A stretch of DNA of 44,202 nucleotides from an uncultured Caryophanales bacterium (GTDB taxonomy: Bacteria; Bacillota_I; Bacilli_A; RFN20; CAG-826), in assembly GCA_947302535.1 (NCBI GenBank), contig CAMYVX010000009.1:1-44202 (forward strand), in the 5' to 3' direction. Positions 1 to 44,202 of the stretch are shown in pieces. Position 1 is the stretch's first letter, and every line of letters starts with the position of its first letter. The position numbers and the translations under genes are program-made. Below the pieces are notes generated by a model. That model was not told where the DNA came from. It saw nothing but the letters and a program-made list of their open reading frames with translations, and did not search any database.

Positions 1-459
1 ATTAGCAACCAATGGATTCAATAACGTCCCATTGCAAACAAATTGAACCAATACTTCTCTATTTAATTTGTTCGACACTTGGTCACAATATCTTTTAACA
101 GCAAGTATCTTGTTTAAAAATAGAAGAGGTTCCCCTTTCCCAGATAGATCAACGAAGTATTTTTCTTTGTTTGGAAATGTACTAAAACAGGTGTCTAAAA
201 ACAATAGAGCATCATCAATTGAAATACTTCTATTCTGTTTATTTTGGTTGAAACAATAGTCACATCTTAAATTGCAAGAATCACTGAGATTGATACAAAA
301 TGTTGCTGACGTCGGATTGTAATCTAAAAATGAAAGATTAAAAGAATCATAATCAAATGGATTGCTATCTAATAATTCTCTTAGTTTTGATTCGTTAAAA
401 GCAAAAATTCCTGTCTTCCCATCAATAAATATTTCTTTGTCAAACAGCTTGTAACTCAT
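1..459 (-). CDS. Radical SAM protein, SPASM-like (3' part missing, runs off left edge)
   Basis: Reading the minus strand from an ATG at 459 gives 153 uninterrupted codons to the window edge, so only the N-terminal part is present. About 55 N-terminal residues precede the radical SAM core. C62, C66 and C69 form the CxxxCxxC [4Fe-4S] site (CNLRCDYCF). A GKGEP segment at 107-111 matches the SAM-binding GGE-type strand, and FVCNGTLL at 140-147 resembles the next core strand of SPASM-type enzymes. Such proteins use SAM radical chemistry, often on peptides (sulfatase or RiPP maturation); the substrate cannot be told here. The seven in-frame codons upstream begin with ATG-TAA, so 459 is the first usable ATG. 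There is no clear Shine-Dalgarno; a TATAAA lies 9 bases upstream, so the mRNA may be nearly leaderless. It is separated from ygeW by a terminator. Confidence 0.85.
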   Translation of the reverse strand, partial: MSYKLFDKEIFIDGKTGIFAFNESKLRELLDSNPFDYDSFNLSFLDYNPTSATFCINLSDSCNLRCDYCFNQNKQNRSISIDDALLFLDTCFSTFPNKEKYFVDLSGKGEPLLFLNKILAVKRYCDQVSNKLNREVLVQFVCNGTLLNPLVAN

Positions 460-548
460 ACAGATATATTTATATTACATCATAATTATTCACTCACGTA
501 TTATTTTGCTAAAAAATATATTGAATCAAAATAGTATGAAACAAGGCC

Positions 549-574
549 AAAAGAAAGGCTGTTGAGTAACAGCC
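549..574 (-). terminator. Rho-independent terminator after the purine operon (ygeW end)
   Basis: On the minus strand a 7-bp stem GGCTGTT/AACAGCC with a 4-base loop (557-574) is followed by TTTCTTTT. It sits about 25 bases after the ygeW stop and closes the long operon. The rest of 460-598 is AT-rich and presumably holds the promoter of the radical SAM gene; no strong -35/-10 pair is visible. Confidence 0.8.
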
Positions 575-598
575 AATCTAATGTGTAAGGATTATTAC

Positions 599-1612
599 TT
601 ATTTACGTTCGTCACTTGGAAGTTTATCGTGAACGAATAATGTCATAACTGCTTTGGCAGTATGTATTCTATTTTCTGCTTCTTGATAAACAACAGAGTT
701 TGGTCCGTCAATAACTTCATCCACGACTTCGTTTTCTCTATCCGCTGGTAAAGCGTGCATATAACGACAATGTGGTTTCGCTAAAGCCATCTTATCTGGT
801 GTACATTTCCAAGCTTTTAAAGCTAATAAAGCATCATCAACAACTGTAGTGGATTGGTTGGTAACCCATGAACCCCAGTTCTTTGGGAAGACAACGTCTG
901 CATCTCTATAAGCGGCATCCATATCATGAGTGATAGTTAAGGAACCACCATGTTCAGCAGCGTTCTTTCTGGCTTTTTCAATAACCCAATCTGGTAAGTC
1001 ATATCCTTCTGGGTACGCTAAGGTCACATCGATGCCGTATCGGGGGAATAATAAGACTTGGGAAACAGGAACAGAAATTGGTTTCTTGTGTGTTGTCGCC
1101 ATTGCCCAAATAACAGAAACTTTAAGGTGTTCGGTTTTACCGAATTCATCTTCAATAGTCATTAAGTCAGCAAGAGCTTGCATTGGGTGATATAAGTCAC
1201 ATTGTAAGTTGATAATTGGGACTGTGGACCATTTAGCCATTTCTCTAATGTATTTGTTGCCTAAGCCCCAGTTACAATAACGGCACGCAATCATATGTCC
1301 AAAGGAGGATAAGATTGTCGCGGTGTCTTTCGCGGATTCACCATGAGCGATTTGCATCATGGAGGTATCTAAGAAGGTAGCGTGACCACCTAATTGAGCC
1401 ATACCACTTTCAAAGGAGTTTCTGGTTCTTGTTGATTGTTCAAAGAACATTAAGAATCCAGTTTTACCCACTAACCATTGTGTTTGTTCGTTTTTGTAAA
1501 ATGCTTTTTTAAGATCACGGGAAACCTTAAGAATATAATCGATTTCTTCTTTGGTGAAGTCTTCTAATGTAATAAGGTGACGACCCGCAAATCTTGGTTC
1601 AATTCTTTCCAT
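599..1612 (-). CDS. ygeW: YgeW-type knotted carbamoyltransferase
   Basis: A 337-residue member of the aspartate/ornithine carbamoyltransferase superfamily. The carbamoyl-phosphate site STRTR is at 60-64, HPMQALADL at 142-150, and the HxLP loop reads HALPADR at 286-292. The ornithine- and aspartate-specific loops are not recognisable, and the neighbours (ygeY, ssnA, hyuA, molybdenum hydroxylases) identify it as YgeW rather than ArgF or PyrB. In the proposed anaerobic purine pathway it works in the catabolic direction, moving a carbamoyl group from a ureido intermediate to phosphate; the carbamoyl phosphate would then be used by the carbamate kinase at 17560-18480. It is slightly shorter than E. 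coli YgeW. It is the last gene of the operon, 27 bases after ygeY, followed by a terminator. Exact substrate is inferred. Confidence 0.9.
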   Translation of the reverse strand: MERIEPRFAGRHLITLEDFTKEEIDYILKVSRDLKKAFYKNEQTQWLVGKTGFLMFFEQSTRTRNSFESGMAQLGGHATFLDTSMMQIAHGESAKDTATILSSFGHMIACRYCNWGLGNKYIREMAKWSTVPIINLQCDLYHPMQALADLMTIEDEFGKTEHLKVSVIWAMATTHKKPISVPVSQVLLFPRYGIDVTLAYPEGYDLPDWVIEKARKNAAEHGGSLTITHDMDAAYRDADVVFPKNWGSWVTNQSTTVVDDALLALKAWKCTPDKMALAKPHCRYMHALPADRENEVVDEVIDGPNSVVYQEAENRIHTAKAVMTLFVHDKLPSDERK

Positions 1613-1639
1613 AATTAATTAAATCTCCGTTATTTTTTA

Positions 1640-2860
1640 TTATTTTGCATTTAAATGCTCTAAATATAAGAGTGGTAAGACAGCATACATAGCCGCACAA
1701 ATGACAAGGTCTTCTTTTCTTGTTTTTTCATTTGGTGCATGTGCTTCTTTTTCATCTCCAGGACCAAATCCGATACAAGGAATACCGAATCTACCCATAA
1801 TGGAAACACCATTAGTGGAGAAGGTCCATTTATCAATGACAGGGGCTTTCTTGAATAATTTTTCATAGCCTTCTTTCATGGATTGGCAGTAAATACTTTC
1901 TTCAGGAATAACCCATGTTGGGAAATAGCATTCTGTTGGGTATAAAAGTCCAGTGTAGGATGGTCTTTCATAGCGGTACATACTAACTTCTGCTTTGGCA
2001 GCTTTAACGCCTGGTAGGGCTTCAATTTCTGCAATGGAAGTTTTATCGTTTTCACCCACAGTTAATCTTCTATCAAGAGAAATCCAACATCCATCAGCAA
2101 CTGCACATCTAGATGGGGATTTATGGAAGATTTCACTAATAGTGACTGTACCTTTGCCTAAGAATGGATCATAGGCTAAACCATGTTCGTTGAGTTCTTT
2201 AACTTGTTCAATGATTGGGGCCATTTTGTAAATGGCGTTATCGCCTCTTTCAGGAGCGGAACCGTGACAAGAAATACCACGGACATTAACCATGATTTCC
2301 ATTCTTCCACGATGGCCACGATAAATACGGCAACTAGTTGGTTCAGTAGAGACAACGAATTCTGGTCTAACTTTATCTTCGTTGATGATGTATTGCCAGC
2401 ATAAGCCGTCACAATCTTCTTCTTGGACTGTACCAGTAATGACTAATGTGTAATCACCTTCTAAACCAAGTTCTTTAATGATTTTCGCGGCGTACACCAT
2501 TGAGGCCATACCACCTTCTTGGTCACTAGTACCACGGCCACCGATATGAACATCATCTTCAAAGCCTTTATATGGGTCAAATGTCCAGTTTTTAATTTCA
2601 CCGATGCCAACGGTATCAATGTGGGCGTCCATACCAATTAAATGAGAACCATGTCCTAAATAACCAAGGATATTTCCCATTGGGTCGATAATGACTTTAT
2701 CAAAACCGACTTTTTCCATTTCTTCTTTAATGCGAAGAACGACTTCTCTTTCTTGACATGATTCGCTAGGAATAGCGACCATATCACGAAGGAATTTAGT
2801 CATTTCTGGCTTATATTTATTAGCTAATGCTAATACTTTTCCAAAATCAATCTTTGCCAT
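1640..2860 (-). CDS. ygeY: YgeY-type M20 metallohydrolase
   Basis: A 406-residue M20-family peptidase/deacylase. Metal and catalytic residues are in place: H80 and D82 in DAHIDT, D113 in GTSDQEGG, the Glu pair E147/E148 in TVQEED, and H374 near the C-terminus in EAHAPNE. A lid/dimerisation domain begins near residue 183. This is the ArgE/DapE fold, and the position between ygeW and the PLP enzymes matches YgeY. The family context suggests hydrolysis of an N-carbamoyl or ureido intermediate from the opened purine ring, giving a 2,3-diaminopropionate-like product. Its ATG shares the final A of the upstream PLP gene's stop (TAATG), indicating translational coupling. Family assignment is firm; the substrate is inference. 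Confidence 0.88.
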
Positions 2861-4230
2861 TAGATTTCTTTTCCTCTCATTTCTTTAATCTTGCGATCAT
2901 AATCTTTAATCTTAGCGTATTCTTCTTCCCAGAATTCTGGTTTCTTCATACTGTCAAGATAAGCTTTGGAGTAACCAAATGGGAGCCAGTCTCTTTCTTT
3001 TTGTTCGAAGAGTTTTTCTTTGGCTTCTTTGCCACGAGTATCAAGAATCTTGTTGGTGTCAGCTTCCATAAAGACATCTTCAAACCATCTATCTAAAACG
3101 TGGTCAGTAACTTCGAGTTCTCTTTCTTTGAGATTTTGAATGACGGAATCATAACGGTCGAAGCTATCTGTAGCGATAGTCACAACGTTATCTTGTGGAC
3201 CAAGTTTTAAGTATTTAGCCATCTTAATCGCGCCTAAAATGTTACAAATACCAGAAACACCAAATAAGTCTTTCATAGATTCTGCAAGTTTACGATCAAC
3301 ACCATTTTTCACTAATGTTTCAGTACCTTCATGAATAACTTCTAAGCCTCTCACACAATCATCATCATGAATTTGACAAATGAAGTCTGTAGTTAAGACG
3401 TTATGGATAAGTGTACACATCTTGTCGCCAATACCTTCAATACGGTGTTGTCCACGACCTCCATTAGTGAGGGTTGAACATTCATGTGGTTCAAGAGCAA
3501 CAATTTTACATTCTGGGAATGCTTTTTTCATTTCATCACCAGCGGCTAATGTACCAGCGGAACCTGGAGCACTTGTAAAACAAGCAATTCTTCCGTTACC
3601 AATACCTTTAACAGCTTCAATAGCGCTGTTACCGGTAACAAAGCGGTGGAAACGGTAGTTTGGTAATAGCTCAAATTGAGCTAAAGCATGATTCTTTGGA
3701 TCTTTTTTGAGTTCATAAGTTCTTTCTAAAGTTAAGATAACATCACTTTCACTACCTGGAGTTAAGTCAAGTTTAGCTCCATAACGGGAAATTCTTTGAT
3801 ATCTTTCTTTGGACATATTATCTGGCATGATAACGATCGCGTCATATTTCATTAAATTAGTAATATAACTGACACCGATACCGAAGTTACCAGTTGAAGG
3901 TCCTAAAATTGTGTGTTTACCTGGAATAATTTCTCCATCAACACAACCTTCCATTAATGTGGCGTAAGCTGGGCCCACCTTGTGGGAACCAGATGGGAAG
4001 TATTTACCAAGCATGACGACGATGTTCGCGTCAACACCTGTTAAAGCTTTTGGTAAAACGATTTTTCTAACTTCTCCGTTACCACCATTTTTCCAACCAA
4101 TATTGAATAAGTTGATTGGATCTAATTCATTTTCAGAAAGAGCTTTTTCAGCTTTCTTTCTAAGTTCTGGGTCTTGATGCTCAGGATGAAGCATTTCATC
4201 ATAAGTTGGCCCATAAGGAATTTTAGACAT
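2860..4230 (-). CDS. PLP-dependent fold-type II lyase, cysteine-synthase-like, in the purine operon
   Basis: A 456-residue fold-type II PLP enzyme. SGSHK at 80-84 provides the Schiff-base lysine K84, GPSTGNFG at 110-117 is the substrate-carboxylate loop, and SAPGSAGT at 220-227 is the phosphate-binding loop, as in the cysteine synthase group. A long C-terminal extension (about 370-456) rich in charged residues is not seen in short cysteine synthases. By position it occupies the place of YgeX (2,3-diaminopropionate ammonia-lyase), but the sequence does not read like E. coli YgeX, which is shorter and has a different lysine motif. It probably deaminates an amino-acid end product such as 2,3-diaminopropionate. 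It follows the threonine-synthase-like gene by one base and overlaps ygeY. The reaction is not established from sequence. Confidence 0.75.
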
Positions 4231-4231
4231 A

Positions 4232-5479
4232 TTACTTCCATTCTCCTTTCAAATATCTATCTAAGATTTCTAAGTCTGGTTTCATAACCGAAGGCATTGT
4301 TATGGCCTTTTGGGCATTGAGCGGATCCTTTAATCCATTGCCAGTAACGATAAAGGTAACAGTTTCATCTTTAGAAATAATTCCTTCATCGATGGCTTTA
4401 ATTAATCCGGCTAAGGATGCAACGCCCGCAGGTTCACCGAAGATGCCTTCGCTTTTCCCTAAGAGGGCTTGGGCTTGGAGTATCTTTTCATCGGAGACAC
4501 TAATCCAAACACCATGGCTATCTCTGACCGCATTAATGGCCTTAATAGGGTTACGAGGTATGCCGACAGCAATACTATCCGCAATCGTATTCTCGTCAGC
4601 TTCTTTTAATTCTTGATGCAAACGATCGGCAATCACAAATGGTTCACATCCAGTAGACTGAACAGCAAGAATACGTGGGACCTCGTTTATTAATCCCAAT
4701 TCCTTGAGATCATGAAATCCTTTATAAACACCAGCAACTGTGCAGCCATCTCCTACGGAGACGACAACCCAATCAGTGGGTTTAAAATTAAGTTGTTCCG
4801 CAATTTCTAATGAAACAGTTTTCTTTCCTTCCACTAAGTGAGGATTGATGGCGCAATTGCGGTTGTACCATTTATATTTCTTAATCGCTTCTTTAGAGAA
4901 AGCAAAGGTCGCTTTATAGTCTCCTTGAACTTTCACTAACTTAGCTCCATATAAACAAATTTGTGTAACTTTACCTATTGGTGCTCTTTCCGGAACAAAG
5001 ATGACAGCCTTAAGTCCAGCATGTGCGGCTTGGCAAGCTAAGCTACTAGCAGCATTACCAGTTGAACTTGTGGCGATTGTATCAGCGCCAGCTTCTAAAG
5101 CTTTTAAAACACCAACTCCACTAGCCCTATCTTTACTAGAACCAGATGGGTTTAATCCATCATCTTTAATATATAAATCCTTAATTCCTAGGTATTTTTT
5201 AAGATTTTGGCTATGAACTAAGGGTGTCCAACCAATTTTAAGCATCTTATCGATATTATCAGTTTCAATGGACATTAATGGAGCATATCTCCACATAGAG
5301 TAATCGTGATTGTTTTTAAAATAATCTAAATTCACGACTTCCTTCATGGCCTCATAATCATAGACAACATCAAGAATGCCTTTTTCTCCACAGATTGGAC
5401 AAGTGAAATCAGCTTCAGATTTATCGAAGTAATGTCCACATGTCGTGCAGCGATAACCTTTAAAAAATCTATTCTTCAC
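4232..5479 (-). CDS. Threonine-synthase-like PLP enzyme with zinc ribbon
   Basis: A 415-residue fold-type II PLP enzyme. A zinc ribbon with C11, C14, C27 and C30 begins the protein, SGSSKD supplies the Schiff-base lysine K116, an SSTGN loop follows near 138, and a glycine-rich VGDGCTVAG phosphate loop lies near 240. This is the threonine-synthase layout, but no homoserine dehydrogenase or kinase gene is nearby. It sits between the hydroxylase FAD subunit and another PLP lyase, so a role in the last steps of purine breakdown (an amino-acid ammonia-lyase or beta-replacement step) is more likely than threonine biosynthesis. The start codon is GTG at 5479, chosen because AAAGGAG lies six bases upstream on the minus strand. 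The spacing of one base on each side shows it belongs to the operon. Confidence 0.75.
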   Translation of the reverse strand: MKNRFFKGYRCTTCGHYFDKSEADFTCPICGEKGILDVVYDYEAMKEVVNLDYFKNNHDYSMWRYAPLMSIETDNIDKMLKIGWTPLVHSQNLKKYLGIKDLYIKDDGLNPSGSSKDRASGVGVLKALEAGADTIATSSTGNAASSLACQAAHAGLKAVIFVPERAPIGKVTQICLYGAKLVKVQGDYKATFAFSKEAIKKYKWYNRNCAINPHLVEGKKTVSLEIAEQLNFKPTDWVVVSVGDGCTVAGVYKGFHDLKELGLINEVPRILAVQSTGCEPFVIADRLHQELKEADENTIADSIAVGIPRNPIKAINAVRDSHGVWISVSDEKILQAQALLGKSEGIFGEPAGVASLAGLIKAIDEGIISKDETVTFIVTGNGLKDPLNAQKAITMPSVMKPDLEILDRYLKGEWK

Positions 5480-5480
5480 T

Positions 5481-6326
5481 TTATTCTCCTTTCATCTTTA
5501 AAACGAAATCCTTCACAATGTTCATTTCCACTTTATAACGATATTCCTTCTTAGAACGTTGATCGCTAATAGGCGCAATCGCATCTTTATAAAGTTCCAC
5601 GACTTTGTCTGGATTTAATTCATTTAATTTAAGACCAATAAGTTTTTCTTCTAAGGCTCTATTTCTTACAACAGTAACGGAAACGGAACCAAAGGCTAAA
5701 CGGATGTCTTTAAGAACACCATTTTCAATTTCATAAGCACCAGCAAAGGTACATTTAGAAATAGATTCAGCTTTACGAGAACCAACCTTCTTCCAATAGG
5801 TAGTTAGTTCGTTATGAGTTGGAATAATAACTTCTTTAATGATTTCATCATCTCTCAGAGAGAGTTTTCTTACTCCAATGATTAATTCATTAATTGGAAC
5901 AATGCGGTTACCTTTTAAACTCGCTAATACAACTTCAGCGTCTAGTAAGTATAGACCAACAAGAGAATCTCCCGCTGGAGAAGCGTTACCGATGTTACCA
6001 ACTAAGGTAGCCATATTACGAATGTTAGGCCCAGCAATCTCAATAATGATATCTTTCATCAATTTAGGTGTATCTTCACTCGCTAAAATATCGACATATT
6101 TAGTGGAAGCACCAATATGGACTTTTCCATTTTCGTCTTTTTTAACGTAGTTAAGTTCATTTAAGTTGGCTAAATAGATGACATCTTTATCAAAAGCAGG
6201 AAGTAAGGATGAGGAAACAAATTTTTGCACCATTAAATCAGTTCCTCCCGCCATGATATAACAAGGATGAGAAGCACGATATTCAAGTGCTTCATAAAAT
6301 GTTTGAGGAATGAAATGATTTACCAT
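5481..6326 (-). CDS. Molybdenum hydroxylase FAD-binding subunit, set 1
   Basis: A 281-residue FAD subunit of the xanthine dehydrogenase family (CoxM/XdhB type). The N-terminal FAD loop reads AGGTDLMV at about 26-33, and the second FAD motif is IRNMATLVGNIGNASPAGD near 101-119. It would pass electrons from the iron-sulfur subunit to an acceptor. The gene follows, and overlaps by 7 bases, the 2Fe-2S subunit gene, and has GGGAGG eight bases before its ATG. Together with the two upstream genes it makes a complete heterotrimer. Length is normal for the family. Confidence 0.9.
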   Translation of the reverse strand: MVNHFIPQTFYEALEYRASHPCYIMAGGTDLMVQKFVSSSLLPAFDKDVIYLANLNELNYVKKDENGKVHIGASTKYVDILASEDTPKLMKDIIIEIAGPNIRNMATLVGNIGNASPAGDSLVGLYLLDAEVVLASLKGNRIVPINELIIGVRKLSLRDDEIIKEVIIPTHNELTTYWKKVGSRKAESISKCTFAGAYEIENGVLKDIRLAFGSVSVTVVRNRALEEKLIGLKLNELNPDKVVELYKDAIAPISDQRSKKEYRYKVEMNIVKDFVLKMKGE

Positions 6327-6796
6327 ACTATATTCCTCCCATTTTCGCTTGCCACCATAACGGCTTTAACAATTGCATTATATCCAGTGCAACGGCATAT
6401 ATTGCCAGATAAAGCAAACCTAATCTCTTCTTCGCTTGGGAAAGGATTTTTCTTTAATAATACATAAGTATTTATAATCATTCCCGGAGTGCAGAAGCCA
6501 CATTGGCTGCCACCCATTTCCGCAAAAGCATCAGCGATGATACGATATTGTGGAGTTTTGTTAAACTCATCAATAGTAATAACTTCTTTTCCAGCAACAT
6601 TAGCGACAGGTGTTAAGCAAGAGTTATAAGCTTCTCCATCAACCAAGACCGAGCAAGCTCCACACGCTCCTTCGCCACATCCTTCTTTAACACCTTTAAA
6701 ACCAAGATAATCTCTTAATACATCAAGAAGACGAGTGCTTGGATTAATGTCTAGTTCTATAGGTTGATGATTGACTATAAAATTAATCTTTGCCAT
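6320..6796 (-). CDS. Molybdenum hydroxylase 2Fe-2S subunit, set 1
   Basis: A 158-residue protein with both iron-sulfur clusters of the xanthine dehydrogenase small subunit. The plant-ferredoxin-like cluster uses C40, C45, C48 and C60. The C-terminal four-helix cluster uses C99, C102, C134 and C136 (CGFC ... CRCTGY). It carries electrons from the molybdenum centre to FAD. It overlaps the end of the Mo-subunit gene by 14 bases, and GGAGG precedes the ATG. All eight cysteines are present and the length is typical. Confidence 0.93.
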   Translation of the reverse strand: MAKINFIVNHQPIELDINPSTRLLDVLRDYLGFKGVKEGCGEGACGACSVLVDGEAYNSCLTPVANVAGKEVITIDEFNKTPQYRIIADAFAEMGGSQCGFCTPGMIINTYVLLKKNPFPSEEEIRFALSGNICRCTGYNAIVKAVMVASENGRNIVW

Positions 6797-8882
6797 TTTC
6801 CACTACCTCCATAATATATTCTGGTGTTAAAGGTATCTTATAGATATTCTTCTTAATTGCCATCTCAATAGCGTGCGCTAAAGCAGGAGCGCCACCAACA
6901 AATGTTAGTTCTCCACATCCTTTGGCCCCACTAGCGCCATAGGCAAATAAATTATCAATTAAGGCTGTTTCCATCATTGGTAAATCTTCACAGGTTGGAA
7001 CAATGTAATCTGATAAGGTTTTTTGCATGAACTTACCATCTTTCATTTCCATATTTTCCATATAACCATAACCAATGGCTTGAGCAATACCGCCATCAGC
7101 TTGACCACAAACAATCCTATCGTCAATCGCATGGCCAACATCATAGGTCGACCATACTCCTTCAACTTTAATTTGATAGGTAATTGGGTCATAGGAAACT
7201 TCAATAATATTCACTCCCCAAGCATAGCCAGGATAAGCATCACCTTTCATTAAATCTTCATCCCAGGTGATATAACTTGGACCAACATATGGCTCAATAA
7301 TTTCTTGATAAACGCCTGATTTCCAGATATTTTTCAAATTTTTCGCGGCTTTTTCACATAAGAAGCCAACAATAATAATCGTTCTACTAGCCGCGGTTGG
7401 ACCAGTGGAAAGGGTATGATCAGTATCTGGAGGTTCGTGCGTAACTTGACTTTCAGGAATTCCTAAAGTATCAGAAACAATCTTCTTTAATGTTGTTCTA
7501 TTTCCTTGTCCAAAATCTACTTGAGAAGTATATAAATGGACAATGTCATTTTCGTCTTTTGTTAATTTAACTTGAGCATTAATAATTGTGGATTCTCCAG
7601 AACCTGTAAAGCCACATCCATGGAGGAAGGCCGACATACCAATGCCACGTAAACAACCAGGTTTTTTATATTCTTCATACTTACGTTTGAAGTCTGACAT
7701 CTCAAATGCTTTTTCTACTAGTTCAGGAAGAATAATCTTGTCATGGAATTTTCCATTGACCGCGGTGATATCTCCTTGTTTAGCAAAGTGGGCAATCTTA
7801 AATTCGATTGGATCAACTCCAAGCTTCTTAGCAACATGTTCTATGAACATTTCAAAAGCAAAGATAGTTTGAGGAGAACCAAATCCTCTAAAAGCCGCGC
7901 TTGGCATTGTGTTAGTGATGTAAACATCGCCAGTAATATCTAAGTTTGGAATATTGTAACAATCAACAACAGCAATTAAAGCACGTGATAAGACGACGCC
8001 AGAACAGCCCTTATAAGCTCCTCCGTTTAATCTTACACGAGCTTTAACTCCGACAAGTTTTCCATCTTTAACATAACCAGTGTAGGTAGATTTAGATGGG
8101 TGTCTTTTTGTGGTGTTAATAATATCTTCACTACGATCGAAGATCATCTTAAGTGGTCTTCTAATTTTATGGATAGCAGTGGCAAGTTGGGCCGCCATCA
8201 TGGATGGGTAATGTTCTTTACCACCAAAGGCCCCACCAACAGCGGGTTGAATAACACGGACGTCTTCTTCATTACATCCTAAAGTTCTAACAACAGCTTT
8301 CTTAATATAGAAAGGACATTGCATTGAAGCTTTAATAGTAATCTTTTCTCCATCAAGCCACATAATCATCGCTTGAGTTTCTAAATATGCTTGTTCTTGA
8401 TATCCAGTTTCAAAAGTTTCTTCTAAAACTAAATCAGCATCTTTAATAACGGAGGATAAGTCTCCTTTTTTAAATTCCTTATGAATCTCACTATTGACAT
8501 AGTCAAAAACAGGAGTTTCTTCTTCATAAGTGATTTTAACTTGTTTTTCTAATTCAATGAGTTTGGCTTTATTTTTACCAATTAATAGACCAATAGTTTC
8601 GCCATAATACTTAACATGCCCGTCAGCAAAAACTGGCCAATCAGAAAAGATAATGTTAACAACGTTCTCTTTGACGATATCGGAAGCGTCTACATAATAA
8701 TAATCTTCTGGTAATTCAGGAAGTATAACTTCTTTAATCTTTCCGCATGGAATAGAAGAACGAATTTGTCTTACATAAAGAAAATCTTTTAGCGGTATAT
8801 CAGCGGTAAATAAAGCTTCACCCGCCATCTTTTCTTCATTATCTATTTTAACTGTCGAATTTTTAAATCTTTCCATATCCAT
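6783..8882 (-). CDS. Molybdenum hydroxylase catalytic (Mo-binding) subunit, set 1, xanthine-dehydrogenase-like
   Basis: A 699-residue catalytic subunit of the xanthine dehydrogenase family. GGAFGGKE places E223 where xanthine oxidases have the purine-binding Glu (bovine E802). AFRGFG places R332 at the substrate-orienting Arg (bovine R880). GAKGCGELT places E658 at the catalytic base. All three purine-specific residues are kept, so xanthine or hypoxanthine oxidation, or its reversal from urate, is a reasonable prediction. Selenium-dependent relatives carry labile selenium rather than selenocysteine, so this cannot be read from the gene. The ATG overlaps the stop of the upstream flavoprotein gene (TAATG). 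It is somewhat short, because many relatives reach 750 or more residues, but no motif is missing. Confidence 0.88.
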   Translation of the reverse strand: MDMERFKNSTVKIDNEEKMAGEALFTADIPLKDFLYVRQIRSSIPCGKIKEVILPELPEDYYYVDASDIVKENVVNIIFSDWPVFADGHVKYYGETIGLLIGKNKAKLIELEKQVKITYEEETPVFDYVNSEIHKEFKKGDLSSVIKDADLVLEETFETGYQEQAYLETQAMIMWLDGEKITIKASMQCPFYIKKAVVRTLGCNEEDVRVIQPAVGGAFGGKEHYPSMMAAQLATAIHKIRRPLKMIFDRSEDIINTTKRHPSKSTYTGYVKDGKLVGVKARVRLNGGAYKGCSGVVLSRALIAVVDCYNIPNLDITGDVYITNTMPSAAFRGFGSPQTIFAFEMFIEHVAKKLGVDPIEFKIAHFAKQGDITAVNGKFHDKIILPELVEKAFEMSDFKRKYEEYKKPGCLRGIGMSAFLHGCGFTGSGESTIINAQVKLTKDENDIVHLYTSQVDFGQGNRTTLKKIVSDTLGIPESQVTHEPPDTDHTLSTGPTAASRTIIIVGFLCEKAAKNLKNIWKSGVYQEIIEPYVGPSYITWDEDLMKGDAYPGYAWGVNIIEVSYDPITYQIKVEGVWSTYDVGHAIDDRIVCGQADGGIAQAIGYGYMENMEMKDGKFMQKTLSDYIVPTCEDLPMMETALIDNLFAYGASGAKGCGELTFVGGAPALAHAIEMAIKKNIYKIPLTPEYIMEVVENGKD

Positions 8883-9973
8883 TAAAAGAATTTGATAGCT
8901 TTAACTGGACATTTAGAAGCGCATAATCCGCATCTAAAGCATTTACTTGAATCAAATTCAGGAACCTTGGCTCCGTTTAGTTTAATAGCGAAATAAGGGC
9001 AATTTCTTTCGCACATGCCACAGTGACTGCATTTACTAGCATCCACACTTGGAAGTTCTTTTTCATAAACTGCAGTTTTATCTAATTCAGTATTAATGAC
9101 TTCTTCGATAGAAGAAAAACCGTATTTTTCTAACTCGCCTGGTAAGTCATTAATAATCTTTTTATATAATTCTTTTCCCTTTAACATTGGGGCAGATAAC
9201 ATACCCACAGCAGAAGCACCCGCTAGAAGAAATTCAATAACATCTTTCGCGCTCGCAACACCACCAACACCAATAACCGTTAATGATGGTTCAGCGTGCT
9301 TAATAGTATAGATTGTTGCGAGAGCAACAGGCTTAATAGCAGGACCAGACATCCAGACAAAGCCTTTATCATTATTAGCGAGCATCTTACGGTTAGCCAC
9401 ATCCACCACCATTGATGGTCCTAAAGAGTTGATTGCGACAACGCCATTTGCTCCAGCTTCTTTGATGGTTCTTGCGAATCCTTCTGGGTCAGGCATATGT
9501 GGAGAAATCTTCATGTATAAAGGTTTCTTAGTTAATTTACGGATTGTTGATACTGTCTCTCTTAAAGTATTCAAATCACTACCAACATAATGGGTACTGA
9601 CTTCAAAAGCGTCAGCAAATCTATCAAGTTGAGGAATAAGTTCTTCCATATCTTCTTTGGTATAACCAACAGAAATAATTAATGGAGTATCGCCTTTTTC
9701 TTTGCAATACCTTGGTAAAAATTCATTAATCCATTTTTCTTTCGAATATTCTGTCCAAAGTTCGCAGTTATAAATAGCGTTATTATCTCCGACAATACAT
9801 GGATGGGGGATATGGGCCATTTTCGTGGAAATAGTTTTGGCAACAATCGCTCCGCATCCCGCTTCCTTATTGAGCCAAAGCATCTTTTCATCGTCACCAA
9901 CTAGTGGTCCAGCAGCTGGCATTAATGGATTCTTTAAGACTAATCCATCAAACCTTGTTTCTAATTTATTCAT
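8882..9973 (-). CDS. Dihydroorotate-dehydrogenase-like flavoprotein with two [4Fe-4S] clusters (PreA/YgfK-related)
   Basis: A 363-residue protein made of an FMN TIM barrel (about 1-300), recognisable from NPLMPAAGP near 15, the ISPHMPDP strand, ANGVVAINS and GVGGVASAKDV, and a C-terminal bacterial ferredoxin. The clusters use C315, C318, C321, C325 and C345, C348, C351, C355. It resembles PreA (the dihydropyrimidine dehydrogenase catalytic part). In E. coli and clostridial purine clusters this position is held by YgfK, a much larger protein that adds an FAD/NAD(P)H module. Here that module is absent and no PreT-like partner is in the window, so electrons must come from another donor such as reduced ferredoxin. 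Probable role: reductive dearomatisation of a purine intermediate. Start supported by AAGGAGG seven bases upstream. Confidence 0.82.
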   Translation of the reverse strand: MNKLETRFDGLVLKNPLMPAAGPLVGDDEKMLWLNKEAGCGAIVAKTISTKMAHIPHPCIVGDNNAIYNCELWTEYSKEKWINEFLPRYCKEKGDTPLIISVGYTKEDMEELIPQLDRFADAFEVSTHYVGSDLNTLRETVSTIRKLTKKPLYMKISPHMPDPEGFARTIKEAGANGVVAINSLGPSMVVDVANRKMLANNDKGFVWMSGPAIKPVALATIYTIKHAEPSLTVIGVGGVASAKDVIEFLLAGASAVGMLSAPMLKGKELYKKIINDLPGELEKYGFSSIEEVINTELDKTAVYEKELPSVDASKCSHCGMCERNCPYFAIKLNGAKVPEFDSSKCFRCGLCASKCPVKAIKFF

Positions 9974-9974
9974 G

Positions 9975-11270
9975 TCATTCCTCCTTGAGTGTCTTCCAAA
10001 GTCTATTGGACACTTTTCTTGAATTAATTATTTTTGTATTTAATGATTTATCAGTGAACTGATAATTATGAACTAATTCTTTACCGTTAACGTAAACATC
10101 TTCTGGCAAGAAGTTTGGATACAAACCATAGAAAATATGACCGAAAATATTACTATCATCTATTTGGGTGAATGGAGTGTAGTTCACTAAAAGGAAATCC
10201 GCTAGATAGTTTTCTTCAATTCTACCAATCTTGATATTTAAGATTTTGTTTACGTAATCGTAAGCATTATTAATAAAGCCTAAGACATCACCTAAATTAT
10301 TAGCGAGTGGAGACTTATTTAATAATCTTGTGGAATAGAAAGCGTTTGTGTATTCGTTAGCCATGCAAGAAGATAAGCCATCATTACCAACCATGACTTT
10401 AATGTTATGTTTTTGATATTTCTTAATGTCTGGTAACCCAACTGCGTTATTCATATTGCTGGTTGTATTCACAACCATATAAGCTTTACGTTTACTCACG
10501 ATATCTAATTCTTTATCACTAATATAAACACCATGAACAATAAGGCTATTCTCGTTAATCAGTTGATGTTCATCTAATCTTTCAAGAATACTCTTATGGT
10601 ATTTTTGATAACTGTCATCTTCATCCATATCGCTTTCCGCGACGTGAATATGAATTGGAGTATCACCAAGGACTTCTTTTGCTTCGCTAAGTGTCTTATC
10701 ACTCAATGACATAGAAGCATGGAAGCCAAATAATCCTGCGGTCATATCACTATGATATTTAGCAAAAGTGGCGTTTTCTTTTAAACATTCTTTAACGTTA
10801 TATCGATCGCTAGTTTCAAAACATAAAATAGAACGAATACCAACGTCTTCGTTTAATGCTTTTCTCAGTGATTCTAAAGAACCAATGATGTCTTTACCAG
10901 AAGCATGGTGATCAATAACCGTAGTCACACCATTTTTCAAAAATTCCGCTCCAGCGCATATTCCAGAATAATAAGTAATCTCATTATCAATTTGAGCATC
11001 CATCTTCCACCACATCTGGTCTAAGATTTCTTGGAAGTTTTTAGGATGAAAAGGAAGGATTAATCCACGAGCAAAGATGGAATAGATATGAGCATGGCTA
11101 CAAACAAAGTTAGGGAGCAACAATTTCCCTTGAGCGTCAATAACTTCATAGCCTTCATCTTTATAGTCTTTCATTGAACCAACTTTATGAATCTTCTTAT
11201 CAAAGACCACAAAGCCGTTATCGATGAAGTGGCTATAATCATAAATACGAACGTTGATAATTGCTTTCAT
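9975..11270 (-). CDS. ssnA: SsnA-type amidohydrolase
   Basis: A 431-residue metal-dependent amidohydrolase of the chlorohydrolase/guanine-deaminase group. Metal ligands can be read: H59 and H61 (SHAHI), H209 with E212 (HVAES), H246 (VHGVY) and D297 (GNDGL). SsnA is a constant member of yge/xdh clusters and is assigned to hydrolytic opening or deamination of a reduced purine intermediate. The ATG is two bases after the hyuA stop, and the TGA stop lies one base before the next gene's ATG, with the AAGGAGG of that gene inside the ssnA 3' end. That TGA also shows that the organism does not read TGA as Trp. Guanine deamination is probably done by the separate enzyme at 23531-23989. Confidence 0.88.
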   Translation of the reverse strand: MKAIINVRIYDYSHFIDNGFVVFDKKIHKVGSMKDYKDEGYEVIDAQGKLLLPNFVCSHAHIYSIFARGLILPFHPKNFQEILDQMWWKMDAQIDNEITYYSGICAGAEFLKNGVTTVIDHHASGKDIIGSLESLRKALNEDVGIRSILCFETSDRYNVKECLKENATFAKYHSDMTAGLFGFHASMSLSDKTLSEAKEVLGDTPIHIHVAESDMDEDDSYQKYHKSILERLDEHQLINENSLIVHGVYISDKELDIVSKRKAYMVVNTTSNMNNAVGLPDIKKYQKHNIKVMVGNDGLSSCMANEYTNAFYSTRLLNKSPLANNLGDVLGFINNAYDYVNKILNIKIGRIEENYLADFLLVNYTPFTQIDDSNIFGHIFYGLYPNFLPEDVYVNGKELVHNYQFTDKSLNTKIINSRKVSNRLWKTLKEE

Positions 11271-11271
11271 A

Positions 11272-12579
11272 TTATTCCCTTTCGCAGTTGATTAATTGTC
11301 CTTGTCCACCAAGGAATTTTTCTTCTTTTAAAACAAATCTTCCTCTTACCATCGTGGAAGAGATTTTTTCATTTAATTCAATGCCTTCATAGATGGAATA
11401 ATCACATGTTCCATGAGGCTTGCCAAGCTTATAAGTTGGGCATTCTTCGATAAAAGCTAAGTCGGCGTCTTTACCTAATTCTATTTCGCCTTTTGTGGAA
11501 AATCCTTGTAAAATCGCGACATTTTTACTCATTTTATCGATTATTTTGTCTCCAAATAACTTGTGCATGACAAGGAAAGATGATTCAATTCCTCCAATTC
11601 CAAGAGGGTGTCCCTTAAGTAATGGATGAGACTTTTTATCTTCTTTCATAAAAGAGCAGTGGTCAGTTCCAATGGTATCGACATAATCGATATTCTTGAT
11701 TAAGAGTTTTCTTTCTTCTTCACTTCTTAAAGGAGGCGCAAAGGTAAATAGACAACCATTTTCTCCTTTAAGCACTTCTTTATTAAAGACGAAATATTGT
11801 GGGCAACTTTCAACGAATAAATTCTTGTTAAGAATATCAGAATATTGCTCAACGAATTTTTGTAAAGTATTACCACTACTACAGTGGACCATATATAAAT
11901 AGCCACCTGTCATTCTTGCATATTCAGCAAGTTTCAAGGCTTCGCTGGTTTCAATATCTGAATTCCTTGCTTCTGATATGTCAGTGCACTTCAAAGATTC
12001 ATCATGATTAACCATTTCATCATTCTCAATATGAGCTTCAATCATGATGTTATGTTTTTTTGATAACTTTAATAAAGTTATAATATCTTTATCGTATGTT
12101 CTTCTTCTGGTTTCTGAATAAGTAGTGAAAAGTTTAATTGTTTTCATTCCTAAAGATTTAACTTTAAGAACGAATTCTTCTAAATCACCATCTGGTTCCT
12201 TAATACAACCATGGAAGTGATAATCAACATACGCTCCTTTAGCTAGTGGTAATCTTTCATAAAATTTCTTTTCTTCGGTTCTCGCGTTTCTCGCGGGATC
12301 AAGGAAATCAATAAAAGTAGTTACCCCACCATAGGCTGCAGTTTTAGAACCGGAGATAAAATCATCGACTGAGGTAACGGTTCCACAGTTTAATGAAAAA
12401 TGAACATGGGGATCAATGATGCCAGGAATGATTTTGTATTTTCTAGCATCATAAACCTCTTTAGCGTCCAAGAGTTCGTCTCCGATATAGACAATCTTTT
12501 CATTTTGAATGCCAAGGTTATGTTTAACCCATTTATTTTTAATAAATAATGAAGCGTTTGTGATTAATAAATCTAACAT
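11272..12579 (-). CDS. hyuA: Dihydropyrimidinase/hydantoinase-type cyclic amidohydrolase
   Basis: A 435-residue cyclic amidohydrolase. H58 and H60 (DPHVH), K149 (KLFTTY, equivalent to the carboxylated lysine of D-hydantoinases), H183 (EAHIE), H232 (VHCSSG) and D306 (GTDHCSF) form the complete binuclear metal site. The enzyme would hydrolyse a cyclic ureide ring of an already partly opened purine, giving a ureido acid for YgeY/YgeW. Two other ring substrates (dihydropyrimidine, hydantoin) are possible on sequence alone; the operon favours the purine route. It starts one base after the Mo-subunit stop and ends one base before ssnA. Confidence 0.87.
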   Translation of the reverse strand: MLDLLITNASLFIKNKWVKHNLGIQNEKIVYIGDELLDAKEVYDARKYKIIPGIIDPHVHFSLNCGTVTSVDDFISGSKTAAYGGVTTFIDFLDPARNARTEEKKFYERLPLAKGAYVDYHFHGCIKEPDGDLEEFVLKVKSLGMKTIKLFTTYSETRRRTYDKDIITLLKLSKKHNIMIEAHIENDEMVNHDESLKCTDISEARNSDIETSEALKLAEYARMTGGYLYMVHCSSGNTLQKFVEQYSDILNKNLFVESCPQYFVFNKEVLKGENGCLFTFAPPLRSEEERKLLIKNIDYVDTIGTDHCSFMKEDKKSHPLLKGHPLGIGGIESSFLVMHKLFGDKIIDKMSKNVAILQGFSTKGEIELGKDADLAFIEECPTYKLGKPHGTCDYSIYEGIELNEKISSTMVRGRFVLKEEKFLGGQGQLINCERE

Positions 12580-12580
12580 A

Positions 12581-14899
12581 CTATTTATTCTTTTCCTTAA
12601 CGGCTTTCATAATCTTTTCTGGAGTAATTGGAAGTGAAGTTATTCTTACACCAAACGCATTATAGACGGCGTTAGCGATAACTGCTGGAGGTGTATCAAT
12701 ACCAATCTCACCAACCGATTTTGCTCCAAATGGGCCAGTTTCTTCATAAGAATCCGCGAATTCCACGGTTATTTTATTAACTTCTTTTGTGGTTGGTAAA
12801 TGATAATAAAGGAAACTATCAGAGAGCATCTTGCCATTACTGTTATATAAGACATCTTCATAAGCCGCCATACCAAGACCTTGGACTAAACCACCTTCTA
12901 CTTGTCCTCTGGCAAGCATTGGGTTAATTGTCGTACCGCAATCAACAACCGCGACATATTCAATCACTTTGAATTCATATGTTTCTTTATCAAATTCTAC
13001 TTCAGCATATGCTGACATAAATGGAGGTGGAGAAACATGGCCAAAATATGATTCAGTAACAGAGATTTGTTGCATATCTTTAACATATGTTAAACGATGA
13101 GCTAAATCTTTTAAGGTAATTTCTTTATCTTTGGTGGTGAATTTGACTCCATCAAACTCCACATCATAAGTATGGGCTTCTAACACCTTAGCAGCTTCTT
13201 TAATTAATCTTTCTCTCATCTTAATCGCGGTTTTCCAAGCCGCATTACCAGAGACATAAGTTGTCGAAGAAGCGTACGCTCCAACATCAAATGGAGTTAA
13301 ATCAGTATCAGAAGAATAAATGGTAATCTTATCAACTGTGGTCATTAATTCTTCAGCAACAATTTGGGCCATCACAGTATCACTACCTTGACCAATGTCA
13401 GTTGCACCTACCGTTAACATATAGGTACCATCATCATTTAACTTAATGGTGGCAGCACCCATATCCATGAATGGAATACCACTACCTTGCATAGCAATCG
13501 CCATACCAACAGAACGAACTTTATTGTTGCCCATGTCTTTAACTGGGTACTTCTTATACCAATCAATAAGTTCTGCACCGCGTTTGATACAATAATCCAA
13601 CTTGCAGGATTCCATAATCATCGCGGTACCTTTAGTACCTTCACCCATAATTTCAAAGATTGGAGAAGTTTCTTTTTCTTTCATGGAGTTCTTTAAACGA
13701 AGTTCAATAGGATCCATATGGAGAGCTTCTGCTAATTTATCAATCGCGGTTTCTAAACCATAGTTACCTTGAATAGCGCCGTAGCCACGATAAGCTCCAG
13801 CAGGAACTTTGTTTGTATATAAAACTCGTCCACCAAATCTTACAGCGTCGACTTTGTTATAAAGTGGTAAAACTTTACTGCCCACAATCATAAAGACTGT
13901 TAAAGCATGTTCGCCATAAGCTCCAGTATCACTTAAAGTATGACAATCGATAGCTTTAATTCTTCCATCCTTACTCGCACCAATCTTCATGGAGATTTTC
14001 ATTGGGTGACGAGTATAAGAGGAAGCGAAAACTTCTTGTCTTGTATATTGCATTTTGGCTGGTAAGCCAGTTTTTAACGTCACAAGAGCGACAAAGAATT
14101 CACAGTGGAATTGTTGTTTACCACCAAAACCACCACCAACACGAGGTTTGATGATTCTAATTTTATTTAATGGAAGTCCCAAAGTACGGGACATAATTCT
14201 TCTAACATGGAAAGGAGTTTGTGTTGAAGTATAAATCACTAAACGATTATGTTCATCAAGTCTAGCGTTAGATACATGAGGTTCTAACATACCATGTGCT
14301 TGGGCTTGAGTTTTAACCGTATGTTCGATAACGACATCACATTCTTTTAAAACTTTTTCCACGTTGCCCACTTCCATATCATAGCTGGCGGCAACGTTTT
14401 TCTTTGGATCGAATCCCATTTCAAAAGCTTGTTTAATGCCATCTTCTGGGTGAATAACCGTCTCATTCTCGTATGCTTTTTCAAAATCTAAGACAGGTTT
14501 ATAAACTTCATATTCAACTTCAATGAGTTTAAGTGCTTCTTCTGCGATACGTTCATTAATCGCCGCAACACAGGCTACTTCATCGCCCACAAAACGGACA
14601 TATTCATCTAAGATAAATTTATCCATCGGAGAAGGTGCTGGGTCTCCTTGACCCGCTCTTGACATAGCCACATGAGGAACGTTTTTATATGTTAAAACGC
14701 ATTTCACACCGTTAAGTGCTTCGGCTTTAGAAGTATCAATGTTTTTAATTCTCGCAAAAGCATGAGGGCTTCTAAGCATCTTACAAACTAATGAATTAGG
14801 TTCAGCGTAATCATCAGAATATGACTTACGTCCCATCATTAAAGCTTCGCCATCAAGGGAATGTGTTTTGTTATTAACAACTTTTAAATTCTTACGCAT
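12581..14899 (-). CDS. Molybdenum hydroxylase catalytic (Mo-binding) subunit, set 2
   Basis: A 772-residue catalytic subunit of the xanthine dehydrogenase family and the largest gene of the operon. GGGFGGKQ places Q262 at the position of the purine-binding Glu, AYRGYG keeps Arg R371, and GAKSVGEIG keeps the catalytic Glu E731. The Glu-to-Gln change compared with set 1 suggests a different substrate or orientation, such as another position on the purine ring; several bacterial hydroxylases other than classical xanthine oxidase also carry Gln here. It is preceded directly by its 2Fe-2S subunit (two-base gap) and followed by hyuA. Full length, no broken motif. Confidence 0.88.
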   Translation of the reverse strand: MRKNLKVVNNKTHSLDGEALMMGRKSYSDDYAEPNSLVCKMLRSPHAFARIKNIDTSKAEALNGVKCVLTYKNVPHVAMSRAGQGDPAPSPMDKFILDEYVRFVGDEVACVAAINERIAEEALKLIEVEYEVYKPVLDFEKAYENETVIHPEDGIKQAFEMGFDPKKNVAASYDMEVGNVEKVLKECDVVIEHTVKTQAQAHGMLEPHVSNARLDEHNRLVIYTSTQTPFHVRRIMSRTLGLPLNKIRIIKPRVGGGFGGKQQFHCEFFVALVTLKTGLPAKMQYTRQEVFASSYTRHPMKISMKIGASKDGRIKAIDCHTLSDTGAYGEHALTVFMIVGSKVLPLYNKVDAVRFGGRVLYTNKVPAGAYRGYGAIQGNYGLETAIDKLAEALHMDPIELRLKNSMKEKETSPIFEIMGEGTKGTAMIMESCKLDYCIKRGAELIDWYKKYPVKDMGNNKVRSVGMAIAMQGSGIPFMDMGAATIKLNDDGTYMLTVGATDIGQGSDTVMAQIVAEELMTTVDKITIYSSDTDLTPFDVGAYASSTTYVSGNAAWKTAIKMRERLIKEAAKVLEAHTYDVEFDGVKFTTKDKEITLKDLAHRLTYVKDMQQISVTESYFGHVSPPPFMSAYAEVEFDKETYEFKVIEYVAVVDCGTTINPMLARGQVEGGLVQGLGMAAYEDVLYNSNGKMLSDSFLYYHLPTTKEVNKITVEFADSYEETGPFGAKSVGEIGIDTPPAVIANAVYNAFGVRITSLPITPEKIMKAVKEKNK

Positions 14900-14901
14900 A
14901 A

Positions 14902-15351
14902 TTATTCCCCCTTAAGATAAGCTTTAATTGCTTTTAATTGAGATTGATAACCAGTGCAGCGGCAAAGGTTACCCACGATATATTCTTTAATCTCTTCGTC
15001 GGTAGCATTTTTATTATGCTTTTTTAAAGAATAGACAGTTAATGCGAAACCAACGTTGCAGTATCCGCATTGATCTGCCCCTTCTTCAGCAAAACAATGA
15101 GATAGTTTTTTAGCTTCATCTTGAATACCATCCACTGTGGTGATATGTTTACCTTCAGCCTTAGCGCTCAATATAGAGCAAGATAAAACTGGTTTATCAT
15201 CAAGTAAGACGGTACAAGCTCCACAAGCGGATTCATTACAACCTTCACGAACAGAAAAAAATCCGTTTCTTCTTAAGGTATCCGCTAGATATTCATCTGG
15301 AGTAACATCGAATGTTCTTAAAACTCCATTAACGTAACAAGTTAAAGTCAT
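14902..15351 (-). CDS. Molybdenum hydroxylase 2Fe-2S subunit, set 2
   Basis: A 149-residue small subunit with all eight cluster cysteines: C38, C43, C46 and C58 for the ferredoxin-like cluster, and C95, C98, C130 and C132 for the helical-domain cluster (CGYC ... CRCTGY). It is related to, but clearly different from, the set 1 protein, so the two sets are not a recent duplication. It lies between the FAD subunit and Mo subunit genes with two-base gaps, giving an intact heterotrimer. Confidence 0.93.
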   Translation of the reverse strand: MTLTCYVNGVLRTFDVTPDEYLADTLRRNGFFSVREGCNESACGACTVLLDDKPVLSCSILSAKAEGKHITTVDGIQDEAKKLSHCFAEEGADQCGYCNVGFALTVYSLKKHNKNATDEEIKEYIVGNLCRCTGYQSQLKAIKAYLKGE

Positions 15352-15353
15352 AA

Positions 15354-16142
15354 TTAGAGGACCTCCTTAAGGCCACGACGGATGTAGACCTTGGCTAAAT
15401 CAATACGATATTCTTTAGAAATATTTGTGCTATCAGAGAACATAAGTTCTTCGCAAGCAATTTCGCTAGCCTTATTAATAGCTTCATCATCAACTGGATT
15501 CTTATCAAGATAATCCATGGCTTTTAAGCATAAAGCAGCGGTCATTGGTCGAGAACCAAGAGCGATATAGAGTTTATTATTTCTTTTAGAAATAGAAATG
15601 TTTAGTAATGGGAAATCAAGTGCGGTGGCTTTGACTTTTTTGAAATAGCCTTTTGCATTATCTTTCTTGATAGAAATATGAGTAAGAATTCCATCATATT
15701 TTCCCTTGTAGGAAAGATAATCGACTAAAGACATTTTTGCTTCAGGATAGAAATGAAGAGCAACATCTAAAACAATTAAACCAGCAATAACATCAGAGAA
15801 TGGATATCTTCCGAAAATAGATCCGCCGATTGTGGCCATGTTACGGAATTGCAAACCCATAACTTCACGAACCGCAAAAGCGGTCATACCACTATTGAGG
15901 CTTTGGATAACAGGAGAATGTTCAAACTCTCTAAGTGTAACCATTGCTCCCACGACAACCTCGTCTTTCTTATCTTCAATCTTGTCTAATCCAAGTTTTG
16001 ATAAGTCAATAAGTGTGTCATACTCTTGAGCGGTTTTCTTCATCCATAATCCACCAGCAATAATTGCGTTCTTATTGCTTTCATGGAGACGAGAAAAAGC
16101 ATCTTCTAATGACGATGCATAGTAATAGTTTTTTACTCGCAT
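15354..16142 (-). CDS. Molybdenum hydroxylase FAD-binding subunit, set 2
   Basis: A 262-residue FAD subunit of the xanthine dehydrogenase family. The second FAD motif is intact (QFRNMATIGGSIFGRYPFSD near 98-117). The first loop reads AGGLWMKK at about 29-36, where AGGTDLL is usual, so the conserved Thr and Asp are missing. The protein may still bind FAD but with altered contacts; set 1 keeps the normal sequence. GGAGG lies about ten bases before the ATG, inside the 3-base gap and the mocA tail. Confidence 0.85.
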   Translation of the reverse strand: MRVKNYYYASSLEDAFSRLHESNKNAIIAGGLWMKKTAQEYDTLIDLSKLGLDKIEDKKDEVVVGAMVTLREFEHSPVIQSLNSGMTAFAVREVMGLQFRNMATIGGSIFGRYPFSDVIAGLIVLDVALHFYPEAKMSLVDYLSYKGKYDGILTHISIKKDNAKGYFKKVKATALDFPLLNISISKRNNKLYIALGSRPMTAALCLKAMDYLDKNPVDDEAINKASEIACEELMFSDSTNISKEYRIDLAKVYIRRGLKEVL

Positions 16143-16145
16143 AAA

Positions 16146-16724
16146 TTAATATCCTCCGAAATGCTTGTCTAGATTTTCAAAATCTCTAGGCGTGTCTAAA
16201 TCGATTAAAATATGTTTATCGTTCACAACTATTATTTCATAATCTCGTTCATTACGAAACAATTTTAGATTGTAGTCGATATTTTTCTTCAATAAAATAT
16301 CAGCTTCTGAAGCACTGACGAATAATGGATGACCATTTTTTCCTTGATAATTGACTAATCTAATTCCTTTATTCCCATCAAGGATTTTTCTATATGTCTC
16401 TGCTTGTACAAATGGACAATCTCCAGGAATTATTAATAAACTAGCTTGTGGGTATAATTCTTTACTTTTTTTCACTCCAGATAGAACGCTAGAAAACATT
16501 CCTTTTACATAATCAGGATTATAAACAATAGTTACTTCACCGCTTTGGAATTCTTCTTTTATCTCATTGTGGAAATGTCCAGTAACAACAAAAATATGAT
16601 CCACAAAAGGTCTCATCGAATTATAAACGTGACGAATAAGAGGAAGACCGTTGATAGAAAAAAGCATCTTATTACTTCCAAGACGAGAAGAAAAACCACC
16701 CGCTAAAATAATTCCGTTAACCAT
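16146..16724 (-). CDS. mocA: Molybdopterin cytidylyltransferase-like NTP transferase (MocA/YgfJ family)
   Basis: A 192-residue nucleotidyltransferase of the MobA-like family. The signature LAGGFSSRLGSNK near 6-18 binds the nucleotide, IPGDCPF near 93-99 carries the metal-binding Asp, and GKNGHP follows near 119. It most likely activates molybdopterin for the hydroxylases encoded directly downstream (MCD-type cofactor). E. coli has the related ygfJ in the same kind of cluster. The ATG at 16724 is preferred over an in-frame TTG at 16742 because the protein family starts at the GIILAGG strand and because a TAAAAT -10 element lies between the two. No Shine-Dalgarno is present; the A of the ATG falls where transcription should start, so the mRNA appears leaderless. 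First gene of the operon. Confidence 0.85.
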   Translation of the reverse strand: MVNGIILAGGFSSRLGSNKMLFSINGLPLIRHVYNSMRPFVDHIFVVTGHFHNEIKEEFQSGEVTIVYNPDYVKGMFSSVLSGVKKSKELYPQASLLIIPGDCPFVQAETYRKILDGNKGIRLVNYQGKNGHPLFVSASEADILLKKNIDYNLKLFRNERDYEIIVVNDKHILIDLDTPRDFENLDKHFGGY

Positions 16725-16731
16725 TGAGAAT

Positions 16732-16760
16732 ATTTTAAACAATATTGAATTTTAATTCAA
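16732..16760 (-). promoter_or_regulatory. Predicted promoter of the purine operon
   Basis: On the minus strand TTGAAT (16755-16760) and TAAAAT (16732-16737) are separated by exactly 17 bases. The predicted start point, seven bases further, is at or next to the mocA ATG (16724). The -35 element lies within the palindrome at 16744-16761. Confidence 0.6.
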
Positions 16761-16761
16761 T
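16744..16761. promoter_or_regulatory. 18-bp palindrome, candidate operator of the purine operon
   Basis: ATTGAATT-TT-AATTCAAT is a perfect inverted repeat with 8-bp arms. It covers the -35 hexamer and the start of the spacer of the mocA promoter, where a bound protein would block RNA polymerase. The divergent HTH protein at 16883 is one candidate binder, but HTH proteins of that type often bind other sites; this is inference. Confidence 0.5.
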
Positions 16762-16814
16762 GAAGAGAAGGGAAAACTTTACTAGCGAAACAAACGCAAC
16801 CAATATTTGCGCAT

Positions 16815-16843
16815 TTGAAAAGTAGAATATGTAGAATTATTTT
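16815..16843 (+). promoter_or_regulatory. Possible promoter of the HTH regulator gene
   Basis: TTGAAA (16815-16820) and TATTTT (16838-16843) are 17 bases apart and about 40 bases before the ATG at 16883. The -10 match is only moderate. Three copies of TAGAAT occur nearby (16823-16857) and could serve as alternatives. Confidence 0.35.
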
Positions 16844-16882
16844 CTCCAAGGTCTAGAATATTTAAGGAAAGAAGGAAATGTT

Positions 16883-17488
16883 ATGGAAATGAAACTTGCA
16901 AACCGCTTAGCTGAATTAAGAAAACAACATGGTTATACTCAAGAAGACCTTGCTGATAAGCTCAATATCTCTAGACAGGCTATCAGTAAATGGGAAACTG
17001 GTGAGTCTGCACCAGACACAAATAATCTAATTGCCTTAGCAGAGTTATACGGAATTACTTTAGATGAATTAATTAAAGGTAATAATGAATACGTAGATAC
17101 AAAACCAGAAGATGTTGTGGACAAAAAACATCATTACGAACATAAGAAACTTCCAAAAGCCATTGTCATCATCAATTCAGTTGAAGCTTCTCTTATGCTT
17201 CTTACTCTTATCGCTTATATTGTCTTAGGAGCCACTCTTGGATTATGGGGAAAAGCATGGTGTTTATTCTTCGTTCCAGAGATATTATCATCTTTTGCTA
17301 GAGCGATAGAAAAACGTCGTTTTTGCGAATTTAGTATCGTTTTTGCTGTACTTTTCACATATTTCTTCATTTGTTGTTGGCTTTGTAATTTCTCAATGTT
17401 CCATCCTCTTTGGGTCTTATTCTTAATCATTCCAATCTACTACATTGCGTTTGGAAACATTGATAAAGCAATTCATTCAGAACAATAA
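16883..17488 (+). CDS. XRE-family HTH regulator with membrane-embedded C-terminal domain
   Basis: A 201-residue protein. Residues 5-65 form a Cro/C1-type HTH (LAELRKQHGYTQEDLADKLN, then SRQAISKWETGES). After a charged linker (70-95), residues about 98-190 contain three to four hydrophobic segments, so DNA binding is tethered to the membrane. Such proteins are common in Firmicutes and rarely have known signals. It is transcribed away from the purine operon across a 158-base divergent region and precedes carbamate kinase, so it may control either or both. GAAGGAAA precedes the ATG; an alternative ATG lies two codons downstream. Confidence 0.85.
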   Translation: MEMKLANRLAELRKQHGYTQEDLADKLNISRQAISKWETGESAPDTNNLIALAELYGITLDELIKGNNEYVDTKPEDVVDKKHHYEHKKLPKAIVIINSVEASLMLLTLIAYIVLGATLGLWGKAWCLFFVPEILSSFARAIEKRRFCEFSIVFAVLFTYFFICCWLCNFSMFHPLWVLFLIIPIYYIAFGNIDKAIHSEQ

Positions 17489-17495
17489 AGATATA

Positions 17496-17525
17496 GGGGC
17501 CAATAAAATGTGCCCTCTTTTTTTA
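17496..17525 (+). terminator. Probable terminator after the HTH regulator
   Basis: GGGGC (17496-17500) pairs with GCCCT (17512-17516, one G-U pair) and is followed by C and eight T. The stem is only 5 bp, so termination may be partial and let some transcripts reach carbamate kinase. Confidence 0.55.
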
Positions 17526-17559
17526 CGGTGTGATATAGTTAGAATATTGAGGTATTTAT

Positions 17560-18480
17560 ATGAGTCGATATGTTGTCTCCCTTGGTGGAAACGCTCTTGG
17601 TAATAATGCTCAAGAGCAAAAAGAATTATTAAAAAATGTTGCTAAACCTATTGCTGGATTAATCGCTGATGGCCATGAAGTCATCATTGTTCATGGTAAC
17701 GGACCACAAGTCGGAATGATTAATTTAGCGTTCACTGATGCAAAGAGTGTCCCAGATATGCCGTTCCCAGAATGTGGAGCGATGAGCCAAGGATATATTG
17801 GTTTCCATATTCAAAACGCTCTTGATAACGAATTAAAGGATAGAGGCATTAAAAGAAATGTCACTACCGTTGTCTCTCAAGTATTAGTAGACAAAGATGA
17901 TCCTTTATTCTTATCTCCAAGTAAGCCTGTTGGTGCTTTCTATTCTAAAGAAGAAGCGGAAAAAATCGCTAAAGAAATGGGCTACACCATGAAAGAAGAT
18001 GCCGGAAGAGGCTATAGAAGAGTGGTTGCTTCTCCTTTACCAATTGATATTATTGAAAAAGAGAGCATTTTAACTTTAGTTAAAAATGGACACGTTGTTA
18101 TATGTGCAGGTGGTGGCGGAATCCCTGTTATTAGAAAAGAAGATGGCTCTTTAGAAGGCATTGCCGCTGTTATTGATAAAGATTATGCTTCTGCAAAAGT
18201 GGCGTCTTTAGTTAATGCCGATTACCTTGTGATATTAACCGCTGTTGATAATGTGTTTATCAATTTCAAAAAACCTGATGAAAAACGTTTAGAAAAAGTT
18301 AGCGTTAATGAAATGAAAGAATATATGAAGGGTGATTATTTCGCTAAAGGAAGTATGTATCCAAAAGTGAATGCTTGCGTTAAATTCTTAGAAGAGAGTA
18401 AAGGCAAAACCGCTATTATCTCTTCCTTAGAGAAAGCAGATCTCGCCTTCAAAGAAAAAGCGGGCACAATAGTCCGCTAG
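17560..18480 (+). CDS. arcC: Carbamate kinase
   Basis: A 306-residue amino acid kinase-fold enzyme that converts carbamoyl phosphate and ADP to ATP, ammonia and CO2. Family motifs are present: SLGGNALG at 7-14, VHGNGPQVG near 44-52, CAGGGGIPV near 182-190, and the KDYASA lysine near 207. No arcA or arcB lies nearby; the neighbouring purine operon with YgeW is the obvious source of carbamoyl phosphate, matching the yqeA/ygeW pairing in E. coli. GAGG lies ten bases before the ATG. A TAGAAT in the 71-base gap could be its own -10 element, but no good -35 was found. A terminator follows. Confidence 0.93.
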   Translation: MSRYVVSLGGNALGNNAQEQKELLKNVAKPIAGLIADGHEVIIVHGNGPQVGMINLAFTDAKSVPDMPFPECGAMSQGYIGFHIQNALDNELKDRGIKRNVTTVVSQVLVDKDDPLFLSPSKPVGAFYSKEEAEKIAKEMGYTMKEDAGRGYRRVVASPLPIDIIEKESILTLVKNGHVVICAGGGGIPVIRKEDGSLEGIAAVIDKDYASAKVASLVNADYLVILTAVDNVFINFKKPDEKRLEKVSVNEMKEYMKGDYFAKGSMYPKVNACVKFLEESKGKTAIISSLEKADLAFKEKAGTIVR

Positions 18481-18489
18481 TTCATAAAG

Positions 18490-18510
18490 CTTGCCTTTGG
18501 CAAGTTTTTA
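18490..18510 (+). terminator. Terminator after carbamate kinase
   Basis: CTTGCC/GGCAAG with a TTT loop (18490-18504) followed by TTTTTATTT. It lies between converging genes and touches the serA stop; the minus-strand version has a weaker T-run. Confidence 0.8.
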
Positions 18511-19665
18511 TTTGATTACTCTTACACGTAAGACGCCTGGGATTTGATGTAATGCCTCACAAACACAGGAGTCTTTTTCTTTCTTAAATTCCACTACGGT
18601 CGCGCCATGGTTTCCTTTAACTGCGCTTTGCATTTTAAGAATATGACCGCAAGATTCAACTGCTTTAACGACTTCAGCAGAAATCTTTTCATCGCCTTCA
18701 TGAAGAACAACAATTCTTCTTTCTTCACGTTTTCCTAAATCAATGCGTGGATAGTTAACTGAGTTGATGATATTACCATTTTCAACAAAGTCCATAATTT
18801 GTTTGCAAGCCATGACAGCACAGTTATCTTCAGCTTCTTCAGTAGAGGCTCCAAGATGGCTAATTGCAATAACTCCTTCCATATTGGCAGTCTTGAAATT
18901 TGGGAAATCCGTGACATATTTACGGACTTTTTGACTAGAAATAGCTTCTTTTAGATCATCATCATTAACAATTGCATCGCGAGCACAGTTAATTAAAACA
19001 ACACCATCTTTCATCTTTTTGAAGGTTTCTTTGTTGAACATTCCTTTTGTTCCGTCATTAAGTGGGACATGGATAGAAATGTAATCAGACTTAGCGAGCA
19101 TTGTGTCTAAATCCACAATTTCAATATCGTTTGGAAGAATAGCTTTATTTCTTTCAATGGTAACTGGACTTGGTTCAACTGCAACAATATGCATGCCTAA
19201 TCCACTAGCAGCTTGGGCCACAAGCGCTCCGATAGCGCCTAAACCAAGGACACCTAATGTCTTGCCAAGAATTTCAGTACCTGCAAAAGCTGATTTGGCT
19301 TTTTCCATGGATTTATTAATGGCTTCATCACTCTTATTTTCTTCCACCCATTTCATACTGCCTTTAATATCACGAGCAGCAAGAAGCATAGCAGCAATAG
19401 TTAATTCTTTAACAGCATTTGCATTAGCGCCTGGTGTATTAAACACCACAACGCCTTCTTTAGCGTAATCTTCTAAAGGAATATTATTAACACCAGCACC
19501 CGCTCTAGCAACAGCAATGACACTCTCAGGGAGTTTCATTTCGTGCATGACAGCGCTTCTAACTAAGATAGCATCGGCTTCGTTAATATCTTCAGTTAGT
19601 TGATATTCAGGTTTTAAAACCTTTAAACCAACTGGGGAAATCTTATTTAAACAATTTATTCTCAT
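18508..19665 (-). CDS. serA: D-3-phosphoglycerate dehydrogenase
   Basis: A 385-residue 2-hydroxyacid dehydrogenase for the first step of serine synthesis. The Rossmann loop GLGAIG is at 141-146. Catalytic R229 (NCARD) and H270 (ISHLGAS) are present. The third residue of the usual Arg-Glu-His triad is not obvious: the segment that normally reads FxxEP is FPNFK at 254-258. The TDFPN form occurs in other members of this shorter SerA group, so it is probably a subfamily trait. A C-terminal ACT-like domain begins near 312 and may sense serine. The gene overlaps serC by four bases (ATGA). Confidence 0.9.
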   Translation of the reverse strand: MRINCLNKISPVGLKVLKPEYQLTEDINEADAILVRSAVMHEMKLPESVIAVARAGAGVNNIPLEDYAKEGVVVFNTPGANANAVKELTIAAMLLAARDIKGSMKWVEENKSDEAINKSMEKAKSAFAGTEILGKTLGVLGLGAIGALVAQAASGLGMHIVAVEPSPVTIERNKAILPNDIEIVDLDTMLAKSDYISIHVPLNDGTKGMFNKETFKKMKDGVVLINCARDAIVNDDDLKEAISSQKVRKYVTDFPNFKTANMEGVIAISHLGASTEEAEDNCAVMACKQIMDFVENGNIINSVNYPRIDLGKREERRIVVLHEGDEKISAEVVKAVESCGHILKMQSAVKGNHGATVVEFKKEKDSCVCEALHQIPGVLRVRVIK

Positions 19666-20744
19666 AAATGAGCTTCCTCAAATTCTTTCATATAAGCGAC
19701 AAGTGCTTTAACACCTTCAATTGGCATAGCGTTATAGATAGAGGCTCTTAAACCACCGACAGAACGATGTCCCTTGAGGTTAGTGAAACGATATTTCTTT
19801 GCGCCTTCTAAGAACTCAGCATCCATTTCTTCGGATAAGGTTCTAAATGTCACGTTCATTAACGAACGGTTGGCTTTATCAGCGTATGGTTTAAAGATCT
19901 TGCTATGATCAAGATAATCATAAAGTATTTTAGCCTTTTCTTCGTTGACTCTCTTTCTTTCTTCTAATCCACCATGGGCAAGTAACCATTTGAAGACTAA
20001 TCCACAAATGTAAATGCCATATGTTGGTGGAGTGTTATACATAGAACCATTTTCAGCATGGATACGATAATCTAAATAAGCTGGTAATGGGTTTCTTGGA
20101 GTTCTTGCTAATAAATCTTCACGGATAATACAAATGGTAACACCAGCAGGACCAACGTTCTTTTGTGCACCAGCATAAATCATAGCGAACTTACTGACAT
20201 CAATTGGTTCGGATAAGAAGCAAGATGACATATCGTTGATTAAAGCTAAATCACCAACATTAGGATACTTAGGATATTTAGTACCATAGATAGTGTTGTT
20301 ATCGCACATATAGACGTAATCCGCATCCTTATTAAATTTAATTGAATCTAAATCAGGAATGGTTTTGAATCCATTTGGTTCACCATCAGCGACAACACGA
20401 ACTTCGCCATATAACTTAGCATCTTTAATAGCTTTCTTTGTCCAGACACCAGTATTGATGACATCAATTTTACCGTTAACCATAAAGTTCATTGGGATCA
20501 TGGCGAACGCTAAAGTAGCACCACCTTGAAGGAATAAGACCTTATAGTTTTCAGGGATGTTCAAAAGTTTTCTTAAATCAGCTTCAGCTTCATCGATAAT
20601 CTTTTGATAAAATTTGGAACGATGGGACATTTCCATAACGGACATGCCAGAACCATCTTTGTCCATCATTTCGCTAGCAGCTTGTTGTAAGACTTCTTCA
20701 GGCAACATAGCTGGACCAGCAGAGAAGTTAAAAATTCTACTCAT
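19662..20744 (-). CDS. serC: Phosphoserine aminotransferase
   Basis: A 360-residue class V PLP aminotransferase converting 3-phosphohydroxypyruvate and glutamate to phosphoserine. The start FNFSAGPAMLP is diagnostic, and K195 in GAQKNVGPAG holds PLP. It is translated between the DUF1015 gene (16-base gap containing AAAAGGAG) and serA (4-base overlap). Glutamate for the reaction would come from GdhA, encoded at the head of the same operon. No serB-like phosphatase is in the window. Confidence 0.95.
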   Translation of the reverse strand: MSRIFNFSAGPAMLPEEVLQQAASEMMDKDGSGMSVMEMSHRSKFYQKIIDEAEADLRKLLNIPENYKVLFLQGGATLAFAMIPMNFMVNGKIDVINTGVWTKKAIKDAKLYGEVRVVADGEPNGFKTIPDLDSIKFNKDADYVYMCDNNTIYGTKYPKYPNVGDLALINDMSSCFLSEPIDVSKFAMIYAGAQKNVGPAGVTICIIREDLLARTPRNPLPAYLDYRIHAENGSMYNTPPTYGIYICGLVFKWLLAHGGLEERKRVNEEKAKILYDYLDHSKIFKPYADKANRSLMNVTFRTLSEEMDAEFLEGAKKYRFTNLKGHRSVGGLRASIYNAMPIEGVKALVAYMKEFEEAHL

Positions 20745-20760
20745 AATAAGCTCCTTTTAT

Positions 20761-21984
20761 TTAACCTATAATCTTTTTAGATTCAAGGTAATATCTTTTT
20801 TCAGAGGCATGGCCCATAGAAAATGACTTTCTTGGTAATACCATGTCTTTAGCAACAAAGACGAAAATGTCATCTTTGCCTACCGCCGGCATAATAACTG
20901 CTAGCGAATCTTTGTGTTTGTTTGCAATCTCGATAACAGAAGATTCATCATGAACAAAATCAATTTCACATTGAGGATGTTTGGATAAATATTCATCAAG
21001 ATATGCTTGCACTTTTTGATATATTTCCGCCGCATTTTTCACACTTTTTATCGGTTGTTTACCGAATTTTTGTGTATAAATGTGGCATTTTTCATAATTA
21101 CCATCCATTAGTTTCATTAAGCCTTTTGTTAATGAATCGTCACAGTTAAACAAGATTCTATGAATCGGTTCAAAAATGATTCCATCATCATAAATATTAT
21201 TAGCTTCCACTAGAGCGTATCTAGCTGGATGGTTTTCTATTTCTTCTTTACTTAATGTTTTCTTAACGTTTTCCCAGTGCGCTTTGGCGGTAGCTAAAGA
21301 ATGGTTACCATCACCAACAATAAACATTAACCCACTATTATCTTTATGATATAGATCTTCGAATTGTTTAATGATTTCCTTAGTGTTATCTAAGCGATAG
21401 CCACGGATATGACCACCATCAGCGTTTAATTCGAAGTCATAAAGCAATGGGAGTTTATCTCTATTGGCGTATAGAGGTTCAACAATACTCTTTTCTTTAT
21501 CGTCGAATAAAACCAGTGTGTGTGGTAATTCAATCGCCGCGTCTTTTCTAATCTTTAAGCGAGGTGGAATCCTTTCTTCAATCGTTGCTTCACTAGCTTT
21601 AATTGAACATGGAACATTTCTCTTATAAGAATATTCTTCTAGGTCAATAGAAATAATTAAACCAAGTCTTCTAACACCAAACGAAGTGACTCTTTCAACA
21701 AGAACAAAGCATTCACCAATATCAACAATATCTTTATTGGCTAAATACAAATCGATCTTCTTGTTGATGCCGTTAATGTATTGATCGTTATCAACTTTAT
21801 TCAAATAAGCTTCTGGGAAGACCATGTGGAAAGTGGAAACGTTGTTTCCTATTTCATCTTTTAATTTATCCCAGTACTCTTTTTGACTAGTAAATTGATC
21901 ACAAGCAATAACCGCGTATTTTGTTAAATCAACTTCTTTTCTTGGAAGGTAAATATGGGGGGCTTTAACGATATTAAAACTCAT
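20761..21984 (-). CDS. DUF1015 family protein in the gdhA-serCA operon
   Basis: A 407-residue protein of the DUF1015 family. It has the family's hallmark DGNHSLATAKAHW near 225-237 (elsewhere DGHHRY), an N-terminal APHIYLPR and an FTSQKEYW segment. The biochemical function is unknown. It sits between gdhA and serC with coupled translation, suggesting a part in serine or amino-acid metabolism. The ATG at 21984 is chosen over a TTG six bases upstream because it forms a TAATG overlap with the gdhA stop and gives the usual N-terminus. No signal peptide or membrane segment is seen. Confidence 0.85.
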   Translation of the reverse strand: MSFNIVKAPHIYLPRKEVDLTKYAVIACDQFTSQKEYWDKLKDEIGNNVSTFHMVFPEAYLNKVDNDQYINGINKKIDLYLANKDIVDIGECFVLVERVTSFGVRRLGLIISIDLEEYSYKRNVPCSIKASEATIEERIPPRLKIRKDAAIELPHTLVLFDDKEKSIVEPLYANRDKLPLLYDFELNADGGHIRGYRLDNTKEIIKQFEDLYHKDNSGLMFIVGDGNHSLATAKAHWENVKKTLSKEEIENHPARYALVEANNIYDDGIIFEPIHRILFNCDDSLTKGLMKLMDGNYEKCHIYTQKFGKQPIKSVKNAAEIYQKVQAYLDEYLSKHPQCEIDFVHDESSVIEIANKHKDSLAVIMPAVGKDDIFVFVAKDMVLPRKSFSMGHASEKRYYLESKKIIG

Positions 21985-23330
21985 TAACAAATGCCCTCTG
22001 CCATCATTGCATCGTAGACCTTTAAGAATCCAGCAATGTTTGCACCTAATGCTAAATTATTCGGTTGTCCAAATGATTTAGCGGTTTCATAACATTGTGA
22101 GAAAATCTTCTTCATGATTTCTTTTAATTTGGCATCGACTTCTTCAAATGTCCAAGATAAATGCATAGCATTTTGACTCATTTCTAATCCAGAAACGGCC
22201 ACACCACCAGCGTTACTGGCTTTGCCAGGTGAGAATATAATGCCATTTGTATTAAAGAATCTAATAGCCTCTAAGTCACATGGCATATTCGCACCTTCCG
22301 CTACCATGAAGCAGCCGTTAGCTTTAAGTTGTTTTGCATTTTCTAAATTAATTTCGCCTTGTGTGGCACATGGCATAGCGATATCACATGGAACGTTCCA
22401 TAAATCTCTAGAACAATTGCTGTGCTTTACACCAGGATGCTTCGCTACATAATCTTTAGTAAATTCGCCTTTGGCTTTTGCTAAGGAAATGATTTCTTCA
22501 GCATCGAGTCCTTTTTCATCAGCAACATAGCCATTGATATCAGACATACCAACAACAATCGCGCCTAATTCATGGGCTTTCTTTAACGCCATGGAGCCAA
22601 CTTTTCCAGAACCGGAAATGATGACTTTTTTATTTTTAAAGTCAGTTTTGCAGCATGTTTTAAGCATTTCTTCTGCAAAATAACATAATCCATAGCCTGT
22701 TGCTTCTGGTCTAGCAAGAGAGCCACCATAAGAAATTCCTTTACCAGTGAAGACACCAGACCATTCATTAACTAACTTCTTATATTGGCCAAACATATAG
22801 CCAACTTCACGGGCTCCAAAACCTAAGTCACCAGCGGGAACATCGGTGTTAGGACCAATATAACGATAGAATTCATTCATGAATGATTGGCAGAATCTCA
22901 TGACTTCTGCATCGCTCTTATCACGAGGATCAAAGTCACTACCACCTTTACCACCACCCATTGGGAGGCCAGTTAAACTATTCTTAAATGTTTGTTCAAA
23001 TCCTAAGAACTTTAAGATTGATAAGTTAACGGATTTATCAAATCTCATACCGCCCTTATAAGGACCAATGGCGGAGTTGAATTGAACACGATATCCAGTA
23101 TTAACTCTCACTTTGCCTTTATCATCAACCCATGGGACACGGAATTGGATGATTCTTTCAGGAACGATTAATCTTTCTAAGATTCCGTTTTGAAGAACTT
23201 CTGGTTTTTTCTCAACAAGAAAATCCATTGAATCCAAAAACTCTTCGACGGCTTGAACAAATTCTGGTTCGTTCGCATACTTGTTTTTTACGTCACTTAA
23301 AAGAACATTTAGTTCATTGTTTCTATACAT
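21984..23330 (-). CDS. gdhA: Glutamate dehydrogenase (hexameric, NADP-type by similarity)
   Basis: A 448-residue hexameric type I glutamate dehydrogenase. Substrate lysine K92 (GPYKGGMRF) and catalytic K128 (PMGGGKGG) fall at the same numbers as in E. coli GdhA, followed by the GSGKVGS nucleotide-binding loop near 240. It interconverts 2-oxoglutarate plus ammonia with glutamate. Purine breakdown next door would release much ammonia, and SerC needs glutamate, so assimilation fits both. AAGGAGG lies seven bases before the ATG. It heads the operon gdhA-DUF1015-serC-serA. NADP preference is a family-based guess. Confidence 0.95.
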   Translation of the reverse strand: MYRNNELNVLLSDVKNKYANEPEFVQAVEEFLDSMDFLVEKKPEVLQNGILERLIVPERIIQFRVPWVDDKGKVRVNTGYRVQFNSAIGPYKGGMRFDKSVNLSILKFLGFEQTFKNSLTGLPMGGGKGGSDFDPRDKSDAEVMRFCQSFMNEFYRYIGPNTDVPAGDLGFGAREVGYMFGQYKKLVNEWSGVFTGKGISYGGSLARPEATGYGLCYFAEEMLKTCCKTDFKNKKVIISGSGKVGSMALKKAHELGAIVVGMSDINGYVADEKGLDAEEIISLAKAKGEFTKDYVAKHPGVKHSNCSRDLWNVPCDIAMPCATQGEINLENAKQLKANGCFMVAEGANMPCDLEAIRFFNTNGIIFSPGKASNAGGVAVSGLEMSQNAMHLSWTFEEVDAKLKEIMKKIFSQCYETAKSFGQPNNLALGANIAGFLKVYDAMMAEGIC

Positions 23331-23377
23331 GTGTTTCCTCCTTCTTCCCTTCCTGCAAAGAAAAAATCTCCAGGGGC

Positions 23378-23414
23378 AAGGATTTTAATGCATAAACTGT
23401 AAGTATTTTAACGC
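23378..23414. repeat. Tandem 14-bp direct repeats upstream of gdhA
   Basis: AAG(G/T)ATTTTAA(T/C)GC occurs at 23378-23391 and 23401-23414, 12 of 14 bases identical, with a 23-base period (about two helical turns). Each copy is followed within four bases by ATAAACT. The repeats lie 48-84 bases before the gdhA ATG and may be a regulator-binding pair. Confidence 0.45.
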
Positions 23415-23452
23415 ATATATAAACTAGCACTTATATTGATTATAAGCAAGTT

Positions 23453-23488
23453 AAAAAAGCCACTCGCAAGTTTTGCATTTTGAGTGGC
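23453..23488 (-). terminator. Terminator after guanine deaminase
   Basis: On the minus strand GCCACTC/GAGTGGC (23459-23488) encloses a 16-base loop and is followed by six T. It separates guaD from the gdhA leader. The remaining gdhA leader, 23331-23452, is AT-rich with no riboswitch class that I recognise. Confidence 0.85.
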
Positions 23489-23530
23489 TAATTCTATTTC
23501 TATTGATTACATCAAAGGAAGCTAAGTTGA

Positions 23531-23989
23531 TTAATACAATTTGTGTCCTTCAATGGCTTCATATTCACGATAGAGTTTTAAACAGGCTTTACGATCTAAT
23601 TCGATAACTAATTTTTCTCTTTCGCCTGGTTGTTGCATTTGATAAAACTTGGCATCTCTGAAACCGATTTCTTCAGTATCGATGATGTTACAACCGTAAT
23701 AAACTTTTTCAATGTTAGCCCATAAAATAGCGGACATACACATTGGGCATGGTTCACCAGTTGTATATAATTCACATCCGCTTAAATCAAATGTCCCAAG
23801 TTTTTTACAGGCTTTATGAATCGCCATCATTTCTCCATGGCAAGTTGGATCATTATTTTTAAGAACTTGATTGTGTCCTTTCCCTACGACTTCGCCGTCT
23901 TTAACAATGACAGCACCAAAAGGACCACCATGTCCATTACGAATACCTTTTTTGGCTTCTGAAATAGCCATACGCATAAACTTATTCAT
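23531..23989 (-). CDS. guaD: Guanine deaminase (cytidine-deaminase-fold)
   Basis: A 152-residue zinc deaminase of the CDA fold. Zinc ligands are in CHGEMMA (His and catalytic Glu near 51-53) and GEPCPMC (two Cys near 81-84). GGPFGAVIVKDG at the start and the TEEIGFRD segment resemble B. subtilis GuaD rather than TadA, which is encoded separately at 35107. It would convert guanine to xanthine, a substrate of the molybdenum hydroxylases in this window. It is a single-gene unit: TATAAT at 24022-24027 lies 33 bases before the ATG on the minus strand, and its own terminator follows. Possible alternative: another small purine or pyrimidine deaminase. Confidence 0.82.
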   Translation of the reverse strand: MNKFMRMAISEAKKGIRNGHGGPFGAVIVKDGEVVGKGHNQVLKNNDPTCHGEMMAIHKACKKLGTFDLSGCELYTTGEPCPMCMSAILWANIEKVYYGCNIIDTEEIGFRDAKFYQMQQPGEREKLVIELDRKACLKLYREYEAIEGHKLY

Positions 23990-24021
23990 ACACTTTCCTC
24001 ACTATGTAAATGTTCACCACT

Positions 24022-24027
24022 ATTATA
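24022..24027 (-). promoter_or_regulatory. Predicted -10 element of guaD
   Basis: A perfect TATAAT on the minus strand, 33 bases before the guaD ATG. No good -35 hexamer is seen at 16-18 bases; TTATCA occurs at a 20-base spacing. Confidence 0.4.
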
Positions 24028-24070
24028 CAAAACCTAGGTGCACTTTTTGATAAATAAAAAAGCAAATTAG

Positions 24071-24100
24071 TTGTGAATGATAATGTGTCTAACATATAAT
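24071..24100 (+). promoter_or_regulatory. Predicted promoter of tldD-pmbA
   Basis: TTGTGA (24071-24076) and a perfect TATAAT (24095-24100) with an 18-base spacer, 30 bases before the tldD ATG. TAGGAGG precedes the ATG by seven bases. Confidence 0.7.
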
Positions 24101-24108
24101 GTAGACAC
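24085..24108. promoter_or_regulatory. Inverted repeat over the tldD -10 element, candidate operator
   Basis: GTGTCTA (24085-24091) and TAGACAC (24102-24108) are perfect inverted arms around a 10-base centre holding the -10 TATAAT. The centre is itself symmetric (ACAT-ATA-ATGT). This is a typical repressor-site position; the binding protein is unknown. Confidence 0.6.
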
Positions 24109-24129
24109 GTTTTATTAGGAGGTTTAAAA

Positions 24130-25530
24130 ATGATTAGTAAAAAATTAGCTATTGATGTTTTAAACGAAGCCTTATCAACGGGGGCGGATTACGCGGAAAT
24201 ATTCTATGAGGATTCCACAAGCGCATCCATCTCTATTGATAATGGAAAAGTTGAAACCTCATCTTCAACTTCCATCTGCGGAGTGGGATTACGTTTATTA
24301 AAAGAAAATCAATGTATCTATGGCTACACTAATGATTTAAGTAAAAAAGGATTATTGACATTAGCAAGTTCTTTAAGCAAGTCTCTACATGGAGATAGGT
24401 TAATTACAGTTACTAAGTTAGATATGATTAGAGCGGCTAATAGAAATCCAGTAACAAATAGTTACCGCAACATTTCTAGACAAGAGAAAATCGCTCTTAT
24501 TAAGGAAGGTACTGATTATATTGCTTCTTTAAATAATCCAAAAATAGTCAGATATTCCGGCTTTTTTGCTGATAATCATCGTTATGTTGCTTTGTTTAAT
24601 TCTAAAGGCAAATGGTTTGATAGACATTCTGAATTTGGCCGTTTGGCTTATTCTGTTGTTGCTGCTGATGAAACAGGATTTGAAACAGGATTTGTTGGAC
24701 CAGGCGCTCAACAAGATATTTCTTATTTCCATACAAAGGTTAATCCAGTCGAATGCGCTAAAGACGCAGTAAGAGTGGCTTTACAAAACTTAGGAGCCAA
24801 AGAATGCCCATCTGGAAAAATGCCTGTCATTATTGGTAATGGTTGGGGCGGAGTCTTGTTCCATGAATCATGTGGCCATCCATTAGAAGCTTCTGCAGTT
24901 GCTAAAGGCTTATCTTGCTTTACAGGAAAAGAAGGAGACTACATTGCTTCTCCATTAGTCAGTGCGGTTGATGATAGCACTATGCCACAAGCGTGGGGCT
25001 CCATTGATATTGATGACGAAGGTAATTTAGGAACTAAGCGTCAACTTATTAAAGATGGTAAACTTACCGACTTTATGATTGATGATTTAAATGGTCGTCG
25101 TATGAATAGAGAAGGCAACGGTGCTTGTCGTAGACAAAACTATCGTTATATTCCTACATCACGTATGAGTAACACCTATATTGAAAATGGTAAGTCCACA
25201 AAAGAAGAAATTATTAAAGCTACTAAGTTAGGTTTATATACTGTTGGCTTCAATGGTGGCTCTGTTGATCCATCTACTGGTGAATTTAACTTTGGATGTA
25301 GCGAAGCTTATATCGTGAGAGATGGTAAAATCTGTGAACCAGTGAAGGGCGCAACCCTTATTGGTAAAGGATTTGAAATCTTAAAGAATATTGATATGGT
25401 CGGTAATGACTTAGACTTAGGACAAGGTATGTGCGGTGCTTCTTCTGGTTCTATTAGAACTAATGTTGGTCAACCAACAATCCGTGTCAGTGAAGTTATT
25501 GTCGGTGGAAGAGGAGGAGAACTTAAATAA
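24130..25530 (+). CDS. tldD: TldD metalloprotease
   Basis: A 466-residue TldD. The zinc site HExxxH is at 245-250 (HESCGH), and the later FGCSEAY segment matches the third-ligand region of the family. TldD pairs with TldE/PmbA to form a protease that degrades unfolded peptides and, in some bacteria, matures microcins and other RiPPs. It is followed immediately by pmbA (one-base overlap, TAATG). No RiPP precursor or toxin-antitoxin pair is seen beside it. The radical SAM gene at the left end is 24 kb away, so a link is unsupported. Confidence 0.95.
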   Translation: MISKKLAIDVLNEALSTGADYAEIFYEDSTSASISIDNGKVETSSSTSICGVGLRLLKENQCIYGYTNDLSKKGLLTLASSLSKSLHGDRLITVTKLDMIRAANRNPVTNSYRNISRQEKIALIKEGTDYIASLNNPKIVRYSGFFADNHRYVALFNSKGKWFDRHSEFGRLAYSVVAADETGFETGFVGPGAQQDISYFHTKVNPVECAKDAVRVALQNLGAKECPSGKMPVIIGNGWGGVLFHESCGHPLEASAVAKGLSCFTGKEGDYIASPLVSAVDDSTMPQAWGSIDIDDEGNLGTKRQLIKDGKLTDFMIDDLNGRRMNREGNGACRRQNYRYIPTSRMSNTYIENGKSTKEEIIKATKLGLYTVGFNGGSVDPSTGEFNFGCSEAYIVRDGKICEPVKGATLIGKGFEILKNIDMVGNDLDLGQGMCGASSGSIRTNVGQPTIRVSEVIVGGRGGELK

Positions 25531-26852
25531 TGAAGTACGATAAATTTTTCCAACTAGCAAAAGAAGCTGGTATTGAAGAAGCCGAATTATATATCGGTCA
25601 ATCTTATGAATTATCTTTTTCCTTATTCCATAGTGAAGTTGATAATTATTCTATGAATAATGGCTACGTCATTTTAGCGCGTGGCTTAGTTAATGGTAAG
25701 TTTGGCACTGCGACATGTGATGTCTTTAATAACGAAAAAGCAGAATACTTAGTAAATGAAATCGTTGCTAACGCTGCTGTTATTGAAAATGAAGATCCAC
25801 AAATCATTTTTGGTGGTAGTCCAAAATATAAAAAGATCAATACTTTCAACTCTTCATTAGCCAAAGTTTCGGTTGAAGAAAAAATGGCGGCCCTTAGAGA
25901 ACTTGAAAGTGCGATTAGAAGTTATGATAAGAGAATTGTTGAAGTCTCAGGCGTGGAATATTCTGAATCAATGTCCACCACTACTTTAATGAACTCCAAA
26001 GGATTAAAGTTAGTCCAAAAATCTAATTACTTTGTTTTAGTAGGTGCTGCTTTAGCTAGTGAAAATGGTCAAACTAAGTCTGGATACTCAATCTTGCTTG
26101 ATAATGATTGGAGCAAAGTTGATGTTAAGAAACTTGCTAGAGAAGTCGGAGAAAAAACTGTTTCTCAATTAGGTGGTTCTCCATGCGCGAGCGGAAAATA
26201 TAAAGTTGTTTTAGCGCCTTCAGTGGTCTCATCCTTCATGAGTGCTTTAATCGATTCCGCTAGTGCTGAAGAAGTACAAAAACATTCTTCGTTCTTTGAA
26301 GGAAAACTTAATCAAAAAGTTGCTTCCAGAAAAGTCACCATTGAAGATAAACCATTATCAAGAAATGTATTTGCTCGTTGGTTTGATGATGAAGGTGTGG
26401 CAACAAGTAATAAAGCCATTATCAAGAATGGTGTATTAGAAACATACCTTTATAACTTAACAACTGCTGCTAAAGAGGGAAGAGAATCTACTGGTAACAG
26501 CCAAAGAAGCGGAAGCAAGATTTTCATTGCTCCAACATTCTTATGCTTAAAACCAGGTAAGAAGTCTTTTGAGCAATTATTAGAAGATGTTGGCAATGGT
26601 GTTTATATCACAGAAGTATCTGGTTTACATGCTGGATTAAATTCACAATCTGGTAATTTTTCACTGCAATCTACCGGTTTTTTAATTGAAAATGGTAAAT
26701 TAGGACAACCACTTGACCTCATTACAGTGGCTGGTAATTTGCTTCAATTATTCGCTGATGTAAGTGAAGTTGGCTCTAACGTTGAAGTCAGGCCAAGCGG
26801 TACAAGTGCTCCTAGTGTTGTTGTCAAAAAACTTAATATCACTGGAAAATAA
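25530..26852 (+). CDS. pmbA: PmbA/TldE partner protein
   Basis: A 440-residue TldE/PmbA homologue. It has the family fold and conserved segments (SASAEEVQKHSSFFEGKLNQ and the C-terminal RPSGTSAPSVVVK), but no HExxxH, as expected for the non-catalytic half of the TldD-TldE heterodimer. Its start codon overlaps the tldD stop, and AGGAGG lies inside the tldD tail. A strong terminator follows. Confidence 0.93.
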   Translation: MKYDKFFQLAKEAGIEEAELYIGQSYELSFSLFHSEVDNYSMNNGYVILARGLVNGKFGTATCDVFNNEKAEYLVNEIVANAAVIENEDPQIIFGGSPKYKKINTFNSSLAKVSVEEKMAALRELESAIRSYDKRIVEVSGVEYSESMSTTTLMNSKGLKLVQKSNYFVLVGAALASENGQTKSGYSILLDNDWSKVDVKKLAREVGEKTVSQLGGSPCASGKYKVVLAPSVVSSFMSALIDSASAEEVQKHSSFFEGKLNQKVASRKVTIEDKPLSRNVFARWFDDEGVATSNKAIIKNGVLETYLYNLTTAAKEGRESTGNSQRSGSKIFIAPTFLCLKPGKKSFEQLLEDVGNGVYITEVSGLHAGLNSQSGNFSLQSTGFLIENGKLGQPLDLITVAGNLLQLFADVSEVGSNVEVRPSGTSAPSVVVKKLNITGK

Positions 26853-26863
26853 TTAATTAGACT

Positions 26864-26893
26864 AATCCTCACTTAACTTTGTGAGGATTTTTT
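26864..26893 (+). terminator. Terminator after pmbA
   Basis: A 9-bp perfect stem AATCCTCAC/GTGAGGATT with an 8-base loop, followed by TTTTTTA. Confidence 0.9.
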
Positions 26894-26953
26894 ATGGTTT
26901 CTATTGTTTATATTTCTATAGTAGAATAGTAAGGACTACTGGAGATGTTTAAT

Positions 26954-28744
26954 ATGAAAACAAAAGTTGTTTTATTATCCTTGTGTGGAGTTTTATCACT
27001 CGGTTTTGGAGTGGGTTTATCTTTAAAACAAGAAAGTAATTATTTAGAAGCTGATGCCGCAACGCATACCGCTAATTTTGATCCATATTATTATTCAGGA
27101 AATTATTACAATTCCATAACCGCTACTGGGCAAGGGCTTAACGGTACTTTAAGAAAAGCTTTAACAAGTAAGATCTTTCCAAAAGGATGGTACACATATG
27201 GCTCTTCTGGAGAAGGACATTTATCAAGTGTTCTTCAATATGCAGATGAAGACCCAACAAATAATAAAAATATGATTTATCTCTATACTAGAGATTCAGT
27301 AACAAAGAACCCTGCTAATACTTGGAATAGAGAGCATTGTTGGCCACAAGCTAATTCAGGTGGTTATTGGGGTAAAACAAAAGCCGGAACTGATATTTTA
27401 CATATTAGACCAACGTACGATACAACAAATAACAAACGTGGAAACTTACCATATGGCAATGTGACTGGTGGAACCAAGCTGGTCTATAACAACATGGAAT
27501 ATGGTTATAGTGGCGGTGGACATTTTATGCCTTTAGATTCTGTTAAGGGTGATGTGGCTCGTATCATCATGTATGTTTGGACTGCATATAAAAATGAATA
27601 TGCTAATCTTCCAGAAATCACATCAACCTTCGCAGATTACGATACACTTTTAAAGTGGCATGTTTCAGATGTTCCTGATGCAATGGAAGGTCATAGAAAC
27701 GACTATAGTGAAACCAGTAAGCAAGAAAATAGAAATCCATTCGTTGATCATCCAGAATATGCCTGGAAAGTATTTGGCGAAAAATGCTCAAGCTCAGTTG
27801 TGGAAGAAGCTAAAGCAAAGTATCCTGATGGTCCTTCTATTAGTTTAGACGCGACTAGTAAAAGTGTTGAGGTAAACAAAACAGTAACGGTTACCGCTAC
27901 TACAAGCGATGGAGCCAAGATTGATTGGACAAGTGATAATAGTAACATTTCTTATACATCCCAAACCACTAGTGGACAAGCTAATACGATTGCTGGTTTA
28001 AGTGTTGGAACAACTATTTTAAAAGCTAAGAGCCAAAGTGGACCTGAACAAACATGCACAATTACAATTACTAATCACCCTGTTACTCCCACTATTGAAA
28101 TAAGTGATACAAGTAAAGCTATTAAAGTTGATTCCTTCTTTAATATAAGCGCGACCACGAATGATGGAGCGGAAATCTCTTGGAGCAGTAATAATGATAA
28201 TATCTCTTTTTCTAGTTCTACTAGAAGTGGAGAAGCCAATTTGGTTACTGGCTTAAAAGTAGGTACAACAACATTAACCGCAACAAGTGAAAGTGGGCCT
28301 AGCGCTAGTTGTGTTATTGAAGTGCAAGAAAAAGATCCTGAACCAATAATTCCAGAAGTGACTTTAAGTCAAAAAGAATTAACAATCGAGGTTGACGAAG
28401 AAGTTAAAATAAGTGCTCTCACCAATGACAACAAAACAATAAACTGGGGTAAAGATAACGATAACATTACTCTAGGAATGATCTTTACCGAAGATGGTGA
28501 AGAGAACACCGTTAAAGGTAAAAAAGTTGGAACAAGTATTATTACCGTTATTAGTGATTCTGGTGCTAAGGATAAATGTAAAGTTACAGTTAAAGAAAAA
28601 GCACCTGAACCACCAGTTGATCCAGATCCAGAAGAAAAGAAGGGTGGTTGCTCTGGCTCAATCATCACTACTTCTATCTTAGTTAGCACCTTAGCGGCTA
28701 TTGGAATAGTGTTAATCTTAATTAGAAAAAGATTCGTAAAATAA
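26954..28744 (+). CDS. Secreted endonuclease I with three Ig-like repeats and C-terminal membrane anchor
   Basis: A 596-residue surface protein. A signal peptide covers about 1-35. The endonuclease I (EndA/Vvn-like) domain at about 40-275 shows NREHCWP at 125-131 with the catalytic His H128, then HIRPTYDTTNNKRGNLPYG from about 150, and FMPLDSVKGDVARI. Three BIG2-type Ig-like repeats of about 80 residues follow (roughly 290-545), each with a TSDGAxIxW-like strand and a VGTT strand. A proline/acid linker leads to GGCSGS, one hydrophobic helix and a basic tail, so it stays on the cell surface. Function: cutting extracellular DNA or RNA, probably for nutrition. The ATG at 26954 is used rather than 26945 because GGAG is nine bases before it but touches the earlier ATG. 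Confidence 0.88.
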   Translation: MKTKVVLLSLCGVLSLGFGVGLSLKQESNYLEADAATHTANFDPYYYSGNYYNSITATGQGLNGTLRKALTSKIFPKGWYTYGSSGEGHLSSVLQYADEDPTNNKNMIYLYTRDSVTKNPANTWNREHCWPQANSGGYWGKTKAGTDILHIRPTYDTTNNKRGNLPYGNVTGGTKLVYNNMEYGYSGGGHFMPLDSVKGDVARIIMYVWTAYKNEYANLPEITSTFADYDTLLKWHVSDVPDAMEGHRNDYSETSKQENRNPFVDHPEYAWKVFGEKCSSSVVEEAKAKYPDGPSISLDATSKSVEVNKTVTVTATTSDGAKIDWTSDNSNISYTSQTTSGQANTIAGLSVGTTILKAKSQSGPEQTCTITITNHPVTPTIEISDTSKAIKVDSFFNISATTNDGAEISWSSNNDNISFSSSTRSGEANLVTGLKVGTTTLTATSESGPSASCVIEVQEKDPEPIIPEVTLSQKELTIEVDEEVKISALTNDNKTINWGKDNDNITLGMIFTEDGEENTVKGKKVGTSIITVISDSGAKDKCKVTVKEKAPEPPVDPDPEEKKGGCSGSIITTSILVSTLAAIGIVLILIRKRFVK

Positions 28745-28750
28745 TATAAA

Positions 28751-28784
28751 AAAATGGCGATTTCATTACTAGAACCGCCATTTT
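28751..28784. terminator. Bidirectional terminator between the nuclease and the M50-like gene
   Basis: AAAATGGCG (28751-28759) pairs with CGCCATTTT (28776-28784), with A-runs before and T-runs after. It serves converging genes on both strands. Confidence 0.85.
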
Positions 28785-28790
28785 TTATTT

Positions 28791-29942
28791 TTATTCAGCA
28801 ATTTTATATTTAGCTAAATCCCAGTTAGGATGGAAGCCTAAGACTTTATCAATAGAGGCATTAACCATCTTAATTTCAACTTCCTTTTTACTAGTAGGAA
28901 CTCGTTTTAATAGCTTTGGAGTTTTCTCTAAAACATAAATACATTCGGACTGTGATTTATCGTATAAGCCCGCCATTAAGATATAGGCCGCGATACACAC
29001 AAGACTATCCGAACCTGATACACTTCTTCTTTCTTCAAGAGAGAAGTTTTCCGCATACATGACTTTGCCATCATCTAAAGAAGCATCATAAGATTGAATA
29101 AAGAATTTCCAGGCCTTGAGCATTAATTGATTCTTACCTTGTTCTTTATCTAATAAAAGAGCATCAATAATTTCTATCGCCTTATCTTTTTCATTAAGCA
29201 TAATCGCTGCATAAATCGATTCGACGTTGTTGCCAGTAATAACCGGTCCTTTTAATTCTTCGTTTTCTTCACTAACTTGGCTAATAGCCAAAGTTCCAGA
29301 AAATTCTTCAATGAGTTTTTTATTAAATTCTTTTCTTTTTTCTTTGCCTTTAGAGATAGAGAAGATATGACCATCCGTCTTATTTTCCATCTCTACTGGA
29401 AGGATGTTATATAACCAAATAACTCCAGCGGTTAAACCAAATGTTAAAGCGGCGTGCGCTAAGTTTCTTAAGAATGAACTGGTGTTATTTTTGAAATAGA
29501 AAAAGACAAAATATAAAGCGGCAAATTCAATAACAAAGAACACTGAGTTTAAGAAGATAAACCAAGTGGGGTTAGCTTCTTTTTTTCTTTTAGTGTTTGG
29601 AACGATTTTAGTTTCTCCAGTAAGCCCATCAAACTTCGCAAAACGGAATTTTATCTTATCATCATCGCGATACCAATTAAATCTCATGATATTAGCGGAG
29701 ACAACTTTATATCCACCCATCTTCGCTCCAATGATATGGAGGATTTCATAAAGAATAGATGTTACGACTGTGCTAATGGCAATTGTTAAAACAAATAAGC
29801 CAAAATAAGCAAACCAACCACTATCACTAAAGCCAGAATCTCCGGTGGAATAGAATGGTTGAATGACGGTAAAGAAATAAGCAATATACCCACCAAAGAC
29901 GGCAAGCCAGAATATTAAACTAACAATTTCTTTTTTCTTCAT
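28791..29942 (-). CDS. Membrane protein resembling M50 zinc proteases, degenerate active site
   Basis: A 383-residue protein with about four membrane segments (about 8-28, 45-68, 128-150, 163-182) and a soluble C-terminal half. YEILH at 65-69, followed by GAKMGGYKV, corresponds to the HExxH...G of site-2-type M50 proteases but with Tyr instead of the first His. NILPVEMENKTDG at 179-191 resembles their second motif (NxxPxxxxDG). So the fold looks like M50/DUF3267-type, with zinc binding probably lost or altered. The C-terminal helical part (210-383) looks like a repeat-type scaffold but no family is recognised. AAGGAGG precedes the ATG; it is the last gene after the alcohol dehydrogenase (6-base gap). 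Confidence 0.65.
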   Translation of the reverse strand: MKKKEIVSLIFWLAVFGGYIAYFFTVIQPFYSTGDSGFSDSGWFAYFGLFVLTIAISTVVTSILYEILHIIGAKMGGYKVVSANIMRFNWYRDDDKIKFRFAKFDGLTGETKIVPNTKRKKEANPTWFIFLNSVFFVIEFAALYFVFFYFKNNTSSFLRNLAHAALTFGLTAGVIWLYNILPVEMENKTDGHIFSISKGKEKRKEFNKKLIEEFSGTLAISQVSEENEELKGPVITGNNVESIYAAIMLNEKDKAIEIIDALLLDKEQGKNQLMLKAWKFFIQSYDASLDDGKVMYAENFSLEERRSVSGSDSLVCIAAYILMAGLYDKSQSECIYVLEKTPKLLKRVPTSKKEVEIKMVNASIDKVLGFHPNWDLAKYKIAE

Positions 29943-29948
29943 AATTAA

Positions 29949-31127
29949 TTACCTCCTTGAAGCTAATGTACAGATTTCATACATTACTTCTTTATCCATT
30001 GGTTTTATATGGTGAGGAATGATTCTCTCACCATTATTAGAAATCTTATTAACAATTTTTTCAATATCTATATCAGGAATATTAAGATCTTCAAATGTTA
30101 AGGGCATATCGAATAATCTAAAGAATTCTTTAAGTCGATTAATTCCTTCAAGAGCGTTCTTCATCTTATCTTCTATAAATGAATCAAAGACCACTTTTGC
30201 TAATTGATCGAATTTATCAACATCATATTTAACATAATAAGTTGCCCACGCTGGGAATAATACAGCAAGGCCTTCTCCATGAGCCACACTTGGATATAAT
30301 CCTGAGAGTGCATGTTCCATTTGATGAACGGGCATAAAGAACTTTTTGCCTATGCTTGTTAAGCCGTTATGGGAGAAACTTGACGCTAGCATTATTGAAG
30401 CTCTTGCTTGGTAATTTTCTGGCTCTTTTACTAAAATTCCGCCAGCTTTTACCACGTTTTTTAATAATCCAAGAGCAATATCGTCCGCAAATTCTAATTC
30501 ATCAGATGGTTGGAAATATCTCTCTAAGGTATGCATCATAATATCGACGACGCCATATCCTGTTTGTGCTTTACTAACACTATAAGTTAGCTCTGGATTT
30601 TCAATTGCAAACAATGGTCTAACTAGTTCACTATTAAAGCCGGCTTTTGTTCCAGTTAGATCATCTTGAATAACACAAGAGGTAGACATTTCGCTTCCTG
30701 CGGCGGAGATAGTTAGTATTACACCAATAGACAAACATTTGCTTGGAGAGCATTTATGCAAATTGAAATCAAAGGGATCTCCATCGTAGTAATAACCAAC
30801 ACCTAAAGACTTAGCGGTATCAATGACACTACCACCACCAATAGCGAGTAGTAATTCAGGACGATAACCTTTAATAGTCTTAAGAGCGGGCTTCACAAAG
30901 TCAATCGTAGGATTAGCTCTTACTCCTTCGATTAAAATATATTCAATATTAGATTCATCTAATAAAGATGTTACACGATCTAGTAGACCGCTTTTTCTTA
31001 CCGAACCCTTACCAATGATAACGGCAATACGTTTAAAGCCGTGCTCATTTAAAATAGAGGCAATTTCATTTTCTTTATCTTTGCCAAAATAGATTTTTGT
31101 TTTTAATTGAAAATCAAAATTAATCAT
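29949..31127 (-). CDS. Iron-containing alcohol dehydrogenase
   Basis: A 392-residue group III alcohol dehydrogenase (butanol-dehydrogenase-like). GGGSVID at 97-103 binds NAD(P)H. Metal ligands appear as D195 and H199 (DIMMH), the HQMEH region (268-272) and H283 (AHGEG). It probably reduces an aldehyde during fermentation. It overlaps the end of the upstream tetR by 8 bases, and AGAGG precedes the ATG, so the two are co-transcribed and the regulator probably controls it. The natural substrate cannot be read. Confidence 0.9.
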   Translation of the reverse strand: MINFDFQLKTKIYFGKDKENEIASILNEHGFKRIAVIIGKGSVRKSGLLDRVTSLLDESNIEYILIEGVRANPTIDFVKPALKTIKGYRPELLLAIGGGSVIDTAKSLGVGYYYDGDPFDFNLHKCSPSKCLSIGVILTISAAGSEMSTSCVIQDDLTGTKAGFNSELVRPLFAIENPELTYSVSKAQTGYGVVDIMMHTLERYFQPSDELEFADDIALGLLKNVVKAGGILVKEPENYQARASIMLASSFSHNGLTSIGKKFFMPVHQMEHALSGLYPSVAHGEGLAVLFPAWATYYVKYDVDKFDQLAKVVFDSFIEDKMKNALEGINRLKEFFRLFDMPLTFEDLNIPDIDIEKIVNKISNNGERIIPHHIKPMDKEVMYEICTLASRR

Positions 31128-31677
31128 TTTTACCTCTAATCTTTATGAACTTAGTGATAGATCTTTTAATGTTACTTTCATCTTCGTAACACAAAGCATT
31201 CATCATGCCTTCAATTGTTTTGTTTTTATAGTTTGATAAATAGTAAACAAGAGAATTAGAAAACGCCATCGCGTAATAGCGGGCAATAGATTTCCTATCG
31301 TTCGCAGTAATCTTTTTACTTTCTAAATCATTACTAATGATATGTAAGCAGAATTTATAACAGTTGTTATATATGAACTCTTGGAATAAATCTTTACAAG
31401 CAGAATCTAATGTTGCTAACACAAAGGCTTTATTATTTGCGTAGTAGTTATAAATACATTTCACCATGTCTTTAATTGTTAATGCATTTTCAATTCCTTC
31501 CATTTTCTCGTTTAAATAAACTAAAGTGAGAAGGTCATAAATATCATGAAAGTGATAATAAAATGTTTGACGATTAACACGACATTTTTTCGCTAACAAA
31601 GTAACAGAAATGTCATCAAGTGGCACTTCCGCCATTAAAGTTTTTAGTGTGGCGGCAAAATAGTATTCTGTCTTCAT
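31120..31677 (-). CDS. TetR/AcrR-family regulator
   Basis: A 185-residue TetR-type protein. The N-terminal HTH is at about 18-50 (DDISVTLLAKKCRVNRQTFYYHF), and the C-terminal half is all-helical, ligand-sensing, with no recognisable subfamily mark. Its ATG overlaps the psuG stop (TAATG) and its 3' end overlaps the alcohol dehydrogenase gene, so it lies inside an operon; the ADH is the simplest target. N-terminal wording resembles the DhaS-like group of regulators. Confidence 0.85.
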   Translation of the reverse strand: MKTEYYFAATLKTLMAEVPLDDISVTLLAKKCRVNRQTFYYHFHDIYDLLTLVYLNEKMEGIENALTIKDMVKCIYNYYANNKAFVLATLDSACKDLFQEFIYNNCYKFCLHIISNDLESKKITANDRKSIARYYAMAFSNSLVYYLSNYKNKTIEGMMNALCYEDESNIKRSITKFIKIRGKND

Positions 31678-32579
31678 TATTTCCTAGCTAATTCTTTACT
31701 CACTTCCGCTCCTAGAGCAGCATTATTTAAAACAAGAGCAATATTAGATTCTAAAGAATCTCCTCCTGTTAATTCCACAATTGTCTTTAATAAGAATGGG
31801 GTGCTTTCTTTTCCGTGTATTCCTTGTTCATCCGCCATCTTTAAGGCTTTTTCAATCGCGTCATGGATGATTTTAGCGTCCATCGCGTATTCTTCAGGAA
31901 TAGGATTGGTTAATAAAAGTCCACCAGCAAGGTTGTTCTTTCTTTTTTCTTTAATGATAGAAGCAATTTCTTTTGGAGAATCGACTTGATAATCAACAGC
32001 TAAACCAGAATGAGGTGTATAGAAGGCTGGGAGTTCTTTAGTTTTATAACCAAGAACTGGAACACCCATAGTTTCCAAATATTCAAGAGTTAATGGTAAA
32101 TCTAAGATGGCTTTAGCGCCCGCACAAACGACTGTCACATTGGTCTTAGCTAATTCTTGTAAGTCAGCAGAAATATCCATGGTCTCTTGGGCACCTCTAT
32201 GAACACCACCAATACCGCCAGTCACAAAGACTTCAATACCAGCTTGATTGGCAATAATCATTGTGGAAGCAACAGTAGTTGCGGCCCATAATTTCTTCGC
32301 ATAAATAACAGGAAGGTCTCTACGAGAAGCTTTTAGGATTCCTTTTCTTTTTCCAAATTGTTCAATTTCTTCAGGGGTCATACCCACAATGGCATCACCA
32401 TCGATGATACCGATGGTTGCTGGGATAGCACCATGGTCCTTAATCATTTGTTCCACTCTCAAAGCGGTCTCGACATTTTTTGGATAAGGCATGCCATGTG
32501 AAATGATTGTGCTCTCGAGAGCAACAACTGGCATTCCTTTTTCTAAAGCTTCTTTAATCTTTGGGTTGATCTTTAACAT
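31677..32579 (-). CDS. psuG: Pseudouridine-5'-phosphate glycosidase
   Basis: A 300-residue PsuG that cleaves pseudouridine 5'-phosphate to uracil and ribose 5-phosphate. Family segments are clear: VALESTIISHGMPYP near 20-34, GGIGGVHRGA near 122-131, CAGAKAILDLPLTLE near 148-162 and GGLLLTNPIP near 222-231. No psuK kinase gene or pseudouridine transporter is adjacent, so the phosphorylated substrate must come from elsewhere. The ATG at 32579 is chosen over an upstream in-frame TTG (32603) because AAAGGAG lies between them, 12 bases before the ATG. It overlaps the end of the ATPase gene by 26 bases. Confidence 0.92.
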   Translation of the reverse strand: MLKINPKIKEALEKGMPVVALESTIISHGMPYPKNVETALRVEQMIKDHGAIPATIGIIDGDAIVGMTPEEIEQFGKRKGILKASRRDLPVIYAKKLWAATTVASTMIIANQAGIEVFVTGGIGGVHRGAQETMDISADLQELAKTNVTVVCAGAKAILDLPLTLEYLETMGVPVLGYKTKELPAFYTPHSGLAVDYQVDSPKEIASIIKEKRKNNLAGGLLLTNPIPEEYAMDAKIIHDAIEKALKMADEQGIHGKESTPFLLKTIVELTGGDSLESNIALVLNNAALGAEVSKELARK

Positions 32580-35046
32580 CTTCTTTTTCGTCTCCTTTAT
32601 CAAAGATATGAACTAATAAATGTATGAATAATCCAGCAGCTAAAGCAAAGAGAGCAATAATCGCTGGGAAATATATGACTGTAATTTCAATCTTAGTAAA
32701 GTTAATACCAAACAAATTCACTTTTCCGGCATAGCCAATAACGATAAGAAGAATCATGGCCACGCTTTGAATGGCACGCCCGATAGTCAATAACACCGAA
32801 CGGCGATAATCTAAAACCCAGAGTGTAGTAATAAGAGTTAAGAATATTGCCACGAATGTTCCTGTTACCATTTGGGTCGAAACATAAATATTGTCATAGC
32901 TATCATAAGTAAATCCGGTATACATAACCTTATTGATTTGTAAGGCGAACATGAAAGGAACAGCGATAGCTGCCACTAAACAAATAAGAAGAGGAATAAT
33001 TGTGTATAAAATCGTATTTTTACTGAATTTTCCATTTAAATCTCGCTTATTATTATCAAAAACGATAAATAATGCACCTAAGAATGTATAGAAAAGTTCA
33101 ATTGGTAAATAGTGAGAAGAAGTAAGTGGAGGCCTAATTGCTGGGATGTTAGAGAAAGCACTAACAAGGACAAAACCTAGACCCACGACTAATAGAGGAA
33201 TAGTTTTAACAAATGACATCTTCACCAATAATGTTTCTTTGTTATCCATCACTTTTCCTTCTTCATTAAGTGCTTGAAGTGATTCGATGTTATTGTCCTG
33301 TAAAACAATATCAGCGGTGGCTTTAGCAAGCGGGGTACCTCTAGCTAATGTAATAGATAAATCAGCGCACCTCATAGCGAAAGCGTCGTTATCTCCATCA
33401 CCCACCATCACTACTTTCTTCTTTTGTTTTTGTAGCCAGTTAACGATTTGGGCTTTTTGTTCAGAGTTCGCATTAGCGAATATTGAATATTTATCTATGA
33501 TTTGACCAATCACGTGGTTACTTACATCTTTTAAGGAAACAGCTTTATTACCTAAAGGTAAACCAAGTTTTAAAGCTACATCCACGCATCTAATTTCATT
33601 ATCTCCAGAAATAATTTTAATTTCTTTACCGTTATCTAAAAGCCATTTAATAGTCTCGATAACTTCCGGTCTAATTTCTTCCGCTAAAACAATGAAAGCT
33701 ACACCATTAAATGACATATTCTCTAAAGAGGTTGCGTTGAATGTATTAGAAGCTTCGGCTAAAACTAAAACTTGATATCCTTCTTTAGTGAATTCTTCAC
33801 TACGTTTTAATAAGCCTTGTTTATTAACAAGATTGATTTTATCAATATCGCCAACTAAGTATGTCTTTCCACCTTTTAAACTAGCGCCAAAGAATCCTTT
33901 GTCCGCAGAATAAGGATAAGCTTTTGTTACTACTTTACTTAATTGATAGTTAAATGTTCTTCTTAAAGAAGCGGTTAGCTCGTTTTGATCGTTCGTGGCT
34001 AGCAACACGTCAGAGACAATTTGGTTGATATCAGTTTGACTTAATGTTGGAGATAAAGACGCTATTTTTTTCACCGAAAGACGATTAGTGGATAACGTAT
34101 TTGTCTTATCAAAACAAACAACATCACAAGATGCAAATGCCGCTAAATTATAATCACGTAAACATTTAACGTTATGTTTCTTGAGTTTTAAAGAAGAAAC
34201 CAAATATACAATTGGCGAGAATAAATATAATGAGCAAGGTAAGACAACTCCAATAAGTTCAAGAATAGGGGTCATTTGTTCTTTAAATGTTTCAAACGAA
34301 GTGATGGTTCCTTGAGAAGAATAAACAATTAAAGCAATCAAGAAGACTAATAAAGCTACCCCACAGGAAATCCAAGAGATGAGATTATTAAACATCTTGG
34401 AACTAGAAACTGTTTCTTTCCAAGTTAAAGCTCTTTCTAGTTCTTTTTGTTGGCTAGAAAATCTACCAACCGCTTTCGCTCTTACAAAGGCCTTACCATT
34501 TAAGATTTTGCTACCAGAGTAAAGTATATCGCCGGCTTCTTTTTTCACTAATGATGGCTTTCCAGTTAAGAAGGATTCGTCGACTTGCAAAGTTCCTTCG
34601 CCAACTTCAGCATCAAAAGAAATAACTTCGCCTTCACTTATAATAACGACGTCGTTTAAAACTATTTTTTGATATGGGAGTGTAAAGATTTTCTTTTCAC
34701 GAACAACTTTGTACTCACTTTCAGTAAACTTATGCTTTTTGAAGTAGTGATGACTAGATAAATCGTTTACTAATCCAAGAGCGGTTTTGATAACAATAAC
34801 AATAAGAAGAAGTAACGATAAATATTGGCCTAACACCAATAAGGTAATCATCGTAGCCAACATAAAGATGTTAGATATACAAAAAATGTTTTTTAAAAGA
34901 ATAAAGAAAACATTGCCGTTATTTGGAAACTTAATTTTATTGGTTAGTCCTTGTTTTCTTCTAATTTTAGCTTGATCTTCCGATAAGCCGATATTTAAAG
35001 AAGGAGTAAAGTCAAATTCTTTAGGTTGATCTAATGAGTACTTCAT
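32554..35046 (-). CDS. Divergent P-type ATPase (HAD-IC, CtpE-like) with altered motifs
   Basis: An 830-residue P-type ATPase with paired N-terminal membrane helices, VLPCSLY in the ion-path helix, and GDGDNDAFAM in the P-domain, followed by about six C-terminal helices. Two core motifs are changed. The phosphorylation motif reads DKTNTLS instead of DKTGTLT (the Asp is kept). The actuator motif reads LTGKP instead of LTGES, so the Glu needed for dephosphorylation is replaced by Lys. Transport may be slow, regulated or lost; the ion is unknown. The ATG at 35046 (MKYSLDQPKEF) is preferred to a TTG at 35079 because the latter lies inside the tadA terminator. No Shine-Dalgarno is seen. It heads the operon running to 28791. 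Confidence 0.8.
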   Translation of the reverse strand: MKYSLDQPKEFDFTPSLNIGLSEDQAKIRRKQGLTNKIKFPNNGNVFFILLKNIFCISNIFMLATMITLLVLGQYLSLLLLIVIVIKTALGLVNDLSSHHYFKKHKFTESEYKVVREKKIFTLPYQKIVLNDVVIISEGEVISFDAEVGEGTLQVDESFLTGKPSLVKKEAGDILYSGSKILNGKAFVRAKAVGRFSSQQKELERALTWKETVSSSKMFNNLISWISCGVALLVFLIALIVYSSQGTITSFETFKEQMTPILELIGVVLPCSLYLFSPIVYLVSSLKLKKHNVKCLRDYNLAAFASCDVVCFDKTNTLSTNRLSVKKIASLSPTLSQTDINQIVSDVLLATNDQNELTASLRRTFNYQLSKVVTKAYPYSADKGFFGASLKGGKTYLVGDIDKINLVNKQGLLKRSEEFTKEGYQVLVLAEASNTFNATSLENMSFNGVAFIVLAEEIRPEVIETIKWLLDNGKEIKIISGDNEIRCVDVALKLGLPLGNKAVSLKDVSNHVIGQIIDKYSIFANANSEQKAQIVNWLQKQKKKVVMVGDGDNDAFAMRCADLSITLARGTPLAKATADIVLQDNNIESLQALNEEGKVMDNKETLLVKMSFVKTIPLLVVGLGFVLVSAFSNIPAIRPPLTSSHYLPIELFYTFLGALFIVFDNNKRDLNGKFSKNTILYTIIPLLICLVAAIAVPFMFALQINKVMYTGFTYDSYDNIYVSTQMVTGTFVAIFLTLITTLWVLDYRRSVLLTIGRAIQSVAMILLIVIGYAGKVNLFGINFTKIEITVIYFPAIIALFALAAGLFIHLLVHIFDKGDEKEDVKDQPKD

Positions 35047-35058
35047 AAGCGCATGTAT

Positions 35059-35087
35059 ATGATAAAAAAACTTGGACAAAAATCCAA
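35059..35087 (-). promoter_or_regulatory. Possible promoter of the ATPase operon, embedded in the tadA terminator
   Basis: On the minus strand TTGGAT (35082-35087) lies in the 5' arm of the terminator stem and TATCAT (35059-35064) follows the T-run, with a 17-base spacer. The predicted start leaves only about five bases before the ATG at 35046. Confidence 0.45.
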
Positions 35088-35090
35088 GTT
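35064..35090 (-). terminator. Terminator after tadA
   Basis: On the minus strand AACTTGGA/TCCAAGTT (8-bp stem, 6-base loop) followed by seven or more T, 17 bases after the tadA stop. Confidence 0.85.
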
Positions 35091-35106
35091 TTATTTTCTC
35101 TTTTAC

Positions 35107-35562
35107 TTATCTTTTACTTTTAAAGTAATTGGTAATTTTACTAGAACATTCTTCTAATAGGATACCACCTTCAATAGAAGGATGGTGATTAATGTTTTTT
35201 GCTTGGCTAACATCAATAGATGAACCGAAGCCTCCGCCTTTTAGATCAAACGCTCCAAAGTAGACGTTTCTTAGCCTTGCTTGAATGATAGCGCCAGCAC
35301 ACATGATACATGGTTCTAGTGTGATATAGATATCGCAACCTTCAAGTCTCCAGTTGTTCAGTTTTTTACATGCTTTTCTTATTGCACTTATTTCCGCATG
35401 TTTTGTTGGATCTTGAGCATGCTCTTTTTCATTATGCGCCCTAGCAATAACTCTGTTATCTTTTACAATAATACACCCAATAGGCACTTCATCAATAGCG
35501 AGAGCTTTGTCTGCTTCTTTTAACGCTAGACGCATGTATTTTTCTTTATTGTTAAATTTCAT
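35107..35562 (-). CDS. tadA: tRNA-specific adenosine deaminase
   Basis: A 151-residue TadA, which converts wobble A34 of tRNA-Arg(ACG) to inosine. Zinc ligands and catalytic residues are H55 and E57 (KHAEISA) and C85/C88 (EPCIMC). The C-terminal GGGFGSS and NHHPSIEGG segments are typical of TadA. The ATG at 35562 (MKFNNKEKYMRLAL) is chosen; an open frame continues ten codons further upstream, but that part lies within the SRP RNA and would begin at a non-family sequence. GGTGG nine bases before the ATG, at the 3' end of the SRP RNA sequence, could serve as ribosome site. serS, SRP RNA and tadA are also near neighbours in Bacillus. Confidence 0.92.
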   Translation of the reverse strand: MKFNNKEKYMRLALKEADKALAIDEVPIGCIIVKDNRVIARAHNEKEHAQDPTKHAEISAIRKACKKLNNWRLEGCDIYITLEPCIMCAGAIIQARLRNVYFGAFDLKGGGFGSSIDVSQAKNINHHPSIEGGILLEECSSKITNYFKSKR

Positions 35563-35571
35563 AAAACAAAA

Positions 35572-35650
35572 CCACCGCACACATATAAACATCTTAAGGC
35601 TGCTACATCCCTGTCCTGACCTGGTTCAAAGATATACATCGCGATGGCGG
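35572..35650 (-). ncRNA. ffs: Signal recognition particle RNA, small bacterial type
   Basis: On the minus strand the conserved domain IV core is clear: CCAGGTCAGGAC on the 5' side and GTAGCAGCC on the 3' side of the symmetric and asymmetric loops, closed by a GGGA (GNRA) tetraloop between ACA and TGT. Flanking sequences pair into the long hairpin: CCGCC at 35646-35650 with GGTGG at 35572-35576, and ATGTATATCTT with AAGATGTTTATAT. TTTTGTTTT follows and would end transcription directly before the tadA ATG. The RNA binds Ffh for co-translational membrane targeting. End positions are estimated to within a few bases. Confidence 0.9.
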
Positions 35651-35654
35651 TATT

Positions 35655-35660
35655 ATTGTA
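35655..35660 (-). promoter_or_regulatory. Extended -10 element of the SRP RNA promoter
   Basis: TGGTACAAT on the minus strand fits an extended -10 (TGnTATAAT-like) with transcription starting at about 35648-35650, at the base of the RNA hairpin. No convincing -35 is present, which extended -10 promoters can lack. Confidence 0.55.
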
Positions 35661-35710
35661 CCATAAGTTGATAAAAATAATATTATTTTTAACTAAGAAA
35701 GAAACAAAAA

Positions 35711-35734
35711 AGAAAAAATAGAGCAAAGCTCTAT
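35711..35734 (-). terminator. Terminator after serS
   Basis: On the minus strand ATAGAGC/GCTCTAT with a TTT loop (35718-35734) followed by TTTTTTC, eight bases after the serS stop. Confidence 0.88.
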
Positions 35735-35741
35735 CTTCTCT

Positions 35742-37022
35742 TTATTCAATTGGCTTTAAGACCTTAATACCACCCATGAATGGTTGAAGCACTTCCGGAA
35801 CAAGGACGCTTCCGTCTTCTTGTTGGAATTGTTCTAATATCGCTGGGAAGATACGGGAGGTAGCAAGTCCAGAAGCATTTAAGGTGTGACAATATTTAGT
35901 TTTGCCAGTTTCCTTATCTCTATAACGGACCATACCACGACGCGCTTGATAATCTCTACCATTAGAAGCAGAAGAGACTTCTTTATAAATTCCAATGGAA
36001 GGAATGTAAACTTCAATATCGTAGGTTCTAGCCATCGCGTGAGAAATATCACCAGCGGCTAATTTAGAAACTTGATAATGTAAGCCAAGTTTAGCCACTA
36101 AGGATTCAGCCTTGCCGACTAATTCTTCGAAAGCGGCATCACTACCATCAGCTTTAGTGTATTGTACCATTTCAACTTTGTTGAATTGATAACCACGAAT
36201 CATTCCTCTTTCTTCGGTACGATAGCTGCCAGCTTCACGACGATAGCATGGAGTATAAGCGAAATATTTTCTTGGTAAATCTTCTTCAGCAAGAATTTCG
36301 TTACGGTGTAAGTTCACTAATGCAGTTTCTGCGGTAGGAAGAATGAATCTTTGTGGTTCTAATCCACTGAGCCAAAAAACGTCATCTCTAAATTTAGGGA
36401 ATTGACCCGCAACAAATCCAGATTCTTCATTTAATAAGTGAGGTGGTAGGATAAATTCATATCCGTCTTTTAAATGTTCGGAAATGAAGAAATTAACTAA
36501 GGCCCATTCTAAACGCGCACCGAGGTTTGTATAGACCCAGCAACCTCTACCAGAGATTTTCGCACCACGATCATAATCAACTAAACCAAGAGATTTAGCA
36601 AGTTCAACATGGTCTTTCATTTTGAAGGAGAATTCTGGTTTCTTGCCAACGGTCTTAATGACCTTGTTATTCTCTTTACCACCACCTAATAAATCTTCAT
36701 CAGGAAGGTTTGGAAGAGCTGCTAAGAAATTAAAAATCTTGTCTTCAATTTCTTTTAATTCTTCTTCGTTTTTGGCGTTATTTGCAGCTATTTCTTTAAC
36801 TTTTGCAAAGATTTTACTAACATCTTCGCCTGCTTTTTTAGCAGCAGGAACAGAAGCAGAAAGACGATTCATTTCAGCTTTATTGCCTTCAACTGATTGA
36901 ATTAATTCTCTTTTTCTATTGTCCCAACTTAAGAGTTCATCAAAGTCAGTATCCCATAGCTTTCTTTTAAGTAACTCTTTAATTTTTTCAGGGTTTTCAC
37001 GAATGAGATTGATATCTAACAT
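35742..37022 (-). CDS. serS: Seryl-tRNA synthetase
   Basis: A 426-residue class II synthetase of standard length. Residues about 30-105 form the tRNA-binding coiled coil. Motif 2 lies around YTPCYRREAGS, and motif 3 reads LNASGLATSRIFPAILE near 381-397, where LNGSGLAVGRTLVAILE is usual. AAGGAG lies seven bases before the ATG. No T-box leader is possible: only 21 bases separate it from the glycosyltransferase gene, so it appears to be the last gene of the yaaA-recF-gyrBA transcript, or to use an internal promoter. Confidence 0.95.
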   Translation of the reverse strand: MLDINLIRENPEKIKELLKRKLWDTDFDELLSWDNRKRELIQSVEGNKAEMNRLSASVPAAKKAGEDVSKIFAKVKEIAANNAKNEEELKEIEDKIFNFLAALPNLPDEDLLGGGKENNKVIKTVGKKPEFSFKMKDHVELAKSLGLVDYDRGAKISGRGCWVYTNLGARLEWALVNFFISEHLKDGYEFILPPHLLNEESGFVAGQFPKFRDDVFWLSGLEPQRFILPTAETALVNLHRNEILAEEDLPRKYFAYTPCYRREAGSYRTEERGMIRGYQFNKVEMVQYTKADGSDAAFEELVGKAESLVAKLGLHYQVSKLAAGDISHAMARTYDIEVYIPSIGIYKEVSSASNGRDYQARRGMVRYRDKETGKTKYCHTLNASGLATSRIFPAILEQFQQEDGSVLVPEVLQPFMGGIKVLKPIE

Positions 37023-37043
37023 AAAGTTATCTCCTTAACGATT

Positions 37044-38054
37044 TTATTTTCTCATCATTTTTTTGTAACAATTATTTAAAGTTTTGCCATAATTCTCTAG
37101 CGAACAATTCTCGATTATATGATATGCTTCTTTAATTGTAGGTTGTTGACTTGAAGTCAAATAATCTTGAATCAAAGAAACTATTGTTTCAGAGAATTCC
37201 GCTAGATAAGCGGTCTTACCATCTTCTAATAAACCTGGATAGACACTGCTTTTACGAAGAATCAATTGTTTATTAGACGCCATTGCTTCTTCCATAGTAA
37301 TAATGCCAGCGGGTTTATATCCTGGGAATATCACCAACTCTGTGTTTTTAATTGCACTAAGATGGATATCTTCAGGCATTTCATTAACACATTTAAGATT
37401 CTTTGGAAGTGAATTGACTAGTTTTAAATCGCGCCCTTTCAATTCGTCTTTATTACCTTGTGTTCCTACATAGTAGAAAGAATAGTTAGGCAAACGTTTT
37501 GCGGCGGCGATTAATGAGCTTAGTCCTTCCACTCCTTTGGTGTATTCTCCGAAGGCTAAGATGAATGGTTGTTTGATATCTTCTTGGAAATAACGATGGA
37601 ATAAAGCACTGTGTTTTTCCTCATCTTTATACGAAGCAATATCAATACCACTTAAACAAACCTGGGTTTTAGTAGTAACTCCATTATCCTTAAGAAAACG
37701 AGCATTGTATTCAGTTGGAACAAGGATAAGATCAACTTTATTTAAAACTCTAAAGGCTTGTTCTTTTAATGTTACAACACGATGACCATTCTTAATCTTA
37801 TATTTTAAGAAGGAGGTGTCTTTATATCCTTCTGCATAAAACGCAGAAACAATGACAGGAACACCTTTATCTTTTGCAATGTCGATTTCTTTTTCATAAT
37901 CCAAAGAGATAAAATGCGCTACATCATAATAGTCATAAACATCATAGGTGTAGACAATTCTCTCAAGAGCGAGGGCACTCTGAATGTTTTTAAGCATACG
38001 AGTGCCTTCATTACTTGTATTATGATTTTTCGAATAACAGAGAAGTACTTTCAT
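37044..38054 (-). CDS. GT4-family glycosyltransferase
   Basis: A 336-residue GT-B glycosyltransferase. The C-terminal domain has FGEYTKGVEG near 175-184 (nucleotide-sugar side), and KPAGIITMEE at 247-256 in place of the ExxGxxxxE signature. In this motif the first Glu is Lys (K247) while the second (E255) is kept. No signal peptide or membrane segment is seen; similar enzymes act at the inner membrane face on glycolipids. It sits between gyrA (two-base gap) and serS, which gives no functional clue. Donor and acceptor are unknown. Confidence 0.75.
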   Translation of the reverse strand: MKVLLCYSKNHNTSNEGTRMLKNIQSALALERIVYTYDVYDYYDVAHFISLDYEKEIDIAKDKGVPVIVSAFYAEGYKDTSFLKYKIKNGHRVVTLKEQAFRVLNKVDLILVPTEYNARFLKDNGVTTKTQVCLSGIDIASYKDEEKHSALFHRYFQEDIKQPFILAFGEYTKGVEGLSSLIAAAKRLPNYSFYYVGTQGNKDELKGRDLKLVNSLPKNLKCVNEMPEDIHLSAIKNTELVIFPGYKPAGIITMEEAMASNKQLILRKSSVYPGLLEDGKTAYLAEFSETIVSLIQDYLTSSQQPTIKEAYHIIENCSLENYGKTLNNCYKKMMRK

Positions 38055-38056
38055 AA

Positions 38057-40696
38057 TTATTCTTCAACATTACCTTCTTCGGTAATTTCTTCTGCTACTT
38101 CTTCCTCTTCGCCTTCGACTTCTTCTTCATGAGGAACGACAGCGATAGAAGTAACTTTTTGACGTCCTTCAAGGTTCATAATCTTCACACCTTGAGTGTT
38201 ACGTCCGATTAATCTAATTTGATTTAATGGGGTTCTAATAACGATACCGGCATTAGTAATAACCATTAAGTCTTCGTCACCATTAACCGCTCTAACAACG
38301 ACTAATTTTCCAACTTTTTCCGTGGATTTTAGCGTAGAAACGCCTTTTGCACCACGTTTTGTAAGACGATAAACTTGGTTACCATTTTCATCAACAGCAG
38401 GTGTCATCTTGCCATAACCCTTATCAGTTAAAACAAGGATGATGTTACCTTCAAGTGAGGTAGTAACACCGACGACTTTTTCATCATCTGGCAATTCAAT
38501 ACCTTTAACGCCAGACGCACTTCTACCCATTGGTCTAGTTTCGCTTGAATGGAAGTTAACCATCTTACCGTTAGAGCCAGCAATACCAATGATGGTGTCT
38601 TGAGTGACGTTACCATTTTCATCAACTTCTTCAACAATTTCCTTAACATCAAGGAGCATATCGTCTTCTCTTAAACCGATAGCGATCTTACCGTTTTGAC
38701 GGATGGATTCGTATTCTTTAATGGCGGTCTTTTTGATTAAACCTTTTTCAGAGAAGAACATTAAATAGTGGCCATCTAAGTATTCATCGCAAGCGATGAT
38801 GGCTTTGACGGATTCGCCTTTTTCAATGTTAATTAAATTAATGACAGGGATACCTTTACCAGTTCTTTGATATTCTGGGATTTGATATCCACGGATACGA
38901 TAGACTTTTCCTAAAGAGGTAAAGAAGAGTAAATCGGTATGTGTTTTGGTGTAGACCATAAGGTCAACAACATCGTTTTCATTTAGTGAAGTACCTTTAA
39001 CTCCACGACCTCCACGGTTTTGGGTTCTGAATGTATCGGCGGTTAATCTCTTAACATAGCCACCTTTTGATAAAGTGATAACGATTTGTTCTTGTGGGAT
39101 CAAATCTTCATCGTCAATTGTGGCGGCGCTATTGGAGATTTCGGTTCTTCTATCATCACCAAATTTCTCTTTGATTTCGTTTAATTCGTCAAGAACAACG
39201 GCAACTTGGTTCTCTCTATCGGAGAGAATGCGTTTATATTCAGCGATGTTCTTTTCGAGTTGTAATCTTTCGGCTTCAAGTTTTTCGGTTTCAATTCCAG
39301 TTAAACGACGTAATTGCATACCTAAGATAGCTTGAACTTGGATTTCGGTAAAACCAAATTTCTCGATTAAAGTAGAGGTGGCTTTTTCTGGAGTTGGGCT
39401 GTCTTTGATAATATCGACGATTTCATCAATGTTGTCATGACATTTAATTAAGCCAACGACGATGTGGTCACGAGCTAAATCTTTTTCGAGTAAGTAATTG
39501 GTTCTTCTAGCAATAACTTCAACTTGGAAGTTTAAATAGCTATTTAAAATCTCTTTTAAGGAGCAAATTTTAGGAGCTCCATCAACTAAGCAGAGGTTAA
39601 TAATACCGTAGCTGCTTTGAAGTTGAGTCATCTTGAATAATTGATTCAATAAGACTTCAGGAATGGTGTCGCGTCTAACTTCGATAACAATACGAACACC
39701 ATCTTTATTGGATTCATCACGGATGTCAGTAATACCTTCAACGAGTTTATCACGAACTAAGTTCGCCATATTTTCAATCATTAAGGATTTATTAACACCA
39801 TAAGGAATTTCTTCGACAACAATTCTCTTAAGACCGTGTTCACCACGTTCTTCAATACGGCATTTAGAACGGATGGCGATGCTACCTGTACCGGTTTCAT
39901 AAGCATCTCTAATACCACTTCTTCCTAAAATAACCGCACCAGTTGGGAAGTCTGGGCCTTTAACGAATTGCATTAATTCTTCAGTAGTGATCTCTGGATT
40001 CTTGGCTAAAGCCACAACACCATCGATAACTTCTCTTAAGTTATGAGGTGGCATATTGGTGGCCATACCAACAGCGATACCAGAAGAACCATTAACCAAT
40101 AAGTTAGGGAATCTAGAAGGTAAGACTACTGGTTCTTGATCTTGTCCGTCATAGTTATCCATGAAGTCAACTGTGTTACAGTTGATATCACGAACCATTT
40201 CAAGAGCAAGTTTAGACATACGAGCTTCGGTATAACGATAGGCGGCTGGTTCATCGCCATCGAGAGGATTACCAAAGTTACCATGACCTTCCACTAATGT
40301 ATATCTAATAGAGAGTGGTTGTCCTAAACGAACGAGCGCTAAATAGATAGCGGAGTCACCATGAGGGTGATATTTACCCATGACGTCACCAACAATACGC
40401 GCACACTTTTTAAATGGCTTATCTGGTGTATTACCAGTTTCACTCATTGAGTAAACGATACGTCTATGGACTGGTTTTAAACCGTCTCTAACATCAGGGA
40501 TAGCACGAGCGACGATAACACTCATCGCGTAGTCAAGGAAGGAGCTCTTCACTAAATCAACAGTAGAAACATCTTCAAGACCAGAGACAATACCAGCCTC
40601 TAATTCTTCTGTTTTCTCGTTAGATTCGGCTTCTTTTTCTTCTTTTTCGTTGTTTTCTGCTTCACCAACGATTTTGTTTTCTTCATCTAAAAACAT
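38057..40696 (-). CDS. gyrA: DNA gyrase subunit A
   Basis: An 879-residue GyrA: catalytic Tyr155 (RYTEA), and the GyrA box QNRGGRG in the C-terminal wrapping domain, which separates it from ParC. An acidic/Lys-rich extension of about 35 residues precedes the conserved start and a Glu-rich tail ends the protein. In the quinolone region the Ser equivalent to E. coli S83 is kept (S115), but the acidic residue equivalent to D87 is Leu (L119, codon at 40340-40342). AAAGGAG precedes the ATG. Follows gyrB by 16 bases. Confidence 0.97.
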
Positions 40697-40712
40697 AAAC
40701 TAGGCTCCTTTC

Positions 40713-43841
<3,129 letters not shown>

Positions 43842-43852
<11 letters not shown>

Positions 43853-44072
43853 CTCTTACAACAATGTAAGTATGACCTTCGACTTCAATCTTGTCATCAG
43901 GATAAAGCTTTCTTCCTCTTCTATTTTCCATTTCGCCATTGACCTTTACAGGACACTCGCTTAGATAGGCCTTGGCCATGCCACCAGTAGCAATAATACC
44001 AGTGATTTTAAGAAGAACATTTAAGGTCATGTGGTCCTCATCTTTACGAAGAAAAACTTTTTCAAACTTCAC
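43842..44072 (-). CDS. yaaA: S4-domain RNA-binding protein YaaA (RlbA)
   Basis: A 76-residue S4 RNA-binding protein typical of the gap between dnaN and recF in Firmicutes. The S4 core is visible: LLKITGIIATGGMAKAYLSE, then VKVNGEMENRRGRKL. The start is GTG at 44072, supported by AAGGAG seven bases upstream. An ATG two bases earlier is out of frame and stops at once. Thought to act in ribosome assembly or RNA binding; the target is not known from the sequence. Confidence 0.92.
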
Positions 44073-44102
44073 ATTAAAACTCCTTGGAATAATTTTAACA
44101 AA

Positions 44103-44134
44103 AACAAAATAAAAAGGGAATAAATTATTCCCTT
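44103..44134 (-). terminator. Terminator upstream of yaaA (probably ends dnaN transcription)
   Basis: AAGGGAAT/ATTCCCTT (44114-44121 with 44127-44134, 5-base loop) is followed on the minus strand by TTTTTATTTTG. So yaaA-recF-gyrBA should have its own promoter downstream; TTAAAAT about 20 bases before the GTG may be its -10. 44135-44202 shows no recognisable gene; a stop in a minus frame at 44193-44195 could be the last codon of dnaN, but too little is visible. Confidence 0.75.
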
Positions 44135-44202
44135 ATTTTGTGCATTATGTGAATTCTCAGAGTAAATTCCGGTTTTAGCCAAAAACAGGATTTTAGTCTG
44201 AT

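Follow-up and report, generated by a model that had tools for sequence, protein, structure and literature searches.

The window, by which we mean the whole 44,202 nt stretch of DNA analysed here, carries on its minus strand 14 genes that run from 16724 to 599, with every gap between neighbours at most 27 nt. ORFs, protein families, gaps and a scan for Shine–Dalgarno (SD) sites bore out the layout of a 14-gene operon of xanthine-dehydrogenase or purine type (599–16724), as proposed in a preliminary description of this DNA, and an SD-like match of at least four letters was detected before 12 of the 13 genes downstream of the first. The encoded proteins include molybdenum hydroxylase subunits in two sets, a pair of amidohydrolases, PLP enzymes, YgeY, whose score exceeded its cut-off, a ferredoxin protein of the dihydroorotate-dehydrogenase-like kind and a member of the carbamoyltransferase family. 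The set is reminiscent of the reductive uric-acid degradation cluster of anaerobes outlined in PMC12507026, with which it shares Mo-hydroxylases and a hydrolase of the YgeY type. The first gene (16146–16724, minus strand) encodes a protein of 192 residues that belongs to the MocA/MobA type of NTP transferases (PF12804, E 2.6e-31). Its score against the NCBIfam MocA model TIGR03310 was 115.5 bits, under the cut-off of 186.45, and the name mocA is therefore likely rather than certified. Two homologues of mocA (L011 in genome G003 and L042 in G192) each contained one in-frame TGA inside the match. Divergently from mocA lies an ORF on the plus strand (16883–17488) with a profile match to the XRE-family HTH_3 regulators and a hydrophobic C-terminal part.

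On the minus strand, the −35 hexamer TTGAAT (16760–16755), a 17 nt spacer and the −10 hexamer TAAAAT (16737–16732) are followed by ATTCTCA and the ATG of mocA (16724–16722). This promoter matched the consensus at 9 of 12 positions in a promoter scan, and its spacer falls within the 16–18 nt that separate the hexamers of sigma-A/sigma-70 promoters. The gap of 7 nt between the −10 hexamer and the ATG lies within the range used here for leaderless genes (5–9 nt), and no SD match of at least four letters was present in the 20 nt preceding the ATG. The preliminary description had reported both this promoter, with the same spacing, and the missing SD, and both observations were reproduced. It had also placed the start of transcription at the A of the ATG. 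When the usual distance from −10 to +1 is applied, the predicted start is either that A, at 16724, or the A at 16725, giving a leader of 0–1 nt; the leaderless part of the claim is supported by the sister genus, the outgroups and the genome-wide class described below. The ATG at 16724 is itself likely to be the right start, because the nucleotide-binding motif of MocA/MobA proteins follows directly (MVNGIILAGG) and the starts of relatives coincide with it. A riboswitch or other RNA element was rejected, the sole Rfam match in the window being a bacterial small SRP RNA (RF00169, 60.3 bits) at 35559–35655 on the minus strand.

To follow this arrangement among orthologues, mocA was located in 45 of 224 genomes of the family, and 40 starts were readable after exclusion of two genes cut by contig ends (G142 and G084) and three loci in which the script found no motif (L172, L174 and L175). 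Within the sister genus, labelled g22, the close spacing was kept, with a −10 hexamer 6–10 nt before the ATG in 15 of 16 orthologues (nine at 6, three at 7, two at 9 and one at 10), and an SD was absent in all 16. Where the gap is 6 nt, the predicted start falls on the A of the ATG. The one g22 exception (G194) had no close −10, and its ATG stands directly after the upstream stop codon. Across the other genera of the family (23 starts, the window's own excluded), the best-scoring −10 lay at a gap of 10 nt or less in one case, a count in which weaker candidates at gaps 9 and 11 in L046 (same contig as L205) were not ranked best; 15 of the 23 starts had an SD. Genus g13 and some members of g6 showed SD-less mocA starts with a −10 at a gap of 12–16 nt. 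Outgroup loci were also collected. A scan of genome contigs with MocA alone as query gave no matches; when repeated with xdhA, the scan retrieved 75 loci, 58 of them with mocA, with four loci near an edge and several duplicating family genomes. The outgroup set consisted of 22 loci absent from the family list and labelled Acholeplasmataceae, Izimaplasma, Mollicutes, Clostridia and others, with taxonomy taken as labelled. None of the 22 had a −10 at a gap of 3–10 nt, and 18 had an SD. In a MocA tree of 39 rows, the protein of the window was sister to g22 with support of 94/89, which is good yet under the starred level of the tool. Inheritance within the clade formed by the window's genus and g22 appears to be the best explanation of the leaderless arrangement.

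These data also bear on whether mocA could be transcribed from a promoter farther upstream, with a long SD-less leader and an accidental −10 close to the ATG. There is room for such a promoter in the 158 nt that separate the ATG from the divergent gene, and the SD-less starts of g13 and g6 with a more distant −10 would be in keeping with it. However, the TTGAAT-N17-TAAAAT pair was the only minus-strand promoter-like site between 16600 and 16950, and the close spacing persists in 15 of 16 g22 species, whose intergenic DNA is as short as 48 nt (G191). An upstream promoter is consequently regarded as very unlikely.

Genes with the same features were sought in a sample of the genome comprising 404 kb in 19 stretches with 311 ORFs. 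Of the 77 genes that lacked an SD and had 30 nt or more of upstream sequence, 21 had a promoter at a gap of 5–9 nt, compared with a mean of 5.9 in eight control windows at gaps of 10–49 nt (Poisson P 1e-6) and a mean of 4.2 in 500 shuffles, of which the maximum was 11. Reliance was placed on these two controls because the Fisher contrast (21 of 77 vs 0 of 90) is biased, an SD occupying the space of a close −10. Choice of the first ATG as a source of the excess was rejected, as the TAA in TATAAT would favour gaps of 5 and 8 while the peaks were at 6, 7 and 9. Of six relatives sampled on a smaller scale, three (G005, G017 and G013) had a similar excess; in G182 and G145 it was weak, and G018 lacked it. 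When ten genes of the class were compared with Pfam, six matched ordinary families (a deaminase, a DinB-type polymerase, a helicase, an aminotransferase and similar), one matched a DUF and three had no match. Leaderless starts are therefore not special to the mocA operon. The leaderless reading of mocA is well supported in silico, and conservation in g22, absence from the outgroups and the existence of a genome-wide class make it more than a matter of lucky spacing.

The whole −35 hexamer lies inside an inverted repeat, ATTGAATT-TT-AATTCAAT (16744–16761), found by a repeat search, with 8 nt arms at 16744–16751 and 16754–16761. The preliminary description had called this a perfect 18-bp palindrome; the 8-2-8 repeat is real and does cover the −35, but the central TT is not self-complementary and 16 of the 18 positions are symmetric. 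After dinucleotide shuffling, repeats with 8 nt arms and a loop of at most 2 nt arose in 0.96 % of 60 nt upstream regions and in 2.2 % of 158 nt intergenic regions. Comparable repeats were present in 13 of 147 real upstream regions of the genome sample, against about 1 % for the shuffled mocA upstream region. Such repeats are thus fairly common, and the repeat taken alone is modest evidence. The check suggested in the preliminary description, a search for the same palindrome elsewhere in the genome, found no second exact copy and six copies with two mismatches, all within ORFs. A palindrome regulon was rejected on these counts, and an operator without a second exact copy would be peculiar to this promoter.

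A palindrome over the −35 was observed in three of the 16 g22 species (G191, G188 and G186), where TGTTGAT-WT-ATCAACA holds a −35 of TTGATW, 17 nt from TATAAT. Between these species 15–16 of the 16 palindrome letters are kept, while the DNA just upstream is unlike. The half-sites are TTGA-N4-TCAA in the three g22 species and TTGA-N8-TCAA in the window, i.e. 4 bp closer in g22, and because this spacing differs the same protein is not implied for both. The site of the window, judged by sequence and spacing, is therefore not kept in orthologous promoters. The g22 palindrome (TGTTGAT-NN-ATCAACA) was likewise rejected as the mark of a regulon: seven sites without mismatch were found in 10 genomes, three being the mocA promoters themselves and four lying in ORFs. 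Three of these four ORFs are presumably GlmS-like genes. Other inverted repeats were seen at the −10 of relatives. Six g22 species carry, over the −10 and not the −35, an inverted repeat made up of A and T only, TAATTATA-N4-TATAATTA, and L012 has a similar one (seven loci: L012, L030, L034, L036, L038, L040 and L044); the two g13 species have another inverted repeat over the −10.

Whether the repeat of the window is an operator or a chance feature of AT-rich promoter DNA next to a leaderless promoter turns on these comparisons. A chance origin, at about 1–2 % per region and with 13 of 147 upstream regions having a repeat of this kind, agrees with the uniqueness of the palindrome in the genome and with the lack of a palindrome over the −35 in 13 of the 16 g22 species. 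Against this stands the retention of 15–16 of 16 letters in three g22 species whose adjacent upstream DNA differs, and chance is considered rather unlikely. The claim that the palindrome is a control site is consequently retained in part: the low chance expectation speaks for it, but the restriction to three of 16 g22 species, the different spacing and the single exact copy do not. Moderate confidence attaches to the palindrome as a candidate operator, and control of the operon through it is plausible.

The preliminary description had named the HTH protein encoded at 16883 as the protein to be tried as binder of the palindrome. This proposal was not supported, since the motif common to the upstream regions of HTH relatives was GCAACC-N5-TTGC and not the mocA palindrome. 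The motif occurred in 18 of 21 distinct upstream regions and is present in the window as GCAACCAATATTTGC (16796–16810, plus strand). As the exact 15-mer GCAANTATTGGTTGC it was found in 26 of 224 genomes; among 20 loci with the exact 15-mer, an XRE gene lay 15–81 nt downstream in 14, a 15th was identified by coordinates (L169, G183) and no XRE gene followed in the remaining five. GCAACC-N5-TTGC was often followed by AAnTAGA..GGTGG..GCAACC and was situated mostly 49–81 nt upstream of XRE regulators throughout the family (L133–L151, L152–L171). A literature search with the letters of this element gave no match. The gene organization of g22 also argues against the HTH protein as binder, as this HTH gene does not adjoin mocA in the three g22 loci that have the palindrome, in which the gene upstream of mocA is carbamate kinase (in G191 with two membrane-protein genes between). 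The element at 16796–16810 is probably the autoregulatory operator of the HTH protein and is a better candidate for that role than the mocA palindrome.

Control of both genes by the XRE/HTH protein from 16796–16810, with the −35 palindrome irrelevant or secondary, would account for the conservation of the element ahead of XRE genes and for the divergent HTH–mocA arrangement that recurs in G012 and G107, both of g13. Against it stand the g22 mocA genes, which keep the leaderless promoter with no copy of this HTH gene nearby, and the position of the element, some 35 nt farther upstream than the mocA −35, and we judge it unlikely. A TetR-type regulator (TetR_C_8) encoded in the window at 31120–31677 on the minus strand is another possible palindrome binder. 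Sites resembling the catabolite-control cre consensus, with at most one mismatch, were found in eight of 73 regions upstream of mocA, against a shuffled expectation of 0.2 (L037, L179, L217, L220, L233, L236, L254 and L013); seven of the eight are distinct, L179 and L217 appearing to be one genome, and the 73 regions include duplicates.

A sigma-A promoter, a leaderless mocA mRNA and a −35 repeat that is most likely a repressor operator together form a joint explanation that we consider probable on the sequence evidence. A promoter of the sigma-A type, TTGAAT-N17-TAAAAT, would transcribe the operon, the mRNA would begin at the ATG of mocA or one nucleotide earlier, and ribosomes would start at this ATG with no SD; of the 13 genes that follow, 12 have SD-like sites. 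The start of mocA would belong to the genome-wide leaderless class. A repressor dimer, probably not the neighbouring HTH protein, would most likely bind the −35 repeat as its dedicated operator and block RNA polymerase. Since a start at 16724–16725 leaves the repeat untranscribed, the repeat would function at the DNA level rather than through a hairpin in the RNA. Leaderless repressor genes with a start at the AUG and an operator at the promoter include lambda cI, transcribed from PRM, and tetR of Tn1721. The mocA promoter, with its predicted start and candidate operator, resembles these in both respects; they encode regulators, whereas the gene here heads a metabolic operon.

Leaderless (TA-led) genes, described from many bacteria by Zheng et al. 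(2011; PMC3160421), have no SD and carry a TATAAT-like box some 12 nt ahead of the start codon. By the figures given in that survey, leaderless genes occur in 56 of 209 Firmicutes genomes at a mean of 4.2 % and are concentrated in Lactobacillales and Mycoplasma, with an average of 18.3 % in five Mycoplasma genomes. The position of the box and the missing SD are the same at mocA; the difference lies in the group, an uncultured family of gut Bacilli, and in following conservation at one orthologous operon promoter. Nine apparently leaderless transcripts are reported for Mycoplasma gallisepticum, with peptides for eight and with three of the proteins encoded by the first ORFs of polycistrons (PMC4245973), and some leaderless transcripts for M. 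florum (PMC7745072). The M. gallisepticum transcripts were mapped experimentally, while the mocA start is predicted from sequence. A literature search for leaderless transcripts in metagenome-assembled genomes from the gut returned one paper, which concerns ribosome biogenesis. Leaderless operons as such are already known, and what is added here is a series of lineages compared at one and the same promoter.

This case is well sampled, with 40 promoters and 39 MocA sequences, and allows SD-led and leaderless starts of one gene to be compared. Judging by the genome sample (21 of 77), roughly one in four SD-less genes with enough upstream sequence would be leaderless in these uncultured gut Bacilli, and their starts may be misplaced by gene-calling programs that depend on SD sites. 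For the neighbouring XRE regulator, a concrete operator candidate is now available. Tentatively, the promoters may be arranged in a series from SD-led starts (outgroups and the majority of the other genera) by way of short leaders that lack an SD (g13 and some members of g6) to leaderless starts in the window's genus and g22. If so, the cofactor-maturation gene at the head of the operon would initiate translation in a different way from the other genes, most of them SD-led, and would respond to stress in its own manner.
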